64,000 nucleotides of DNA from a virus. The notes below the pieces were generated by a model. The model did not search any database and had not been told where the DNA came from. It saw only the letters and a list, made by a program, of their open reading frames with translations. Within the stretch, counting starts at the first letter, position 1. Each line of letters opens with the position of its first letter. Location of the stretch: positions 1 to 64,000 of the IMG/VR virus record IMGVR_UViG_3300020139_000001. One strand, 5' to 3'. Positions 1 to 64,000 of this stretch are shown here, piece by piece. The position numbers were made by a program, and so were the translations under genes.

Positions 1-18
1 AAAGAGTTAGGATCAAAG

Positions 19-873
19 GTGTTCGAACTGCTTGGTGGCGCTATCAAGAAGTTAGTGTCTTTTGTAGTTAATCTACCTGACCAGCTTTCTCGTCTGCTAA
101 GTGGTGAGGGAGGAGTCTTTGAGAGAGTAGGCGGATTTCTTGGTGAGTTAGTTCCTTATGCGTTAGCTGCTGGCTTAACCTTTGGCACTTTAGGACGTGT
201 CTCTAGAGGCATACGGACTACGTACAGAGTTGCACGTGGCGCAATGGGGAAGATTGGGGGAATGTTTAAAAGAGAAAAAGGAGGTCCACCAACTGCAGCT
301 CCTTCCGCACCAGTAACGCCACCGCTTACTACAACCCCAAAGGCTCTTACACGCATAAGTGGTACTTTTGGACGTACATTACCAAGAGTTACGAGAGTAG
401 CAAGGTCAGTACTAAAGGGTGGAGGACTCGCAGGTCTTGGTTTAGCAGCTACAGACCTACTACTTCCAGACGAAGGTACTATAGGGGAAGCAAAGGGTGT
501 ATTAAGTGGTGCCCTTACGGGGGCAGCAATAGGCTCAATGATTCCTGGGGTTGGTACCTTGATTGGTGCAGGAGTAGGAGCAGGACTTCCATTGCTGTAT
601 AAGTTGGGCAAAAAACTTTTTGGACCAAGTCAAGCAGAAGCTACTGTTGCTCCACTTCCTATACAACGTGTGGAAGCTATTCCTATCCTTGGTCTGAAAG
701 ATCGGAAGGATCTGGTGAATGTAATAAAAGAAGGTGTGAGTGAAGGAATACAGGATGTACTTCTGAAACTAACACAGTTACAACAGCAAGCTAGAGGTGG
801 GGGAGTCACTCTTGCAATATCGCTTCCTTCTCCTCCATCAAAAGCTCTTTTTGCACCGGAGGGTACATGGTAA
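19..873 (+). CDS. Glycine-zipper virion protein, possibly 5'-partial
   Basis: I do not recognise a specific family. The 284-residue protein has a basic N-terminal third, a Pro/Thr-rich linker near residues 95-110, and a hydrophobic glycine-zipper segment at about 158-195 (GALTGAAIGSMIPGVG and the following GAGVGAG), then a short helical C-terminus. Such zippers occur near the C-termini of phage tape-measure and internal virion proteins, so a membrane-active or tail-internal role is inferred. The GTG at 19 is the first start inside the window, but the frame is open back to base 1, so the true start may lie upstream. The stop overlaps the next gene by 7 bases, implying translational coupling. 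Confidence 0.6.
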   Translation: MFELLGGAIKKLVSFVVNLPDQLSRLLSGEGGVFERVGGFLGELVPYALAAGLTFGTLGRVSRGIRTTYRVARGAMGKIGGMFKREKGGPPTAAPSAPVTPPLTTTPKALTRISGTFGRTLPRVTRVARSVLKGGGLAGLGLAATDLLLPDEGTIGEAKGVLSGALTGAAIGSMIPGVGTLIGAGVGAGLPLLYKLGKKLFGPSQAEATVAPLPIQRVEAIPILGLKDRKDLVNVIKEGVSEGIQDVLLKLTQLQQQARGGGVTLAISLPSPPSKALFAPEGTW

Positions 874-1307
874 CTATTAGATGCTTTCTTCATGAAGTTC
901 CAAGGCCCCTAGAGTTTACCTCGAAAGGTACACTGTCTGAGATACCTGCACCTACAGATATGCACCACCTCCAGTTTCCTCCACACGCCTTCTTCTGGAC
1001 TCCAAATGATAGCCGTATAGAGGCTCTCCATATATTTGACGATACTACGAAGCGGAACTCAACGTTTAAGATTATCATTCAATTATATACTCACAAAATT
1101 GTCCTCTCTTCGGATACAAACACCCAAATCTCCTCCTTACTAACTCAGTTGGAGGAAGCTAGTGCGAGATACCAATTTGTTGTCTTTAGAACCTCGAGCG
1201 ATCTTTTGGTGCTGAACAGTCGATACTTGTGTGGTGTATTAGCGCTTGACTCTAGTGGGCTCGAGTCAAATCAAGTGGCTGAAGGACAGAGTCCTAGTCA
1301 GAAGTAG
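867..1307 (+). CDS. Hypothetical protein
   Basis: A 146-residue soluble protein of no recognised family, starting at an ATG inside the end of the upstream gene. It looks like a compact alpha/beta domain: short strands such as FKIIIQLYTHKIVL, then a helix with SSLLTQLEEASARY, then FVVFRTSSDLLVL. The last 20 residues are polar and probably disordered. Its coupling to the glycine-zipper gene and position before the head genes suggest a virion or assembly role, but nothing in the sequence shows which. Confidence 0.6.
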   Translation: MVTIRCFLHEVPRPLEFTSKGTLSEIPAPTDMHHLQFPPHAFFWTPNDSRIEALHIFDDTTKRNSTFKIIIQLYTHKIVLSSDTNTQISSLLTQLEEASARYQFVVFRTSSDLLVLNSRYLCGVLALDSSGLESNQVAEGQSPSQK

Positions 1308-1419
1308 TGGGTGCGGTCGGAGAGGTGTATAACAGCATCGAAACTCCGAGTGGGGTGATTAGCAAAATTAAGAGGATGGAGAACAATAGAAGTAGTAATC
1401 TATCTAAAGGAGGAGTCGC

Positions 1420-1890
1420 ATGACAATTGACGAAATCCTTGAAAGCCTCAAAACATTCGACACCGAAGAGCCTGAGTCGATCGTGAAGAAGAATCCATTC
1501 ATGAAAGGTGATAGGCTCAAGTCTCTTTCTCTGGATGAGGAGCAGGTACTTGAGAGCTCTTTCGACTTGCTTTCTTCTCTTAACGGCGACGAGAGTATCC
1601 TCGACTGGTCACTGTTCGAGGGCGACGAAGCTGAAACAGAGAACGAGGGTATTGAGGATCTCGACGTTGGCTTCGTTATAGGGTCTCAGCTTTTCGAGAG
1701 CATTCTCACAGAGCAGTGTCCTGAGGAAGAGGAAGAAGAGGAGGAGATGCCAGAGGAAGAAGAGGAGGAGCTTGAAGAGCCCGAAGAGGAGATACCAGAG
1801 GAAGAAGAAGAGGAGTTTGAAGAGCCCGAAGAGGAGATACCAGAGGAAGAAGAAGAGGAAGTAAGAGAAGACGAGCTTTTTGAGTTTTAG
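1420..1890 (+). CDS. Highly acidic protein with Glu-rich tandem repeats; prohead-core candidate
   Basis: A 156-residue, extremely acidic protein preceded by a strong AAAGGAGGA site. The first 100 residues look helical (IDEILESLKTF near the start). The C-terminal 55 residues are nearly all Glu and Pro, with a 15-residue unit EEEEFEEPEEEIPEE present about twice plus flanks. T4 places an acidic prohead-core protein (gp67) next to the portal gene, and this gene lies just upstream of a gp20-like portal. A scaffold or core role is therefore a reasonable inference, especially as no gp22-like scaffold is seen between the protease and capsid genes. There is no detectable sequence homology to support it directly. 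Confidence 0.65.
   Translation: MTIDEILESLKTFDTEEPESIVKKNPFMKGDRLKSLSLDEEQVLESSFDLLSSLNGDESILDWSLFEGDEAETENEGIEDLDVGFVIGSQLFESILTEQCPEEEEEEEEMPEEEEEELEEPEEEIPEEEEEEFEEPEEEIPEEEEEEVREDELFEF
1753..1866 (+). repeat. 45-bp Glu/Pro-coding tandem repeat
   Basis: Two nearly identical 45-bp units with a partial third copy encode EEEEFEEPEEEIPEE in the acidic protein. The unit is a multiple of three, so copy-number change would lengthen or shorten the acidic tail without breaking the frame. Boundaries are approximate. Confidence 0.7.
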
Positions 1891-1959
1891 ACTTTGACAC
1901 AATTCCCGTAACGCTATCTGTTCTCTGGATGTCACGAGTACGTGATAGGAGGTGAAGGG

Positions 1960-2328
1960 GTGCTTGTTTTCATTGGATTGGGTATATGTGCCTTTTGTTT
2001 TATTTTTTGGTATCTCGCTAGAGTGCTCATTTATGGCTTGGTAGCAGAGAAATACTTAAAAGTCTTAGTGTTTACTTGTGATAGAGCATGGAACACCTTT
2101 GTAGTACATGAACTTACTCCACTACTGACGGCCGCAGGAGTGGAAGCACAACACTTAACAAAATACAGACAAGTATTTGTACAATCGGTACTATCTTACA
2201 TAAGTCCATTTCAAAAGCGTATCCTGTTGCATTACTTTTCTCCTCAAGGCCTAATAGCGCTCATAAGCAAAGAGTTTGACGTGCGTGTTACACCTTTACT
2301 CACTACGTCAACTAAGACGACCACATAA
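1960..2328 (+). CDS. Small single-pass membrane protein
   Basis: A 122-residue protein with one N-terminal membrane segment at about residues 2-27 (LVFIGLGICAFCFIFWYLARVL), followed by a soluble helical domain. I chose the GTG at 1960 because a good AGGAGGTG site lies at 1947-1954; the longer reading from 1942 would place that site inside the gene. It is followed closely by the portal gene, so it probably belongs to the head operon. Function is not recognised. Confidence 0.6.
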   Translation: MLVFIGLGICAFCFIFWYLARVLIYGLVAEKYLKVLVFTCDRAWNTFVVHELTPLLTAAGVEAQHLTKYRQVFVQSVLSYISPFQKRILLHYFSPQGLIALISKEFDVRVTPLLTTSTKTTT

Positions 2329-2336
2329 GGAGAGCT

Positions 2337-4148
2337 ATGGATCTTAAAACACTCAGAAAGTTGGTGCTAAAACAGTCTCCTACTAGTGAGGAGATTGAGA
2401 AAGCTCTTGCCGATCTTGGCGCTAGTGTCATCGATTTTGGATCTGTGAAAACTGAGACGTTGATGAGAGTCTTTAGCTCGCTCTCGTCAACACTCAATGG
2501 TAAAACAAGCTCTACTTTGTCAACGCTAAACTCTCTCTTGCAAGGTGTAACTGTAGAAAGAGAGAGGCTAGAAAGGTACAGACTGATAAGAGAGTTGTTG
2601 AGTAGACTACCTGAGCTTGGACAAGCACTATCAGTATACATGGATGACGTACTGTCACCTGATGATTATCTTAAGGAGTCACTTGTCGTTTATAGTCCTA
2701 CAGATGATTCTGCTGCAGTTAACTATGTAAGCGACCTCCTTAAGAAATACAATTTAGAGGAGAAGATACCCATTCTAGTAGGTAAGACTCTGTTGTATGG
2801 CGATTTCTTTGTAGAACTAAGGGAAGCAGCTCTAGACTGGGGCAATCTGAGAGAGGAGCTAGTAATTAGGAAAGAGATCGCCAACAAGAAGGTAGTGATG
2901 GAGTCGTTCATACAGCAGAATGAACATGTCTTGACAGAAGAGGAAGAACAGAGGAAGACACTATTGTTACTGTTTTGGGAACCTGATAGAGTTGTACCGC
3001 TGATCTATCAAGATATGGTATTGGGCTACGTTGTAGTGAGACCTTATACGTCACCTTCAGCATATACATTGAGTACGAGCTCTCCAATCCCAGATGTCAA
3101 GCAAAACGAGGAAATAGTAAGAAGGGTTGTAGAGTACTTGTTGTCTAAGAAACCAGAGTTAGAGGCTGCAGTAAAGGATAGTCCTCATTTGTTCGACGAC
3201 CTCGCTGCTTTGGTGACGAATTACGCAGTATCAAAGCATCTAGAAGCGAGTGTATACTTCGTCCCACCAGAGAGGATGGAGTACTTTCGTATACCGTCTG
3301 CAAAACATTATCCATATGGTGAATCCATATTTTCCAACAATCTAATTATTGGGAGGTTGTTAGCAGTATTAGAACATTCTCTTGCTATCTATAGATTGAC
3401 TAGAGCTCCTGAGAGACGAATCTTTAAAGTGGAGGTAGGCGAAGAGAGGGACGTCACTGGTTACATCGAGAAGGTTATTAGGAAGACCAAACAAAAGGAA
3501 GTATTCCTCCAAGATCCTGTTAGTGTAGACACATTGATCTCTGAGCTCTCCTTATTTGAGGACTATTACGTGCCAACCAAAGATGGAAGGGAGTTCTTTA
3601 CCATCGAGAGTATACCTGGAGGAGAGTTGACTGCAAAAATTGAGGACATAGAGTACTTGAGAAAGAAGTTGGTAAGTGGTACAGGTATTCCTGCAATTTA
3701 TCTTGTGCAGGAGGACACCCCCGAATCAAAGTTCACATTAGCTCAGGAAAACGTGAAGTTTGCACGTACTATAGTGAAACTGCAAAAAGTGTTTACACAC
3801 CACCTTACTTCTCTAGTAAAGAAGATCTGTGCTCTTACCGATCCAAATATGTTGTCGAAAATACACAACACAACTATTACACTGAAACCACCTATTGCTA
3901 TTCAGATTGCTATCTATCAGGAATTGTTTGCTTCTATCCAAACTGTAGTCGAGAGCCTTTCAAATCTCGTTCCTGAGGTAGATAAGAAGAAGTTCGCTAG
4001 ACGTTATCTCACGCATCTCATTTCTCCACAAGAGCTTGACGACCTCATTCGTACGAGCAAGCTTGAAAAGGCTGCATCGACGAAAGTAAAAGCAGAAGCA
4101 GCGGAAGGAGAGGGAGAAGCTGCAGGTGTAGAGGAGGTTGAATTCTAA
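2337..4148 (+). CDS. Portal protein (T4 gp20-like)
   Basis: The 603-residue protein forms the dodecameric ring at the head vertex through which DNA is packaged and to which the neck attaches. It matches the T4 gp20 pattern: an N-terminal helical region, then a central block containing PSAKHYPYGESIF, LTRAPERRIFKVEVG, FYVPTKDGREFF-like residues and the ESIPGGEL...IEDIEYLRKKL segment, which correspond to the APERRVFYIDVG and TLPGG...EDVEYF blocks of T4-type portals. The C-terminal tail is Ala/Glu-rich. The start follows AAGGAG. The stop overlaps the ATG of the next gene (TAATG). Confidence 0.93.
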   Translation: MDLKTLRKLVLKQSPTSEEIEKALADLGASVIDFGSVKTETLMRVFSSLSSTLNGKTSSTLSTLNSLLQGVTVERERLERYRLIRELLSRLPELGQALSVYMDDVLSPDDYLKESLVVYSPTDDSAAVNYVSDLLKKYNLEEKIPILVGKTLLYGDFFVELREAALDWGNLREELVIRKEIANKKVVMESFIQQNEHVLTEEEEQRKTLLLLFWEPDRVVPLIYQDMVLGYVVVRPYTSPSAYTLSTSSPIPDVKQNEEIVRRVVEYLLSKKPELEAAVKDSPHLFDDLAALVTNYAVSKHLEASVYFVPPERMEYFRIPSAKHYPYGESIFSNNLIIGRLLAVLEHSLAIYRLTRAPERRIFKVEVGEERDVTGYIEKVIRKTKQKEVFLQDPVSVDTLISELSLFEDYYVPTKDGREFFTIESIPGGELTAKIEDIEYLRKKLVSGTGIPAIYLVQEDTPESKFTLAQENVKFARTIVKLQKVFTHHLTSLVKKICALTDPNMLSKIHNTTITLKPPIAIQIAIYQELFASIQTVVESLSNLVPEVDKKKFARRYLTHLISPQELDDLIRTSKLEKAASTKVKAEAAEGEGEAAGVEEVEF

Positions 4149-4393
4149 TGAGACCTGATCAAGCAAATAGACTTCTCCAACTGAAAAGATACTTTGCGAG
4201 TATCAGAGCGTACATCTCACGTCTCCACTTGGATACGGAGTATGAGTCACAGATGAGAGACTTACTTGATCTATGGACACTAACAGTTGATAACTCACCT
4301 CTCTATAATGAAAAGGAGCTAGATGATATTATACAGGGGCTGGAACAAGCTACTAAAGACTTAGTCACAAAGATCAAGTTGGAGGTAAGCTAG
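4148..4393 (+). CDS. Small helical protein between portal and protease
   Basis: An 81-residue, mostly helical protein whose ATG overlaps the portal stop codon. In T4 the same position is occupied by the small prohead-core proteins gp67 and gp68, so a core or assembly role is possible from position alone. I see no family motif. The downstream protease starts three bases after its stop. Confidence 0.7.
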   Translation: MRPDQANRLLQLKRYFASIRAYISRLHLDTEYESQMRDLLDLWTLTVDNSPLYNEKELDDIIQGLEQATKDLVTKIKLEVS

Positions 4394-4395
4394 TA

Positions 4396-5046
4396 ATGTT
4401 TCTAATACAAGAGGTCACCTCCGTTACTACTCCTGAGCTTTTGCGTGAGCAAAAGGAAGATGGACGTTGGAAGATACACTTTCGTGCTATCCTCCAAACA
4501 TGTGACGAAACCAACAGAAACAAGAGAATCTATCCCAAACAAGACTTGCAAGAGGCTATCGAAGCTGTAAGAGATAGAGTTGAGCAACGTGCTTTTTTAG
4601 GAGAGTTAGATCACCCAGCTATGACTTCTGATATGTCTAGGCAAGCTACTGTTCTTTTCAAGGAAGCTTCTCATGTGTTCACGAGGATCTGGTTCCAAGG
4701 CAAAGAAGTTTGGGGACAAGGTGAGACGTTAGCTACTCCTAATGGACAAATCCTAACTGCTCTGATAAAAGATAGAGTACCTATTGGGTTCTCTCTAAGG
4801 GCGTTAGGACAAGTGCAGGAAGGCCCTAGTGGTGTAAAAGTTGTTAAGAAGCCAATTCTAGTGGTCGCATATGATGCTGTGAGTAAACCCTCCCATGAGA
4901 AAGCCCTCCTCAAAGAGATTGTTTCGGAGAGCGTCTTTTGTATAGGCGATGTATGTGGAGTGTCTAATAGAGAGACCATAGAAGAGTTGAAGTTCATTCT
5001 GACTTTGAGAAATGAACTTCAACTTCTTTCTAGAAAGAGGAGATAA
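4396..5046 (+). CDS. Prohead core protease (T4 gp21-like, serine peptidase)
   Basis: This 216-residue protein is the maturation protease that cleaves capsid and core proteins inside the prohead. The diagnostic features of the gp21 family are present: NRNKRIYP near residue 40, the catalytic histidine in LGELDHP (His73) and the catalytic serine in PIGFSLRALG (Ser133), followed by a strand-rich region ending PILVVAYDAVSKPSH. The length agrees with T4 gp21 (about 212 residues). GGAGG lies in the end of the preceding gene. An imperfect long hairpin (4986-5023) lies near its 3' end. Confidence 0.93.
   Translation: MFLIQEVTSVTTPELLREQKEDGRWKIHFRAILQTCDETNRNKRIYPKQDLQEAIEAVRDRVEQRAFLGELDHPAMTSDMSRQATVLFKEASHVFTRIWFQGKEVWGQGETLATPNGQILTALIKDRVPIGFSLRALGQVQEGPSGVKVVKKPILVVAYDAVSKPSHEKALLKEIVSESVFCIGDVCGVSNRETIEELKFILTLRNELQLLSRKRR
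4986..5023 (+). repeat. Intragenic inverted repeat near end of protease gene
   Basis: Arms of 13 bases (gttgaagttcatt at 4986-4998 and its exact reverse complement at 5011-5023) enclose a 12-base loop; pairing can continue past a one-base bulge. It lies 23 bases before the protease stop and upstream of the capsid gene, where it could slow or process the transcript. There is no T-run directly after it. Confidence 0.7.
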
Positions 5047-5198
5047 TTAAAAGATAGTAAGAATCTAAGCAACTCCCTCCACTCCTCGGGGGTGCTGTGT
5101 GTTATGTTATACCTCTCATGAACAATTCATTCAGAATGGAAGTCATTGGAATGGAGTTCTCTTTAAAAACTCAAATCTTTCAAAGGAGGTAATTGTAG

Positions 5199-6674
5199 AT
5201 GCAAATCCTGTCTGAGTTCGACGTCAAGAGCTTACTGAAGGACACCTACGCTGTCGTTCAGGAAAGCTATGGTATTCATCCTGTAAAGGAGTTTAGAGCA
5301 GCTCTTGAGAGCGACGAGACATTCAACACATATGTGGATGCTCTTTCTCAAGGACTCTCTCCAAAGGATGAGATAGTATTTAAGAAATTAGCACAAAACT
5401 TGAGGGAGACAGTTCTTACGGAATCAAACTTCACGACAGCCTATAGCGCTTACAACTCACTTCTTCTTCCACTTCTGAGGATCTTCTTCCCGAGACTCGT
5501 GGCAAGAGAGGCTGTTAGCGTTGATCCAATGGAGAGGCCCTTCATCGTAAGATACTTCTTAAGAGCCGTTGCTAAGAAGCCAGATGGATCAATGACAGAG
5601 CTTCCTGACTACAGTGGTACAGCTTCTACAGGTCCCATGATCCCTGCATCGACAGTAATTACACTGACTGGTGGTCAGGGTTCTGGAAACCTGATTACTC
5701 TTGCGGGATACACTTCTGGCTCTCTCCAGAGGGACCTTACAGTCGTAAGTGTAACAGACGGCACTGATACAGTAGCCGTCAATGTTCAGCCAGATACTCT
5801 CACAGGCTCAGCTGAGTTCTCCGTAACCTATCCTACTAGTGGAAACACCGATAGGATTATAGTAAAAGTTAACTACGACACTGGACAGGTTGACATCCTA
5901 GCGGTAAATGGAGATACTACTGGTGTCTACTTCACCGGTACACTTACAGTGGAGTCCAATGCCCCCGATCAACTTACAACTGTAGAACTTAAGTTGGAGC
6001 CATATCAGATTGCAGCTGTAGCAAGAAAACTCAACATCAGATGGTCACCTGAGTTCGAGCAAGACGTGAAAGCTCTGTTTGATATTGACGCTCAGTCACA
6101 GTTGCTTTCACTTCTTGGTGCTCAGATAGCTACAGATGTTGATAGGGAGATACTAAACGATCTTACAACTGGTGCAAGCTCAGCCTACGCAACACAAGCT
6201 TCCTTCTCAACTACACCACCTGCTAACTTCGCATTCGGTCCAAAACAGTGGTATGAAAACATAGTGGTACAGATCAACTACCTTGCTGGACAGATCTACC
6301 ACAAGACTGCTATCGCTCCTGGTAACATCATCATCACAAGTCCTAAGAATGTTGCTATTCTCCAGAGCACAGGCGAGTACAGCAAGTTAGGAGATCTCAC
6401 AACTGGTGTGCTTGCTGGTACAACACCTTATGCTATTGGAGAGTTCTCCAACGCATATAAGGTACTTGTGACTCAGCTCATGCCAGATTCTCACATGCTC
6501 GTCATCCTGAAGCCTCAGGAGCCTGCAGCCGCCGTCTACGCTTACATGCCGTACATACCTACTTCAATCTATCCTTGGCCGATGATGAACGTGCCGAGCC
6601 TCACATTCATGACCAGGTACGCAAAGAGACTCTTCAGGCCACAGGGACTTGCAAGACTGGATATCACATCATAA
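5199..6674 (+). CDS. Major capsid protein (T4 gp23-like)
   Basis: The 491-residue HK97-fold capsid protein. Recognisable parts are an N-terminal helical region with LLRIFFPRLVAREAVSVDPM, then LKLEPYQIAAVARKLNIRWS, EFEQDVKALFDIDAQSQLLS and QIATDVDREIL, which parallel the gp23 blocks around the spine helix. A Gly/Thr-rich beta insertion sits at about residues 150-255 and probably forms a surface domain. The N-terminus should be removed by the protease encoded just upstream. The start has a strong AAAGGAGG site. The gene stands alone between a 150-bp leader and a terminator, consistent with high independent expression. Confidence 0.93.
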   Translation: MQILSEFDVKSLLKDTYAVVQESYGIHPVKEFRAALESDETFNTYVDALSQGLSPKDEIVFKKLAQNLRETVLTESNFTTAYSAYNSLLLPLLRIFFPRLVAREAVSVDPMERPFIVRYFLRAVAKKPDGSMTELPDYSGTASTGPMIPASTVITLTGGQGSGNLITLAGYTSGSLQRDLTVVSVTDGTDTVAVNVQPDTLTGSAEFSVTYPTSGNTDRIIVKVNYDTGQVDILAVNGDTTGVYFTGTLTVESNAPDQLTTVELKLEPYQIAAVARKLNIRWSPEFEQDVKALFDIDAQSQLLSLLGAQIATDVDREILNDLTTGASSAYATQASFSTTPPANFAFGPKQWYENIVVQINYLAGQIYHKTAIAPGNIIITSPKNVAILQSTGEYSKLGDLTTGVLAGTTPYAIGEFSNAYKVLVTQLMPDSHMLVILKPQEPAAAVYAYMPYIPTSIYPWPMMNVPSLTFMTRYAKRLFRPQGLARLDITS

Positions 6675-6694
6675 GTGACGGGATAGCACCTCAC

Positions 6695-6734
6695 ATCTCT
6701 AAGCCTTCCGATGAGGGGGGCTTAGAGATTTTTA
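6695..6734 (+). terminator. Rho-independent terminator after capsid gene
   Basis: An 11-bp perfect stem (atctctaagcc at 6695-6705 with ggcttagagat at 6719-6729) encloses a 13-base loop and is followed by TTTTAT. It sits 20 bases after the capsid stop codon and just before the next start, so read-through into the membrane-protein gene is likely reduced. Confidence 0.85.
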
Positions 6735-6737
6735 TAG

Positions 6738-7394
6738 GTGATGGATATGATGAGACTCTTTAAGGCACTTACGGTCGTAGGAATTAGCACTTTCATTGCA
6801 TTTCACTCTCAACAATTTCTAAGGTTGCTAGAGCCAAATGTAGTGTTTGCTTGGTTAGCAGCTATCTTGATCGAATGCGTGATCATTATACTAGCTCTAG
6901 AGTCCACTAAGCTTAGCAAACTCTTACTCATTTTAGTAGTATGTATAAGCGTAGGAGCTGCTACAGGATCCTTTCTCTCGAGTCATGGCGATCTATTAGA
7001 GAAGTTACTAGTTAAGAGGGCAGCAGTCGAATTGTTGGAGAGAGATGTTATGTTAACACAACAAGAAGGAGCTTTGAAAGAGAAGTATCTCACTAAGTCT
7101 ATCAGGAGAAGTAGAGCTCTGAGAGACGAACTCTATAAATGGATTACACAGAGTGAAGGCACATATACAGTAGGCTATAAGTTAGGTGCGTTCTTTCTCC
7201 TCATATTCATCCTTCAAATCTCAAATGTTTATATTGCTTCTTCTTTGAAGTCGGGAAAGCTTGTAGGTCCAAAAGAAGTAGCGCTCTCAAGCCTAGCAAT
7301 GAAGGCTCGGGCGTCTAAGCCTATAGTACAAAGAGTACTGTCTGCTCTACAAAAGGACAAAGTACTCTCGCCTAGAGACTTCACTTTCAAGTGA
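6738..7394 (+). CDS. Multi-pass membrane protein
   Basis: A 218-residue protein with predicted membrane segments at about 8-28, 34-54, 60-80 and 147-168, and a charged helical, probably coiled-coil, stretch between the third and fourth (LLERDVMLTQQEGALKEKYL). The C-terminus is soluble and ends with a helix-turn-helix-like run (SKPIVQRVLSALQKDKVLSPRDF), possibly a small winged-helix fold. The start is uncertain: GTG at 6738 or ATG at 6741 or 6750, with only a weak ribosome site. Function is not recognised. Confidence 0.6.
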   Translation: MMDMMRLFKALTVVGISTFIAFHSQQFLRLLEPNVVFAWLAAILIECVIIILALESTKLSKLLLILVVCISVGAATGSFLSSHGDLLEKLLVKRAAVELLERDVMLTQQEGALKEKYLTKSIRRSRALRDELYKWITQSEGTYTVGYKLGAFFLLIFILQISNVYIASSLKSGKLVGPKEVALSSLAMKARASKPIVQRVLSALQKDKVLSPRDFTFK

Positions 7395-7435
7395 ACAAAT
7401 TCTAGAACAGTTAAACAGGGCTAGGAGGTATTTGC

Positions 7436-8476
7436 ATGACTTATTCTGCATTGTTACTTGAGGAAGCTACACCACGTGGACCTGTTAAATCTCGAGCTCT
7501 AACTTTACTAAGAAAGCTCAAGGACCTCGCTAAAGGTGGTGTTAGACGCGTAATAGGTCGAGGTGTGGTTAAAGCAGGTATTGGTTATATAACAGGTGAG
7601 AGAGGAGAGATAGGTAGCGCTGCTGCGGAAGCGGCAGCTGTCGCCGGAGTTGGAAAGCTCATTGACAAGGCTATGGACGCAGCTATACACGTTGTTGCTA
7701 GAACGCCCGCAGACAAGATCACTGTTGTTGATCCTGCGGCTAGTACCCAGCTCTCTATTCCTGCGGGGGCTGTTAAGCTTGAGGCAGAGCTACTCGAGCA
7801 GGAAGATGAGGAGATGGGTGTTCCAGAAATACGCGCCGGAGGTAGTTTTTGGAGCAGGATCGTCTCGCTGTTTAAGTCTCTCTTGAGTGGGGGCGTACTA
7901 CGCGTACTCCTCTTTTGCGTGGGACTAATCGTATTCTTTGCCTTTGTGCTAGGGGTTGTGAGCGAAACTGTGTCCACTTGGCTAGAGAGTCAGCTTACTA
8001 AGTTCGCCCAAGGAGCACAGAACGCTCTCGCAGATTTAGCTAAGAGACAAGAGGAAGCGGCTAAGGCTGCAGGAAAGGAGAGTCCGGGGGAATACAGGCG
8101 TGGGTTTGTGTCTCCGCTAAAACTTATTTTCGATCAAACGCGCAAACTGTTGGAGTTTATACGTGTACGTATGCGTCTGATGAGAGAGGCATTCCAGAGA
8201 TTTGTGGACGAAAACAGGGAGAAGGAAGGATACGAAGGTTTCTTTGGAAAGGTAAAGCTGTACGCAGTAGCCTATTGGAGAGCGATCAAAACATTCTTTG
8301 TTGGCCTAAAGGGCAAGGAGGGAGCTGAAGGACCAGCAAGTATTGGAGACTTTCTTCGTCTGTTGTTAGCACCCATAATACTAGCGCTCTACATCTTTGG
8401 ACGTGGTGTGAAAGGATTGTTTAGTGGATTGGTGCTGAGATCTTCGTTGGGAGATGAGAAAAAAACTAAAGCGTGA
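7436..8476 (+). CDS. Large membrane-type protein with capsid-targeting-like N-terminus
   Basis: A 346-residue protein with CTAGGAGGT upstream. It begins MTYSALLLEEATP, then has an Ala/Gly-rich amphipathic region (about 45-85), one strong membrane segment at about 153-180, a basic helical region and a second hydrophobic segment at about 300-325 (LLLAPIILALYIFGRGV). The first ten residues resemble those of two minus-strand membrane proteins (53584-54462 and 54491-55258) and the T4 capsid-targeting sequence, which ends in a [LI]-x-E cleavage site for gp21. This suggests packaging into the head and processing, an inference that mass spectrometry of virions would settle. Confidence 0.65.
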   Translation: MTYSALLLEEATPRGPVKSRALTLLRKLKDLAKGGVRRVIGRGVVKAGIGYITGERGEIGSAAAEAAAVAGVGKLIDKAMDAAIHVVARTPADKITVVDPAASTQLSIPAGAVKLEAELLEQEDEEMGVPEIRAGGSFWSRIVSLFKSLLSGGVLRVLLFCVGLIVFFAFVLGVVSETVSTWLESQLTKFAQGAQNALADLAKRQEEAAKAAGKESPGEYRRGFVSPLKLIFDQTRKLLEFIRVRMRLMREAFQRFVDENREKEGYEGFFGKVKLYAVAYWRAIKTFFVGLKGKEGAEGPASIGDFLRLLLAPIILALYIFGRGVKGLFSGLVLRSSLGDEKKTKA

Positions 8477-8561
8477 CGTAAAGGAACTGAAGAAGGACGC
8501 AGAGGGGGAAACTAAAAGAATCAGAAGCAAAACCCGCAGAAGTAGTCGTCTACGTCTCTGA
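8454..8561 (+). CDS. Possible 35-residue basic peptide
   Basis: A short frame opens at the ATG inside the end of the upstream gene, with GGGAG just before it, and encodes a Lys/Arg-rich helical peptide (KRDVKELKKDAEGETKRIRS). It may be a separate gene, or the -1 frame continuation of the upstream protein, which ends at a run of seven A residues. A frameshift product would add this charged tail to that membrane protein. Confidence 0.3.
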   Translation: MRKKLKRDVKELKKDAEGETKRIRSKTRRSSRLRL

Positions 8562-8748
8562 ATTTACAGACTTGCTAAAGGCACAATCCGAGTGCTACGG
8601 GCACCGTTGTATTTCACATTAACATTAGCCTACTGCTTGCATTCGTCGCATTAGCAGAGTTTACTAATACATATATTTTTAACTTTGACATAGATCGTTG
8701 TGTTAGCCCCCTTGGAGGTTACAACAATATTTTTTGATGGAGGAGAAT
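8562..8748 (+). other. Intergenic leader with coding-like fragments
   Basis: No intact gene. Two overlapping frames read like protein: KESEAKPAEVVVYVSEFTDLL and, in another frame, a hydrophobic ISLLLAFVALAEF stretch. Neither has a start codon with a ribosome site, so this may be a decayed gene or an indel-affected region. A TTGACA lies at 8685-8690 but lacks a well-placed -10 box, so a promoter for the DNA-metabolism operon here is only suspected. Confidence 0.35.
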
Positions 8749-9351
8749 ATGTCTAGGTCTCTAGAAGCGCGTCTGGAGAGAGCTCTCTCGAAAGGAGACG
8801 AGGAAGTACTACGTATTGTTGAAGGTGCACTTCTTCGTGAGAAGTACGACTTCATTCGCCACTACACCCTACCTGCGATGATAGACAACACGTATGCCCC
8901 TGCGTTCGGATGGTCTGCTGAGTTCAGACGGAAGAATGACTACCTAGAGTTTGTAGATAGTCTGATGGGGGAAGATTGGGCTTACAACACGTTAGTAAAG
9001 TATGTACGAGAGAACATCGAGGATTACACTACTCCAGACGAGATAGAAGAAGCGGAGGGATACTACGATAACGGAGTAACTGGCCTAGCAGAGGAGATCG
9101 TAAGTAAGCTCTCGTTGAAGGAGGTGATCGATATATTGAGTTCGGACCTACATTCTTATGTAAAAAGCCATAGAGACGAGGTTGAGCAGTGGATCGAAAA
9201 GAACTTCGACTATGGTACAATAGTGTACGAAATCGAAGCAACTCTTGAGGAGATGAGTACGGAGGGTATGATAGATATCGTAGAGGCTCATGGATCTCTA
9301 ACAGACTTAGAAGAAGCGTTGAATAGGTTCGAGGAGAAGGAGGAAAAATGA
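8749..9351 (+). CDS. Hypothetical acidic helical protein
   Basis: A 200-residue acidic, helix-rich protein that opens the DNA-metabolism operon. ATG at 8749 is chosen because GGAGGAG lies 3 bases upstream. It contains paired repeats of charged helices (EWIEKNFDYGTIVYEIEATLEEM and similar) but no motif I can name. Its stop overlaps the Rad50 N-terminal gene by ATGA, so it is translated with the recombination genes and may be an accessory protein. Confidence 0.65.
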   Translation: MSRSLEARLERALSKGDEEVLRIVEGALLREKYDFIRHYTLPAMIDNTYAPAFGWSAEFRRKNDYLEFVDSLMGEDWAYNTLVKYVRENIEDYTTPDEIEEAEGYYDNGVTGLAEEIVSKLSLKEVIDILSSDLHSYVKSHRDEVEQWIEKNFDYGTIVYEIEATLEEMSTEGMIDIVEAHGSLTDLEEALNRFEEKEEK

Positions 9352-10355
9352 AGCTAACACTCAAGAACTTCCAATGTCATAGACATTTGTCTCTTGAGTT
9401 AGGGAAGGTCACTGTACTTGTAGGTCCTAGTAATGTAGGTAAAAGTGCGGTGGTACGTGCTCTTGGTTTCCTAACAGGACAACTGTCCGTAGGAGCCAAC
9501 AGACTAGTGACTAGAGGAGAAAAGCAGATGGTTGTCAGTCTCGAGATGGACGAAAAAGTGTATCAGCGAGAGTTCTCACCTTCAGGAATCTCTGTGAAGG
9601 TAGGGGATGTGATCTATCCTAGAATGGGGAACGTCGTACCTGAAGAACTAACGAGACTAGCAACTATACAGGGGCAATTTGATCCTCCATTCCTAATTAC
9701 GGACACTCCAACCAATATCTATAGAAAGGTAAGTGAGGAGCTCGAATTTGAAAAACTCCTCAAGATCATCGAGCTCGTACAGAAAGAGTGTTATCAGTGT
9801 AAACAGAGTCTAGAGTCTCTTCAGTCAAGGGAACAGTATCTTAGAAACAAACTTGCTACACTAGAGCCACTGGTAGATATCTCTAGACGTCTACTAGGCT
9901 TGTATTGTGTTGCACGCTTGTTGCAGTACAAACTAGCTATGCAATTGAGGGAACTGTTAGTTACCTCCCTACTAATCAGACTCTCATACTTATACAAATT
10001 GAGAGCTCGTTTATCACAATGGCAGAAACGAGTGTTGTTATACAGATTGCACATACTACAGCGGATGAGACAACAGAGGAGCATAGTTGAGGTATACAGA
10101 TTGCACATTCTGTGGGAGATGAGGAAGTGGAGAAGCATAGTTGAGGTATACAGATTGTACATACTACAGCGGATGAGGCAGCGGAGGAGTGTAGTTATTC
10201 TATACAAATATGGTGTATTGCGTTCTTTGTACTTTGCTCTTAGAACACAAAGAGTATGGGAGTTAGGTCAACGTTATCTAGCTCTTACGAGATTAGAAAG
10301 ATGTCCCACCTGCGGGCGTCCTCTAAATGAGTCCATTTGCGGAGGACAATCATGA
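9348..10355 (+). CDS. Rad50/SbcC N-terminal half (ATPase lobe plus zinc hook)
   Basis: A 335-residue protein carrying only the first half of a Rad50/gp46-type SMC ATPase. It has a Walker A motif GPSNVGKS (residues 26-33), a Q-loop in ATIQGQFDPPFL, then helical coiled-coil sequence, and ends with a zinc-hook motif CPTCG (Cys319, Cys322). The signature and Walker B motifs are absent; they are encoded separately at 11361-11921. In place of a normal heptad coil it carries three 18-residue tandem repeats at residues 232-285. It overlaps the Mre11 start by ATGA. With Mre11 it would process DNA ends for recombination-dependent replication. The hook position at the very C-terminus makes a deliberate split at the hook likely. 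Confidence 0.85.
   Translation: MKLTLKNFQCHRHLSLELGKVTVLVGPSNVGKSAVVRALGFLTGQLSVGANRLVTRGEKQMVVSLEMDEKVYQREFSPSGISVKVGDVIYPRMGNVVPEELTRLATIQGQFDPPFLITDTPTNIYRKVSEELEFEKLLKIIELVQKECYQCKQSLESLQSREQYLRNKLATLEPLVDISRRLLGLYCVARLLQYKLAMQLRELLVTSLLIRLSYLYKLRARLSQWQKRVLLYRLHILQRMRQQRSIVEVYRLHILWEMRKWRSIVEVYRLYILQRMRQRRSVVILYKYGVLRSLYFALRTQRVWELGQRYLALTRLERCPTCGRPLNESICGGQS
10041..10202 (+). repeat. Three tandem 54-bp repeats in the Rad50 coiled-coil region
   Basis: Three consecutive in-frame 54-bp units encode YRLHILQRMRQQRSIVEV, YRLHILWEMRKWRSIVEV and YRLYILQRMRQRRSVVIL. The unit is 18 residues, not a multiple of seven, and it is strongly basic and aromatic, unlike ordinary Rad50 coil. Confidence 0.9.
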
Positions 10356-11155
10356 AGATAGCATTCATCGGTGATCTCCATATACAGCAACGACCCGTCT
10401 CTAGGATTGAAGAAGATTGGGATGGCGTTATACAGAAGAAACTGACATGGTTAAACAGTCTCGATGTCGAAGCCATAGTCTGTACAGGAGACATCTGCAC
10501 ACAGCGCCCCCTTACGGTATACACACTACTGTATGCAATCAACCACTTGAGAACCTTGCAAAAGCCGTTGTATACGATTGTCGGCAACCACGACTTAGTC
10601 ACCGAGTCAGAGAATATCATCTCACTCATTCCAACGCTGAGACATCTAGATGTTCTTCAAGTGGATGATGTAATCGTTTGGGGAGTTGATTGGGGTAGCA
10701 AGGTCGTACCTGCTGCTATACCTGGAAAGTACAATATTTATGTAATGCATGAACTCGTAGTCCCTTCCGCTGAGTATGAGTATATGGGTGAGTCGGTTAG
10801 GTATCAACCTTCGGCTAGAGACTACGATCTAGTAATTGTTGGCCACTTTCATTTGCCCTTCCGCAGAGGTAACGTGATAAATCCAGGTGTAGTATTCAGA
10901 TGCAGAAGAGACGAGGATATCATCTCTAACGTTGTGATTTTTGATACAGAAACGAAACAAATAGAAGTAACTCCCCTCCCTCAATCAGAGCATCCGTTCG
11001 TCTCTACTACATCTACAGAAAGTACTCTCGATATCGCACATCTTATTCGTTCTCTCACTCAACAACATACTGACGTATTGCAAGGTCTGCTAGATCAAGC
11101 TCCAGAGAGGTTGAGACCTATCTTGGAGGAATTCGTGAACTCATTAAGGAGGTAA
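10352..11155 (+). CDS. Mre11/SbcD nuclease (gp47-like)
   Basis: A 267-residue calcineurin-type metallophosphoesterase, the nuclease partner of Rad50. All five motifs are visible: GDLHI (residues 7-11), TGDICT, GNHD, MHE and GHFHLP. It lacks the long C-terminal extension of cellular Mre11, as in T4 gp47. ATG at 10352 is chosen over an upstream start because GCGGAGGA lies just before it and the preceding stop overlaps it. The gene sits between the two halves of Rad50, an unusual arrangement. Confidence 0.92.
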   Translation: MKIAFIGDLHIQQRPVSRIEEDWDGVIQKKLTWLNSLDVEAIVCTGDICTQRPLTVYTLLYAINHLRTLQKPLYTIVGNHDLVTESENIISLIPTLRHLDVLQVDDVIVWGVDWGSKVVPAAIPGKYNIYVMHELVVPSAEYEYMGESVRYQPSARDYDLVIVGHFHLPFRRGNVINPGVVFRCRRDEDIISNVVIFDTETKQIEVTPLPQSEHPFVSTTSTESTLDIAHLIRSLTQQHTDVLQGLLDQAPERLRPILEEFVNSLRR

Positions 11156-11160
11156 GTGAG

Positions 11161-11358
11161 ATGAGATATTCTATTGACCAGATCAATACCGAAATATCCA
11201 TGATCGAGAAAGAGTTGGCTAGGCTCGGCGTAAAGAACATACAGGAGGAGTTGGAGAAAATACAAGGAACTGTGGATCTGAACGCGCTTAAGGCTGAGAT
11301 AGAGGCACTCGAGGCAGAGTACGAGCGGTTGCAGAAATTGTTTGAGAGAGGAGTATAA
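11161..11358 (+). CDS. Small coiled-coil protein, probable Rad50 coil segment
   Basis: A 65-residue protein that is almost all heptad coiled coil (IEKELARLGVKNIQEELEKI, then LKAEIEALEAEYERLQKLF). AAGGAGGT precedes the ATG. It lies between Mre11 and the Rad50 C-terminal half and ends two bases before that gene. It may supply part of the returning Rad50 coil as a separate subunit; alternatively it is an unrelated coiled-coil accessory protein. Confidence 0.75.
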   Translation: MRYSIDQINTEISMIEKELARLGVKNIQEELEKIQGTVDLNALKAEIEALEAEYERLQKLFERGV

Positions 11359-11360
11359 AG

Positions 11361-11921
11361 ATGACACCTACCGAAGTACTCACTCTATATGAACATTTAC
11401 AAACTTCTCTACAAGAAGTACAGCGCGAGATTGATAAGACAGCACAGAGATGTGCTCTTCTACAAGAGACTCTCGACTACTGCAAAGCGTATCGAGCGAA
11501 GAGAGTAGAGGGGGTGCTCGCACAAGTGGCACAGTTAGTGAACTCTCTACTGGAGGTCATAGATCCTCATCTTAAGTTCTCTGTTGAGGTCAGCACGGAG
11601 AACGCTACCTGCCAGCTGAAGATTACCAAAGAAGGAGAACAGTTTGAGCCCAGATTCGAGTTAGGAGGCGGAGTAATTGACGTTGTGGCAGCTGGGTTGA
11701 GATTAGGATTGTGGAGTATGGGATCGAGAACTCCTCTATTGGTTCTTGATGAGCCATTTAGGTTTCTATCTAGGAATTACAAACCACTCATCGCGTCATT
11801 GCTAGAGGAGATAGTGAAGGAAATGCCTCACGTGTCTATCCTTATGGTAACACACGACCCCGACCTCATTCCGTCGGGCGCTCGTATCTACGACCTTACG
11901 GAGAAGCGATGGACTACGTAG
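11361..11921 (+). CDS. Rad50/SbcC C-terminal half (signature and Walker B lobe)
   Basis: A 186-residue protein with an N-terminal coiled coil (about 1-60), a variant ABC signature region LGGGVIDVVAAGLRLGL at about 101-117, Walker B PLLVLDEPF (Asp130, Glu131) and the H-switch MVTHDPD (His165). These are the C-terminal motifs of Rad50, so ATP hydrolysis requires pairing with the product of 9348-10355. GAGAGGAG precedes the ATG. The end overlaps the sigma-like gene by 13 bases. Confidence 0.87.
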   Translation: MTPTEVLTLYEHLQTSLQEVQREIDKTAQRCALLQETLDYCKAYRAKRVEGVLAQVAQLVNSLLEVIDPHLKFSVEVSTENATCQLKITKEGEQFEPRFELGGGVIDVVAAGLRLGLWSMGSRTPLLVLDEPFRFLSRNYKPLIASLLEEIVKEMPHVSILMVTHDPDLIPSGARIYDLTEKRWTT

Positions 11922-12409
11922 GATTAGCAACAAGAGTAGTGAAACATTTACAAAAAAAGTCTATGTTGTCGCCACTTCAGTTTGATGAGGCAATTGGAGT
12001 GGCTCTACTAGGAATCTCAAAACTGCTATACGAACTAGACTTCCACGAGGGGCCGGACTTTGTATATAGAGCTGTAGCTTGGGCACGTAAGGAGGTGCTC
12101 AACGAGAGACAGAAGCTGCTTGCTCAGAGTAGATCTTCGTACGAGGAATGTCCATTAGAAATACATATTGAGGCGAGTGGTTCGTTGGAAGACGATCCCT
12201 ATATAAGAGTCCTAAGACGAGAGTTGCGAAACCTCGTCCTAAGTAGTGTACTGTTGTCCCCCAAACAAAAGCAACTGTTTGTGTTGTTGGATTTCTTACA
12301 TCCAAAGAGTGACTTCAACGACCTTTGTAAGTTGTTAAAAGTAGAACCTGCTACTTTGAAGAGGTTGTTGGCAGGATTAGAGAAGTATTGCGAAGAGGTG
12401 TTGAAATGA
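11909..12409 (+). CDS. Sigma-70-like RNA polymerase sigma factor
   Basis: A 166-residue protein with the outline of a small sigma factor. Residues about 25-68 (FDEAIGVALLGISKLLYELD, then FVYRAVAWARKEVLNE) match sigma region 2.1-2.2, where the core polymerase is contacted. Residues about 110-160 (LSPKQKQLFVLLDFL, then FNDLCKLLKVEPATLKRLLAGLEK) look like the region 4 helix-turn-helix. It would redirect host RNA polymerase to phage, perhaps late, promoters as T4 gp55 does; that is inference. It is embedded between Rad50-C and the polymerase, with overlaps on both sides. Confidence 0.7.
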   Translation: MDYVGLATRVVKHLQKKSMLSPLQFDEAIGVALLGISKLLYELDFHEGPDFVYRAVAWARKEVLNERQKLLAQSRSSYEECPLEIHIEASGSLEDDPYIRVLRRELRNLVLSSVLLSPKQKQLFVLLDFLHPKSDFNDLCKLLKVEPATLKRLLAGLEKYCEEVLK

Positions 12410-15159
12410 GAAAGGTATTTTGGTTCATCGCTCTCGAGGTACGAGAGCCTCAAGTTGATGTGTATGCTCCACACGAACTTTTCACATATCATCCACATAC
12501 AAAGATCGGAGAAGTCAGCGTGGGTAGACTATTGCTGAACGCATACTTTGGGACACCTATGAGACTACTTACTGCTGTAGACATGCAACATTTACCTTCA
12601 GACATGCCATTCAATATAAAACTCCTGAGTGATACGGTTATTACCCACGTTTTACTTTCGTATAACCCAAATTTAAGTTGGGTTTTGTCGGCTCTACATG
12701 AATCTACGTTTTGGTCTTACGTCCAATGGTGTAAAGCGTTAGTAGACGGTATCTGCTCTGCGTGCTCTCTCCACAAAGAGGACACTTTTGTACCAAGTGA
12801 TGGTGCACTAGAGAATTGTGAACTAGTGATCGTAGGACAGGCGCCTGGAGCGGAAGAGGTGAAGCAAGGCAAACCATTCATAGGCCCTGCGGGCCAGTAC
12901 CTCTTCTCTAGGCTCTCAGAAATCGGAGTGCTCAGAGAGAGTTGCTACATTACTAACACGGTTAAGTGCAGACCTCCTCGTGATGCGGAACCAACGACAG
13001 AACAAGTACAGTCTTGCTCAGTGTTTCTGAAAGTGGAGTTGGCTCAAGTACAAGGACTTAAGGTGGCTGTAGGTAAGGTAGCTACTAGAGCACTCACTTC
13101 ACTAAAGACATTCAGGATTGACGATTACGTAGGAACACAAATAGAAGATGTCTTTGTCTTGAGACATCCAGCTAGCATTCTTCGGAATAGATCGCCTTGG
13201 TTGGAGAGGCAGTTTCGAGAGCACGTACAGAAGTTAAGAGATTTCAAACATGGGTCTCAACAACTAACATTCCCACGAGAGAAACATAAGGTTGTGACTC
13301 GTAAGGAAGATTTAGAAGAGGTATTGGATTGGATCAAACAACAACCATATGTAGCACTCGACATCGAGACTGCAGACAGAAGGATTTATTCCACAGTATT
13401 GACTATCTCTATAGGAACTGACGAGAGAGTGTACACGATTGATGTCGAAGGAGTAGGGGGTATTGAGAAGTGTATTGATGTGTTAAAGGAAGCAGATGGG
13501 AAGATAATCTGCCACAACGCCGAGTTCGATCTAAAGATTCTAAACTACCATACTGGATTGCAGTTGAAGTGTATGTGGGATACTATGTTGGTACAGCACG
13601 TATTGGATGAGGAGTCTGAACTTGGGTTGGGTCATCTAGCCACCCGTTTCTTGAACGCTCCACCATATAAACAGTTGAGTTTCTCGTGGGACGAAGTGTT
13701 CGTAAAGCAACAGAAGACTTCTCTGAGAGAAGCACTTACACCTGAACAGATCGACGAGTTATACTTCTACAACGCTATGGATACTTTTTATACTTATCAT
13801 TTGTTTTTACTACAACAACAGCAGCTCACGCCTGAGAACGGAGAGACATTCTTCAAACGTGTTATGCTTCCTCTCGTGCATGTATTCACCGACAACGTGT
13901 ATGGGATACCGATCGATGCCGCACGAATGATGGAAGTGGAAAAAGAGTTGAATATTCCAGAGGAAGAAGAGAGACTATACCAGATAGTAGGAGCGAGATT
14001 CAACTATAGGTCTACTAGGGAGCTCGAGCAGATACTTCGGACGTGGGGAGTGACGGAGGAGCAAACAGGAAAGACGGAAAGGACTGGAGCAATGTCTCTT
14101 ACCAAAGATGTGCTCAAGTCTCTTACTTCGCATCCTATTGAGAAGGTAAAGGAGCTGTCTACGCAATTGCTCAAAGTGCGAGAGCTGCAGAAGTTGAGGG
14201 ACACATACATCCGACAACTGTCAAAAACACTGTATGTCAACAAGTACACCGGAGTGGTATCTGTCTCTCCTTCGTTCAGATTGCACGCGTCCAAGACCTA
14301 TAGGATCAATACAGAGGAACCCAACATTCACAACATACCCCGAGACTCTGTCATACAGAAACTCATATATGCTCCTCCCAAATATGTTATACTTGGTGCA
14401 GACTTTCAATCAGCAGAGGCGTTCCATGCAGCCAGAGTTACTGGAGAGGAGAAGATTATCGAGTTCGTGTTGAATCCAGAGTTAGACCAGCATCGCTATA
14501 CAGCCTCTAGGATTTATAACATACCGGAGGACCAAGTAACTAAGACTCAACGGACGAACGCAAAGCTCGCATGGTTCTGCTTACAATACGGAGGTACAGA
14601 GTATGCGATCTCTAGAGACTTCGGTTTGACATTGGAGGAAGCAGCACAACTCGTGAAAGGGATCAAGCAAACCTACCCTAGACTGTTCCGAATGATGGAA
14701 GTCTTTGTGCAGAAAGCGAGAACAGAGAGGAGACTCGTTAATCGGTTTGGCGCTATCAGAAGATTTCCTTTGTGGACAAAAGAGTTTGCACAGTCTTTTG
14801 CTAGACAAGCGTTGAACTTCCCTTTCCAATCTGAGGTAGCAATCTATTGTCATCTATCCGCGATCGACTTACATGAAGTGATGAAAGTGGTGGGGCATCT
14901 GAAGTGGCGTATTCTGTTTACTATCCATGATGCGATCTACACTATAGTCAGAGAGGAACTGGCATTGATTGCAGCTGCAGTAATGAAAAAGATTATGGAG
15001 TTGGAGAGGGAAGGAATGTTCCTCCTGTCAGATCCGAAAGTTGGTCCTACTTGGTATGATCTTTCAGACATCAAAGATCCAACATTTCCTCAGCTCCTAG
15101 AGTTGGGGCTCGAACAACTAATTTCTGAGCTTGTGGAACAAGCCCAGAAACTTAAGTAG
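12406..15159 (+). CDS. Uracil-DNA glycosylase (family 4) fused to family A DNA polymerase
   Basis: A 917-residue fusion. After about 110 unassigned residues comes a family-4 uracil-DNA glycosylase: four iron-sulfur cysteines (117, 120, 188, 204), motif VGQAPGAEE (143-151) and RHPAS near 253-257. A DEDDy 3'-5' exonuclease follows (DIET at 319-322, HNAEFD at 370-375, YNAMD at 455-459). The Pol I-type palm and fingers follow: motif A with Asp666 in GADFQSAEAF, motif B R716-K720-F724-Y728 and motif C HDA at 841-843, where most Pol I enzymes have HDE. There is no 5' nuclease. This is the replicative polymerase candidate, with built-in uracil removal. ATG at 12406 overlaps the sigma stop (ATGA) and has GAGGTG before it. 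Confidence 0.93.
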   Translation: MRKVFWFIALEVREPQVDVYAPHELFTYHPHTKIGEVSVGRLLLNAYFGTPMRLLTAVDMQHLPSDMPFNIKLLSDTVITHVLLSYNPNLSWVLSALHESTFWSYVQWCKALVDGICSACSLHKEDTFVPSDGALENCELVIVGQAPGAEEVKQGKPFIGPAGQYLFSRLSEIGVLRESCYITNTVKCRPPRDAEPTTEQVQSCSVFLKVELAQVQGLKVAVGKVATRALTSLKTFRIDDYVGTQIEDVFVLRHPASILRNRSPWLERQFREHVQKLRDFKHGSQQLTFPREKHKVVTRKEDLEEVLDWIKQQPYVALDIETADRRIYSTVLTISIGTDERVYTIDVEGVGGIEKCIDVLKEADGKIICHNAEFDLKILNYHTGLQLKCMWDTMLVQHVLDEESELGLGHLATRFLNAPPYKQLSFSWDEVFVKQQKTSLREALTPEQIDELYFYNAMDTFYTYHLFLLQQQQLTPENGETFFKRVMLPLVHVFTDNVYGIPIDAARMMEVEKELNIPEEEERLYQIVGARFNYRSTRELEQILRTWGVTEEQTGKTERTGAMSLTKDVLKSLTSHPIEKVKELSTQLLKVRELQKLRDTYIRQLSKTLYVNKYTGVVSVSPSFRLHASKTYRINTEEPNIHNIPRDSVIQKLIYAPPKYVILGADFQSAEAFHAARVTGEEKIIEFVLNPELDQHRYTASRIYNIPEDQVTKTQRTNAKLAWFCLQYGGTEYAISRDFGLTLEEAAQLVKGIKQTYPRLFRMMEVFVQKARTERRLVNRFGAIRRFPLWTKEFAQSFARQALNFPFQSEVAIYCHLSAIDLHEVMKVVGHLKWRILFTIHDAIYTIVREELALIAAAVMKKIMELEREGMFLLSDPKVGPTWYDLSDIKDPTFPQLLELGLEQLISELVEQAQKLK

Positions 15160-15168
15160 GAGGTTTGG

Positions 15169-15543
15169 ATGAAGCCTAGGAAGTTGCTAGAGGAGACACA
15201 AAAATTGATCTTGCAAGACCAAAACTTATTCACTCACCTTCGCACAATATTGGCGAGACTGTTGTACGAAGAGTTGGGTCCTCAAGCAAAGCTATCGCCT
15301 ATTGTTGTTGAGAGGATATTGTTTAGGCTAGTAGGTTCGCTAACAAACAACAGGATGGAGGAGCAACTCTACATACCTTTGTGGAAGGCAAAGTTGTGTC
15401 TAAACTGCGATCAAGTGTTCAACTACGTGCCTTCGTTGATGGAAGAGAGATGGAGCAGTCCTATCGTGTGTCCTAGTTGTTGTAGCAATCAAGTAAAGGA
15501 CTTAGCACCTCTCGCACTAAAACAGGAGGAGCCATATGTGTAA
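15169..15543 (+). CDS. Small zinc-ribbon protein
   Basis: A 124-residue protein with a helical N-terminal domain (about 1-75) and a C-terminal zinc ribbon made of CLNC (about 82-85) and CPSC (about 104-107). TAGGAGG precedes the ATG, 9 bases after the polymerase stop. The context among replication genes suggests nucleic-acid or protein binding. No specific family is recognised. Confidence 0.75.
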   Translation: MKPRKLLEETQKLILQDQNLFTHLRTILARLLYEELGPQAKLSPIVVERILFRLVGSLTNNRMEEQLYIPLWKAKLCLNCDQVFNYVPSLMEERWSSPIVCPSCCSNQVKDLAPLALKQEEPYV

Positions 15544-15820
15544 GTATAGGTTTGATCATCTCCAGAAGGAGTTGGCTAAAGCGTGTAACCTTACAAAGGA
15601 CGACGAGGATAAAGCAGAAGAGATTTTCTCGTCGCTAGCTCGTGTTTTTGAACTCCCCCTAGCTAGAGAGGAGGCATACGAGAAAGTCTTAGAGATTGTA
15701 AAAGGAGTGGACCCCCTAGTGCTTAGTTATGTGATTCTTTCCGTGATCGAGAACGGTCTCGAGTTGAAAAAGACATTAGAGGACCTAGCATATCACTCTC
15801 CTCACACTAATGTACATTAA
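15536..15820 (+). CDS. Small helical hypothetical protein
   Basis: A 94-residue helical protein. Its ATG overlaps the zinc-ribbon stop, with AGGAGG at 15524-15529. Charged N-terminal half, hydrophobic helices LVLSYVILSVIENGLEL in the C-terminal half. Function is not recognised. Confidence 0.7.
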   Translation: MCKYRFDHLQKELAKACNLTKDDEDKAEEIFSSLARVFELPLAREEAYEKVLEIVKGVDPLVLSYVILSVIENGLELKKTLEDLAYHSPHTNVH

Positions 15821-15836
15821 GAAACTAGGAGGAACA

Positions 15837-16061
15837 ATGGAAGATGAAAGGCTTGTAGCGATCGCATTTGATTTGATAAACATAGTTCATAGTGCGCCGA
15901 AGCGCTCGATTGCGGTAGCAACTATGCTATCCTATCTCGAGCCCTTATCAGATGAGGAGAGAGCAAGAGTCATACAATACTGTGTACAGGTGCTCTGGAC
16001 TCTCGTAAGAGACCACTTCATCGGATCTTCGTGCTCCAACCGTCATGAGCAAACTCAATAG
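15837..16061 (+). CDS. Small hypothetical protein converging on the MBL gene
   Basis: A 74-residue helical protein. ATG at 15837 is chosen because AGGAGG lies at 15828-15833; a longer frame from 15810 has no ribosome site. Its last 44 bases overlap the 3' end of the opposite-strand metallo-beta-lactamase gene, so the final residues (SSCSNRHEQTQ) are shaped by antisense coding. Function is unknown. Confidence 0.65.
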   Translation: MEDERLVAIAFDLINIVHSAPKRSIAVATMLSYLEPLSDEERARVIQYCVQVLWTLVRDHFIGSSCSNRHEQTQ

Positions 16062-16770
16062 TCAATTGTGGAAAGTCTCTTCGCATCTGTGCAAGCACCG
16101 TGGGTTCCACTTCTGGAGTAGCCCAAGAACCGAAGTGGGTAAAGATCACGCGCTTTACACCTTTCATACGACACCACATCACTTGTTGATACATCGATGC
16201 ATGTCCAACATATCCCACTTCGCTAGTAAATCTCAGGGGATGTCGCACTGTGGCACCATCCCCAATATACAATTGTACGTTCTCTAGTACATCTAACGAA
16301 GGAAGGGCCAAAAGATCGGGAGCATAGACGAGCGTTCTGTTGCTTATCGTGACTTTTGGTGCAATGGTAACGAGCTTAGCATGTCTTACTCGTATTGGAA
16401 CGATTGTGACCTCTTGACTGCCTACTTGTGTAATCAGCTTCTCTGTGGGTACTCTAACGATAGGTGCTGAGAAATCCTTCCCCTGTAACACGTTGCTTAG
16501 TGTGCAACCACCATGATCCGGATGTTCGTGAGTAATGACTACTAGATTAGGATGTGGTTTAAATGTGTCGATCTTGTCCTTCCAGTCTAGTCCACAATCG
16601 AACAGTATTGACTCCCCTTCGTAGATCAACATCATTGCTGAGTGATACTTGTGTTGGGGAGAGGTTATCTTATGATAGCCCTTGGTGCCATAGAAAACTA
16701 ACTTTATCCCACTCATCATCTTTTTGTTCAAGCTTCGTGCTGTCGGCTTCCATTGGAAGTCGAAAAACAC
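16018..16770 (-). CDS. Metallo-beta-lactamase-fold hydrolase
   Basis: A 250-residue MBL-fold enzyme on the strand opposite its neighbours. The metal-binding motif is THEHPDHGG (His81, His83, Asp85, His86); further ligands are expected in VRHAKL, the IGDGATVRHP segment, GHAS and FTHFG. Such enzymes hydrolyse phosphodiester, cyclic nucleotide or related bonds. Some phage MBL proteins (Apyc1) degrade cyclic nucleotides of Pycsar defence, one possible role; substrate cannot be read from sequence. Start is uncertain: GTG at 16770, or ATG at 16719 or 16716, none with a clear ribosome site. It needs its own promoter, which I could not identify. Confidence 0.85.
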   Translation of the reverse strand: MFFDFQWKPTARSLNKKMMSGIKLVFYGTKGYHKITSPQHKYHSAMMLIYEGESILFDCGLDWKDKIDTFKPHPNLVVITHEHPDHGGCTLSNVLQGKDFSAPIVRVPTEKLITQVGSQEVTIVPIRVRHAKLVTIAPKVTISNRTLVYAPDLLALPSLDVLENVQLYIGDGATVRHPLRFTSEVGYVGHASMYQQVMWCRMKGVKRVIFTHFGSWATPEVEPTVLAQMRRDFPQLTIEFAHDGWSTKIR

Positions 16771-16790
16771 TACTTACGGAGGTAAGGAAG

Positions 16791-17519
16791 ATGAGAACAA
16801 TTGTATCTTGTGCATTCCTCAGAGAGAGGAACATGAGTACAGAATGGTTCGTTACGAGATTCGGAGCTCACGCTCGGATTGAGCTCAATGCTTTATTAAA
16901 GCGGCTTGATGAGAGTAAGGACGGAGACATTGTCGAGATGCTAGTGGAGACTCTGGGACTCACATGCAAAGTGAAAAAGTACTACCCCAACGGTGCGTTG
17001 GAGAGTGTCACACCGTATGTACGAGGACAGATTCATGGTGTGGTAACAGTATACTCGAAAGACGGAAAAGTAGAGATAATGGACACCTTCTTTGGTGGTG
17101 AGCCTCATGGGTTATACAAGTACTACGACGAGCAGGGAAGGTTAGTAGAGAAAGGAAATAGGTATCGAGGAAAGCCGCACGGACTAGTACAGTATCACTA
17201 CTACCTTCCGACTACAATCGTAACTGTGAGAGAGCATTACAACCTTGGTGTGCTTTCTGGCACTAGCACAATCGTAGTCGGGAGTCGAGAGCTCATCCGT
17301 ATTCTGTATCGACTCAACAAAATCTGTGAGTTGAAGTGTTGGAGTCCACGCATGAGATTTGAGTTTGATGAAGAAGGTAACATGATTAGTATGGAGATCA
17401 GTAGCGTGGAGGGCTTACAAAAGATGTTAGAGATATCTGAATGTGTAAAGACTCATCCGGACCCACGAACCTTATGGAAAGAGTTCGACAAATTGGGGCT
17501 CGTTGAGCTCCAACCTTAA
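16791..17519 (+). CDS. MORN-variant repeat protein
   Basis: A 242-residue protein with ACGGAGG just before the ATG. The centre carries repeats of the YwqK/MORN-variant type: YYPNGALESVTPYVRGQIHG, YSKDGKVEIMDTFFGGEPHG, YYDEQGRLVEKGNRYRGKPHG. These are beta-hairpin repeats that usually mediate protein binding. N- and C-terminal portions are unassigned. An overlapping antisense gene ends before it. Its role in the phage is unknown; similar repeats occur in proteins annotated as antitoxins, but no toxin partner is visible here. Confidence 0.7.
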   Translation: MRTIVSCAFLRERNMSTEWFVTRFGAHARIELNALLKRLDESKDGDIVEMLVETLGLTCKVKKYYPNGALESVTPYVRGQIHGVVTVYSKDGKVEIMDTFFGGEPHGLYKYYDEQGRLVEKGNRYRGKPHGLVQYHYYLPTTIVTVREHYNLGVLSGTSTIVVGSRELIRILYRLNKICELKCWSPRMRFEFDEEGNMISMEISSVEGLQKMLEISECVKTHPDPRTLWKEFDKLGLVELQP

Positions 17520-17533
17520 AAATGGAGGTGGCA

Positions 17534-17842
17534 ATGATCAAGTGTGTAGCTGTAGGAATCCACATACTGATAGGTGAAGTTATTCAAGAGAACGAGGAGG
17601 TTCTCGTTATGAGGAAACCTGCTGCGATGCTTCCCAATTCGTTGATGATGTTAGCACCCGGTGCAGAGGAAGATGCAGTCACAATCTACAAGAGGCAGAT
17701 TGTGTTCGAGTTCGTTCCAGGCAAAGCACACGTTGATGCATACCAAGAACTTTGTACTAGGTATGCAGCACAATCTGCAGGAATTGTGCTTGCGTCTGAT
17801 ACGAAGGTAGTACCGTTGACCAAAAACAAGACCAAAGACTAA
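17534..17842 (+). CDS. Small beta-barrel-like hypothetical protein
   Basis: A 102-residue protein; ATG at 17534 is chosen because GGAGGTGG lies immediately upstream, overlapping the earlier possible ATG. The opening KCVAVGIHILIGEVIQENEEVLVMRKPAA has the strand pattern of small Sm-like proteins found in T4-like phages, where such proteins are common beside DNA genes. The match is by eye only. The remainder is helical. Confidence 0.6.
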   Translation: MIKCVAVGIHILIGEVIQENEEVLVMRKPAAMLPNSLMMLAPGAEEDAVTIYKRQIVFEFVPGKAHVDAYQELCTRYAAQSAGIVLASDTKVVPLTKNKTKD

Positions 17843-17854
17843 GGAGGTGGGAAA

Positions 17855-18796
17855 ATGATAATTAGGGAGACGATTTCCGGGAAAGAAGTAGTGGACATGT
17901 ATCCGTCTCTTTCGCCTACGGTAAAAGAGACACTAAAGAAGTACCTCGACCTGAGAACACTAGACCAAGTACTTCAGAAGTTTCAATCTGTATCATTCTC
18001 AGAACTAGAACTTCCTGTTCTAGTGGAAAACGACAGAATTCTCTGCTTCCCAAAGCACAACTTTGACACAGGTTATGTCAATGTGCTGGTTGATGAGCTA
18101 GTTCGTACGGGATACGTCCGGAGGGGGATGCACCTTATACGCGCAGTTGATGGCCTCGAGTCGGAAGTACTACCGAACGACATATACAAAAGCAGGATGC
18201 TATACGATGTAGACCTTTCCGATGGGATGTACTCTTATTCATATGAACTGCTTCGAATGGTTTGCACCAATCGAAGCTATGTGCCAGACGTTTCCTATAG
18301 GAGAGCAGCAAGAGTTCCGGCGTCGGTAGAGGTTCTCAGACATAGTCCTCTACTCAGCCCAGAGTCTCCAGCTTCATGGAGTGTTGTTGCAGTAAGACAG
18401 AAACTGTCTCCACTTCAGCACTTACCTATCACATGTAGCAACTTATTGAGAGCATATCAAATAAGCAAGATGTTCGAGCAAACCTCTATAGTACAGACGA
18501 AATACATTAAATGGACGGAGCAAGCAAACCTCATTCTATCAAAGTACGAGCTTATGTCATCAGGCCTACCAAGTGACGATATGTTCTCACTACTGAGTAG
18601 ACAGCCCAAAGGATGGAAAGACACCGCGCTTGGAAGTATGAGCGTATACGAACTTTGGAACGACTTGACAGAGATCATATCAAGAGCAGACGAGTCTGAA
18701 GACACGGATAGGACTCTTGATGCTCTCGTCAAGGCTGGTTCACTTTTGAACGAGAGTAAGAACAGGATGGTGGTTGCTCAACCCAAGAAGCTATGA
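17855..18796 (+). CDS. Hypothetical protein upstream of primase
   Basis: A 313-residue protein of no recognised family with AAGGAGGTGG before its ATG. It appears alpha/beta in the first half and helical in the second (YIKWTEQANLILSKYELM, YELWNDLTEIISRA). The stop overlaps the primase ATG by four bases, so a replication role is likely from context. No metal-binding or nucleotide motif is visible. Confidence 0.7.
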   Translation: MIIRETISGKEVVDMYPSLSPTVKETLKKYLDLRTLDQVLQKFQSVSFSELELPVLVENDRILCFPKHNFDTGYVNVLVDELVRTGYVRRGMHLIRAVDGLESEVLPNDIYKSRMLYDVDLSDGMYSYSYELLRMVCTNRSYVPDVSYRRAARVPASVEVLRHSPLLSPESPASWSVVAVRQKLSPLQHLPITCSNLLRAYQISKMFEQTSIVQTKYIKWTEQANLILSKYELMSSGLPSDDMFSLLSRQPKGWKDTALGSMSVYELWNDLTEIISRADESEDTDRTLDALVKAGSLLNESKNRMVVAQPKKL

Positions 18797-19545
18797 TCCT
18801 CACACTATCACAAATCAAGCACCGACGCTTCGTCAAGAGGGATGAGTTCAGGACGAATTGCATCTTCTGTGGAGATAACAAGGAACATCTCTATGTGAAT
18901 ACTGCCAATCAAGTGTTCCATTGTTTTAAATGTGGGGCTAGTGGACGCGTCATGATTGATAGCGACATTCGTATAACTCCTTATACAGCTACATCCCCGC
19001 CAACATTTATTGATCCTACAGAAGATGCAATTCGCTATTTGTCAAGTCGTGGACTAACTATGCAAGAGATCCTCATCTTTTGTCCCAAGTCTAGTCCGCA
19101 ACTTCCACAGTACGTATTCTCCTTCTACTCTCGTACTGCTATTGTTGGTAGAGCTATTGTGGACGACGTTCCGAAGTATCGTATCTATGAGTCTCGAGGT
19201 ACTCGGCTTTGGGGAGTAGAGTACATCGACATACGAAAGCCGATCGTGGTAGTCGAAGGGCTATTCGATTTGTTTGCTGTACGTCGCACATATCTCAATG
19301 TTGTTGCTGTGCTTGGAAAAGCGCTATCGCCGCACGTGGAGAGCTACTTGTCTAACTACCCCTCTCGAGTATACCTATGTTTGGATGCAGATGCATATAG
19401 GGAACAGACACTACTAAGAGATCGACTCCGTAGGTACAAAGAGAACGCGTACTGTGTGTATTTATCCTCGGGTGATCCTTGGGACCATAGGGATAGGTTG
19501 AGGTTCGACCAGATCACACAAGAGGAGGGGGATGTCTATGTTTAA
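18793..19545 (+). CDS. DnaG-type DNA primase (compact)
   Basis: A 250-residue bacterial-type primase. The N-terminal zinc ribbon has Cys23, Cys26, Cys44 and Cys47 (CIFCG...HCFKCG). The Toprim domain has the catalytic glutamate in VVVEGLFD (Glu155) and the metal-binding acids in YLCLDADAY (Asp198, Asp200). The usual C-terminal helicase-interaction domain is missing, as in short phage primases such as T4 gp61. It makes RNA primers for lagging-strand synthesis. No replicative helicase gene is recognised in this window. Confidence 0.9.
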   Translation: MILTLSQIKHRRFVKRDEFRTNCIFCGDNKEHLYVNTANQVFHCFKCGASGRVMIDSDIRITPYTATSPPTFIDPTEDAIRYLSSRGLTMQEILIFCPKSSPQLPQYVFSFYSRTAIVGRAIVDDVPKYRIYESRGTRLWGVEYIDIRKPIVVVEGLFDLFAVRRTYLNVVAVLGKALSPHVESYLSNYPSRVYLCLDADAYREQTLLRDRLRRYKENAYCVYLSSGDPWDHRDRLRFDQITQEEGDVYV

Positions 19546-19819
19546 GGTCACCTATATTGGCGTACACGACTTCTTGCGACACATTCACAGTAGGGGTACT
19601 ATCAGCACAACGGTAGAAGAAGGAGAACAAACAGTAACGTGGTCTGCAGTCCTACAATCTATGCGTGATGGATGGTGTGCTTTCCTACGAACGCCTACGC
19701 ACGATCGAGAACTAAACAAAAAGCTGCTCAAGCAAATCGAGACAGAACTGAACAATCTCTATCCACTGTCGTCACTGCAGAAGCTGATCGACACAGAGAG
19801 ACCAATTCTGTATCCTTAA
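19538..19819 (+). CDS. Small hypothetical protein
   Basis: A 93-residue protein (95 if started at 19532). AGGAGG at 19522-19528 fits ATG 19538 better. It overlaps the primase end. The C-terminal half is a charged helix (RELNKKLLKQIETELNNLY). No family is recognised. It closes the primase operon, as a 62-base regulatory-looking gap follows. Confidence 0.65.
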   Translation: MFKVTYIGVHDFLRHIHSRGTISTTVEEGEQTVTWSAVLQSMRDGWCAFLRTPTHDRELNKKLLKQIETELNNLYPLSSLQKLIDTERPILYP

Positions 19820-19827
19820 CATAGCCC

Positions 19828-19875
19828 ACCTCCTACATCTTTCCATTTTATATTATACAAAAAATTGTAGGAGGT
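19828..19875 (+). promoter_or_regulatory. Inverted repeat pairing with the next gene's ribosome site
   Basis: The 10-base arm acctcctaca (19828-19837) is the exact reverse complement of tgtaggaggt (19866-19875), which is the ribosome binding site of the gene at 19882. Between them is an AT-rich 28-base stretch containing tattat, a possible -10 box. If transcripts enter from upstream the ribosome site can be hidden in a hairpin; if they start in the loop it is free. This would make expression depend on the promoter used. Confidence 0.6.
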
Positions 19876-19881
19876 ACTAGT

Positions 19882-20172
19882 ATGGAAAAGATCCTTGAAG
19901 ATTTGGGCTCTCTCCTTCGACACAAGGGTCAGTACTATGGTGACACATTTGGTACGGTTCCGAAGCTGCTACGTATTCTTTATGAGTCACGCAGAAACGA
20001 ACAAGGCCAGTACGTGCTGGACGATAAGGATTGGGACAATATGGTTGCTGTAGTCAGAGTTCTCGATAAGATGTGTAGACTTGTCGCTGGAGACAGAGGA
20101 GAGGAATCTGCGTGGAAGGACATAGCAGGGTACGCAATTCTTTCTCTCAACAGAGCGTTACAAGCAAAGTAG
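19882..20172 (+). CDS. Small phage helical protein (MazG/DUF1599-like, tentative)
   Basis: A 96-residue all-helical protein. Segments HKGQYYGDTFGTVPKLLRIL and NMVAVVRVLDKMCRLV, then AWKDIAGYAILSLNRAL, match a pattern shared by many small phage proteins with MazG-like or DUF1599-like helical folds. These are suspected to act on nucleotides, but function is not established and the assignment is by memory of pattern. Preceded by TAGGAGG inside an inverted repeat. Confidence 0.65.
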   Translation: MEKILEDLGSLLRHKGQYYGDTFGTVPKLLRILYESRRNEQGQYVLDDKDWDNMVAVVRVLDKMCRLVAGDRGEESAWKDIAGYAILSLNRALQAK

Positions 20173-20208
20173 TCGTTGACTACTGATCCTTTTATAGGAG
20201 GTTAAAAT

Positions 20209-20901
20209 ATGTCAGTATTACAAGAGTTCTTAGAGGGGACTAGAGTGAGCCCTGTAACGTCATACTTTGTCCCAAAGCTTGGGCAAAACCATTTGCGAGT
20301 TGTAGTCAAAGGAAAACCTGTACTAACGTACAGGAGCCACTTCTTGAAGTACTCGATGATGTGCGCCCTCGATAATTGTTGGGTTTGTCGTATTGCAGAA
20401 ACTTTCGACTTGCCAGACTTCAGGGCGAGAGAAATGCGTGCAATCTACGTCGCAGATCTCGATGATCCCAACCCCCTAATCAAGTTGTTTACGTTTGGCC
20501 CAAGCATTGCTGGGAAACTTAATCTTATAGCATCAAACACGGAGATCTTGGATGAGGCAAAAGGTGCTATCCTCATCCTACAGAGATCCGGACAAGGTAG
20601 GAATACTAGGTACGAGATAGTACCTTCTAAGATTCTTGACCTCAGGACCATACCTCAGTATATCGAAGAGTATAAAGAGCTACCTCCACTGCAGGAAGCA
20701 CTCCAGAACGAAAGAGTACCTACTCCAGAGGTGATCCTAAACGACCTGAAAGACATTGTGAAGCCGGATGTGTATCAAGCTATTGCAGACTGGATTAAGG
20801 AGGTTACAGCTCCACCAGAACAAGATGTTCCTACTCCAACTATTACTACACAGGCGCAAGTTGACTTACAGTCTATCTTACAGTCTCTCAAGAAGAAGTG
20901 A
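20209..20901 (+). CDS. Single-stranded DNA-binding protein (T4 gp32-like)
   Basis: A 230-residue protein with TAGGAGGTT upstream. The central region matches the gp32-type core: a cysteine/histidine zinc element in FLKYSMMCALDNCWVCRIA (about residues 44-64), then AREMRAIYVADLDDPNPLIKL and the strand GAILILQRSGQGRNTRYEIVP. It would coat single-stranded DNA during replication and recombination. The C-terminal tail is Pro/Thr-rich then ends in Lys, and lacks the acidic tail of T4 gp32. The downstream gene starts within its stop codon (GTGA). Confidence 0.83.
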   Translation: MSVLQEFLEGTRVSPVTSYFVPKLGQNHLRVVVKGKPVLTYRSHFLKYSMMCALDNCWVCRIAETFDLPDFRAREMRAIYVADLDDPNPLIKLFTFGPSIAGKLNLIASNTEILDEAKGAILILQRSGQGRNTRYEIVPSKILDLRTIPQYIEEYKELPPLQEALQNERVPTPEVILNDLKDIVKPDVYQAIADWIKEVTAPPEQDVPTPTITTQAQVDLQSILQSLKKK

Positions 20902-21455
20902 CTCGAAGACTAGAGAAGTTTCTTAGGCGTAGGAACGTCATCAGAGTCCTTAAGTATTTATCGTCGTACTTTGGCGTTCCTACGCCAAAACTTTCTATTG
21001 TGACAGACTGTAAGGAACTTGCGTGCTATGATATTGAGAAAAGGACTATAACACTAAGCAGCGATCTACTCGACTCCCCCATTTCCTCACCTCGTATGCC
21101 CCACTTCTTAGATTGCATTATTCATGAGTTCGCTCACCATTTATGCAATCTGAATGGGTTGATGAGAGTCAATGGTAGGGTACATCACTTTTGGTTTGCT
21201 GCAGAACTGTGGAGGACAATTGTTGCAATCTATGGAGTAGAAAATGTAAGGATGTATGGTACATCCTATGAGTCAAAACTAGTGCAGAAATATCTCCAAT
21301 CTCTGGAGGAAGAATATGAGAGTCAAAGTTTGTACTGTACCCCCAAAGCGGATGCTGAAACACTACGTACCACTAGAGTGGCACGAACTAGGAGGTCCCA
21401 TTCAGCCACCACTAGATCATCACGGAGAAAGCGCAGACCTACCTCCTCCCGTTAG
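20898..21455 (+). CDS. SprT-like zinc metalloprotein
   Basis: A 185-residue protein with the zinc-metallopeptidase motif IIHEFAHHL (His76, Glu77, His80) and a later HHFWFAAEL with His96/97 as likely third ligand, the layout of SprT-like proteins, some of which cleave DNA-protein crosslinks. GTG start overlaps the SSB stop. The last 30 residues are almost all Arg, Ser and Thr and lie in the region shared with the next gene in another frame, so this tail probably arose by overprinting. Confidence 0.8.
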   Translation: MTRRLEKFLRRRNVIRVLKYLSSYFGVPTPKLSIVTDCKELACYDIEKRTITLSSDLLDSPISSPRMPHFLDCIIHEFAHHLCNLNGLMRVNGRVHHFWFAAELWRTIVAIYGVENVRMYGTSYESKLVQKYLQSLEEEYESQSLYCTPKADAETLRTTRVARTRRSHSATTRSSRRKRRPTSSR

Positions 21456-22152
21456 AAGAGCCTTCACAGAGCTCTTCGGTATCCACAAAAGAAGAAAAGT
21501 TACTTACATTTGCAATCACTTTGATTGCGAAATGTTGTTCACGATTGCGGGTCTGCAAGGCATTTATGTTCCCCAATCTTTGTGGGAGATAGTTGAGTAT
21601 AGAGACGTTTCGTTTTATGTTGGCGTACGACCTCTGTTTATAGAGACAGAACATCCACAAGGTTGGAAGATCGCTATCACTAATGCTATACTGTCTCAAT
21701 ATAGGCTGATCGGCGACATCACTCCACTCGTACGAGAGCTACTTCGATTGATCAAGAGTGAGAACATCTACGCGTTCGTACTGGATCGTCCTAATGTCGT
21801 GCTCTTTGCTGAAGAACCTCTACGTGTAGGAGTTGCTTTCCCATCGAAAAGATCTCAAGGATTCTCCTCTTTCTACATGTACGCAGATCTTGTGATTGCT
21901 TATGACGGAAGAAAGATTTCTATAGGTCTACGTTCGGAAGAGTACCTTCACCTTTTTGGTCCTACAGGACTGCTCTCCTTAGCAAGTATGTTAGGCGGCG
22001 GTTGGGGTGGTAGAAGCATGCTTATATGCTCTCCTAGATCGCAGAAGATGTCGCTTCCACAGCTTATGGAGGTCGTGTCTAAAGTACTGCGTTTTTTGAA
22101 GGGAGGACGAGATGTCAGATTTATTCGAAACTCTCGGCATCGCACCTGTTGA
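21316..22152 (+). CDS. Hypothetical protein overlapping SprT-like and RecA genes
   Basis: A 278-residue protein of unrecognised family. CTGGAGGAAG lies before ATG 21316, which is 140 bases inside the SprT-like gene, and the end overlaps the RecA gene by 41 bases. Its sequence includes PPLDHHGESADLPPPVRRAF, then ICNHFDCEMLFTIAGLQG, suggesting an alpha/beta core with His/Asp residues that could bind metal. The C-terminal 100 residues are strand-rich. Placement between SSB and recombinase suggests a DNA role. Confidence 0.7.
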   Translation: MRVKVCTVPPKRMLKHYVPLEWHELGGPIQPPLDHHGESADLPPPVRRAFTELFGIHKRRKVTYICNHFDCEMLFTIAGLQGIYVPQSLWEIVEYRDVSFYVGVRPLFIETEHPQGWKIAITNAILSQYRLIGDITPLVRELLRLIKSENIYAFVLDRPNVVLFAEEPLRVGVAFPSKRSQGFSSFYMYADLVIAYDGRKISIGLRSEEYLHLFGPTGLLSLASMLGGGWGGRSMLICSPRSQKMSLPQLMEVVSKVLRFLKGGRDVRFIRNSRHRTC

Positions 22153-23116
22153 CTCCGACCTCAAAACAGATGTGAAAGAGGTCATTCCTACTAACATAAT
22201 TCCTCTCGACATAGCTACTGGAGTAGGAGGCATACCTAGAGGCAGAATGACCTCCATTATAGGAAAATACAGCACGTGCAAGAGTACTATTAGCATACTA
22301 CTTGCGCGCAGTAATCATATGTTAGGAGGAAAGACGATCATACTTGACACAGAAAATACATACGAATCCACGAGACTAAAGTCTCTGGGTGTTGACCCTA
22401 AGAGTGTAGCTATCCTCACTTCTTACAAAGAAGATGTTGGATTCACTATGGAAACTGCATCTGAGTTCATTCTTTCTGCAGCAAAACTAGCTAAACCAGA
22501 GGACAAGTTGCTCATTATTTGGGACACTATCAGTAGTACACCATTAGCAGCAGAGGTAGCAGAGGAAGTAGACTTTGATAGTTTGAAGAAGCTTATGGGT
22601 ACACACTCGAGAATGCTCTCGAGACTCCTTAGAGCAGTGCCTAAAACATTTGTAGATAACAACGTCACTTTTGTTATGGTTGTACAACCAAAGATTGATC
22701 CGATGACAGGTTCGACCACGTATCTGGGGGAGCTTCCTATCAAGTTCCACTCCTCTATGATCATTCAATTGTCCACTTTCTCAAAAGAGGAGAAGCGTAT
22801 GACTATACAATTCGAGATCGTGAAGAACAAGGTAGCCCCTCCTAGTGGAAGAGGCAAATTTATCTACTACTACAAAGAGGGAGTAGACTACGTCTCTGCT
22901 TGGGAGCCCGCTGTAGGAAAGTCTGCTGCACACTATACGTTAGACAACGTCTCTGTTAAGAGAACAGAGTCGGCTCTCCTTTTGCGAAAGAAGAAAGAAC
23001 TAATTGAACAATTAGTTCTTTCTTCCTTAGCAAGACCCATTCCTTATCGCGTACTTATTCCGGATATGGAACAGACTAGAACAACAGAGGAGGAGGAAAA
23101 TGTTCAAACTGTCTGA
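22112..23116 (+). CDS. RecA/UvsX-family recombinase
   Basis: A 334-residue strand-exchange ATPase. GKYSTCKST (residues 51-59) occupies the Walker A position with Cys56 where a glycine is normal, and LLIIWDTISSTP is the Walker B region. TFVMVVQPKIDPMTG and the following GELPIKFHSS match the loop 1/loop 2 and RecA-core order. It starts after GAAGGGAGG within the preceding gene. With the gp32-like SSB and UvsW helicase it forms the recombination module. A perfect 16-bp hairpin lies in the last part of the gene. Confidence 0.87.
   Translation: MSDLFETLGIAPVDSDLKTDVKEVIPTNIIPLDIATGVGGIPRGRMTSIIGKYSTCKSTISILLARSNHMLGGKTIILDTENTYESTRLKSLGVDPKSVAILTSYKEDVGFTMETASEFILSAAKLAKPEDKLLIIWDTISSTPLAAEVAEEVDFDSLKKLMGTHSRMLSRLLRAVPKTFVDNNVTFVMVVQPKIDPMTGSTTYLGELPIKFHSSMIIQLSTFSKEEKRMTIQFEIVKNKVAPPSGRGKFIYYYKEGVDYVSAWEPAVGKSAAHYTLDNVSVKRTESALLLRKKKELIEQLVLSSLARPIPYRVLIPDMEQTRTTEEEENVQTV
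22991..23024 (+). repeat. Perfect 16-bp intragenic palindrome in RecA gene
   Basis: aagaaagaactaattg at 22991-23006 and its exact reverse complement at 23009-23024, separated by two bases. It lies about 90 bases before the recombinase stop and upstream of queE. No T-run follows, though the right arm is itself T-rich, so attenuation or RNA processing is possible. Confidence 0.9.
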
Positions 23117-23720
23117 GTTGTTCACTAGCATTCAAGGGGAGGTTCAGTGGGTAGGACGCTATAGTGTCTTCGTGCGATTTGCAGGGTGCAACCTGAATTG
23201 TCTTTTTTGTGACACACCTCAAAAAACAAAGATCGATATGGAGATTGATGTACCTCGCCTTTTGTCCTACCTCAAAGAGGCACAAGCTCAGCATGTAGTG
23301 ATAACTGGTGGTGAACCACTTCTCAATATCGCTGAGATTGATTACTTGCTTTCTGAACTTCCCGAAGAAGTCTCTGTTGAGATAGAGACCAATGGTACGT
23401 TACTAGAGAGAGTGCCTAATAAGTGGGTGGGCAAAGTATACTTCAACATCTCCCCCAAAGTACACTACAGAGAACTATATACATCGCTTCCCCCAGACTG
23501 GCCTCATACGGTATACAAATTCCCTGTAGACGAGACCAACTTACAAGAGACAAAGAGTTTCATTATGCACCATCAGATCCCAAAGAAGATAGTGTACTTT
23601 ATGCCAATTTCAAAAACATATACGGAGTATGTGCTAAATGCCCCTATAGTACTAGAGGAGGCACTCTCTTGGAGAGTAAACTTCTCTCCAAGACTTCAAC
23701 TTATACAAGCGGTAAAATAG
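23100..23720 (+). CDS. queE: QueE, 7-carboxy-7-deazaguanine synthase
   Basis: A 206-residue radical SAM enzyme that rearranges 6-carboxytetrahydropterin to 7-carboxy-7-deazaguanine, a step to preQ0. The iron-sulfur motif is GCNLNCLFCD (CxxxCxxC), preceded by SIQGEVQWVGR typical of QueE, with ITGGEPLLN as the SAM-binding GGEP motif and a C-terminal NFSPRLQLI. GAGGAGGA precedes the ATG, which overlaps the recombinase end by 17 bases. It forms a modification module with the DpdA-like gene and the GAT-QueC fusion. Confidence 0.92.
   Translation: MFKLSELFTSIQGEVQWVGRYSVFVRFAGCNLNCLFCDTPQKTKIDMEIDVPRLLSYLKEAQAQHVVITGGEPLLNIAEIDYLLSELPEEVSVEIETNGTLLERVPNKWVGKVYFNISPKVHYRELYTSLPPDWPHTVYKFPVDETNLQETKSFIMHHQIPKKIVYFMPISKTYTEYVLNAPIVLEEALSWRVNFSPRLQLIQAVK
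23667..23693 (+). repeat. 10-bp inverted repeat near end of queE
   Basis: tcttggagag (23667-23676) and its exact reverse complement (23684-23693) enclose a 7-base loop, about 30 bases before the queE stop. Confidence 0.7.
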
Positions 23721-23729
23721 AGGTGTGCT

Positions 23730-24542
23730 ATGATTGTATATCACCGAATTATGAAGTACGAAGTCCTGAGGTACTTACAACGACATTTGCCCGCTCCACT
23801 AGCGATCAGCATCTTAGATTATGATGTAGTAATGGACACTAACTGGCTCTCAGTTAGAGAGCACTTCCCTAGTCTGAGGATATTCTTTGATCGTGCTGTG
23901 TTCGAGAAGATCGAAGTCAGCACCGACCAATATCTTCGGTGGGTGGAAGTGCTGAAACCTGACTGTTGGGTACTTCCTGATGTAATCGACTCATTAGAAG
24001 ACACTATCCGTCTACTAGGAGAATACTCCTCTCAGATCTCGACTCTGAAACATAGAGGACAAAGAGTTTTGGTCTTAGCATCAGTACCCACTGATATGTC
24101 AATTGACGAAAAGATTAGAAAGTTTATCCAAGACTTCAGGATTACGCATATCGGTATTCCTTACAGAAGTGGACCTACTCCTACTTCGTTCTACAACCGG
24201 CTGGAAGCAATGTGGTACGCAGATCACCTCCGCTTGAGAAAACATTGGTTAGGTTTGGAGAGGATCACCGAGCTAGGATGTATATTCTTGACAAACGGAA
24301 GTTTAGATACTAATCTGTGTCTAGCTTCCACACTAGAGGGGTTCAGGATATCTGAGCACTACTCAAAGATAGCTATCCCAGAGAAAGTGGAGAGGATCGA
24401 TGTAGATCTTTTAAGAGAGAATATTCTGTTGTTGGAGAACTACATTAACTCCCTACGGAGGAAGTATGGCAGTACTCCATATACTAGACGAAAATTTTAC
24501 AAAGGTCGAAGACCATACCGAAGAGGAGTTCGCGTGTCTTAG
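23730..24542 (+). CDS. DpdA-like DNA guanine transglycosylase
   Basis: A 270-residue TGT-family protein, predicted to exchange guanine in DNA for a 7-deazaguanine base. The order of motifs fits DpdA: FFDRAVFEK (51-60) where DpdA has a DSGAF-type motif with the first acid, YLRWVEVLKPDCWVLPDVIDS (68-88) with the second acid, then HIGIPY (140-145) and a LGL stretch. The first motif is diverged. It starts 9 bases after queE, with AGAGGTG before the ATG, and overlaps the helicase by 77 bases. The alternative, a tRNA transglycosylase, is less likely because length and neighbours fit the phage DNA type. Confidence 0.75.
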   Translation: MIVYHRIMKYEVLRYLQRHLPAPLAISILDYDVVMDTNWLSVREHFPSLRIFFDRAVFEKIEVSTDQYLRWVEVLKPDCWVLPDVIDSLEDTIRLLGEYSSQISTLKHRGQRVLVLASVPTDMSIDEKIRKFIQDFRITHIGIPYRSGPTPTSFYNRLEAMWYADHLRLRKHWLGLERITELGCIFLTNGSLDTNLCLASTLEGFRISEHYSKIAIPEKVERIDVDLLRENILLLENYINSLRRKYGSTPYTRRKFYKGRRPYRRGVRVS

Positions 24543-25779
24543 AGAGCTCCTTTCTTACACACAATATTATATGATGTACGGTAGGTGGATAAGAGATACT
24601 AAATATCTCTTGTCCGCCACCAAAAAATTAATGCCCACCGGATTGGTTCCTTATGTTCAGTCACGTTTGACAATACCACTCAACATTATTGATGACAGAG
24701 TTCATTGGACTCTAGACATCTCTTCCATACAAGGCAAGCTAGAACCCTATCAGCAAGAGGTATTGAGTCAGATACAACAGAAGAAGAGATGTATTGTATG
24801 TTTACCCACAGGTAGTGGGAAGACTTACATGTACAGCGTCGTGAGTGCATTCATTGATAAGAAGGTAGCGATCGTCGTACCCGCAAAAGAAGTTCTGGAT
24901 CAGGTTGAGAGAACCTTGAGAGAGTATACCAATGACTTTGTTGTCTTCTGGGGGCCAAAAACTGACTTGGACAAAAGAATCGTAATATCTACTGCGGGCA
25001 CGCTAGCCGCAAGATTCAACTACATAAGGGAAGAGATGTCTACTGTTGAGGTGCTGTTTGCAGATGAAGCACATTACTATGGTGCAAACTCATTCTTCAG
25101 AGTCTCACACTTGTTTCCCAGAGCACACTATCGTGTGGGGTTTTCTGCTACGCCAGTAGGTAGATCCGATAAAGCTGATCTTCGTGTGTTAGGAGTGTTT
25201 TCTCCCGAGATGATCTATACGACACATAAGATAGATAGGATCGTACCCGTAAGCGTAGTATTTTTGGATTATACAAAGAATAACCCAGCGTTTTCTGACC
25301 CAGAAGACTATGAAGCTCTCTTAAAGGATCGTCGTAGGATCCAAGCTATCTGTTGGATTGCTTCCCAACTGCGGGATACACAGATCCCGTTTCTTATATT
25401 CGTAGACAGGCTTGAGTTAGGCGAGAAGATCGCCTTTCACTTGCAGATTCCGTTCGTTACAGCAAACTCCAACGACAGAGGCAAAGTCTTCCAACAGATA
25501 AGAGAGAATAAACTTATAGGTGCCGTTACAACAATTGGACACACCGGATTGGATATTCCGGTACTAATGGCTATTATCAACACCGTACGAGACACTACAC
25601 CTATAAGTTTGGGACAACGTGCAGGACGTGTAATGAGGAAACTGGACTCGAAGAACATTGGAGTAGTGTTCGATTTCTTAGATCGAGGAAGGTTACCTGC
25701 ACGTTGGGCTAGTAAAAGAATGAGAGTATATCAAGCGTTAGGATTTAGTGTTATGACTTTGGAGGTACCAATGTTATGA
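24466..25779 (+). CDS. UvsW-like superfamily 2 helicase
   Basis: A 437-residue SF2 helicase. Motifs: Q-like YQQEVLSQI, Walker A LPTGSGKT, DEAH (FADEAHYY), SATP, and motif VI QRAGRVMRK. The N-terminal 100 residues precede the helicase core as in T4 UvsW, which unwinds R-loops and branch-migrates recombination intermediates. CGGAGGAAG precedes the ATG inside the DpdA-like gene. The stop is overlapped by the nuclease start (ATGA). Confidence 0.9.
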   Translation: MAVLHILDENFTKVEDHTEEEFACLRELLSYTQYYMMYGRWIRDTKYLLSATKKLMPTGLVPYVQSRLTIPLNIIDDRVHWTLDISSIQGKLEPYQQEVLSQIQQKKRCIVCLPTGSGKTYMYSVVSAFIDKKVAIVVPAKEVLDQVERTLREYTNDFVVFWGPKTDLDKRIVISTAGTLAARFNYIREEMSTVEVLFADEAHYYGANSFFRVSHLFPRAHYRVGFSATPVGRSDKADLRVLGVFSPEMIYTTHKIDRIVPVSVVFLDYTKNNPAFSDPEDYEALLKDRRRIQAICWIASQLRDTQIPFLIFVDRLELGEKIAFHLQIPFVTANSNDRGKVFQQIRENKLIGAVTTIGHTGLDIPVLMAIINTVRDTTPISLGQRAGRVMRKLDSKNIGVVFDFLDRGRLPARWASKRMRVYQALGFSVMTLEVPML

Positions 25780-26447
25780 TTCTCCGTGTGACAAATCTAG
25801 AATTTGTACAGACGTGCGAGGTTCAGTTTGCTTTTGCTCATTCAGGAAGGTTCGTGTTCGAGTCCGCAGCGTCAAAACGTGGAAAAGAGCTGCATACGTT
25901 GTTCGAAAGTATAGTGAGGGGAGACCTAACAAAAGTGCCCTCTCACTATACTACTATAGTCAATAACTTACGACAATGGTGGGTATCCAAAGAACGTACT
26001 GTACTATTGCAAGAAAAGAGACTGCGAGTCAAGCTCGGAGAAGGTATAGAGCTCACCGGCAAACCTGACTTGGTAGTAAAAGAAGACGGTCTCGTAAAGA
26101 TCGTCGATCTCAAAACTGGACAGAATCCTGAGACCTATCTGTACTCACCACAACTCCCCTTGTATGCAATACTTATCATGTTGCATACATCATGTCAGGT
26201 TCAGCCACGTATGCTTGCTGTACTTGGTGTAGATGGGCGTTCATATGAGAAAGATATGACACTCGAGGATATTACGTTCGCTACAAAATTGATAGAGTTT
26301 GCAGTTGCGATACTCGAGAGAGGATACTTCCGAAAGGGATACAGCTGTAGTTATTGTGACTACTTCCCTCTGTGTTTCCAGATCAAGAAACACGTAGTAA
26401 CGATGGAGGATATCGACAAACTTTCACTACAGGAGGTGACAAAATGA
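25776..26447 (+). CDS. PD-(D/E)XK nuclease, RecB/Cas4-like
   Basis: A 223-residue exonuclease-type protein. GKELHTLF (His40) is the family's N-terminal His motif, TGKPDLVV (Asp98) and KIVDLKTG (Asp111, Lys113) are the catalytic core, and a C-terminal cysteine group (YSCSYCDYFPLC), with Cys14 near the start, may bind an iron-sulfur cluster as in Cas4 and AddB. Start overlaps the helicase stop and it overlaps the next start, so helicase and nuclease are co-translated, probably acting together on DNA ends. No CRISPR genes are nearby. Confidence 0.88.
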   Translation: MILRVTNLEFVQTCEVQFAFAHSGRFVFESAASKRGKELHTLFESIVRGDLTKVPSHYTTIVNNLRQWWVSKERTVLLQEKRLRVKLGEGIELTGKPDLVVKEDGLVKIVDLKTGQNPETYLYSPQLPLYAILIMLHTSCQVQPRMLAVLGVDGRSYEKDMTLEDITFATKLIEFAVAILERGYFRKGYSCSYCDYFPLCFQIKKHVVTMEDIDKLSLQEVTK

Positions 26448-27112
26448 GGTTCAGGTGTTGGGTAAGAGGAGATGACAATGTTTGGCACGACGAGGGACGT
26501 TGGACGGCGTCCGACTACCTTGACTGTTTCAATAAGATACTCACAACTAGAGCTGAGAGAGAAGGCCAACCCGTATGGCAGAACGCTGAGTTTCCTATTC
26601 AAGTTCAAGAAGATGCACTTATGGAGATAGACGATTGGTCACCTATTCGTGCTCCAGGACAAGCGCTGAGTAACTTCAATGCGGCGTTCATTATAGCCTA
26701 CGAAGAGACGCCATACGTTCGTTGGATACACACAGAGCTATCACTTCTTCGGGATAAGGATGTAGGATCTACATTTAGAGCTTATATTCGTGGAGAGAGT
26801 GGGAGGTGGATAGATGGAGGCTTTCTCTACACGAGTGATCCACGAGAGGCAGTAAAACTAGTGCTTTCTGGAGCACCAGAACAGTACGCTGAAGCTGGCA
26901 GAAAATACTACAAGTGGGACAATGCTTGGTTTGAACTAGGAGAGGAGTCTTCAATCAACGTGAGCTGGGAAACGATTTCCTCTCCTATTGACATACGATC
27001 TACCCCGGTATATTTTAGTGGAGACAACCACGTGATCGTTCTGTACGACGGACTGAGGTACATGAGATGGTTGTTACAAGAGTTAACAGCGAGATTGGCG
27101 TGTTGTAGTTGA
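26444..27112 (+). CDS. Tandem-duplicated Trp-rich hypothetical protein
   Basis: A 222-residue protein with two similar halves: FRCWVRGDDNVWHDEGRWT and YIRGESGRWIDGGFLYTS, each followed by a helix and another W-rich strand (VWQNAEFPI; KWDNAWFEL). I do not know the family. A related pattern (FRVWLQSEGG, then LWEDLG) starts the protein at 29188-29799, so this phage carries at least two members of one small domain family. AGGAGGTG precedes ATG 26444, which overlaps the nuclease stop. Confidence 0.7.
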   Translation: MRFRCWVRGDDNVWHDEGRWTASDYLDCFNKILTTRAEREGQPVWQNAEFPIQVQEDALMEIDDWSPIRAPGQALSNFNAAFIIAYEETPYVRWIHTELSLLRDKDVGSTFRAYIRGESGRWIDGGFLYTSDPREAVKLVLSGAPEQYAEAGRKYYKWDNAWFELGEESSINVSWETISSPIDIRSTPVYFSGDNHVIVLYDGLRYMRWLLQELTARLACCS

Positions 27113-27297
27113 AAAAGTGTGTCCAATGTGGTAGGAGTTTTAACAAGAGTAAGGGCAAGAACCTTTGCCAAAGGTGTTACTATAAACATATGATTTGGAG
27201 CAAGCACCGTAAGAAAGGAGGTACACATGTGCACTCTCTTAGGATGGTACAGCACTGTGCCAGTACGAACACCAAAGAAACTACTACCGTACGTTGA
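27109..27297 (+). CDS. Possible small zinc-ribbon protein
   Basis: A 62-residue frame with KCVQCGRSF and NLCQRCYYKHM, a four-cysteine zinc ribbon, then basic residues. The start would be TTG at 27109 without a ribosome site but overlapping the upstream stop. The last 24 residues overlap the GAT-QueC gene. The cysteine pattern is convincing enough to list it, but translation is uncertain. Confidence 0.5.
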   Translation: MKKCVQCGRSFNKSKGKNLCQRCYYKHMIWSKHRKKGGTHVHSLRMVQHCASTNTKETTTVR

Positions 27298-28699
27298 TGC
27301 CAGAGGACGAGATGCTTTTGGTGTCTACGTGGAAACACTAGGAAAATTTGTTTTCTCATCAAAGAAGGATCTCCTCCAGTTTCTACATCATTTACCTGGG
27401 CAAAGATTCGTATCGATTGTATCGAGAGCAATACCTGCAAGTGAGAGGCACGCTACGGACGTTGAAAAAGATACACAACCTTTTACAGACCAGAACTGGG
27501 TAGTAACACATAATGGTATTATCGCAAACGACGAAACCCTAGAGAAACAATACTCCCTTACGAGAACTTCAAAAGTGGACACTGCCGTAGTACCACCACT
27601 ATTACAAAAACTAGGAATCGAGGACACTCTTAAAGCACTACAAGGAAGCTTTGCGTTAACCGTCTACAAAAGGAACACAGGTACGTTGTACTTAGCAACT
27701 AACTTTATGCCTCTCTATTGGGCAGTATCCGGAGCCATGGTAATGTGGTCTAGTATGCCTATCCCAGGCTTTCAACCTTTGGAGCCCTACTCTTATTTGA
27801 CTATCAACAAAAGGAGTGACCATACGTTCAATGTAGTGTCCACAAGACTGCCTACCACATTGGACCAATCTAGAGTCGCAGTCGTATGTAGTGGAGGAAT
27901 GGATAGCGTTACTACATTGCGATTGTATCAAGTCTTAGGTTACTCACCTACCATTGTCCACTTCGACTATGGACAAGCAGCTAGCGAAGTAGAGGACTAC
28001 TGCACATCAAGAATAAGTGAGATCTACGGGATACCGAAGTTAAAGCTAGAAGTATCCCAAATATTCAAACACATGAAGTCTGTCCTTACTACGGCGAAAG
28101 CTGCCGATCCAAAGTATAGGCATTGGGATATGGAAAGCACCTACTCATACGTAGGTGCAAGAAACTTGATACTAGCATCTTTAGCTATGGGCATTGCAGA
28201 AGAACTGAACATTGGAAGACTTGCTCTAGGACTGAATCTGGATGATGGAGGAGGGTATCCAGACAACAACTCCCCCTTTGTAGACACTCTACACCAATTG
28301 AGTGCTTATGCTCTCAATTGGAACCATTACATGTACGTAGAAGCACCATTTGTACACCTTACGAAGAAAGAGATACTCGAAGTAGCTCTAGCTATAGGAT
28401 CTCCTCTACATCTCACCGCTTCGTGCTACTACCCCAAACTAGAGGGCTCACAAATTGTGTATTGTGGACAGTGCGGATGCGACAAGCTAAGGGAAGAGAG
28501 CTTTAGAGCTCTTGGTATTAAGGACCCTATCCCTTACGCTACCAACCCATCTTGGGAAGGTTGTTCAGAACTAGAGCAAACAGACTGGGTTCGGGTTAGA
28601 GAGCCCCACACAAGACTTAAGCTAGAGGAGATACCTTACCACAAGTATCTACAGCTTCGCTCAGATTTGTCAGTAGTAAACTCATTTACTACATCATAG
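27227..28699 (+). CDS. GAT-QueC: class II glutamine amidotransferase fused to QueC
   Basis: A 490-residue two-domain enzyme. Residues 1-205 are a class II amidotransferase (Cys2 after Met1, then RGRDAFGVY, VVTHNGIIANDE and DTAVVPPLL). Residues 215-440 are a QueC-type preQ0 synthase with PP-loop CSGGMDS (221-227), DYGQAASEVE, the RNLILASLA core and a zinc site CGQCGC near 413-418, shifted by one residue from the usual CxxCxxC. Such fusions occur in archaea that make archaeosine and, as I recall, in phage 9g whose DNA carries deoxyarchaeosine. The amidotransferase would feed ammonia to convert preQ0 to the formamidine base. AAAGGAGGT precedes the ATG. Confidence 0.92.
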   Translation: MCTLLGWYSTVPVRTPKKLLPYVDARGRDAFGVYVETLGKFVFSSKKDLLQFLHHLPGQRFVSIVSRAIPASERHATDVEKDTQPFTDQNWVVTHNGIIANDETLEKQYSLTRTSKVDTAVVPPLLQKLGIEDTLKALQGSFALTVYKRNTGTLYLATNFMPLYWAVSGAMVMWSSMPIPGFQPLEPYSYLTINKRSDHTFNVVSTRLPTTLDQSRVAVVCSGGMDSVTTLRLYQVLGYSPTIVHFDYGQAASEVEDYCTSRISEIYGIPKLKLEVSQIFKHMKSVLTTAKAADPKYRHWDMESTYSYVGARNLILASLAMGIAEELNIGRLALGLNLDDGGGYPDNNSPFVDTLHQLSAYALNWNHYMYVEAPFVHLTKKEILEVALAIGSPLHLTASCYYPKLEGSQIVYCGQCGCDKLREESFRALGIKDPIPYATNPSWEGCSELEQTDWVRVREPHTRLKLEEIPYHKYLQLRSDLSVVNSFTTS

Positions 28700-28712
28700 A
28701 AGGAGGAATGCA

Positions 28713-29072
28713 ATGATACTACGAATATTGACGTTCATATCAGTATACTGGTGTGCACAAGCGAATATCTTGCGTAGTGTTGAGTTCGCATTAGCATTCT
28801 CAATCATAATACTTTTGAACGCAGTTCTGGGATCAACCTATTGGATCGCAAAAAGGATGCCACACGCACTTGATGTACTTGAGGTTCCACCGCAGGTGAA
28901 GAGAGAGTTGAGAGCCTATTTGGGTCCAGCTCCTCTGCTTTGGGTAGTTTGTGCAGGTGGGATAGATGCATGCATTATCTATCTTATCTACAAAACAATA
29001 CCAAACTACGCGATAGGGTACAGTATAGGTTCCGTACTCTACGTACTAGGACGTACTGCAGCTGTTAAATAA
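28713..29072 (+). CDS. Small membrane protein
   Basis: A 119-residue protein with three likely membrane segments, about 4-22, 27-46 and 72-92, possibly a fourth near 98-113. AAGGAGG precedes the ATG. Function unknown; a host-membrane or holin-like role is conceivable but no holin signature is visible. Confidence 0.65.
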   Translation: MILRILTFISVYWCAQANILRSVEFALAFSIIILLNAVLGSTYWIAKRMPHALDVLEVPPQVKRELRAYLGPAPLLWVVCAGGIDACIIYLIYKTIPNYAIGYSIGSVLYVLGRTAAVK

Positions 29073-29141
29073 AATTGACGCTACTACAGCTGCAAATATC
29101 CTTCTAAGTTAAATACCACATATATTACTATAGACATCGAC

Positions 29142-29156
29142 GAGCGCTTAGCGCTC
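29142..29156 (+). repeat. Small inverted repeat upstream of the 29188 gene
   Basis: gagcgc (29142-29147) and gcgctc (29151-29156) with a 3-base loop, followed by a run of A. It is not a usual terminator on either strand and might be an operator. The 29073-29187 gap also contains TTGACG near 29076 and AT-rich sequence, so a promoter may lie here. Confidence 0.4.
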
Positions 29157-29187
29157 TAAAAAAAATTTGATTCAAAGGAGGTGCGAA

Positions 29188-29799
29188 ATGTTCAGAGTCT
29201 GGCTACAGAGCGAGGGGGGCCTCCTCTGGGAAGATTTAGGCATCTTCTTAGGGGAGTTGAACGTCCTCCCTCAGTGGGCTAAGTGGAAGACAGGCCTCAA
29301 AATCAGAGGAGTATGGAGAGAAAAGATAGGAAGGCCCTTCGAGTTGCCTGCGTACTGGTACGATGCGTACGGGGGTTGGATATGGGCCTACCCCTTAGAG
29401 AACTACAAGGAGTGGGTAGACAAAGCCCTACTGGACGCAGTAGAGAAGGCATCCAAAGGGTACCAGAAGCTTTTTCTCCGTTCCAAAAGCGCTACATGGA
29501 AAGACCTGGGTTGGGTGAGAGGAGAATCTCTCTTACTGCACGAACTAGACAGGCTAGTTCGTGCAGTAAGGAGAAGGGGGGAGAAATTTCCTTCTCCTTA
29601 CCGGGTGACGACGATACCCGCCTTACACCCCTTTTGGGGATGTAAAGAGATGATGAGCGTCGTAGGACGACGGAGAGAACGTATCGCCCTCTTCGGGGGG
29701 GCGCAATACGTGAAATGGCTACAGAGCGAGGCGCACAATATCGAAGTGATGAGGTACAGGGGAGCTATGCTCCCCTCGCAGATTTGCGGTAACAATTGA
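29188..29799 (+). CDS. Trp-rich hypothetical protein with internal repeats
   Basis: A 203-residue basic, Trp-rich protein of unknown function; AAAGGAGGTG precedes ATG 29188. It has repeated short motifs: FRVWLQSEGGLLWEDLGIF at the start and KLFLRSKSATWKDLGWV near the middle, with VKWLQSEAHN near the end. The same pattern appears in the protein at 26444. A perfect 17-bp hairpin lies in its centre (29532-29570) and a 7-bp one near its end. The base composition looks slightly richer in G and C than neighbours. Confidence 0.65.
   Translation: MFRVWLQSEGGLLWEDLGIFLGELNVLPQWAKWKTGLKIRGVWREKIGRPFELPAYWYDAYGGWIWAYPLENYKEWVDKALLDAVEKASKGYQKLFLRSKSATWKDLGWVRGESLLLHELDRLVRAVRRRGEKFPSPYRVTTIPALHPFWGCKEMMSVVGRRRERIALFGGAQYVKWLQSEAHNIEVMRYRGAMLPSQICGNN
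29532..29570 (+). repeat. Perfect 17-bp intragenic inverted repeat
   Basis: cttactgcacgaactag (29532-29548) and its exact reverse complement (29554-29570) enclose a five-base loop, inside the 29188 gene. This is one of the longest perfect stems in the window apart from the 24-bp terminator. Confidence 0.9.
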
Positions 29800-31035
29800 A
29801 TGATGATGAAATGGAAGACACTTGCACCGCAGTTAGAGAAGATCGAGAGGACGAGAACGTTGTCTCAGAAGGAACAGCTTCTGAGACAAGTTGCGTCCGA
29901 TCCGCTTGGGAGAGAAGTGTTCAAGTATACTTACTCCCCAAAGCTGAGATATTACATCAAGTCTCCCCTACCAGAAAACTACGAGTCTGGCAAAGAGAGG
30001 CTTGATGTAGAGAGACTTTGGAGACTATATACTCAGTTGCTAGAAGAACTAGCACGCATACGCGTACGAACGATACAGATAGTCACCAAAGTCAGACAGT
30101 TCCTGTCGCAAGTTCCCCAACCATATTTAAAGTGGTGGGTCAGAATCCTCAATCGAGACCTAAGACTAGGTGTAGGAGAGGTACTCATAAAGAAGTACTT
30201 TCCTGGAGTACTTCCCGACATAGAAGTAATGAAAGCGTACCTAGTCACTCAGGTCAAGAAACTCCCACCACAAGTCTATATAGAACCAAAATATGATGGC
30301 GTGCGTCTTATCCTAATACAGGATGAGGACTCACTACGAGTATACACACGTAATGGGAGGAGGCAGGAACAGTTAGAGGATGTACTAGAAAAGTGTGGTC
30401 TTCCATTGGGAGTATATGACAGTGAGGGGTTTCTAAAAGATTGGAACACGACAACGTCTGCTCTAGTAAAGGAACCCCATAAGCTAGTCATATATGTATT
30501 CGACTATATCTCTCTGGAAGATTACAGACGAGGGAAAGGTACATCCTTACCACTCAAACGTAGGAAGAAATTGTTGGCTGAAAAGCTAAAGGGCGTACGA
30601 TGCAGGAGCGTACGTCTTGCGGAGTCGTACCTCATAGACTCTACGGACGTCAACAGGATGTATGAGAGGTTCATTAAAACAGGGTATGAGGGTGCTATGA
30701 TCAAAGATCCGGATTCACCGTACGTTCCGTACAGATCGACATACTGGTTGAAGCTGAAAGAAAGAGACGTTGACGTCTACAGAGTGATCGAGGTGCTACC
30801 TGGTACTGGAAAGTACCAGAATGCCCTAGGAGCGATTGTGGTTAGGGCAAAGGACGGGACTACCTTTCGAGTAGGCTCAGGGTTTACAGATAGACAGAGA
30901 GTGGAATTCTGGAGGAATCCTAACGAGATACTCGGAAGGTGTGTGGAAGTGGCCCTCTTCACTTCCGCACAAAAGATGAGTAAAGCCCCCTTCCCTACCT
31001 TCATAAGACTCCGCCCTGACGTAAGCTCCTGCTAG
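29800..31035 (+). CDS. ATP-dependent DNA ligase
   Basis: A 411-residue ligase sealing nicks in DNA. Motif I is IEPKYDGVR with the adenylated lysine in the KYDGVR element; motif III-like VIYVFDYIS, motif IV EGAMIKDP and motif V YWLKLKERD follow, then an OB-fold ending SKAPFPTFIRLRPD. The N-terminal helical domain occupies about the first 160 residues. ATG 29800 directly follows the preceding stop (TGAATG) with no ribosome site, so translation probably depends on coupling. A 12-bp hairpin (29860-29889) lies near its start. Confidence 0.9.
   Translation: MMMKWKTLAPQLEKIERTRTLSQKEQLLRQVASDPLGREVFKYTYSPKLRYYIKSPLPENYESGKERLDVERLWRLYTQLLEELARIRVRTIQIVTKVRQFLSQVPQPYLKWWVRILNRDLRLGVGEVLIKKYFPGVLPDIEVMKAYLVTQVKKLPPQVYIEPKYDGVRLILIQDEDSLRVYTRNGRRQEQLEDVLEKCGLPLGVYDSEGFLKDWNTTTSALVKEPHKLVIYVFDYISLEDYRRGKGTSLPLKRRKKLLAEKLKGVRCRSVRLAESYLIDSTDVNRMYERFIKTGYEGAMIKDPDSPYVPYRSTYWLKLKERDVDVYRVIEVLPGTGKYQNALGAIVVRAKDGTTFRVGSGFTDRQRVEFWRNPNEILGRCVEVALFTSAQKMSKAPFPTFIRLRPDVSSC
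29860..29889 (+). repeat. 12-bp intragenic inverted repeat at start of ligase gene
   Basis: ttgtctcagaag (29860-29871) and its exact reverse complement (29878-29889), six-base loop. Confidence 0.85.
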
Positions 31036-31291
31036 TACCAGTCCTCTCGTGTGCATGAGGAGAGAATGCTCATGTCGCACTGCCCCTTCGCGGCTTGCTG
31101 CCAGTCGCGATTGACCGAAGGCGGTCCAGGTAAAAAGGAGCCGTAGTAGTTTGCTTGTGGCTGAAGTACAATGACGGAGCCGCCACAAGTACACTGAGGT
31201 CTCCCGTGGGGGAGTGATCGTCTATACCTTGGGTATAGACCACGTCCTTAACTACTACACTCCTCTGCACAATTCGAGGAGGACAGGTAGC
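31036..31291 (+). other. Structured 255-base region with tiny frames
   Basis: No gene longer than 30 codons. Several short stems are visible: ctccc/gggag near 31201-31214, tctatacc/ggtataga near 31221-31239, cttgtggc/gccacaag about 35 bases apart and ccttcg/cgaagg near 31083-31125. Two very short frames with ribosome sites also occur, one coding MSHCPFAACCQSRLTEGG and one ending in SPVGE whose stop overlaps a GTG start at 31214. It could be a small RNA or a run of micro-genes; I cannot decide. Confidence 0.35.
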
Positions 31292-31381
31292 ATGAACCCC
31301 AGGACCAAAAGAATTCTGGGCATCATTGCTTACGTGTGCATTATCATAGCACGTATAATACTAGAGATACTTCCAGCGTAA
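31292..31381 (+). CDS. 29-residue hydrophobic peptide
   Basis: A short frame with a good AGGAGG site (31277-31282) encodes a basic N-terminus and one membrane segment (LGIIAYVCIIIARIILEIL). A longer version of 55 residues could start at GTG 31214. It is the last gene of the plus-strand operon. The single-pass form resembles small phage membrane peptides; function unknown. Confidence 0.5.
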   Translation: MNPRTKRILGIIAYVCIIIARIILEILPA

Positions 31382-31450
31382 GCAAGATGCTCGAAAAAAA
31401 AGATCTTTCTATCTATAACTTTAACTTTGTAGACATCAGGCGACTAGTAC

Positions 31451-31503
31451 AAAAAAGTCTCAATATAGGAGAGCGTACAGCTCTCCTATATTGAGACTTT
31501 TTT
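31451..31503. terminator. Bidirectional terminator between convergent operons
   Basis: A perfect 24-bp stem, arms 31451-31474 and 31480-31503, loop gtaca. The outer part is six A residues pairing with six T residues, so each strand ends its hairpin with a T-run. It lies between the plus-strand DNA-metabolism operon and the minus-strand tail operon. Confidence 0.95.
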
Positions 31504-31520
31504 GCGTAAACGATCGTACT

Positions 31521-32345
31521 CTAATACTCTGACTCTACCTCTGAAGGCTTAGCTTGTCGTAGAATCGTTACAACACTCTGTACTAGATTATCGTGTTTCT
31601 TCCTCAAGACCTCTAGTACAGGACTACCTATTATTATACGATCATAATTAAAGGTGGTGGACAGTTTGCGAGTGTCATAAGAAGAGACGTCGAGGACCAT
31701 AGAAGACAGTGGCACAGTAGACGGATATACCCCTACTAGCAAGATAGCATATGTTAAGTGAATACTGGGTGTGAAAACCAAGACTAATAAGTTTGTCTTG
31801 AAGACGGGAGAACTAGCCACTGTCTTCAAGTCTGGATTCACTGTACCAACACCATAGTACGCAGTCGACCTATCACGATCCACCCTATATAGAGCCCGTG
31901 GAAACTGTCTATATTGTGGAAGACTGTAGTGCCACACTGTGAGCAAATTCAACACTCTACTATACTCGTCATCTACCAATATGAGTTCCACAGAAGAATC
32001 ATACACTGCGCGTGTAGGCATATGGTATGCAGTATCGTTGAATCCTCTCCACACCATTGTGCTCTCTACATTGATATTTTGAAATGAAATTTGTTGTATG
32101 CTAGATAAGAACCACCACCCATAAGAGTCAGCTTCTAATATCCTACCCACTATAGAGTTTTCTGGCACTTCTAAGAGAGCACAATAGAATCCATCTATAG
32201 CAGGAGTAGCTATCTCGGAGGTAACACCTAACTGGTACTCGTGGAAGGATTCCTGAGGACTACTACTAGGAGTAGCAGTACGTACTTCGCTAACATAATA
32301 GGGATCTCTTCTAAGAGAGATACTCTGAAGAATAGGAAAGTCCAT
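31521..32345 (-). CDS. Tail tube-like protein (gp19-type)
   Basis: A 274-residue protein immediately downstream of the sheath gene, the place of the tube gene in T4 (18 then 19). The sequence has the tube outline: ISFQNINVESTMVWRG, then YDSSVELILVDDEY (the outer strands), NLLTVWHYSLP and LLVGVYPSTVP with FNYDRI at the end of the core, parallel to the second tube-like protein at 43847. Extra sequence at both ends makes it longer than T4 gp19 (163 residues). The call rests on pattern and position. Confidence 0.65.
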   Translation of the reverse strand: MDFPILQSISLRRDPYYVSEVRTATPSSSPQESFHEYQLGVTSEIATPAIDGFYCALLEVPENSIVGRILEADSYGWWFLSSIQQISFQNINVESTMVWRGFNDTAYHMPTRAVYDSSVELILVDDEYSRVLNLLTVWHYSLPQYRQFPRALYRVDRDRSTAYYGVGTVNPDLKTVASSPVFKTNLLVLVFTPSIHLTYAILLVGVYPSTVPLSSMVLDVSSYDTRKLSTTFNYDRIIIGSPVLEVLRKKHDNLVQSVVTILRQAKPSEVESEY

Positions 32346-32354
32346 AGCTCCTTC

Positions 32355-34868
32355 TTAGCTTACAATAAAGTTCAGCAGAATACGCTCAACCACTCTTGTA
32401 GGTTTTATGTAGACGTTCACGTGGAATGTCTTCCGAACTAGCTCGTACTCGTTTGCACCTACCTCTACAGAGTACTCGTACAGTCCTCTCCGAGATTGTA
32501 CATCAGCAAGCACTCCTTCTACAGCCACTCTTGCTCTATTCCAAGTAAAGCTATCATTCTGTTCAAAGAGGAACTCACTTAGCGTTCTAGAGATAACCTT
32601 TCTGAGGTACAGTATCAATCTCACGATGTTGACATCAGACAACGCAGACTGCTTACGTTGAGTAGTTAGTTGGCCGTAGACCATGTATCTCTTATTCTTG
32701 TATACTATGGGATTGACTTGGTTGAGATAGAGCAGGTCCAACTCCCCACTAGTTGCATTGAACAGCAACTGTTCTGGGGGAGCAATTGTACCTCTCTGTG
32801 GACCTGCAGGTGCGAACCATATCTCTGCCACCATATCATTATATGGTATTACTCGTGAGAGGAAATAGGATGGAGCAAGAGTTACAACTCTACCTTCGAA
32901 GGTAGAGTATACTTTTACGAATGGAGTATAGAGAGCACAGAGCCAAGAGTTATAAGCATATGCACCATTCCTCTCTTCAATTGTCTGGTCTACGTCTATC
33001 GTTTTGGGGAGATCGAGTATAGCAAAACAATCTCCTCTAACCTCACACAATTCAATAAGAGCATTCTTGATTGGTTTGGAGAATCCTGCATCTAGAACTA
33101 TAGAGATGTCGTTATCCTCTGAATCGATAACTCTAGGATCATACAAGCCAGTAAGAGCATTAGCAAAGACTTTGTTCATAACTGAGGGATTTGCATGAAT
33201 GCCATCGACGGAGATCATACAACCCTCATGTCCTCCTCCAAGTTGTAGTACCTGACCACTAATGGCTTTTGAAGTTTGAGCATCGATCAATACGAGCTGT
33301 GACACAATCCTATCTAACATGGTAGGTGCAGAGTCAGGATCCAAAGGAACGAACTTAGTACTAGGAATTGGTACACCATCGTAGTTGTAGTAAGTGGCTA
33401 TAGGATCGTAGGTAGTTCTAAGCATATTCAGCAATGGACGGTTGCAGTAAACTTGTATGTATTTGGAGTACCTATTAACTACATCCTCTATGAAAGTGCT
33501 GTTGCCCATACCGTCAACAGCAGTGGGATCAAAGCTAACTGTAAACTTCTCTAGATCGATAGAGGACCGTGTAAGTGGATCCTTTGATCCAACAGTGAGT
33601 TCAACATGTCCTGGCATACGCGCATCTCTAGAGAAATACACGTACAGATCGTTGTAGTATTGTCCTCTCCCTTTGGCTGCAATTATGAACACAGGATCAA
33701 CATACTGTGTACCTTGTAACGTACGAGAGCCATAGCTTGTGTCTAGTACTTGTGAGGTTGTCTGAAGAGACTGGACATAGTACGTTGTAGTCGCCGTTGC
33801 CCTAATGTTGTGATCAATCTTAGTGTCTGTCTCAGGATCTAGGTACTTCTTCCTAGTTCTGGTAAGGAGGATGGGGCCCGATATGTTGACGACAATAGTA
33901 GAGGGAATAGGTATATCCACTAATATAATCACACAGTCTCCACTAGGTCCCTCTTGCCACTCTCCAGGTCCAAGTTCGTTTCCGTTGAGGAGAACTGTGA
34001 CTTGTCCTTGTCCAGGAACGAATCTGTTGGACAGGTCAATCGTTGTAGGCGCAGGTATAATGTCTCCTTCTGTAAAGGTAAATGTCTCTGTGACAAAGTG
34101 TGTTAACTGCTGATGCTCTGCAAGTGTTCTAGTAGGAGTAGCACTAAAGTAGACAGGTACGTAACGCTCGAAAGGACTACCGATTTCAAGAGTTCTAGCT
34201 TGAGGAGTAAGCTTGAATACGGCAACTACTTGTCCTGCGGTATAACTACCAGGTAAGAAAATCTCATTGGATACCGAACCTTGGCTACCAACAGGGCTCC
34301 ACTGTACAGGTCCGCTACTGTCTACATATACATGGAACTCACTCTCACCTACAACATAGTTCATGTTAGGATTAGAGAAGGTAATGGTGACGCCTTCAGG
34401 ATAGTTCCGTGTTAATTGAATACTTTCGTTCGCTGCAAATAACTTTTTCTGAAATTCGAGCCCATCATAGCCGTTAACATCAGAAAATACTCTAATACAG
34501 ACGATAGCATTTGCAAACGTAGCCGGTTTATCGATCCAATAGTGTGAAGGAGATGTTGGGTGTGTTAACGTACCTGCGTCTAGTAGTTCTGCGGTGTCCT
34601 CAAGTGTAGGTAAGGGACGAATCACATATAAGTTTCCACTGAGACTAAGCCAATTGAAAGCATTATACAGTGATTGTCCGTACTTCTCAAGATTGGGTGA
34701 GCCGAAGTCGTTGATGAGTTCGCTCTGAGAAGCAACAAAGGTTAATGTGTTGTCTATACCGTAAGGGGACAGTATAGGAATGAAGCCTACTGTTCCTGGT
34801 ACGGGAGTTGCAAAAAGAGACTGATCGATGATCTTAGTATATACACCAGGGGCTATTTGTGTTGGCAT
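32355..34868 (-). CDS. Tail sheath protein (gp18-like)
   Basis: An 837-residue contractile sheath subunit. The N-terminus PTQIAPGVYTKIID with TVGFIPILSPYGIDNT, and the C-terminal block NVIVRLILYLRKVISRTLSEFLF through FHVNVYIKPTRVVERILLNF, are the conserved sheath core; the middle (about 130-480) is strand-rich and variable, longer than T4 gp18 (659 residues). Start follows GGAGG upstream on this strand. A 22-base perfect palindrome lies at 32887-32908. Confidence 0.93.
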   Translation of the reverse strand: MPTQIAPGVYTKIIDQSLFATPVPGTVGFIPILSPYGIDNTLTFVASQSELINDFGSPNLEKYGQSLYNAFNWLSLSGNLYVIRPLPTLEDTAELLDAGTLTHPTSPSHYWIDKPATFANAIVCIRVFSDVNGYDGLEFQKKLFAANESIQLTRNYPEGVTITFSNPNMNYVVGESEFHVYVDSSGPVQWSPVGSQGSVSNEIFLPGSYTAGQVVAVFKLTPQARTLEIGSPFERYVPVYFSATPTRTLAEHQQLTHFVTETFTFTEGDIIPAPTTIDLSNRFVPGQGQVTVLLNGNELGPGEWQEGPSGDCVIILVDIPIPSTIVVNISGPILLTRTRKKYLDPETDTKIDHNIRATATTTYYVQSLQTTSQVLDTSYGSRTLQGTQYVDPVFIIAAKGRGQYYNDLYVYFSRDARMPGHVELTVGSKDPLTRSSIDLEKFTVSFDPTAVDGMGNSTFIEDVVNRYSKYIQVYCNRPLLNMLRTTYDPIATYYNYDGVPIPSTKFVPLDPDSAPTMLDRIVSQLVLIDAQTSKAISGQVLQLGGGHEGCMISVDGIHANPSVMNKVFANALTGLYDPRVIDSEDNDISIVLDAGFSKPIKNALIELCEVRGDCFAILDLPKTIDVDQTIEERNGAYAYNSWLCALYTPFVKVYSTFEGRVVTLAPSYFLSRVIPYNDMVAEIWFAPAGPQRGTIAPPEQLLFNATSGELDLLYLNQVNPIVYKNKRYMVYGQLTTQRKQSALSDVNIVRLILYLRKVISRTLSEFLFEQNDSFTWNRARVAVEGVLADVQSRRGLYEYSVEVGANEYELVRKTFHVNVYIKPTRVVERILLNFIVS
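32887..32908. repeat. Perfect 22-base palindrome in sheath gene
   Basis: actctacctt followed by cg and its mirror, fully self-complementary over 22 bases. On RNA it would form a short hairpin with a four-base loop. It lies in the middle of the sheath coding region. Confidence 0.8.
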
Positions 34869-34924
34869 CTAGAGAGCACCTCCTTATGATACTTTCTGTT
34901 ATTTGTTCACTAAAGTAGTAGATA

Positions 34925-35416
34925 CTAGAAGAACAGGTGCCAAAAGATCTTTTGAGATCTGGAGGTATCTTTCGTGATGGAGGGGAATGTAATACGTGCA
35001 AAGAGTTGAAAGCTCGTAGGGTTAGATAAACTGTTAGTTACAAACAATCCAGCTTCGCTATATTTAAAGAGAGGAGGTCCATCGGTTGTGCTAATATCCA
35101 ACGCTATCACAGACTGTAGATCTGTAATATGTGTAACGCTCGTGATAGCTTTCTTCCTACCACCATCAGGGTAATTAGCATCGAGTACGATGGGTGAATA
35201 CAAGTCAGTGTCAGATTCTTGTGGTGCTATCGGAATGAGATCGTTACTAGGATCTACACCACCGCTACCTATACCAAAGAAGCCGAACTTCCAAGTACGG
35301 TAGGTTCCATGATTAGTCACCACATGTTGCGTGAACCTTCGTCCGTGCAGGACAACCATATTGTATCCTTCGTATATGAGTTTACCTTCCTCGTATATCT
35401 GTACTAAATTCCTCAT
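34925..35416 (-). CDS. Virion protein with neck/fibre-type beta domain
   Basis: A 163-residue beta-rich protein. The features RRFTQHVVTNHG, FGIGSGG, YSEAGLFVTNS and the ending LFARITFPSITKDTSRSQ with IFWHLFF are typical of small virion proteins of T4-like phages; the same outline opens the tail fibre at 47997 (GSGSAPST, FVASFSP). A position between sheath and a large baseplate protein supports a neck or baseplate role. Confidence 0.65.
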   Translation of the reverse strand: MRNLVQIYEEGKLIYEGYNMVVLHGRRFTQHVVTNHGTYRTWKFGFFGIGSGGVDPSNDLIPIAPQESDTDLYSPIVLDANYPDGGRKKAITSVTHITDLQSVIALDISTTDGPPLFKYSEAGLFVTNSLSNPTSFQLFARITFPSITKDTSRSQKIFWHLFF

Positions 35417-35432
35417 TCTTTTCCTCCTAAAC

Positions 35433-37730
35433 TTAGTTCTGGAACACTAGGAAGTTGTATTCGGGTTCTCCGTTCCTATAGCTTTGTATAATCACTAAAT
35501 CGTCTCCATAACGTGCGTAATAGGATACATCAGAAGAGAACACTAGATCTCTCAACACACGTTGTCCATAGAGATCAAACGATCGTATCCTAAGTTGTAC
35601 TTCCTCAGGATAAGAGGATGGTGGAGAATCAACTATGGGGTAGTTCACACCATCACTTCCTCTTACGTAGCCAACTTGAGGTGCCAATAGTGATTTGATG
35701 GATTCAGCAAGTGTAGCTTCCACTAGATGCCATGTCCACGCTTCGTGCCTATAGGTAGGACCTACTGTTACCTCCGTCTCTGTTTCTGATACTAGAGGCA
35801 AGGTTTGGAGAGGAGCATAGTGTGTAGTATCTAGTTCCCATATAGGATAGGCTGTCCTTTGGTCATGTATGGGATAGGTTCTTGTTGATATATGAGGAAA
35901 CATTATGTAGGAGCCTTCGTTCAACTGCAAGCCTTGGTTTAAGCTTGTCCAATACTGATCCAAGTTGTACAGTTCCTGACGAGTTATCTTAGGAAAAGTA
36001 TAGGGGGCCGAGAGATACTTCTGCTGTCCTACCACTAATGCAGAATCGAAATATACCATCTCTTCAATCCTATCGAGAGGTGCTTTAGTTCGTAACCAGT
36101 TCTCCACTATATTATCAACTACGAGCCAATACACAGGAATGTCTCCCAAAGGTCTAGCATACACAGGTTTTAGGAAGTGTACAATCTCTTGGAACCCTCT
36201 CAACGTAGGATGCAAGTACACTAAAGCAGATAGGGATAGTGACTGAGCCAACACACTTAGTATAGTGCCTATCCAAGAAGAGATTTGTAAGGCTACCTGA
36301 TCTTTGATCCAAGGATCAGTGATTGTGGAGAACTGAGATTCGATATGCACAAGAAAGTCCCACACGACAGGACTGAGCCTCTTTACCAATTCCTCGAAGA
36401 TCTTCCAAGGATCACGATACTGTGGCTTCCAATTCAGTCCCAACTTGTCTATCCAGAATGGTAAATAGGAGTCAACCTCAACTTGAGTTTGCTCTCTACT
36501 CTGTGGAAGCACAACGTTGTAATACTCGTCGTACGTAGTAGATAGTGAAGGTGTAGGATAACTATCATAAAACAATTGTACCATACTACGAGTTCTCGCG
36601 AGTATCAACCAAGCAGGTGCAGACTCAAGAACAACGGCAGCAATTGAATGCAAAATAGGATCTTTTTCTGGTGAGTAGCGCTCCCAATGCTGTACTATGT
36701 ACAGATAAAGGTCAACAGGCTTAACTTGACGTATGGACACTTGATGAGTGTATAAGAAGTCGGTAATGACCTCATACAAAGATGCATCAGTGAGAGACAA
36801 CTTCTGCTTGAGTACTTCCAACAATACGTTCCTCGATAGAGGAGCTTCATCGATAGAGGAGACCTTAGGATAAAAGAGATAGTACAGATGTACGTTCAGA
36901 TTACCTAAGTCCTCATAAAAGAACTGTACGTCGTTCCATCGAGTGGCGTCATAGTGATAGTACTTATTTAGGATGTAGTAGAGTCCCTTACAAAGAAAGA
37001 CGCATTCGGAGACGCTTAGAAATGTAGGCCAGAATGGTATTGTAATAGACCTAACGGGTGGATTGCCTGTTTCCAAAGTCTCTAACACTTCCAAGTCTGC
37101 AAACACTTGAAGAGTAAGTACTTCAACACAAACATCGAGGAAGTGCATAGGATATAGTACGGAGAAGTAAGAAGTACGAACAGGAAAACTATGAATAGTG
37201 TCTAGTGGTATTCTCCACAGCGGATCTCCCAAAAGTACAGAGGTTGGATACTTGAGCTCAGGTAGTTTCTCACCTTTATATACTCCCATCAACCAATCGG
37301 GGCTAACTAACTCAATCTCAACCAATTGGACTTCTTTCATAGTGTACAAGTAAGCTATCAACTGTTCCAGAGTCTCTAGTGTTCCTTTTTGTTTATAGAC
37401 AGAGGCTAATAATGGTGACAAGCGCTTAACATGTGTATCCTCTAGAGAGGGGGTAGGTGTGAAGCCGAAACTTCGTAGCCACTCTCGCAAGTAGTCTATT
37501 CCGCCTAAGGCCTTACGTGCAGAGAAGTCTGTGATCGTTTTGAGAGTAGCTATCCAAGTAGCGATGTTGGAAATAAGTGTGGGATTCTCGTAGGAGGGTA
37601 TAACAAGCTTCTCTTTGATCAGTCTCTCATGAGTGTCTCTATGTATTAGGAACCAACGATATATCTCATCGTCCTCTCTAGCTTCCTCTACAGATCTCAA
37701 CACACGTTTGACAACCTTAGAGAGATCCAT
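35433..37730 (-). CDS. Large baseplate wedge protein (gp7 / tail protein I-like)
   Basis: A 765-residue protein. The N-terminal 150 residues (ISNIATWIATLKTITDFSAR, then KRLSPLLASVYKQKGTLETLEQLIAYLY) carry the helical KGT element seen in phage tail protein I/wedge proteins. The rest is aromatic-rich alpha/beta. T4 gp7 is of comparable scale. The stop end overlaps nothing; upstream it overlaps the 37717 gene by 14 bases. Exact T4 equivalent is uncertain. Confidence 0.6.
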   Translation of the reverse strand: MDLSKVVKRVLRSVEEAREDDEIYRWFLIHRDTHERLIKEKLVIPSYENPTLISNIATWIATLKTITDFSARKALGGIDYLREWLRSFGFTPTPSLEDTHVKRLSPLLASVYKQKGTLETLEQLIAYLYTMKEVQLVEIELVSPDWLMGVYKGEKLPELKYPTSVLLGDPLWRIPLDTIHSFPVRTSYFSVLYPMHFLDVCVEVLTLQVFADLEVLETLETGNPPVRSITIPFWPTFLSVSECVFLCKGLYYILNKYYHYDATRWNDVQFFYEDLGNLNVHLYYLFYPKVSSIDEAPLSRNVLLEVLKQKLSLTDASLYEVITDFLYTHQVSIRQVKPVDLYLYIVQHWERYSPEKDPILHSIAAVVLESAPAWLILARTRSMVQLFYDSYPTPSLSTTYDEYYNVVLPQSREQTQVEVDSYLPFWIDKLGLNWKPQYRDPWKIFEELVKRLSPVVWDFLVHIESQFSTITDPWIKDQVALQISSWIGTILSVLAQSLSLSALVYLHPTLRGFQEIVHFLKPVYARPLGDIPVYWLVVDNIVENWLRTKAPLDRIEEMVYFDSALVVGQQKYLSAPYTFPKITRQELYNLDQYWTSLNQGLQLNEGSYIMFPHISTRTYPIHDQRTAYPIWELDTTHYAPLQTLPLVSETETEVTVGPTYRHEAWTWHLVEATLAESIKSLLAPQVGYVRGSDGVNYPIVDSPPSSYPEEVQLRIRSFDLYGQRVLRDLVFSSDVSYYARYGDDLVIIQSYRNGEPEYNFLVFQN

Positions 37731-38880
37731 AAATGTCCTCCAGCACCTTTACTCCTACACTATACAGAAATAACATCTCTAGCCAATTGCTGGTAGCAGG
37801 AGTCTGTGTAGGTAGTTCACGCTGTGTGACCCATAACACATACATGTTGTGGATTTGCGCCAAAGGATGTGGATCTAAGAGTAGAGACCAATCCTGAGAC
37901 TGTTGTTGAAGAAGTATCTGATCCGCTAGTGCTGCTACTGAAGCAGAAGTATTAGGGTACAGAAGATCCCATATTGTAGTTCCTGTAGAAGAGTCCACAG
38001 TAATGTATATCCCTCTATTCCACCACCGAGCTAGCACGAACACATCAGGATTACTTAACACTGACTCCAATGGTCTAACATATTGTGATCCTAGACCTGT
38101 AAATGTACATAGTCCTGAAATCACAGACTGTGCTAATTGTGGAGGGTTAAGAGACTCATAGATTGGCCTTTGTGTAGTAAACCTAGAGGAAAATAGGACC
38201 TCACTGACATACAATACATCAAGTACAAAAGGAGGCCAGCAACTCGTGGTTCTATCCAAAAGCAATAGGAGTGTCTTCTCTAGAGTGGAGAGCATTTCTT
38301 GCATCCTCACCCATACAATACTGTCTTGGGGGGAGAGGAAAATGTTGAACCTGTCGATGTATACCTTAACTTCCTCCACTTTAGACTCAATTGTACTTAC
38401 AGGATTGTTGTCCACAATGAGTGTAACTTTGAATGCTTGTAATTGCTCCGTAAACGGATTGGGAGTGAGGAAGACTGCTGGCTCGACATTCATTACCTGA
38501 TAGAGCGAACTATCTGAGTACCTGTCCGAGAACACAGGAAATGTTAGGTGGTCATCTGGTTTGGGGATCACTCCAAACATTGAGAACATTGTGATTGTAC
38601 TCTGGTCACCTCCTAGTATCACACCTCGAGAGTCAAAAGAGGTTACAGAGTACGTCATTACATCGGAGTGAAATACAGGTACACCAATGTATTTTGTAAA
38701 CCTATTGGGTGAGAGTACGCCGGAAGGTGCAGTGTAACCTGAGCGAGAGGAAGCATCAAACACTACAGGACGATTCTGATAATAGTTTACAAAAATAGGA
38801 GGGACATATTTTGCAAAGTGTCCTAGCGTTACGGACAAGTATTCCTTGAAGTAGTTTGCATACCACTCGAAGTTTATCAT
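37717..38880 (-). CDS. Structural protein, baseplate region
   Basis: A 387-residue strand-rich protein (SVTSFDSRGVILGGDQSTIT, KVTLIVDNNPVSTIE) of no recognised family. It lies between the gp25-like and large wedge genes and overlaps both by a few bases, so it is very likely a baseplate component. Confidence 0.6.
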   Translation of the reverse strand: MINFEWYANYFKEYLSVTLGHFAKYVPPIFVNYYQNRPVVFDASSRSGYTAPSGVLSPNRFTKYIGVPVFHSDVMTYSVTSFDSRGVILGGDQSTITMFSMFGVIPKPDDHLTFPVFSDRYSDSSLYQVMNVEPAVFLTPNPFTEQLQAFKVTLIVDNNPVSTIESKVEEVKVYIDRFNIFLSPQDSIVWVRMQEMLSTLEKTLLLLLDRTTSCWPPFVLDVLYVSEVLFSSRFTTQRPIYESLNPPQLAQSVISGLCTFTGLGSQYVRPLESVLSNPDVFVLARWWNRGIYITVDSSTGTTIWDLLYPNTSASVAALADQILLQQQSQDWSLLLDPHPLAQIHNMYVLWVTQRELPTQTPATSNWLEMLFLYSVGVKVLEDIYGSL

Positions 38881-39272
38881 GAGCGTACTCTTACGTCGAC
38901 AGGCAGTACATACGTCTTATCCTCAATCGTGAGGTGTACATTTATCAACAGAGTCTTCTTCTCTGGATCACTATGTGTTTGTACTTTTGTAACACGTACC
39001 CCACTAATCTCAGCATTCAAATCGGTCACCAATTCGGAGGTTAACTGGGCTGGAAGAGCTTCCTCATAAGGAGCAAACAAATAGTTTAACACAGTGGAGC
39101 CAAGCTCTCTCGCTTTAAAGATGGTACCCTTGGGCGTATTGATAAAAACACCGATCTCATTCTGAATGCGTGTCTTACCTAGTACTAGTGTGTTGAGATT
39201 CTCTGGATCCCAATCTAGGTGTACATCCGAAGTATGCAAACTAGATACTTCTTTAGCAAAGAACAGACTCAT
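38877..39272 (-). CDS. Baseplate wedge protein gp25-like
   Basis: A 131-residue protein matching the gp25/IraD family: IQNEIGVFINTPKGTIFKARELGSTVLNYLF (EPR-like element where T4-type proteins have R-x-x-G at the wedge core), then SELVTDLNAEISGVRVTKVQ and a strand-rich C-terminus. It has a typical length and is overlapped by both neighbours. Confidence 0.88.
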   Translation of the reverse strand: MSLFFAKEVSSLHTSDVHLDWDPENLNTLVLGKTRIQNEIGVFINTPKGTIFKARELGSTVLNYLFAPYEEALPAQLTSELVTDLNAEISGVRVTKVQTHSDPEKKTLLINVHLTIEDKTYVLPVDVRVRS

Positions 39273-39475
39273 TTCAGATCTCCAAAATAAGATTTCAACA
39301 GGTTTAAAGCACCTTTCTGCTTCAGGTCAATCTTGCGTCTTAGGAGCCCACCCTTCTTCGTAAAGGACTGTACCAACCAATAGGGTACCAATTGAGACTT
39401 CACCAAACCAACCTCCTCTTCTAGTTTGTTAAGTGACTCAAGCAGCGAGTACGCAGCAAGTGGTGTCAATTCCAA
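39269..39475 (-). CDS. Small coiled-coil frame downstream of gp26-like gene
   Basis: A 68-residue frame (ELTPLAAYSLLESLNKLEEEV, then GLVKSQLVPYWLVQSF). The listed start is TTG without ribosome site, but the coding-like reading continues upstream in frame (DTSVLAALQYFFDAGLIAL) for about 35 residues and into the end of the 39540 gene without a start. The most economical explanation is a +1 frameshift from that gene at its TTTTTT run; a separate weak start remains possible. It ends overlapping the gp25-like gene. Confidence 0.6.
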   Translation of the reverse strand: MELTPLAAYSLLESLNKLEEEVGLVKSQLVPYWLVQSFTKKGGLLRRKIDLKQKGALNLLKSYFGDLK

Positions 39476-39539
39476 TGCTATTAGACCAGCGTCAAAGAAA
39501 TACTGTAACGCAGCTAGTACACTCGTATCCGGTTTCTCG

Positions 39540-40334
39540 CTATACCAAACGCTCCAACAGATAGAGAAAAAAGTTAAGCACTTCTGAATGTTCCTCTCCG
39601 CACTCAGGACAAGGATACTTGACTTGGAAGCTTACTTGTGGTGGTTCCTTCGGATCCAGAGCAGAAATTGTAGACACAGGTGCTTGTCCCAACACCTCTT
39701 GTAATCTCATGAACCATTCTCTGAGTTTTCCTACAGGAGCAGTACAAGGTGGACGCTTGAAAGTTCCCATTTCTGAGGATATCTGAATCACCGTTGGAAC
39801 CTTTAATGAGAATAACGAGAGCTCATCTCTAGACATGTTAGTAAGATCGAGAGACAGTCCTGTAGTAGCGTAGATGCATAATTGGTCTTCCAACGTGCGA
39901 TAAGGCCTGAATGTAATGGTGAAGATACGCGAACCTATTGCTAGTTCCAAATCTTGCTTCTGCGTAAGATCCACCGGTGTGTCCTTATCAAAAGATACCA
40001 ACAGTTGAGTGTCTAAGTTGACCTTTAGGTTGAAAGATTTCTGCTTATTGGGACAAGTGAGAGGCAACTGCAGTTCCGGTCCAAAGGTGTCCCTATAAAG
40101 TGCAAACACCAAGGCATGTAGATCTTGATCGCTTATGGTACTAACCCACTCCTCGAACGTTAGAGACACAGTTATCGATTGATGTATAAGTTTTGCTAAC
40201 TTTGTGAGGACTACATAGAGATTGGTGTGTTCTAAAAACACACTGCTCTGTAACTCTACAAGCTGCCGTAGAGTTAGTCCTCTTACCTCGACTCTTTCGT
40301 GAGAGGACGGCAACAAAGATTCATACATAGACAC
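39540..40334 (-). CDS. Baseplate hub/assembly protein gp26/gp51-like with zinc ribbon
   Basis: A 264-residue protein. The central pattern FGPELQLPLTCPN, FNLKVNLDTQLLV, FRPYRTLEDQ is that of T4-type gp26/gp51 hub-assembly proteins, and the C-terminal YPCPECGEEH can form half of a zinc site together with the CPN cysteine. The gene is upstream of the gp25-like gene as in T4. A run TTTTTT near its 3' end may promote frameshifting into the following frame. Confidence 0.7.
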   Translation of the reverse strand: MSMYESLLPSSHERVEVRGLTLRQLVELQSSVFLEHTNLYVVLTKLAKLIHQSITVSLTFEEWVSTISDQDLHALVFALYRDTFGPELQLPLTCPNKQKSFNLKVNLDTQLLVSFDKDTPVDLTQKQDLELAIGSRIFTITFRPYRTLEDQLCIYATTGLSLDLTNMSRDELSLFSLKVPTVIQISSEMGTFKRPPCTAPVGKLREWFMRLQEVLGQAPVSTISALDPKEPPQVSFQVKYPCPECGEEHSEVLNFFLYLLERLV

Positions 40335-40386
40335 CTCCTATAATGGAGACCGATACACAAAATTGACTCTCAGCTCGAGAAGTCTC

Positions 40387-40557
40387 TTACTTAGACTGTA
40401 CTTTTGTTCGAAGTATTTCTACTTGTCTTTGTAACGAAGACAGTCTCCTTTGTCTGCACTTCTCATATTTCTTTACAGTACTCTCTTCTTCACCACAATC
40501 AAGACACCTATCGTCATAAGGATTCCAAATAGAAGGACAATTGCTGGTTCGTTTCAT
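40387..40557 (-). CDS. Small cysteine-containing protein
   Basis: A 56-residue basic protein with NCPSIWN and RCLDCGEEE, possibly a zinc ribbon, and a C-terminal helix. ATG at 40557 is chosen because AGGAGGTG lies just upstream on this strand. It directly follows the nuclease gene. Function unknown. Confidence 0.6.
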   Translation of the reverse strand: MKRTSNCPSIWNPYDDRCLDCGEEESTVKKYEKCRQRRLSSLQRQVEILRTKVQSK

Positions 40558-40567
40558 ACTACACCTC

Positions 40568-40945
40568 CTAAGTTGTTTCACTAGCACTCAATTTATTTAC
40601 GAACTCAACCATAGGGGAGTTCACACTTATGAACTGTCCACTTACCTCATCTTTGTAAAAAATCTCACCCAAATACCTTCCGTAAACATCTGTCTTGTAA
40701 GATTTGACTACCAACGCAGATCTATGTGACAATAGGCACTCTTCAAGATAGGTTTTACACTTTAAACCTGCAAGTTTCTCTTGCTCGCTAACAGGACGAT
40801 AGATCTCGGGAGTGTTTACTCCTAGTAACCTAAACCGTTGGTTAACACAAACACGAAAGCCTAGATCTACTAACAAGTCGACCGTATCTCCGTCTACAAC
40901 TTTCGTAACATCCAAAACCCTATACACATAGCTTACTTCCACCAC
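40568..40945 (-). CDS. Staphylococcal-nuclease-type thermonuclease
   Basis: A 125-residue SNase-fold nuclease: KVVDGDTVDLL (Asp18, Asp20), FRLLGVNTPE (Arg39, Glu47) and DVYGRYLGEI (Arg90), the catalytic set of thermonucleases. Length is that of the isolated domain and no signal peptide is visible, so it acts inside the cell or in the virion. It starts the minus-strand tail operon behind a promoter candidate at 41053-41082. It might degrade host DNA or process phage DNA. Confidence 0.88.
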   Translation of the reverse strand: MVEVSYVYRVLDVTKVVDGDTVDLLVDLGFRVCVNQRFRLLGVNTPEIYRPVSEQEKLAGLKCKTYLEECLLSHRSALVVKSYKTDVYGRYLGEIFYKDEVSGQFISVNSPMVEFVNKLSASETT

Positions 40946-41006
40946 TTCCTCCCAATTGTACTAATAACGTCTGAATAACACCCCACTGGAACCGAATTTG
41001 CATTTT

Positions 41007-41031
41007 ATCTATTCGATAAAATCGAATAGAT
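41007..41031. repeat. 11-bp inverted repeat upstream of nuclease gene
   Basis: atctattcgat (41007-41017) and its reverse complement (41021-41031), loop aaa. Lying 20 bases downstream of the promoter candidate on the minus strand, it could be an operator or a 5' leader hairpin. No T-run on either side marks a terminator. Confidence 0.7.
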
Positions 41032-41052
41032 CACACACCGCGGGAAGGAACC

Positions 41053-41082
41053 TTTATATTGGCACTTTTGTAAAATTGTAAA
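41053..41082 (-). promoter_or_regulatory. Promoter candidate for the minus-strand nuclease/tail operon
   Basis: On the minus strand, -35 TTTACA (41077-41082) and -10 TATAAA (41053-41058), spacer 18. Placement upstream of the 40945 gene after the end of the 41088 gene fits a new transcription unit. Confidence 0.5.
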
Positions 41083-41087
41083 ACTAT

Positions 41088-41798
41088 CTAGAAGTCTACT
41101 ACCTGTTTACCGTTTGCCACGCACCAACATTCGTCTCTCAGTGGATTTCCATTTATATCGGTTACAGGTATATGTGCAGATAGGTAGATCTTTATGTACT
41201 CCCCCAAACTACTCCTCAGAATAAAGGGGGAGCCAGCTAGAGTATCGGGATCTGCATACTTAAACATTATTTCTATCATCTTATCATCACTTACGTCTGG
41301 AATCACATCTATTGGGATCTCCATAGGTATATTTGTCTTCTTTACTAGTTCTCTCAACGAATTGTACTCAAGTTTTATGCGGGGTGTGGTAGGTGGGTTT
41401 ATTCCATCTACGCTCAAGTATACTTCAAACACTAGTCTATTGTCAGCTGTTAGTTTCAGGTTTTTGGGAAAACGTACAAGTAAGTAGCTTATGATGAATT
41501 TCATACCTGGGGAGGGAGCTATGAGGAAAGTACTATCGTTTGGTCCGTTTACCCAAGAATTTCTATCTCCAAAGTTGTGGGTTACTATTCTTTTATCGTA
41601 AAGTTTTATGGGCGTATTGACAAATGGTCGGACAGCTTGCCATTTCTTGTCGTACATATCGACTTCAGACTCAAAAACTATACCTTCGCTCGCTTGTACA
41701 TATAACCTAACCACTCTACCTGCATCTGCAAACAACTCAAGGTTCTTCTGCCTTCTATATTCCAATAGAGTGTCAATATCCACTTTAATATATCTCAT
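41088..41798 (-). CDS. Tail-associated hypothetical protein (adhesin cassette)
   Basis: A 236-residue beta-rich protein with no recognised family, strands such as RLYVQASEGIVFESEV and RLVFEVYLSV. It follows the 41802 gene by three bases and shares its more A/T-rich base use, so it is probably part of a receptor-binding cassette. Confidence 0.6.
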   Translation of the reverse strand: MRYIKVDIDTLLEYRRQKNLELFADAGRVVRLYVQASEGIVFESEVDMYDKKWQAVRPFVNTPIKLYDKRIVTHNFGDRNSWVNGPNDSTFLIAPSPGMKFIISYLLVRFPKNLKLTADNRLVFEVYLSVDGINPPTTPRIKLEYNSLRELVKKTNIPMEIPIDVIPDVSDDKMIEIMFKYADPDTLAGSPFILRSSLGEYIKIYLSAHIPVTDINGNPLRDECWCVANGKQVVDF

Positions 41799-41801
41799 TT
41801 A

Positions 41802-43145
41802 CTACCCCCATGGTTTATGTCCCTTGACCACCCATAAAGTCTCAATATTCACCTTCCTCACACTAGAACTACTACTGTCATCTAAGTACATGAAGTTTAA
41901 CTTTCCACTTTTAGGAACGTGAGCCAAAGCATTGCTCACGTCGAACTCAAACTCGATCTTGTTCCTATTGCTAACCTCTACATCAATCAACTTTGACAAC
42001 AAATTATCATTAGCACCAACAGACACAACCACAATTCTACTACTGCCAGGATCCTGGTCGAACACGCAAGACAACCTAAGTAGATAAGCGCTATCATTAC
42101 TACTTACTATAAAGAACATAGACCTGCCGGTACTAGTTAACACTCCAGTATCGTCTACACTATACAAAACACCCTCTTTGTATGTTCGTACATTACTACC
42201 ATGTATATAGCACTTTGCAGAGGTAATTTCTTCCACTCCTATACCGTAATAGTTACCTAGTCGTAGTCCACTCTTTCTTATCGGAACGATTCTATAGTCA
42301 AAGTCAACATTCAAATTGACGTCAACATAGTCCATCCCATTATCAAACACCATAGGAGGAGGGAGTACACTTATTGAGCTATAATCTCCACCAAAGTCAT
42401 ACATTCTTACTTTTACACTACCGCTACCCGCGAATGCAACCAAGTAGTCACACCACTCCTCATGTTTCGAGTTACCGTCTATACATCTAAACTGAATCTT
42501 AGTTATGGCGTTCAGATTCACTATGCCTATATTATCCATACTCGACAAAGCAATCCTTTTGATCTCCCACGTGTTCGTACTTGATGCAGAAAACATTGCT
42601 GATGCCCAATTAACACCATCTCCTATCCTGAATTCCCAAAGGCCGGTGTTATTAGCATCAGCAGTTGACCTCCAAGCAAATTCTGCATACTCATAATCTC
42701 CCCAATTCTCAGCCACCATTGTCTTTGTAATAGTATCTCCATTACTCTTTTTACCTGATACTTGAATTCTCAGGCTCTTATCACCATTATACTTAATGTC
42801 ATTATCTAACGAAATTGGGGTGTTGGTTGCATCCGATGTTACCCAACTACTTCTCAAGTTCTCATCATCAGTATACTCAAAATCGTCCTTTATGTAAGAA
42901 GTTCCAACTCCAGACAAGAATAGGTTCAAACAATTTATGTTATCACTGCTTGCTCTGAAAACCTGTACAAACCTACTTGGAGGACTTACTCCGTACTCCA
43001 ATACTCCGACGACAGAGTCGGAGTGTAACATGCTCTCCGTTACTCTGCTTACCTCGATCTTTGTACTAACTGTAGCACCACGATAGGGTACACTTATCGT
43101 GGTGCTACTGTAGAAGCTCTCAGTATTGGGGAAAGGATATAACAT
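41802..43145 (-). CDS. Putative adhesin with carbohydrate-binding-like module
   Basis: A 447-residue beta-rich protein. Residues about 85-260 (DFEYTDDENLRSSWVTSD, YAEFAWRSTADANN, WEIKRIALSSM and following) have the jelly-roll outline of carbohydrate-binding modules with an N-terminal DDFE...SSW element. The C-terminus is Ser-rich. ATG at 43145 is chosen because TAGGTG lies just upstream; a GTG at 43154 has no usable ribosome site. It likely binds the cell surface. Two hairpins lie near its 5' end. Base use is A/T-rich. Confidence 0.6.
   Translation of the reverse strand: MLYPFPNTESFYSSTTISVPYRGATVSTKIEVSRVTESMLHSDSVVGVLEYGVSPPSRFVQVFRASSDNINCLNLFLSGVGTSYIKDDFEYTDDENLRSSWVTSDATNTPISLDNDIKYNGDKSLRIQVSGKKSNGDTITKTMVAENWGDYEYAEFAWRSTADANNTGLWEFRIGDGVNWASAMFSASSTNTWEIKRIALSSMDNIGIVNLNAITKIQFRCIDGNSKHEEWCDYLVAFAGSGSVKVRMYDFGGDYSSISVLPPPMVFDNGMDYVDVNLNVDFDYRIVPIRKSGLRLGNYYGIGVEEITSAKCYIHGSNVRTYKEGVLYSVDDTGVLTSTGRSMFFIVSSNDSAYLLRLSCVFDQDPGSSRIVVVSVGANDNLLSKLIDVEVSNRNKIEFEFDVSNALAHVPKSGKLNFMYLDDSSSSSVRKVNIETLWVVKGHKPWG
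43003..43024. repeat. 8-bp inverted repeat in adhesin gene
   Basis: actccgac and gtcggagt around gacaga, about 50 bases from the 14-bp hairpin. Confidence 0.7.
43072..43108. repeat. Perfect 14-bp inverted repeat in adhesin gene
   Basis: gtagcaccacgata (43072-43085) and its exact reverse complement (43095-43108), nine-base loop, near the 5' end of the 41802-43145 gene. Confidence 0.85.
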
Positions 43146-43206
43146 GTCGTTCACACCTAAAAGAATTTTCTTTGTACATCTAAGTGATTAGTCTGTCCAC
43201 CTTCTT

Positions 43207-43314
43207 CTAATTCTTAACAGAAAACTTATTAACTCCGTACAACAACGTGATCAGTCCAACAACACCAACAGGTACAAAACTCTCTCCTTCCATCCTCCCA
43301 AACTGTAACCTCAT
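43207..43314 (-). CDS. 35-residue peptide
   Basis: A small frame with a good GGAGGAG site and an ATG that overlaps the preceding stop (TGATG). It encodes FVPVGVVGLITLLYGVNKF, a hydrophobic helix. Coupling and ribosome site support translation; function unknown. Confidence 0.55.
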   Translation of the reverse strand: MRLQFGRMEGESFVPVGVVGLITLLYGVNKFSVKN

Positions 43315-43622
43315 CAATATTCTCCTCCTGTAAGACTCAGTCCAGTGTTGAGACTAGTAGTTAGTATAAAACTGTTGGTACTAGACTCGACTTTAATGTA
43401 GTTTATGTAGATGGGAGTTGTACTAAACCTATCCCATCTAAACTCGTTTTCGTTACAATCGAAGGTTTGACTCCAAACACCTTTTAGAGCTAAGGTTACG
43501 ATGAAGGGGGGAGTGCATTGAACGCTAACAAACAGACGCAGTTCTGACAAGTTATGGTCTACTCCTGTAGGTAACGACTCAACTCGGGGATACCAAATAA
43601 ACCAGCTAGGAAACGTAGACAT
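43314..43622 (-). CDS. Small beta-rich tail protein
   Basis: A 102-residue protein with strand-rich, Trp-containing sequence (WFIWYPRVESLP, LRLFVSVQCTPP). No family recognised. It belongs to the adhesin cassette and follows the 43627 gene by four bases. Confidence 0.6.
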   Translation of the reverse strand: MSTFPSWFIWYPRVESLPTGVDHNLSELRLFVSVQCTPPFIVTLALKGVWSQTFDCNENEFRWDRFSTTPIYINYIKVESSTNSFILTTSLNTGLSLTGGEY

Positions 43623-43626
43623 TACT

Positions 43627-43764
43627 TTACACCTCCACAGAATCGGTTGATGCTACCTTCCAACTGACTCTAAAGAATGGGTACTTACTACCAAGCCCCC
43701 TAAACTTACTTGCATGCATCTTTCTAGTAATGAAAACAGGTGGAGAACTCAGTTGTAGGTGCAT
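43627..43764 (-). CDS. Small beta-rich protein, first of the minus-strand cassette
   Basis: A 45-residue product from ATG 43764, which is preceded by AAGAGGAGC; the longer reading from 43887 has no ribosome site and would overlap the divergent tube gene. Strands MHLQLSSPPVFITRKM and FFRVSWKVA. It resembles the following protein in style and may be a piece of one structural unit. Confidence 0.5.
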   Translation of the reverse strand: MHLQLSSPPVFITRKMHASKFRGLGSKYPFFRVSWKVASTDSVEV

Positions 43765-43784
43765 ACGATTGGTGCTCCTCTTAG

Positions 43785-43811
43785 TTTGTTCACTGTTATT
43801 TCTCGAACAAA
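43785..43811. promoter_or_regulatory. Inverted repeat in divergent promoter region
   Basis: tttgttc (43785-43791) and gaacaaa (43805-43811) with 13 bases between, in the 82-base gap between divergent genes. The symmetry suits a dimeric regulator controlling both directions; no clear -35/-10 pair is visible. Confidence 0.4.
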
Positions 43812-43846
43812 AAACTGATGTTACCAAGAAGCTACTGAGGTGAGAT

Positions 43847-44521
43847 ATGGCAAACGTTTTCAATAGTGTCCTACGGTCTCCTATCACAAAAGATGGAACT
43901 TATGAGTGGGATCCACTCATAAGTGGTTACTTCTTCTTCCAATTTGTAAGAGTACCCAGAGCATTGGAGGATCAAAGTGCTCTCTTCGTAAAGCAGTCGA
44001 TCGCTTTGTGTACAGCAATCACGCTACCGGATGTAAACATAGGTACTGTTGAGAGGATCGGTTTAGGTGGTGTCAAGACAGTAGTACCCACCGCATTGGA
44101 CCAAACGACCACCTTCGAATTCAGGTTCATTGAAGTAGTGAGAAGTGATGCTTCTCCACCACTAATACAATACTTCGCAATGTGGCATAACTCGATCAGA
44201 AACCACTTCGCTGGAGTAGCTGATGCGGAGAAAGCTGCAACAATGAACTCCTATAAAGCTACATCTGTCTTTATCGCTGTAGATCCTGCTGTGAGTACAC
44301 TCGCTTTTGGCGTCAAGCTCTTTGGAGTATGGCCTACCATACTACCATATAGCGGATACACTGCGGATGTGGCCACCAACGATGTTGTTGAGTTCACCCA
44401 AACACTCTCAGTAGATAGAGCAGTACAAGTAACACTAGAGGATCCGGACACAAATGCACTCTTCACGTACGTAAAAGCACAGATCGATCAGTATAGAGGA
44501 TCTGTACCGTTCACGAAGTAA
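43847..44521 (+). CDS. Tail tube protein (gp19-like), second copy
   Basis: A 224-residue protein with the gp19 fold outline: FFFQFVRV early, CTAITLPDVNIGTVERIG, TFEFRFIEVVRSDA, MWHNSIRNHF, FGVKLFGVWPTILPYSG and VVEFTQTLSVDRAV. The order matches T4 gp19 (ATALPAG, WTVTVMND, WPTN and EVTLALD). CTGAGGTGAG precedes the ATG. It opens the plus-strand baseplate operon, so it might be a tube or a terminal tube-like baseplate protein. Confidence 0.75.
   Translation: MANVFNSVLRSPITKDGTYEWDPLISGYFFFQFVRVPRALEDQSALFVKQSIALCTAITLPDVNIGTVERIGLGGVKTVVPTALDQTTTFEFRFIEVVRSDASPPLIQYFAMWHNSIRNHFAGVADAEKAATMNSYKATSVFIAVDPAVSTLAFGVKLFGVWPTILPYSGYTADVATNDVVEFTQTLSVDRAVQVTLEDPDTNALFTYVKAQIDQYRGSVPFTK
43898..43924 (+). 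repeat. 12-bp intragenic inverted repeat in tube gene
   Basis: acttatgagtgg and its exact reverse complement around gat, near the start of the tube-like gene. Confidence 0.8.
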
Positions 44522-44544
44522 AATACTCATACTAAGAGAGGACG

Positions 44545-46932
44545 ATGCTAACTAGATATGCGTCCACTTATCCTGAGATTTTGGATCTGGTTCGGAGGGA
44601 GTTGTCAAAACAATTAGGTATTGAAGTCTCCCCCGACAGAATCTCTTTTCTAGGAAACTATTTGCACATACTCTCGGTATTGACCGAGGATATACTCTTT
44701 TACGTGCAAATGCTCTCTAATGAATCCTTCCTGTCTAGAGCTCTCCTCACATCCTCTATTCTTGAACATGCAAAGAGCTTGGGATACTTGCCTAAGGCTG
44801 TAGTACCTGCACGAGGATCACTCACACTATACATAAACCTGACACATTTTGATAGGTTAAGTTTACGTCCTACCACCTTAAGATTTGTAGGCAAAGATCC
44901 ACTAGTAGTGTACACTAGTGATGGACAATTGTCACTGACGTTGAACATAGGTAGGGGCATTAGGAGTGCATCTCTTACAACAGATATTGGTACACAAGAA
45001 TGTACTTCTTTCTTCACTACAGTTACTACACCACAAAAGACATTCCCTGCTTGGGGTATAATAGTACCAGTAAAGCAAGCGATCACTCATACTATTACTT
45101 ATGTACTCTCAGAGGCAGACGTTGAGGGCACCAAAGTACCTACTATTGAGATACCTCTTCACAACTATTTCTCGTCCGAAGAAGTAGAAAGATACCAAAT
45201 TGGAGATGTAAGAGTATCTGTAGATGGAATAGCCTACACGCCATATGACAGTTTGTTTTCCATTCCTAGAGGAGCTACAGGTTGTGTCCTTTCGGTAGAG
45301 ACTACTCGAGTTCTTGTGTACTTAGGAAATGGCATATTTGGAAAGAAGGAGAAAGCTGGCTCCGTAGTAACGATCTCTATCTCTGCTTCTCTAGGTAGTA
45401 AAGGAGATGTACCTGCTAATGAGCTCACACTTGCCGAGCCACTGAGAGATAATTATACTGGAAGCGTACTCGATGTGTATGTTAGTCATAGTTCTATCGG
45501 TGGTGGACAAGATGGGGAGACTCCTAATGAAGTAAGAAACAACACAATCCGATCGCTTAGATCAAGAGATAGGTTAGTTACATTGAGTGACTTTCTGGAT
45601 GTGACAAGACTGGTAGCTGCCCCATGGTTAGATGTGCTACCCATAGTAAAACAGGCTGACATTAGTGTTAACGATACAAAACTTTACATAGTGCCTACTT
45701 TGGGGAACACACCATGTCTAGTGAACAGCATATCCAAGTCTTGGTCTCCTATTCCTAGTCCAAACACCATTCTAGTACCACAAGAATCCACCCTTGTGGA
45801 CACTAATGGTAACCAATGGATATCCCCCTTTGAAATAGTGCTAGTATCACCTATAACAGATTACTACAGCGTAGAGTATCGTTACACATCTGACTTACAA
45901 ATTTTGACACCTGTGATTAGATCACAAACACTGCATTCACAAGATAACATAACTTCTGCGAAAGTGGATACCATGCAGTGGAGTTTCACACCAAGTACAT
46001 CAACTCTGACCAATCAATTATCGTTAAGTGTGACTTCCTCGAGCCCCTTGGATACAAGTAATTTCCTAACTCATTTCAAAGTCATTAGCATAGTTAGGAA
46101 CACACTTACTTTGGAAGAGATAGTAACTAACACGTGGACAGTCGAATCTGTAACTCCCCAACAAGGTAAGTACCTTGTCGTATTGAAGACAACTCATAGT
46201 AGTGACATTTTCAACACTAACACCTATACACAAACAATTGACATCTCCGCTACTGTGAACTCTATTGAGGAGACTGTGTACAGAGGTTATGTGACCTCCT
46301 TCCGGCTGAAACAGAACCTTAGTGAATGTTTCACTACTAGCGTAGAGCAAAGTGGAAATACAATTACTCTGTACGAAGTGCCAGTAGTGGAAAAATCTTA
46401 CTTTAACGCAAATAAAAACGAAATTTACACCCAGATCATTCCTACTCTACTCTCTTACTTGGGTCAGATACAATCTCGGAGAATGCTGACTAATAAAGTG
46501 TCTCTTGCGTTTGCAAAGACTGTTGGACCTATCGTGAACCCCCTCTACAATTCAAGTGGGTCTAAGGTGTACTATACGGGATGTACAAACGTAGGAACGC
46601 TCCCACTAGTACTCGATGTTGATGTTGTTGTTGAGAGCGGAGTGGATCCAGATGAGGTAGTCAACCAAATAAGGGAAAAACTAACTACTTGGACAAACGA
46701 AGCTAGAGGCATACATAGGAATTACACTCCGGAAGAAGTATACGCTCTACTGAGAGACATACCACATGTACTCAAATTGAGAGTGAATTCTCCTTCTACT
46801 CCTATCATTTATGACTTCTCTCTCTCAACACTTCAACCACAAGATGTGAAAACTCTCGTACCAGAGTACATCTGGTTTGATCCCCAAGCCATAAAGATAA
46901 CCTTAGTGGATCAAATTGAAGTGCAATGCTGA
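44545..46932 (+). CDS. Baseplate wedge protein gp6/J-like
   Basis: A 795-residue baseplate protein. GGGQDGETPNEVRNNTIRSL followed by RSRDRLVTLSDFLDVTRLV is the strongly conserved baseplate J/gp6 segment (about residues 324-358). N-terminal helices (about 1-85) and strand-rich flanks fit gp6. AGAGAGGACG precedes the ATG. Its end overlaps the following gene by 7 bases. Confidence 0.9.
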   Translation: MLTRYASTYPEILDLVRRELSKQLGIEVSPDRISFLGNYLHILSVLTEDILFYVQMLSNESFLSRALLTSSILEHAKSLGYLPKAVVPARGSLTLYINLTHFDRLSLRPTTLRFVGKDPLVVYTSDGQLSLTLNIGRGIRSASLTTDIGTQECTSFFTTVTTPQKTFPAWGIIVPVKQAITHTITYVLSEADVEGTKVPTIEIPLHNYFSSEEVERYQIGDVRVSVDGIAYTPYDSLFSIPRGATGCVLSVETTRVLVYLGNGIFGKKEKAGSVVTISISASLGSKGDVPANELTLAEPLRDNYTGSVLDVYVSHSSIGGGQDGETPNEVRNNTIRSLRSRDRLVTLSDFLDVTRLVAAPWLDVLPIVKQADISVNDTKLYIVPTLGNTPCLVNSISKSWSPIPSPNTILVPQESTLVDTNGNQWISPFEIVLVSPITDYYSVEYRYTSDLQILTPVIRSQTLHSQDNITSAKVDTMQWSFTPSTSTLTNQLSLSVTSSSPLDTSNFLTHFKVISIVRNTLTLEEIVTNTWTVESVTPQQGKYLVVLKTTHSSDIFNTNTYTQTIDISATVNSIEETVYRGYVTSFRLKQNLSECFTTSVEQSGNTITLYEVPVVEKSYFNANKNEIYTQIIPTLLSYLGQIQSRRMLTNKVSLAFAKTVGPIVNPLYNSSGSKVYYTGCTNVGTLPLVLDVDVVVESGVDPDEVVNQIREKLTTWTNEARGIHRNYTPEEVYALLRDIPHVLKLRVNSPSTPIIYDFSLSTLQPQDVKTLVPEYIWFDPQAIKITLVDQIEVQC

Positions 46933-47981
46933 TTGATGATTGCCAGTTATCACTTCTGAGACAATGTTATGCCTACAATATTGTGGGTGTATATGTTGAA
47001 GACTTCAAGAGCCCCTCTTGTGTAGGCTATTTTGAGAGCGTGGGAACATACACCGAAGGATTTGATGGGATCGAGAGTTTCGGATATGTTCCTGGAGATA
47101 CGCTAGCAGGCTCTCAATACTTCATCTACGAGCAAGCAAATAGAGCCTATATCTCAGTGAAGGATGTTACTTGGGGTCCTTCCGTAATGCTTACGGAAGG
47201 TGTACGTCCCAGAATTTCTACTTTTGAGGACAAACTTAGTGTCCTCGTTCGGAGTACAGACAATGTAATCGAACTGTTAATGTTACCCTCTGAGATAGCA
47301 TATAGTCCTCTAGGAGTACAGCTTTGGTCATGTACTACTGTAAGTTGTAAAAGTGCAGGAGTGTACCAAGGACACTGGACAAGTTGCACAGGATCTAAAG
47401 GAGACGTACGCAAACAGATTGATGGCAATTATGCCTCATTTAACTATGACGAACGTGGTGTCGTACCTGTAGTGACTATTAGTTGGGGTGCAGGTAAAGC
47501 TAGCGTTACTTGGAGTGACGTAACTGTCGATGGTTGGAATAGAACCTATCTCGTATATCTGAATGATGTGCTTGTGAGTGAACAGACTAGCACGAGTTGG
47601 CTCACCGATGAGGTCACAACCAATGACAAGATTTATGTGAGAGTGAAGATATGGAAGAGGTTCGATAGTTTCGGAGATGTAGTGCTAATTGGATGTGCAA
47701 GCAACGAGTTGATTTACGATGAAGTGAAGATAGCAAGGATGGATGCTTACTCTGTCGACTCCGAGACTAGTGGGGTCCCTACTTATGTAAACTTTCAGAT
47801 ATCGACCCCTTCCTCATCTGACTCAACGATGTCCACTTCAAGCAGTGTTATGAGTGAAGGTGTGCACTTTGTACACTTCTACACACGAGAGACATTCCAC
47901 TCAGAGAACAGCAATAGACATGATAGTTTTGTTAACAAAGATATAGATTATGTGAGTTTCTTTCCTTCGCAATTGATGTAA
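46926..47981 (+). CDS. Structural protein with fibronectin-III-like domain
   Basis: A 351-residue protein. Residues about 170-265 (VVPVVTISWGAGKASVTWSD, TYLVYLNDVLVSEQTSTSW, DKIYVRVKIWKRF) resemble a fibronectin type III domain; the N-terminal part is unassigned and the C-terminus is Ser-rich. ATG overlaps the gp6-like gene. A tail fibre attachment or baseplate role is inferred from context. It contains two hairpins (47178-47200, 47226-47246). Confidence 0.6.
   Translation: MLIDDCQLSLLRQCYAYNIVGVYVEDFKSPSCVGYFESVGTYTEGFDGIESFGYVPGDTLAGSQYFIYEQANRAYISVKDVTWGPSVMLTEGVRPRISTFEDKLSVLVRSTDNVIELLMLPSEIAYSPLGVQLWSCTTVSCKSAGVYQGHWTSCTGSKGDVRKQIDGNYASFNYDERGVVPVVTISWGAGKASVTWSDVTVDGWNRTYLVYLNDVLVSEQTSTSWLTDEVTTNDKIYVRVKIWKRFDSFGDVVLIGCASNELIYDEVKIARMDAYSVDSETSGVPTYVNFQISTPSSSDSTMSTSSSVMSEGVHFVHFYTRETFHSENSNRHDSFVNKDIDYVSFFPSQLM
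47178..47200 (+). repeat. 10-bp intragenic inverted repeat
   Basis: ccttccgtaa and its reverse complement with a three-base loop, followed at 47226-47246 by a second, 7-bp one. Confidence 0.7.
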
Positions 47982-47996
47982 AGGAGGTGAAAGAGA

Positions 47997-50900
47997 ATGC
48001 TTGAGATAGTGAGTTTAGGTGGAGCTGGTAGAAAGTTATTTAAAGGAGAATATGTTATTGAGGTAGTAGATAGTAAAAGTGGATTAATAAAGGATGTTAG
48101 GAGAGGGAGTAATTTATGGTTGGATAATGGAAGTAGGCTTTGTGTTGGTTCTGGGTCTGCTCCTTCTACTATTTATGTGTGTATAGCAAATACAGCTAAT
48201 GAGCCTTCGTATACTGATGTGAATGTCCCAGGTGTGATAGCAGGTGTTGGTGCAACGAGAACTTATCAAACAGCGGAGAATTATAAGAGACATCAGTTTG
48301 TGGCAAGCTTTTCACCACCAGCAAATGATAGAACTATAAATGCTGTAGGATTGGCACTGAGCAGTAATGGAAATAATGCGTATTGTTGGACTAAGTTAAT
48401 AGAGCCTGTTGTGCAAACTCCACAAGATACGCTATATGTGTATTACTTTGTTTATGTAAATCCGCCCCTCAGTGTAGGGTTTGGAAGTAATAGTTATGAT
48501 GACTTAGCTACATATATATTTGGGCTTAATAGAATTGTTTATCTTGTGCACTCGACTGCATCGGTTGATGGTGTGCTGGATGAGGTTATTAATGCAACAG
48601 GTAGAGAATCAGTATCTTCATCATTAACACTTGTAGGAAATAAGTATAAAAAGTGGTTTTATGGAAATGTCGGTAGTTCAGCTAATTTAGGAACTCACTT
48701 AGGTCAGTGGAAAACTTATTGGTTGTCAAATCAATATTTTTATGATACAAATCACACTCTTGCGAGAGGTTTTGGCAGAGACTTTCTTGGAAGGGTATGG
48801 GCTAAAGCAAAATCATCTACAACAGAGTTTTTTGATTCAGCAAATCTTCCTACAGGTTGGGGTAGAGCTGTAGAAGTTAGACCTGCAGGAGGTGGTGATT
48901 ATAATAGTGGCTTGGATTACAGTGGTTATGGTGCTATTGATGTAATGATAGAGGGAGATGGAGCTGTTGGTGAAGCTACATATAAGTTGGTTTATCGTTT
49001 ACCTTCGCAGTATATACTTATAAATAACATATGGTTTACAGCTTCTGGGGAATTGAAGAATATTTGTGGTAGAGATTGGTTAGTGTGTAGGTATAGTAGC
49101 ACTTACTTAGTGAATAAGCAAACTCATGGTTATGTTGTTGTTAGTAATAGTGGAGAGGATTTCTGTGGTCAGATAGGAAATGTTTTAATAACAAGAGGTC
49201 TTTTTAGTAGTTCAGCCAGCATGACTTTTGATAGGGTTATTAAGTATGAGTTTACTGATGTAAACAATATTAATAAGTTCAACAGAACAGAAATGCCCTT
49301 AGGTGTTTCAACTACTATTGGTTTTCTTGTCGGAAATGAGTTTTACTTCTGGACTGGTAGTAAGTTTAGAGTCCTGAATGTTGATACTGGGGTTATAACT
49401 GATAGCTGGATAGATGGAAATAATGTTTTCTTAACAGGAAGTAATAGTTGGGGATGTTATGATGAGGAAAAGGATTGGATTATATTTGTAGACCAGGGGG
49501 TAGGTGGATGGAGGGTATTTCACAGGCTGGGAGATGATGTTAATAATTTTACAGGAGTAACGGATTTTTCAACTACTGTGGTAAAAGATTGGTGGGAGGC
49601 TGATAGAGGAAATGCTAATGGAAGATTTTGGCAAGAGGGAGATGGTTTATTGAATTTGCAGACAAGCACTGGTAATATAACAGGAACAACTTGGACTCCT
49701 TGTGCTTTGTTACAGAAGGTTTTAAGTGGTCAGTTTGAAGTTACTATGTGTATAGAGAGTTTTAATCCTACAGTGAATTACCAAGAGATTGGTTTGGTAG
49801 TAAGGAATTATGGAACTACTTTTGGGGCACATAAGAGAATTGGATTGCGGTATAATGGTGGTAAAAAGTTAGAGGTTATTAGTAATAGCGGAGGAGGAAG
49901 TAGTGCTATTGAAGGTTCAGTTGCATTTACTGGAACTTATGTAAGGTTTAAGATTACAAGAGATGCAAATAATGTAATCAGGTGTTTTTATTCTACAGAT
50001 CCTATAACAACGCCTGATAATTTAGCTACTTGGACTTTGTTGGGAAATCAGACATATACTTTAGCAGGTGATGTGCTTGTTGGAATAGAAGCTCAGACAG
50101 GTGGAGGGGGAACTGTTGCTATTGGACAAGTGAGGGAGTTCAGAATAAATAACGGTTTTATTGATAAGAGGAGAAATTATATTAGAAGTGTAGAGGATAG
50201 TGTTACAGCAAACTGGTTTAATAAGCATGATGGTAAGTATGGTTTAATAGGAGTAGGGAATTTTGGTTACTATTTTAGGTCTTTGAATAAGCTGACCCAG
50301 ATTGATAAGAATGATTTTAGTGTTATTACACAGAGTAGTGTAACTCCTATAGGTGGTTCTAATATCAATGGAATACAGGTAAGAAAAGTTGGTGTTGATA
50401 AGGATGTGATATTGGGAATTAGTGTTAATGGATTTGCTGAGTATGCTACTTTAAGAGAGGAATTTGCTATTAACAATGTTGAGTTTGTATCTTTGGTAAG
50501 TAAAAGCAGTTATTATTTGAATCAGTGGCCATTTTTATCTGAGAATGGTAATAGCAAAGTCTGGAATGGTTATATAACTCCTATTGAAGTGAGTTTCGGT
50601 TGGGATGGGAGTAATTGGGTGCCTGGACATCCAGGAGAAAGACCTACGCATTCTGATTGGCAACCACTGCCGTTTGGAAACATAGAGATAAGGTTTTTGA
50701 ATAATCCCAATAATCCAGGAACTACATTCAGTGGTAATGATAAATATTCTTTCTGGTATTGTAAGGATGGTATTATCAAAGATAATCAGCAGTATTTGAC
50801 TAATGTTGGAGTAGCTTTGTATTATTGTGATGTGAGAGAAGCGAATGAGACTTACACAAATGTACCTCTCACGTGGACTTTGACCTCGAAAGCAGATAAC

Positions 50901-51365
50901 ACTAGCCTTTGGCTCACTACAGACTTTGATTGGCAATGGAGCTTCTACTTCAAAAGTGGTGGGGATTATGCTTATTGGAATGATGTAACTAGTACTTTCG
51001 TTGTGAACACAATAGAGAATACAACAGTGTTCACAACAGACGATCCCAACATACACTGGGTGTACAACTACTACAAAGGAATGTATGTTGAATTCACTTC
51101 AGGAGACAATACAGGACTGAGAAGAAAAATCGTAGAATATGACGGCTATCACAAGAAGTTCACTATAGAGAGTGCTTCCCCTAATCCAATACAGGTAGGA
51201 GACACTTTCAAAGTAGTCACTCCTGCACAAGCAACCAAAGTAGCTTCCATAAGCAATCCTAACCAGTTTGTAGTTAACGAGGGGGAAGGCACAATAACAA
51301 TACACGCTAGTGATGTCGGTAAAGATGTAGAGATGAAGTACCTATACCTGCTCAGGAGTTGGTAA
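47997..51365 (+). CDS. Large tail fibre/adhesin with lectin-like domain
   Basis: A 1122-residue receptor-binding candidate with AAAGGAGGTG before its ATG. The N-terminus (SNLWLDNGSRLCVGSGSAPS, then RTINAVGLALSSNGNN) matches the domain seen at 34925. A concanavalin-A-like module lies at about residues 520-720 (FWQEGDGLLNLQTSTGNITG, QFEVTMCIESF, YVRFKITRDANNVIRCF). The C-terminal 170 residues carry a GMYVEFTSGDNTGLRRKIV element. From about 47997 to 50850 the gene is much more A/T-rich with TTT, AGT and GTT codons, and then switches to phage-typical use, so the body looks recently acquired. Confidence 0.75.
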   Translation: MLEIVSLGGAGRKLFKGEYVIEVVDSKSGLIKDVRRGSNLWLDNGSRLCVGSGSAPSTIYVCIANTANEPSYTDVNVPGVIAGVGATRTYQTAENYKRHQFVASFSPPANDRTINAVGLALSSNGNNAYCWTKLIEPVVQTPQDTLYVYYFVYVNPPLSVGFGSNSYDDLATYIFGLNRIVYLVHSTASVDGVLDEVINATGRESVSSSLTLVGNKYKKWFYGNVGSSANLGTHLGQWKTYWLSNQYFYDTNHTLARGFGRDFLGRVWAKAKSSTTEFFDSANLPTGWGRAVEVRPAGGGDYNSGLDYSGYGAIDVMIEGDGAVGEATYKLVYRLPSQYILINNIWFTASGELKNICGRDWLVCRYSSTYLVNKQTHGYVVVSNSGEDFCGQIGNVLITRGLFSSSASMTFDRVIKYEFTDVNNINKFNRTEMPLGVSTTIGFLVGNEFYFWTGSKFRVLNVDTGVITDSWIDGNNVFLTGSNSWGCYDEEKDWIIFVDQGVGGWRVFHRLGDDVNNFTGVTDFSTTVVKDWWEADRGNANGRFWQEGDGLLNLQTSTGNITGTTWTPCALLQKVLSGQFEVTMCIESFNPTVNYQEIGLVVRNYGTTFGAHKRIGLRYNGGKKLEVISNSGGGSSAIEGSVAFTGTYVRFKITRDANNVIRCFYSTDPITTPDNLATWTLLGNQTYTLAGDVLVGIEAQTGGGGTVAIGQVREFRINNGFIDKRRNYIRSVEDSVTANWFNKHDGKYGLIGVGNFGYYFRSLNKLTQIDKNDFSVITQSSVTPIGGSNINGIQVRKVGVDKDVILGISVNGFAEYATLREEFAINNVEFVSLVSKSSYYLNQWPFLSENGNSKVWNGYITPIEVSFGWDGSNWVPGHPGERPTHSDWQPLPFGNIEIRFLNNPNNPGTTFSGNDKYSFWYCKDGIIKDNQQYLTNVGVALYYCDVREANETYTNVPLTWTLTSKADNTSLWLTTDFDWQWSFYFKSGGDYAYWNDVTSTFVVNTIENTTVFTTDDPNIHWVYNYYKGMYVEFTSGDNTGLRRKIVEYDGYHKKFTIESASPNPIQVGDTFKVVTPAQATKVASISNPNQFVVNEGEGTITIHASDVGKDVEMKYLYLLRSW

Positions 51366-51925
51366 TGGATTGGTATAGGAGTACTTGTCCTGGAGACTGG
51401 CAAGACTACTGTAGGCTATCACACTACTATGTCTATCTCTATGCTGTTGATATTGACTTGTTATTAGCAGTTAAACCACAACTGAGATTCGATCCGGAGA
51501 GTCGTACAATCTTCCACTTTCCACTGTCACAGAATGCCCCATGCAAAGGAATAGATGCCCTAGAGAAAACAACTACAAAAGTGATAGTAGTTGCAAGTGG
51601 AAACTACGAAATACACTTATACACTTTCGAGCTTGAGGAGTACGGAGGAGTCCTAGAGAGAGTTACGGAGGAACCATTCATAGGAAAGCATCCCAGATTG
51701 TTCTCACATAGTGATGGTACCCTCTTACTAATGTATACAGACATGTACAACGCTCGTAGGTTTGTACTACTGAACAATGGGGGAGTACCTCAGACACAAT
51801 ATATGACATTCCGAAAGCTTACACAAACGCTAGCTAGTTACCATGAGTACATAAGAGGTGGAGTCCCACTAATGGAGTTCATTCAGACTATGGACTATTG
51901 GCAAAATGTAGGAGAGTATATATGA
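51365..51925 (+). CDS. Hypothetical tail-associated protein
   Basis: A 186-residue protein from ATG 51365, with CAGGAG six bases before it and overlapping the fibre stop (TAATG). Strands FIGKHPRLFSHSDGTLLLMY and similar suggest a beta-propeller-like or beta-rich blade, but no family is recognised. It overlaps the next gene by ATGA. Confidence 0.6.
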   Translation: MDWYRSTCPGDWQDYCRLSHYYVYLYAVDIDLLLAVKPQLRFDPESRTIFHFPLSQNAPCKGIDALEKTTTKVIVVASGNYEIHLYTFELEEYGGVLERVTEEPFIGKHPRLFSHSDGTLLLMYTDMYNARRFVLLNNGGVPQTQYMTFRKLTQTLASYHEYIRGGVPLMEFIQTMDYWQNVGEYI

Positions 51926-52695
51926 ATCCAGGATGCAGATCAATCTCAGAAGTCGTAGACTTACCAAATTGGTCTACATATGTGGATCCTAGTGACAAAA
52001 TAACTGTGTCATTCGATTATGAGCAATTGAATATAGGGTTGATAAGTAACGATGGTGGCAAAGTAGTATTCTATCCTAAATGGGACTCTCCTAGTGTATC
52101 TCCATTAATGTGGCAATGGGGATACCAGATGCTGTTCTCATTCCAAGTCCACTCTCTTGAGCCATCTAGTGATGGACTACTAGAAGATTATGGTTACATA
52201 GGTATGGGTACAATAATACCGTCTTCTTACTCTACACCAAGTCAACCACTAAGTGGAGATATATTCGTAGGTTGTATGTTTATGCAGTTACGTGGTTTTA
52301 ATGAAACTGTTAGGTGGACACTATGTCATAGGATACTAAGAGATAGAGAGTTGTTAATAACAGAGTTGTGGGATCAGATAACAGACATTCGTTGGTTTGG
52401 AGAGGTGTACACGTTTGCAGACGATCCTTGGGTCATAGAGGATAACCTCACCGAGTATCTTCCAAGCATAAGGATCGTATATGATAGGATAATGGGTGGG
52501 CGTACAGTTATGTTAGTACAATATGGTGAGTCTCAAACACAAGCAAAATCACTCTATGTAAACGCTAATGATGATATCAGCACTCCTACAGTCTTGCCCT
52601 TCATAATTGCACTCAATGGAGGGAATGTAGGACACACTTGGTGTGTCAGCATAGATAATCTAGTATTGGAGGCTTATAGATGCGCAAGTCCGTAG
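51922..52695 (+). CDS. Hypothetical tail-associated protein
   Basis: A 257-residue protein; ATG at 51922 is chosen because TAGGAG precedes it and it overlaps the upstream stop. The sequence is strand-rich (KITVSFDYEQLNIGLISND, RIVYDRIMGGRTVMLVQYG) and similar in style to its neighbour, so the two may be fibre-linked proteins. The end overlaps the hydrolase gene by 16 bases. Confidence 0.6.
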   Translation: MNPGCRSISEVVDLPNWSTYVDPSDKITVSFDYEQLNIGLISNDGGKVVFYPKWDSPSVSPLMWQWGYQMLFSFQVHSLEPSSDGLLEDYGYIGMGTIIPSSYSTPSQPLSGDIFVGCMFMQLRGFNETVRWTLCHRILRDRELLITELWDQITDIRWFGEVYTFADDPWVIEDNLTEYLPSIRIVYDRIMGGRTVMLVQYGESQTQAKSLYVNANDDISTPTVLPFIIALNGGNVGHTWCVSIDNLVLEAYRCASP

Positions 52696-53186
52696 TACTG
52701 CCGATAAAGAAACTACATATAGGGGACATATTGTTAACGTCCACTAGACATATCATAAGTAAGGTAATTGAATGGTGGACTATCAGCAGATGGTCTCATG
52801 TAGGTGTATATGTAGGAGATGGACTTGTCATAGAAGCTACTTTTCCTAGAGTAAGGAAAGTACCTGTATCTACGTTCTTGAAAGGCTGTACTGAGGTTTG
52901 CGTGTTAAGACACATACAGTGGGATACATTAGAGGATGTACAAAGGAAGTCTTTTTTAGAGTTCCTAGAGTCCAAAGTTGGGAAGCCCTATGACATCAGA
53001 GGATTGCTGTCGTTCGTATGTAGGAGAAGTATTCAGAATAAGAGTGGGTACTTCTGTAGTGAGTTGGTAAGCGAGGCATTCTCAAGTATTGGTATACCAA
53101 TCGAAAGAAAAAGGCCTTCTTGGACAACACCTGAAGACATACACTCTAGTTTGATATTAGATGTAGTAATGGTGAGGAGGATATAA
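52680..53186 (+). CDS. NlpC/P60-like permuted papain-fold cysteine hydrolase
   Basis: A 168-residue protein of the permuted NlpC/P60 (YiiX/LRAT-like) class: GDILLTS, SRWSHVGVYVGDG (catalytic His40), Glu near IEATFP, and KSGYFCSELVSEAF (catalytic Cys126), with GKPYDIRG between. Such enzymes cut peptides or amides, often in the cell wall; a role in entry or lysis is inferred because it lies in the tail-fibre operon. No signal peptide. Confidence 0.8.
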   Translation: MRKSVVLPIKKLHIGDILLTSTRHIISKVIEWWTISRWSHVGVYVGDGLVIEATFPRVRKVPVSTFLKGCTEVCVLRHIQWDTLEDVQRKSFLEFLESKVGKPYDIRGLLSFVCRRSIQNKSGYFCSELVSEAFSSIGIPIERKRPSWTTPEDIHSSLILDVVMVRRI

Positions 53187-53188
53187 GG

Positions 53189-53521
53189 ATGCTTACAAAA
53201 ACAGATATTGTTAAAGTGTTGACATCAGATGAGTTTAGTGCTCTCCTTACGAAAGTTTACGCAGACGAAACTCTATCAACAGTATGGAAGTACTATGACA
53301 CGTTTGAGGGCTTGGTGGAAGAGAAACTAAGGAACTTGATCATGGAAGTATGTCCTGATTGGGGACTGAGAACACAAACGGTGACGTACTATGAGGTTCC
53401 ATTAGAGAGGCCACTTTCACAAATTTTGGAAGAGGTTGCACGAAGCTATGGAGGATGTTGTAGTTACGTCGCCGAGATCAACTACGTAAGAAACGTAGTG
53501 AAAATTGCAGTTGTTTCTTAA
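53189..53521 (+). CDS. Hypothetical protein, last of the baseplate operon
   Basis: A 110-residue protein, helical N-terminal half and strand-rich C-terminal half (LRTQTVTYYEVPL, CSYVAEINYVRNVVKIAVV). It begins one codon after the hydrolase stop with AGGAGG in the end of that gene. No family recognised; a terminator follows directly. Confidence 0.65.
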   Translation: MLTKTDIVKVLTSDEFSALLTKVYADETLSTVWKYYDTFEGLVEEKLRNLIMEVCPDWGLRTQTVTYYEVPLERPLSQILEEVARSYGGCCSYVAEINYVRNVVKIAVVS

Positions 53522-53524
53522 AAA

Positions 53525-53564
53525 CAAAACTCTTAAGTGGGCCTACGCCCACTTAAGAGTTTTG
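53525..53564. terminator. Bidirectional terminator
   Basis: A perfect 18-bp stem (arms 53525-53542 and 53547-53564, loop ctac) whose outer bases are caaaa/ttttg, between the plus-strand baseplate operon and the minus-strand operon. Confidence 0.93.
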
Positions 53565-53583
53565 CTCTTATTTCTTACTGTGC

Positions 53584-54462
53584 TTAGCTGGTGCTGTTTT
53601 TTTGCTTCGCCTCTTCTCCCTTACTTGCTTCGTTTGCGACGTTGCCAGCAGGCTTACTAGAGTCTCCTGTAAATATCAGAATACCAAGCCCAGCAAGTGC
53701 AACCAAGATAGCCACAACGAGTGCTACCTTAAGAGCGGGGTTGACTGCCGCAAACTCCTTAACCCCTTGGAACAAAGACCCTACTGATCCGAGCTGTGCA
53801 CCCCTAGCCTTCTTAATCACGATTATCGCAAGGACTACAGCGGTGAGCAAACCTGCGGCGAGCATAATTGTGCCTACTCTGGATTTTGCCCAAGTAGCCC
53901 TTACTTTGTTAACTGCCCAAGCATAGACTTTCTTAATCTTCTCCCAGATACGCCTGAAGAAGCTAACTTTTTCTTGATCTCCTGCTTTCTGAGCCGTCTG
54001 CTGTTGAGGGACTGGTAGTAACTCTGGCTGTTGTAGCTCCTTTACAGGTTCCTCTTCAAACAGGCTCTCCCACTCAGTAACTTTACGCTTCCTACCTAAA
54101 ATCAGGAGAAGAAGGTTGACTATCCAAAGTGACCAAATCGCAATAAGAAGGAAGAATGGAAGTGGAGTTTTCTCTACCAGCTCACCTAAAGTTATCTTCT
54201 TCCAATCGGCAAGCTTCTTGTCGAGCTTCCTCAAAATAGCTTTAACACTAGCGACCGTTCCGATTACACCGAGAGCAGTGATCACGATAGTCCTAACGGA
54301 CTTCTTCCTTAGTACTGAGGATGTCCTCCTCTCGATTCCTGCGAACATCCGCTCGACACGAGGTTCTAGGGAAGATAACGAAGGAAGTGGTCCAGGAGCA
54401 CCTTCCAGTTCCTGCTCATTGAACAGTTGTGCTAATTCTTCTCTTAGTGTCTTTGAGTACAT
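53584..54462 (-). CDS. Membrane-type protein with capsid-targeting-like N-terminus
   Basis: A 292-residue protein opening MYSKTLREELAQLF. Membrane segments lie near 55-75, 102-123, 196-215 and 239-262, with charged helices between. The N-terminus matches the [LI]-x-E rule of T4 prohead-protease signals (LRE) and resembles MGYSMTLREQ of the neighbouring gene and MTYSALLLEE at 7436. It may be an internal head protein. GGGAGGC lies 11 bases before the ATG. Confidence 0.65.
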   Translation of the reverse strand: MYSKTLREELAQLFNEQELEGAPGPLPSLSSLEPRVERMFAGIERRTSSVLRKKSVRTIVITALGVIGTVASVKAILRKLDKKLADWKKITLGELVEKTPLPFFLLIAIWSLWIVNLLLLILGRKRKVTEWESLFEEEPVKELQQPELLPVPQQQTAQKAGDQEKVSFFRRIWEKIKKVYAWAVNKVRATWAKSRVGTIMLAAGLLTAVVLAIIVIKKARGAQLGSVGSLFQGVKEFAAVNPALKVALVVAILVALAGLGILIFTGDSSKPAGNVANEASKGEEAKQKNSTS

Positions 54463-54490
54463 ATGATGTGATGCCTCCCTTTATTGAAAA

Positions 54491-55258
54491 TTATTTTGAA
54501 AGAGCTGCATAAGCAAGCGACCCTATGACGATGATAGCTAGAGCAGCAAGCACCACCATCGGAAAGATCACTCCTCTTTTCAACGCTGCTGAAGCCTTTG
54601 AAAGTATCTTGCTAGGAGAGAGTCTGATACCATAATATTTTCTGAGCCAAAGTAGGGAGACAATGGTTGCTGTAGCACATAGAACTATTGCGATGATCTT
54701 CTTAGTCGGTTTCTTCTTCTTCACTCTCAACTTCTCTGCTACCAGCTCTAGCACGTCTGCAGTTTTGTTTCTAATCCAGTTAAAGGAGTTCTCTATCTTC
54801 TCACCTACGCTACGTGAGAGACCACGGTCGTCTACCTTCTTTTCCTTTTTCTCGAACATGTCGAATAGTCCTTCCGACACGCTCTGTTTCTCCCTGTTCG
54901 TCAGAATTTGCACCCCTAGGATGATGACTGAAATGAGTGCTATCGCACCTATGACCCCATTAATAGAACGTAGAGTACCAAGAATAGAATGCCTCTCAAT
55001 TTCTTCCTCTGTCGTGTCTTCCTCTTCCGCTTTCTTCTTTACCGCTTTCCTCAAAAGAGCGTCTATCACTATCCCAACGATGAGTAACGCTAGTGCAAAA
55101 AGGAACCTAGACTTTCGACTTTTTAGAGCATTAGTAAACTGTGCTGCACGCCCTTGGAAAGCCTTATCGAAAGCAACAGCAGTTTTGTCTAGAGCAACTC
55201 GAACGTCTTGGAATGTAACATTCTCTGCTTGTTCTCTTAACGTCATAGAGTAACCCAT
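54491..55258 (-). CDS. Membrane-type protein with capsid-targeting-like N-terminus
   Basis: A 255-residue protein beginning MGYSMTLREQAENV. It is positively charged with membrane segments near 53-70, 102-121, 187-206 and 225-250. AAAGGAGG lies upstream of ATG 55258; a longer reading from 55306 has no ribosome site. The similar N-terminus, order and composition suggest it is a paralog of the downstream gene. Confidence 0.65.
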   Translation of the reverse strand: MGYSMTLREQAENVTFQDVRVALDKTAVAFDKAFQGRAAQFTNALKSRKSRFLFALALLIVGIVIDALLRKAVKKKAEEEDTTEEEIERHSILGTLRSINGVIGAIALISVIILGVQILTNREKQSVSEGLFDMFEKKEKKVDDRGLSRSVGEKIENSFNWIRNKTADVLELVAEKLRVKKKKPTKKIIAIVLCATATIVSLLWLRKYYGIRLSPSKILSKASAALKRGVIFPMVVLAALAIIVIGSLAYAALSK

Positions 55259-55324
55259 TGTAACATAACCTCCTTTGTCTAGTTTTCTTACTAGAATCTT
55301 GTTCAAGAGCTAGTCTCCGAAAAA

Positions 55325-55813
55325 TCACCCCCCTAAGAGTCTGTCAGTCTTATGCTGTAGTGGGACACAAGCAAAAGCACAACCAAAGTTCTCCACTACA
55401 TGATCTACTGCAAAGGTCCACCCATATCGCAACGTCATTGATCTCACTCTAAAGCATTCTGTGAGCATTTCTTGAACTTTCTTTCTTGCGTAGTCTTTGG
55501 TTTGTCCTACAGCAGAATACTCTACAATCACTCCTCCTTTTCCCAATTCTTCCATGCCTACAGCCACAGCAGCCGTAATCAACGTTCCCGGAGTAGAAGA
55601 AGTTACTACAGCGTATGCAATAGGTAGTAGCATTCCCCACTCGAGTTTCAACTCCTTGGGTTCCACATACGAGAACTCTGGTGGAAGTACACTGGAGACT
55701 TTCACCAGGTTTGTATTCCCTACCCCTGCTGCGAGAAGAGCTCCATCAAATGCATTCAGCTCGCTAAGAGCACTATCATACGTACTACCAGTGAGGGTGA
55801 AGTAACCTGCCAT
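55325..55813 (-). CDS. Pyruvoyl-dependent arginine decarboxylase
   Basis: A 162-residue protein of the PvlArgDC family, which makes agmatine, a polyamine precursor, from arginine. The self-cleavage site is in GVGNTNLVKVSSVLPP, predicted between Ser40 and Ser41 to create the pyruvoyl group. The pattern continues with YAVVTSSTPGTLITAAVAVG, VIVEYSAVGQTKD (candidate catalytic Glu98), and a C-terminal FGCAFACVPL. Length agrees with the archaeal enzyme (about 165). GGAGGTAAGGG precedes the ATG. It is unusual in a phage. Confidence 0.9.
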   Translation of the reverse strand: MAGYFTLTGSTYDSALSELNAFDGALLAAGVGNTNLVKVSSVLPPEFSYVEPKELKLEWGMLLPIAYAVVTSSTPGTLITAAVAVGMEELGKGGVIVEYSAVGQTKDYARKKVQEMLTECFRVRSMTLRYGWTFAVDHVVENFGCAFACVPLQHKTDRLLGG

Positions 55814-55816
55814 CCC

Positions 55817-56284
55817 TTACCTCCAAAAAGAGTCAATTTGATCTTGGATCCATCTATAAGAGTTCACAGTTCTGCTTACAGGTAGACCCATATAGACATT
55901 CTTATCGAGGTCTTCCAACTGTGGCACAGAAAATCTCTCTCGTTTGGGTTCCTTAACAATAGACTTACTCACAATAGGAAGTAGTACGTCGATCGGAGGA
56001 ATGTATACCGTTCTAGGTCTTTCTAATAAGGAAAACAATCCGTTGAAGAACGACAGCACAGATGTGTTAATGTCTGACCGTAGATATGTGGAAGCCAACT
56101 CGTCCAAATCTCGTGTGTTCTGTCTTACGACAGTTGAGTTCATCCACAGATGGGAAAGCGAGTTCCAAACTTGGTCGTCTATCCAAAGGGATCTACATAC
56201 AATAACTCCATCGGTTATGTTTGGCCAAACGTAGTAAGTTAGCCACGGTGATCTCAGTACAGAGTCAAGATACCTCTTTAACAT
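55817..56284 (-). CDS. Hypothetical protein
   Basis: A 155-residue protein of no recognised family, with a hydrophobic WLTYYVWPNIT stretch near the start and a helical C-terminus. It overlaps the HNH gene by seven bases and ends three bases before the decarboxylase start, so it belongs to the same operon. Confidence 0.6.
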   Translation of the reverse strand: MLKRYLDSVLRSPWLTYYVWPNITDGVIVCRSLWIDDQVWNSLSHLWMNSTVVRQNTRDLDELASTYLRSDINTSVLSFFNGLFSLLERPRTVYIPPIDVLLPIVSKSIVKEPKRERFSVPQLEDLDKNVYMGLPVSRTVNSYRWIQDQIDSFWR

Positions 56285-56751
56285 CCTGTATACCCCCTTT
56301 CGATCCTAGTATACACTCTAGTGAGTACATCTTCAGGTGGAGAGTACTTTTCTATCAGAACTTGCCATTGTCCTTGGATCACACTAGGATGTAAGTGTGT
56401 AATTAAGTTGTGTACACTTTCATGATGTGTCTTGCAAAGAGGAACCCAACCTACTATGCCTCGGAAGTGCCATCCCAATACTAACGTAGACACTACCAAA
56501 GTATTCAATCTCTTCATCTTAGAGAGGGCAACCTCGACCAAATCGAATAGCGTAAACGGATGATGGTGTACTTCTATGGTAGCTTCATAAGGCGACACGC
56601 CACACACAGCACATATTTTTTGAACACCATAAGTGGATGCAACCCACTTCCTGTATTCTAGTGAAGTCCTAATATGAGACTCGCAATTCCTTATAAACCT
56701 CTGAAGACTCTCTAATGTATAAAACTCTGTAGTCCAAAATCCTTCGATCAC
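56278..56751 (-). CDS. HNH endonuclease-like protein
   Basis: A 157-residue protein with the HNH zinc and catalytic pattern: CAVCG (Cys47, Cys50), VHHHP (62-65) and PLCKTHHESVH (Cys106, His109, His114). It could be a DNA nuclease used in packaging or a homing-type element; it is embedded in virion genes with four-base overlaps, which argues for an integrated phage function. Confidence 0.8.
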   Translation of the reverse strand: MIEGFWTTEFYTLESLQRFIRNCESHIRTSLEYRKWVASTYGVQKICAVCGVSPYEATIEVHHHPFTLFDLVEVALSKMKRLNTLVVSTLVLGWHFRGIVGWVPLCKTHHESVHNLITHLHPSVIQGQWQVLIEKYSPPEDVLTRVYTRIERGYTGC

Positions 56752-57803
56752 TGTTTTGGTCCCCAGAAAAGAAGTACAGTTTTAGAAGAGAGATCCTCAT
56801 AACCTGGAGTGAGTATATCCAGAGTTACTTCTAGCCTAGTAGGGAAGATGTCACTCGTTTTGACACCTATGTTAGCTTCCAAAGGTCGGTTCTCGTTAGC
56901 ATCCCAAACTGCAAACGCTAACTCCGTAGTAGGAGTCCAAATGAGGAGTATTGCAGGAGTGGAAGTAATATATGCCCAGCCTGTAGGCCTAAATCCTAGG
57001 TCTGCATTCAATGCTAATGCTCCCGCAAGTAGTGGCAAAGTAGCGGTCTGGTCATACTTTACTGAATACCAGACATAGGATATTTTTCCTACATCCGACC
57101 AGACCATAGATACTGGGATTGAGGCCATATATTCAAATGGGAAAGAAACCTCGTACAACTGGTCTCCAGCTATACTATAGCTAGGTGCACTTGAGAGCTT
57201 CACTAAGGGCTTAAATTGTAGAGTGAAATAATAGTGCTCCTCACCAGTTATGCCCAAGTATGCATGACTGAGTTTGGGACTCTGCAGTAGGATATCTCTC
57301 CAGGTAGGCTTTTCTTGCTCGATCAATCTGATAGGCACGAGTAATGGAAACTCCAAAAACCCGATGTCCACATACCTGTTATTCCATCGAGCAAGCATAT
57401 TTATGATAATGTCGTGAGCAAACACTGGGGAGTGGGATTGAATAGTGATCTCAAAGGTCCCGTGTACTCGTAAGAAATGCAACCAGATCTTCAGATCGTT
57501 GGAATCGAAGAATGGTAGACCTAGAGAAGAGGACATTGGTATAGTTCTATATATACGCCAAGGCCAGTTAGTTCGCTCGTCGATTTCTACACTTTGTGGT
57601 CTAGCTACAATAGCTATGTCATCGGGTGCGAGCACTATATTATCTGGTACCTCTTCTTGTACTCTTAATTGAAATCCAGGCCAGAAACCTTCGATAGACT
57701 TCCAAGCTATCCTAAGAGGGGAGAGATCATCTCCAATGTAGTTCAACATGTAATAGTAGAGAGTGTAAAGAGGTCTATCAGAGAGAACTACATTAGTAAT
57801 CAT
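56748..57803 (-). CDS. Baseplate/tube-end protein, gp54-like by position
   Basis: A 351-residue strand-rich protein of no clear family (HYYFTLQFKPLVKLSS, YEVSFPFEYMASIPVSMVWS). It directly follows the gp48-like gene, where T4 has gp54 after 29-48. The assignment is therefore synteny-based, and the alternative is another wedge or neck protein. Confidence 0.5.
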   Translation of the reverse strand: MITNVVLSDRPLYTLYYYMLNYIGDDLSPLRIAWKSIEGFWPGFQLRVQEEVPDNIVLAPDDIAIVARPQSVEIDERTNWPWRIYRTIPMSSSLGLPFFDSNDLKIWLHFLRVHGTFEITIQSHSPVFAHDIIINMLARWNNRYVDIGFLEFPLLVPIRLIEQEKPTWRDILLQSPKLSHAYLGITGEEHYYFTLQFKPLVKLSSAPSYSIAGDQLYEVSFPFEYMASIPVSMVWSDVGKISYVWYSVKYDQTATLPLLAGALALNADLGFRPTGWAYITSTPAILLIWTPTTELAFAVWDANENRPLEANIGVKTSDIFPTRLEVTLDILTPGYEDLSSKTVLLFWGPKQ

Positions 57804-57805
57804 TG

Positions 57806-59008
57806 TTATTCCTCTGTTTGATCTGGGATCACTACTATCTCCCCTGTTCTTTCTAGTTCGTCTACTCGTACCTTTTTAGCTTCCCTACTGAGTATCCTTC
57901 TGTGAGATACTAAGGGTGCGAGCACCTCCGATGCTAATGGTGCACCAGTAGCAGAAGTAGTCTTTCCTATCTCACTATCACGTATAAAGGTAGCAAACAA
58001 TGGCGAAAAGGTAGCAACTACGTTCACGCCTAGCTGCAGTCCGTCATCCGTTGTAACCTCAGGACACGAGATACTTAGACTCTGCAAAAAACCTACGGGC
58101 ATGTAGAACAGCCCTGGCACAAAAATACGTACTTGTGGAGGAGACATGAGAGCAATACCACTTCCCATTAGTATAGGTGCAGTAAGGGTAGTAAGCACAC
58201 TAAGTGGTACCACTATGTCCTCCCAAACTTTCTCAACTGTTGGTTCGGAAGCGTAAAAATGAATAGAAAACTTAACGGTAGGTCTATAGGCTGTACCATC
58301 CCAAACGGTGGGAAGTTCGACTCTACCACCTGAAATTACGTTTGCAACCCAAGACTTACTTTTAAGAGCTTTCTCTTGCAATGTAGTGAACCAGTTTGAC
58401 ACAGTTACTCCAAACTGTTCCAATAAAGAACCTCTCACTTCTTGTCGCCTAGGAGTATATGCCAACAGTGTTCTCATCTTAGCACTTCCCCATTGGACTA
58501 AATGAGCAAAAGCGTTCTCCTCATAAGATACCTCTATATCTTGGGAGAACTCCTCTACGTCTACTACATAGACGAACGAGTTCTCCTTTAGAGAACCCTC
58601 GCTTATCTCCACAGGAAAGCTATCTGGTAAGCCAGCGATCTGTTTTATGTTTTTCAGAACGATAGACACTCTCTGGTTAAAGAACTCTCTAGCATCCACA
58701 GCGTCAAAGCCGCCAGAAGTGAAGTTCCAAAAACTGTTCATTCGAAATCTGCCCACTTGTATATACAGTTTACGGTAACGCTGCAATACGGAATCAACAT
58801 CCTGCCCCTCAACTAAGGTGGAAGACAAAATGACAGGTGGAGCTCCCCAGACAGTGGGTACTTTAAGGGTGGTCTTCGGAAGTGAAACCTCAGACAGTTG
58901 TGTAGGAACAGTACGTGGAGTTATAGAGGTAGTGTCACAAGGAGGCACTACACGAGGTCTATCTATTGGTGTAGGGATTGTAGACTGATTGCGTGCTATA
59001 GCTCCCAT
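57806..59008 (-). CDS. Tail tube cap/initiator (gp48-like)
   Basis: A 400-residue protein. The segment VELPTVWDGTAYRPTVKFSI, then FYASEPTVEKVWEDIVVPLS and VRIFVPGLFYMPVGFLQSLS, DDGLQLGVNVVATFSPL, matches the gp48 pattern of a tail-tube-like domain at the baseplate. The first 90 residues are Pro/Thr-rich and variable. It follows the putative tape measure and precedes the gp54-like gene, as in T4. Confidence 0.7.
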   Translation of the reverse strand: MGAIARNQSTIPTPIDRPRVVPPCDTTSITPRTVPTQLSEVSLPKTTLKVPTVWGAPPVILSSTLVEGQDVDSVLQRYRKLYIQVGRFRMNSFWNFTSGGFDAVDAREFFNQRVSIVLKNIKQIAGLPDSFPVEISEGSLKENSFVYVVDVEEFSQDIEVSYEENAFAHLVQWGSAKMRTLLAYTPRRQEVRGSLLEQFGVTVSNWFTTLQEKALKSKSWVANVISGGRVELPTVWDGTAYRPTVKFSIHFYASEPTVEKVWEDIVVPLSVLTTLTAPILMGSGIALMSPPQVRIFVPGLFYMPVGFLQSLSISCPEVTTDDGLQLGVNVVATFSPLFATFIRDSEIGKTTSATGAPLASEVLAPLVSHRRILSREAKKVRVDELERTGEIVVIPDQTEE

Positions 59009-59010
59009 AG

Positions 59011-59208
59011 TTATGGTTCCATCAGTTCTTGATAAACACTATCGAAGGTGTCTAATGCTTCCGGAGTATAAGTAGGCAACATTACTGGATCCACAGGATA
59101 AGGTACCACAAGCTCAAAAGCAGTAGGTATGGCGGTAGGATTTGCATCATACCATATGTTATAGATAAAGGTATATACTTCCTTCCAGTTCTTTGGTAAT
59201 GAGCTCAC
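59011..59208 (-). CDS. Small protein between tape measure and gp48-like genes
   Basis: A 65-residue aromatic- and Pro-rich peptide (NWKEVYTFIYNIWYD) starting one base after the upstream stop. A small baseplate component is plausible; no family is recognised. Confidence 0.55.
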   Translation of the reverse strand: MSSLPKNWKEVYTFIYNIWYDANPTAIPTAFELVVPYPVDPVMLPTYTPEALDTFDSVYQELMEP

Positions 59209-61995
59209 CTATCCCTCCTTGCAAATCTCCACATCACTTGCTTTCTCGAACTTCACAAGATCCTCAGAGCCTCCGTCTGTACTAACGGGATTTAGGACGT
59301 TCTGAATGGAGTTTACCACGTTAGTAACAGCTTGAGCAACCTGCCCAGGTGTAGAAAGAATGGAATTGACCGCATTCTGAATAGCTGCAATTGATTGTTG
59401 TATTTGTGAGGCAATGTATCCTGGCATAGCCGCAAGAGAGTTCAGGTGCGAGACCATAGCGTTCAAACTATTAGCAATAGATTGGAACATTGCAGTAACT
59501 TGCTGGAGTGCACTCAATGCACCAAAAATAGGAGTAGTAACAACCGACAACAAGTTGCTAACTGTAGAGGTGATGTTGCCTATGGTGGCTGCTATACCGT
59601 TTGTCAAGCCTGAGAGTGTTCCTAGTACGCTACCTACAGTAGACACGACGTCATTATGGAGAGATTGCGACCACGCTTCCATACTGTATAATGCTCCAAA
59701 CTGCTGCCATGGTGTACTCGTTGTGTAGAATGATAGATGAGGATGGATGTTTGCACTTGCAACGCTTGGAGAAGATACAGTCTGATTCACTCGAGTCCTA
59801 ACTTCTGCTAGATCCGAGTCCAGCCTTTCTCTATCTGGTATCGTAAGAGTAGGTGGAAGCGTGTTCGCAACCGTAGTAGTGTTCACTACTTCCTCTATCG
59901 TTGGCTCTAGGACCGTGTTCAAGTGTGCGTATCCATTGGATACAACATTGTTTAGTTCTTGAATGTAATCCCTAAGTGCTCTTCCATCCAAAGGATCATC
60001 ATGAGATATCAAGCGCTTGTTCTTTAGAGACGTAAATCGCGAATCCAGATAGCTCTTGAGCGGAGTAAGCAAGTCTACATCTTTCAAATACCATCTTAAA
60101 AGATCTAGTACAGAACTTACAATAACTTCTATCGATTGTTGAGAGTACTCTTGTGCGGCTTGTTCTACTTCATTTGTGAGAGCTTTTAAAACAGCATATA
60201 ATGTGGGTCTTTCTACGTATGGTGTTATAATGGTAACCCAATCTGTACGTGAGGTAATTCCAACAGATACAATCTTATAAAGTTCCAATTTGTCTGGTCC
60301 GGAGAGATGTACATCAGAATGCTCCCCTAGATAGGTATCCACAATTTGGCGAGCAACCTCAGAAGCTGATCCAATTAAGTGTTTAGAGAGAGTATCCCTT
60401 AAAGATGCAGCTAGTTCCTCGTACAGTGTACCTAGATAAGAGTCGACTAACACTCTTGGCCACGATTTATAGGATTCCCATAAAGTGAGGCAACTTGTAT
60501 AGTGCTCCAAAAGTGTCGTGAGTGGAAACCCAGTAGGTAAAAGACGGCGACGAAGGTTCTGCAACCTACTAGAGACAACATTGACAACTATAGGAGTCCA
60601 ACTAGGGTTCCAGTAAGGTGTTATAGTTTCAGAAGAAAGGTAAGGCTGGAGATAGTCGGAGAATATGGAGTTAGCTAAACTTGTCTTTTCTGAGTCGCTA
60701 GCATCCCACCAAGCACAAGTAATACAGAACTTAATCATCTCTTTCCATTGTTGATTAGTACCTACATAAGAGGACCCTATCGAGTACAGCATACTGAATA
60801 ACAACTTTCTGTCGAAGAGTCTATCAGCTCCACCGACGACACTATATTCTTGGATATAGATATAGAGCTCCTTCATTAGTGTGGAATATCTCTCAGGACT
60901 ACGCTTGAAGGACAAGACAGTTCTAGGACTAGTGTAGTTGTTTATAGCTTGTTGTACCAAATTAGTTACATTAGGGCTCCAAACCACAGAAAATGATTGG
61001 ATCAAATAATCTCGCAAGTCGGTAAACGAAACTATGGTAGGAGGCATACTTTGGTTGAATACATCACATTGTGCTTCTAAGAGAGTGGCGTAGCTGCTTG
61101 CTATGAAAGCACTAATATGTTGTAGAGCAGACATAAGAGATGGATAATGTGCAGTAGGATAAGATTGCAGAACTCTTGCACTAGCCTCTAATGGTATCCC
61201 CACTAGAAGTTCTGGCAGATTGTATTGTAGGAAGAATGCTTCCACCAGCCCAAAACACTGTTTCCAAATTTGGGATAAGATATCTCTCTGCGTGTAAGTG
61301 TTGGATGGATGCCAAGCAGACTCCCAGAAGATCTCCATAATCTCTAGTTTGGGAGCAGCAAGCCTTGCGAGTGTATCGTCCTCCCCCACCCATTGACTTA
61401 AGAAATAGTAAGTCAGATAAAGATCTCCGCCTCTAATGATACTCTCTGCTTGAGTCTCAATAAATTGACTTACTAAGTAAGGAGCCAATCCCTTCTTGGG
61501 ATCCACTCCTTGATAATGTAGTGTGTTACACAAGTCTCTCCACAATGTCTTCAGTTGTTCAGGAGCTGAAATGGAGGCTTCAATGTAGTTGCCCAACTTC
61601 AGAAATGGAGCATCTTCTTCCTTCACGCTGTCAAGAAAAGTTACTATGTCACCAATCCACTGTTTAACATCTGCTACACTAGCGACTCCATTAACTAGTG
61701 GGTCTCGATAGTTCTCCCATACTACATGTTTAAAGATGGGAGTCCAAGAGGAAGGAATATCTACGTTTGGTTCCTCTTCTACAGAGTGCACTATGTTGGT
61801 TACAATAGCTCTGTTCAATCCATAGATGGATTTCAATAAGGAGGAGACACTTCCAGTGGAAGCAACACTAAGTAGAGCTCTAACGGAAGCCACTTTCGAT
61901 ATATCAAACGTAGGAACACCCCAAGTCAGTTTGTACTTGGAGTACAAGAATTCCGATCTCATATCTATTTTTGTTACACTACTTGGGACACCCAA
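59209..61995 (-). CDS. Tape-measure candidate (gp29-like by position)
   Basis: A 928-residue, mainly helical protein. Residues 783-906 are a helical stretch without any charged residue (STVGSVLGTLSGLTNGIAAT, then repeated Gln/Asn/Ser-rich helices), a composition seen in tape-measure and hub-bound virion proteins. T4 order 29-48-54 matches the three genes here, so gp29-like tape measure is the best guess. The start is uncertain: TTG at 61995, or ATG at 61962, neither with a ribosome site. Confidence 0.6.
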   Translation of the reverse strand: MGVPSSVTKIDMRSEFLYSKYKLTWGVPTFDISKVASVRALLSVASTGSVSSLLKSIYGLNRAIVTNIVHSVEEEPNVDIPSSWTPIFKHVVWENYRDPLVNGVASVADVKQWIGDIVTFLDSVKEEDAPFLKLGNYIEASISAPEQLKTLWRDLCNTLHYQGVDPKKGLAPYLVSQFIETQAESIIRGGDLYLTYYFLSQWVGEDDTLARLAAPKLEIMEIFWESAWHPSNTYTQRDILSQIWKQCFGLVEAFFLQYNLPELLVGIPLEASARVLQSYPTAHYPSLMSALQHISAFIASSYATLLEAQCDVFNQSMPPTIVSFTDLRDYLIQSFSVVWSPNVTNLVQQAINNYTSPRTVLSFKRSPERYSTLMKELYIYIQEYSVVGGADRLFDRKLLFSMLYSIGSSYVGTNQQWKEMIKFCITCAWWDASDSEKTSLANSIFSDYLQPYLSSETITPYWNPSWTPIVVNVVSSRLQNLRRRLLPTGFPLTTLLEHYTSCLTLWESYKSWPRVLVDSYLGTLYEELAASLRDTLSKHLIGSASEVARQIVDTYLGEHSDVHLSGPDKLELYKIVSVGITSRTDWVTIITPYVERPTLYAVLKALTNEVEQAAQEYSQQSIEVIVSSVLDLLRWYLKDVDLLTPLKSYLDSRFTSLKNKRLISHDDPLDGRALRDYIQELNNVVSNGYAHLNTVLEPTIEEVVNTTTVANTLPPTLTIPDRERLDSDLAEVRTRVNQTVSSPSVASANIHPHLSFYTTSTPWQQFGALYSMEAWSQSLHNDVVSTVGSVLGTLSGLTNGIAATIGNITSTVSNLLSVVTTPIFGALSALQQVTAMFQSIANSLNAMVSHLNSLAAMPGYIASQIQQSIAAIQNAVNSILSTPGQVAQAVTNVVNSIQNVLNPVSTDGGSEDLVKFEKASDVEICKEG

Positions 61996-61999
61996 GGAC

Positions 62000-62028
62000 T
62001 TTATTACTTATGGGGAATCTCGTATAAT
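62000..62028 (+). promoter_or_regulatory. Promoter candidate for the AAA+ operon
   Basis: A perfect -10 TATAAT (62023-62028) with a weak -35 TTTATT (62000-62005) and a 17-base spacer, upstream of the MoxR-like gene. The same sequence read on the minus strand gives TATTAT and might also serve the tape-measure gene, so promoters here may overlap divergently. Confidence 0.5.
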
Positions 62029-62099
62029 ACATATATTTATCTTTCTGCCTAAGAACGTAGAGCCTTGGCTCTGAAAACATTCATTTTTGGAGGTGTGTA

Positions 62100-63137
62100 A
62101 TGCTAAAAACGAAAGTCTCTTTTCAAAGTGCAAAGAGGATCGTAAAGACGGTCCTCTCTGCAAAAAGAACCGTCTTCCTATTTGGTCCTCCTGGTGTAGG
62201 GAAGTCTGCTCTTGGGAGAGAGATAGCTCAAGAACTCGGTGCAGAACTGTGCCTATTGGACGCTCCACTAGTGCAGCCGATCGATTATCTAGCTGCAGTA
62301 CCGAATCACGAGATGAAGAAAGTAATGCTGTACCCTACAGGTTTCATACCTGAAAAAGGTCCCGCAGTTGTGCTAGTGGATGATCTCCCCCATGCCAAAC
62401 CATATCAACAGGCCCCTCTACTGCAAATGGCACTAGATAGGAGGATAGGACCTATCAAGTTCAGCGACGATGTGTATTTCATCCTCACAGGGAATCGTGA
62501 GGAAGACTTAGCAGAAGTGAATCCCATAATCTCACCACTTTTGAATAGACTAGTTCAGCTTGAACTAGAACCTTCATTAGAAGAGTGGCTAGAGTGGGGT
62601 GGGGAGACCATCAGGGAAGAGGTGCAGGCCTTCCTGAAGGCCTATCCGACCGAGTTCGTAAGGGTTCCTCAAGAAGGTCAAAGTGCATGGCCCACTCCAA
62701 GAAGTTGGCACATCCTCAGCGACTGTCTCAACTACGCTGAGAGGTTGTCTAGTGAAGAGGTACGTGCACTCGCTTACGGAACAGTAGGAGAGTACACGGG
62801 TGGTCTGTTCTTTACATTTGTAGCCCACTTACGTGGGATCGACCCTACGAGAATTGTAGAGAAGGGGGAGATCCCGCAGGAGACAGCAAGAGAGAGAGTA
62901 TACGCATACATGTACGCGGTATGCTCCCTCCTGAAGGGGAAAGGAGTCGAATACTTGAATAAATGGGCGAAGAATATTGTCAAATTCTTCGACCAACTTC
63001 CTGGTGAGTTCAAAACTGCTATGCTAAAGGAGCTGTGCTCGGATCGAGGGAAAAAGACCAGCATGGACCTAGTCGAAGAGCTGCGGAAGCACAGCCCTCA
63101 AGTCGATAAGCACCTACTTTCGTTATTGAGGGGGTGA
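62100..63137 (+). CDS. MoxR-type AAA+ ATPase
   Basis: A 345-residue AAA+ protein with Walker A GPPGVGKS (29-36), Walker B VVLVDDLPHA (Asp94, Asp95) and sensor 1 FILTGNRE. The Walker B continuation and a helical lid fit the MoxR/CobS class. TTTGGAGGTG precedes the ATG. These ATPases act with a partner that carries a metal-binding domain or VWA; the next gene fits that partner. The pair could remodel or mature a metal-containing protein or structural complex. Confidence 0.85.
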   Translation: MLKTKVSFQSAKRIVKTVLSAKRTVFLFGPPGVGKSALGREIAQELGAELCLLDAPLVQPIDYLAAVPNHEMKKVMLYPTGFIPEKGPAVVLVDDLPHAKPYQQAPLLQMALDRRIGPIKFSDDVYFILTGNREEDLAEVNPIISPLLNRLVQLELEPSLEEWLEWGGETIREEVQAFLKAYPTEFVRVPQEGQSAWPTPRSWHILSDCLNYAERLSSEEVRALAYGTVGEYTGGLFFTFVAHLRGIDPTRIVEKGEIPQETARERVYAYMYAVCSLLKGKGVEYLNKWAKNIVKFFDQLPGEFKTAMLKELCSDRGKKTSMDLVEELRKHSPQVDKHLLSLLRG

Positions 63138-63141
63138 GGAG

Positions 63142-64000
63142 ATGTCGGTATCAGTAGAGAAAATAGAAAATGCTTTGTCAAAAATAATGGTTTGGTTTCC
63201 AGAGTTCGCTGCCTTGATGTTGAAGTGGGAGATAATATCGCAAGAGGGTCTAGGGACTCTGGCAACCAACTACGAGCTGCTCCTATACGATCCCAAGTTC
63301 GTACAGGAGCTGTCTCCCAACCAGCTAGCAACAGGCATCATCCACGAGGCGGTCCATGATGCAATGTTGCACCCCACGCAGCTGACAGAAATCCAGATGA
63401 GTGGAAGGGACCCCAGTCTTTGGAGGGTAGCGGCAGAGGTCGTTACCAATGCCATAACACTAGACCTCATTCGGAAAACCCCCTTCTCGTTCCCAGGCGG
63501 CTTTTACGACCCGATTCGGGGTGAACGGGTGAGCGGCGTAAGCAACGGTCCTTACGTATTCCTCTACGCCCCTGAGGGACACGACCATACTGTAGAGGAG
63601 GTCTACGAAATCCTCTACAAAAAATGGGGCTCGCGAGCCTCTCAGAGGGCAAGCGAATGTTTGAACGCTAACAACGTCGCTTGTGTTAAAGACGTTTTAG
63701 CACCCAGCGGAAGATCTGAGTCTGGACAAAAAGAACGAGAGGAAACTGGAGGAGACAAGGAGAAGGCTTCAGAAAGTTCTGGCGGAAGCCAAGGTAGTAG
63801 TTGGAGGGATAGCACAGAGAGCGTACGTATCGATGACGCTACCTCCGTATTGGCAGCTATCTCCCAACGTCTTGCGGGGAGGGTCCCCGTAGGCGTCGCT
63901 CGCCTATTGCAAAAACTAGTAAGAGGACGGATTCCTTGGCAAAGAATCCTTCGGAGGTTCGTAGCGGAGGTACAGCAAGGCATGGACGAACCAAGTTGGA
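63142..64000 (+). CDS. Metallopeptidase-like partner of MoxR ATPase, 3'-partial
   Basis: An open frame from ATG 63142 to the window end with no stop, at least 286 residues, preceded by GGGGTGAGG. It has an HEAVH motif (His68, Glu69, His72) in ATGIIHEAVHDAMLHPTQ, then LWRVAAEVVTNAITLDL, like the N-terminal domain of DUF2201/CobT-like partners of MoxR ATPases, which continue into a von Willebrand A domain. A Ser/Gly/Glu-rich linker lies near residues 190-240. The expected VWA domain lies beyond the window. Confidence 0.8.
   Translation, partial: MSVSVEKIENALSKIMVWFPEFAALMLKWEIISQEGLGTLATNYELLLYDPKFVQELSPNQLATGIIHEAVHDAMLHPTQLTEIQMSGRDPSLWRVAAEVVTNAITLDLIRKTPFSFPGGFYDPIRGERVSGVSNGPYVFLYAPEGHDHTVEEVYEILYKKWGSRASQRASECLNANNVACVKDVLAPSGRSESGQKEREETGGDKEKASESSGGSQGSSWRDSTESVRIDDATSVLAAISQRLAGRVPVGVARLLQKLVRGRIPWQRILRRFVAEVQQGMDEPSW

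Follow-up and report, generated by a model that had tools for sequence, protein, structure and literature searches.

Among the closest described relatives of the locus analysed here is the DNA-modification system of phage 9g, which consists of FolE, QueD, QueE, an amidotransferase-QueC fusion (GAT-QueC) and a 9g-type DpdA, in a cluster flanked by a helicase and an exonuclease with a Cas4 domain. When expressed in E. coli, the DpdA of 9g alone gives dPreQ0, the DpdA together with GAT-QueC gives deoxyarchaeosine (dG+) at about 9-18% of plasmid G and blocks EcoRI, and for the phage a replacement of 27% is reported (PMC6884629). The same domain fusion is found in the crenarchaeal GAT-QueC archaeosine synthases, likened to the present protein by that fusion and not by sequence; these have tRNA as their target, act with arcTGT, and archaeal GAT-QueC produces G+ in tRNA (PMC6884629). 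A more complete exchange is known from Campylobacter phages CP220 and CPt10, for which replacement of 100% of dG by dADG is reported (PMC8306585, citing Crippen 2019). A 2019 survey placed the dADG-bearing Campylobacter phages among those with a preQ0 pathway but without DpdA (PMC6884629).

The window, by which we mean the whole 64,000-base stretch analysed (the first 64,000 bases of a virus record 77,756 bases long), belongs to an uncultured tailed phage of the contractile-tail type. It shares QueE and GAT-QueC with phage 9g and likewise has a helicase and a Cas4-type nuclease, but its base exchanger is of a small family unlike that of 9g. The features that matter to the argument are as follows.

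2337-4148, T4-type portal
5199-6674, major head protein
22112-23116, plus strand, RecA/UvsX-like recombinase, directly 5' of QueE (Pfam RecA, 1e-22)
23100-23720, plus strand, QueE, 7-carboxy-7-deazaguanine synthase (radical SAM, 206 aa)
23730-24542, plus strand, 270-aa putative guanine transglycosylase acting on DNA, of the small DpdA type, probably DpdA3
24466-25779, plus strand, DEAD/ResIII-type DNA helicase (Pfam ResIII, 2.5e-20; PHROG 16, 2.3e-45)
25776-26447, plus strand, Cas4/RecB-type PD-(D/E)XK nuclease (Pfam PDDEXK_1, 1.2e-16)
27227-28699, plus strand, GAT-QueC, 490 aa (Pfam QueC, E 3.9e-41; Pfam GATase_7, 1.7e-17)
32355-34868, minus strand, tail sheath

The original prediction described QueE, the DpdA-like protein and GAT-QueC as one operon. 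All three genes were confirmed at these positions on the plus strand, but they are not contiguous: the helicase, the Cas4-like nuclease and two ORFs to which no family was assigned lie between the QueE-DpdA pair and GAT-QueC. The helicase probably serves replication or recombination and not modification as such.

By family match, the identities of QueE and GAT-QueC are unambiguous. The QueE ORF, whose start is immediately preceded by the purine-rich GAGGAGGAGG, matches PHROG 2076 (QueE-like, E 2e-33); the CxxxCxxC motif on which it had been recognised is present as GCNLNCLFC, and alignment to phage QueE shows that QGE, TGGEP, ETNGT and SPK are also kept. The enzyme would produce 7-carboxy-7-deazaguanine. 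The predicted fusion of an amidotransferase to QueC was borne out by the Pfam matches to both domains, and the protein shares about 30% identity with phage GAT-QueC proteins over 90% of its length (28.5% with that of 9g). The amidotransferase domain retains C2, R67, N96-G97 and D118, all of which have established roles in class II amidotransferases. The QueC domain has the P-loop SGGxDS as SGGMDS (222-227), together with Y248, R312, Y344 and C400-Y401. Four of these residues, Y248, R312, Y344 and Y401, match Y35, R99, Y131 and Y189 of E. coli QueC, each of which is essential for preQ0 synthesis (PMC13329287), so that the full set is kept. We suggest that this domain converts 7-carboxy-7-deazaguanine to preQ0, using ammonia that the fused amidotransferase would release from glutamine.

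Two departures from canonical QueC bear on the likely product. In the window, the zinc motif reads C400-x12-C413-x2-C416-x-C418-D419 (CGQCGC-D), the last cysteine being shifted by one to give CGxCGC in place of the CGxCGxC of 9g; the same shift occurs in loci L013/L014 (L014 being that of G002, a related contig described below) and L015, and the canonical CGxCGxC is found in 68 loci. Because the domain still has four cysteines and is in all other respects plainly QueC, we treat it as a QueC variant with a putative zinc site. The second departure is common to the phage proteins, which have YPDN for YPDC (69 of 70 loci) and A for H in YxQxHxxE, and these shared changes are consistent with an additional function. 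It could be argued that the module is the same but the product different, with GAT-QueC acting only as a QueC that draws its ammonia from glutamine, so that the DNA would carry dPreQ0 or dADG instead of dG+. Such a reading would fit the altered zinc motif in the window, G002 and L015, the retention of all four preQ0-essential residues, and the dADG (PMC8306585) of CP220 and CPt10, which have a small DpdA of the window's type. However, the GAT-QueC of 9g and, on tRNA, its archaeal counterparts yield G+ (PMC6884629), and the YPDN and A-for-H changes are those expected had an amidine-forming step been added to QueC. We therefore consider a different product unlikely and retain deoxyarchaeosine, the product originally proposed, as the best guess, for which the formation of dG+ by GAT-QueC and DpdA of 9g is the parallel. 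GAT-QueC would convert preQ0 to the amidine either as the free base or once inserted in DNA; the order of the two steps could run either way.

The exchanger was more difficult to place. The 23730-24542 ORF has no match in Pfam, PHROGs or NCBIfam, so the earlier assignment to the TGT family stood on motifs alone, and its protein has no match among PDB sequences. A tblastn search of 50,697 phage records gave four records at E<=1, all near-identical Flavobacterium phages and each hit at a gene annotated as DpdA, at E 0.3, which is suggestive only. Scanning viral contigs with individual proteins of the window, or with an alignment of Youna2 and BSP7, turned up no relatives, and an alignment including the 23730 protein itself lacked any conserved stretch usable for searching.

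An IMG/VR scan with the GAT-QueC alignment identified contig G002 (IMGVR_UViG_3300005573_000071, 99,356 bases). With identities to the window of 50% for GAT-QueC, 63% for the major head protein, 51% for the polymerase, 46% for QueE and 57.5% for the RecA homologue (79997-81268), it is genuinely related to the phage of the window and is the closest relative found. It carries FolE, QueD, QueE, a small DpdA and GAT-QueC, the last with the shifted zinc cysteine noted above. The neighbourhood of RecA, DpdA with QueE, and helicase is common to both genomes, the helicase homologue of G002 following QueE; in G002, however, the order of DpdA and QueE is reversed, and GAT-QueC and QueD lie apart from that pair.

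The 23730 protein is 32% identical to the product of the G002 gene at 81476-82168 over 147 residues (E ~1e-14), and in the latter the motifs are clear: FFDNAVFE, LPDIFND, IHLLG and S-CDTS. Against a six-sequence profile of small DpdA-like proteins from phages, the G002 protein scored P 3.8e-14, the window and G002 pair 1.5e-11 and the window ORF alone 7e-4, compared to a best of 2.7e-3 for 65 other ORFs of the record and at least 0.075 for 60 shuffles. With 26 small DpdA sequences in the profile, P fell to 6.7e-8 for the window protein alone and to 2.2e-16 for the G002 protein, the best of 312 ORFs of an unrelated virus (HVTV-1) being 4.6e-4. The small family is itself related to a profile of 60 9g-type DpdA sequences (P 3.9e-8), with the motifs LDNS/LDSG, PD/LD, HLLG/HGFG and S-DT/S-DS in register. 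The window protein matched the 9g type only in a profile pooled with the G002 protein (3.6e-6 against the 60 sequences). We rejected its assignment as a 9g-type DpdA, since alone it gave P 0.51 on a five-sequence 9g-type profile, which is not significant. DpdA2 (nt-1, YP_008125322) was also rejected, as the small family matched it with an hhalign probability of 5-24% (P 8e-4 to 9e-3). By these profile comparisons, linked through G002, the 23730 protein is a real TGT/DpdA homologue.

Structure prediction points the same way. AlphaFold2 gave no usable model from the single sequence (pLDDT 34), but with 20 sequences it gave a model of moderate confidence (mean pLDDT 68.6, pTM 0.66), predicted to have the TIM-barrel fold of TGT with Asp at the base-binding and nucleophile positions. 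The top PDB matches of this model are TGT (E 6e-5), with arcTGT also among the best, and its viral matches include phage proteins annotated as queuine tRNA-ribosyltransferase; at TM-scores of ~0.5 the model backs the TGT superfamily and not the details. D54, D84, H172-x-x-G175, D193 and N231 are invariant in the alignment, and we suggest D54, D84 and D193 as candidate recognition or catalytic residues. The motif-based claim of a DpdA thus gained a profile match and a predicted fold, with the correction that the acidic positions number three and not two.

The small family comprises proteins of 230-290 aa with the same motifs as the 23730 protein. It includes a protein of CP220 and CPt10 and extends to Flavobacterium phage immuto, the profile group being that of CP220, immuto and BSP7; the window protein resembles these in size, in motifs and in the profile-level homology given above. 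Identity to most members is only 14-23%, and the first motif has R (FFDRA) where most have N (LDNS). All six named phages with a small DpdA that were examined encode QueD and QueE. Cui et al. (2023, NAR) reportedly defined a DpdA3 subfamily, associated with complete replacement, and a DpdA4 subfamily from archaeal viruses. The small family is probably the published DpdA3, and the window protein, given its profile match, would then belong to that subfamily. The phages differ in what accompanies the exchanger: in CP220 the DNA contains dADG, immuto encodes QueF, and the window couples its small DpdA with GAT-QueC.

The same coupling is seen elsewhere. Among 80 GAT-QueC loci from IMG/VR, which are related to one another so that the counts do not represent independent events, 56 have a 9g-type DpdA, 11 a small DpdA and none both. 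FolE, QueD and QueE are also present in most of the 80. In every one of the 11, the small DpdA lies on the same strand as GAT-QueC and ends no more than about 550 bases upstream of it. This distribution bears on whether the phage might instead raise queuosine or archaeosine in host tRNA and so help translation, as QueE and QueC are enzymes of the tRNA pathways and the TGT fold is common to tRNA and DNA enzymes. We regard this as highly improbable: the small family stands in for the 9g-type DpdA in GAT-QueC loci, and the 23730 protein matches profiles of phage DpdA, falls about 100 residues short of the length of bacterial TGT and contains only three cysteines (C79, C184 and C197), with no cluster resembling the zinc site of tRNA-type TGT. 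Its gene, moreover, is located among recombinase and helicase genes, and there is no tRNA gene in the record. We suggest that DNA is the substrate and that the DpdA3-like enzyme would swap guanine in DNA for a 7-deazaguanine base.

FolE and QueD were correctly described as absent from the window, and extending the search (both types of FolE) to the whole 77,756-base record found neither. The accompanying suggestion that they must come from the host or another region need not invoke the host, as G002 carries both and the record looks incomplete. A terminase large subunit was not found in the record although the portal and capsid genes are there; in G002 the terminase lies upstream of the portal, and no ORF in the 14.5-48.3 kb part of G002 has a match in the window's record, so the record is probably incomplete. 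By analogy with G002, the missing part of the genome may hold folE and queD. We suggest that either the host or the stretch of phage genome still to be sequenced would supply the two enzymes. A search for a preQ0 transporter (PF02592) found none. A search of cellular genomes for GAT-QueC gave matches that were mostly to the QueC domain and in alphaproteobacteria, along with one Phycisphaerales contig at 40%, too little to name a host.

At the place corresponding to queD in G002, the window has no queD, which indicates that its genes are at least rearranged. This vacant position, the absence of both enzymes from the record and the R in the first motif could also mean that queD and folE were lost, that the transglycosylase has drifted and that the module is inactive. 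Such decay is improbable in our view, given that the three ORFs are intact, the candidate active-site residues are kept and the record, which has no terminase, is probably incomplete. Counting against the module reading in general are the low identity of the exchanger, its altered first motif, the missing FolE and QueD and the changed QueC zinc motif.

We consider it very likely that the genes form a phage 7-deazaguanine DNA-modification module, most likely one that puts deoxyarchaeosine in place of dG; the modified DNA would be cut poorly by host restriction enzymes and so escape them. The 7-deazaguanine reading is well supported by homology, by the predicted fold, by co-occurrence in relatives and by the parallel with 9g. 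The original prediction that part of dG is replaced is supported as to replacement, but "part" may be an understatement, as the small family is that of CP220 and CPt10, in which dG is reported to be fully replaced. An exchanger of the type found in full-replacement phages means that replacement may far exceed the 27% of 9g; as the product in CP220 is dADG and not dG+, the type of exchanger does not fix the product.

Such modification systems are known, and what is new is the pairing of a very divergent small exchanger with an archaeosine-making enzyme. The analysis places a DpdA so divergent that standard family libraries miss it, and indicates that a small TGT-type protein, overlooked in earlier searches, can be present in phages formerly counted as having no DpdA. 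GAT-QueC phages have two types of exchanger, never found together in the 80 loci. We raise, tentatively and as rather unlikely, the possibility that a DpdA3-type exchanger acting with GAT-QueC places cationic deoxyarchaeosine at nearly all guanines. This gives a sharp and testable prediction, that the DNA is almost fully substituted by a positively charged guanine analogue; if true, at a GC content of about 44%, the charges on the bases would offset about a fifth of those on the backbone.

Beyond its probable modification module, the record of the window's phage encodes a family A DNA polymerase and, shortly past the window's end, a tandem gene family:

Window 12388-15159, family A DNA polymerase, 923 aa
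L001:6553-11406 (record 64553-69406), five tandem paralogous ORFs

The polymerase combines uracil-DNA glycosylase (N-terminal, 138-279), exonuclease and polymerase domains in a single protein, and the five ORFs, which follow one another in succession, all start ML..R..IEEWL. In G002, the metaviral contig that was the closest relative found for this phage, another radical SAM protein, with a weak resemblance to QueE, is encoded close to FolE in addition to QueE itself. Two TAG codons interrupt the reading frame of the stretch that matches terminase, which could reflect a frameshift boundary, an insertion or recoding.

L101:13763-14473, minus strand, weakly QueE-like radical SAM protein
L103:3084-4373 (G002 43084-44373), terminase match

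The archaeal virus HVTV-1 appears in a 2019 listing as having 7-deazaguanine DNA without a DpdA. Its gene 69, which adjoins FolE, is the top scorer among 312 HVTV-1 ORFs on the profile of the small DpdA family (the match is weak, P 4.6e-4), and the DMHLLGG...VSIDGNA of its product resembles the DpdA motifs. Gene 69 could be the published DpdA4. Contig G001, whose major head protein is 42% identical to the window's, encodes a 461-aa TGT-like protein directly after QueE.

L215:33803-34963, HVTV-1 gene 69, DpdA-like motifs
L108:12707-14832, G001 QueE and TGT-like protein

The GAT-QueC of contig G004 is 44% identical to that of the window, yet its partner is a DpdA of the phage 9g type, formed by the N-terminal ~290 aa of a longer ORF that continues into other sequence:

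L107:2829-5681, 950-aa ORF, 9g-type DpdA at the N-terminus

Close GAT-QueC relatives are therefore partnered by different exchangers.
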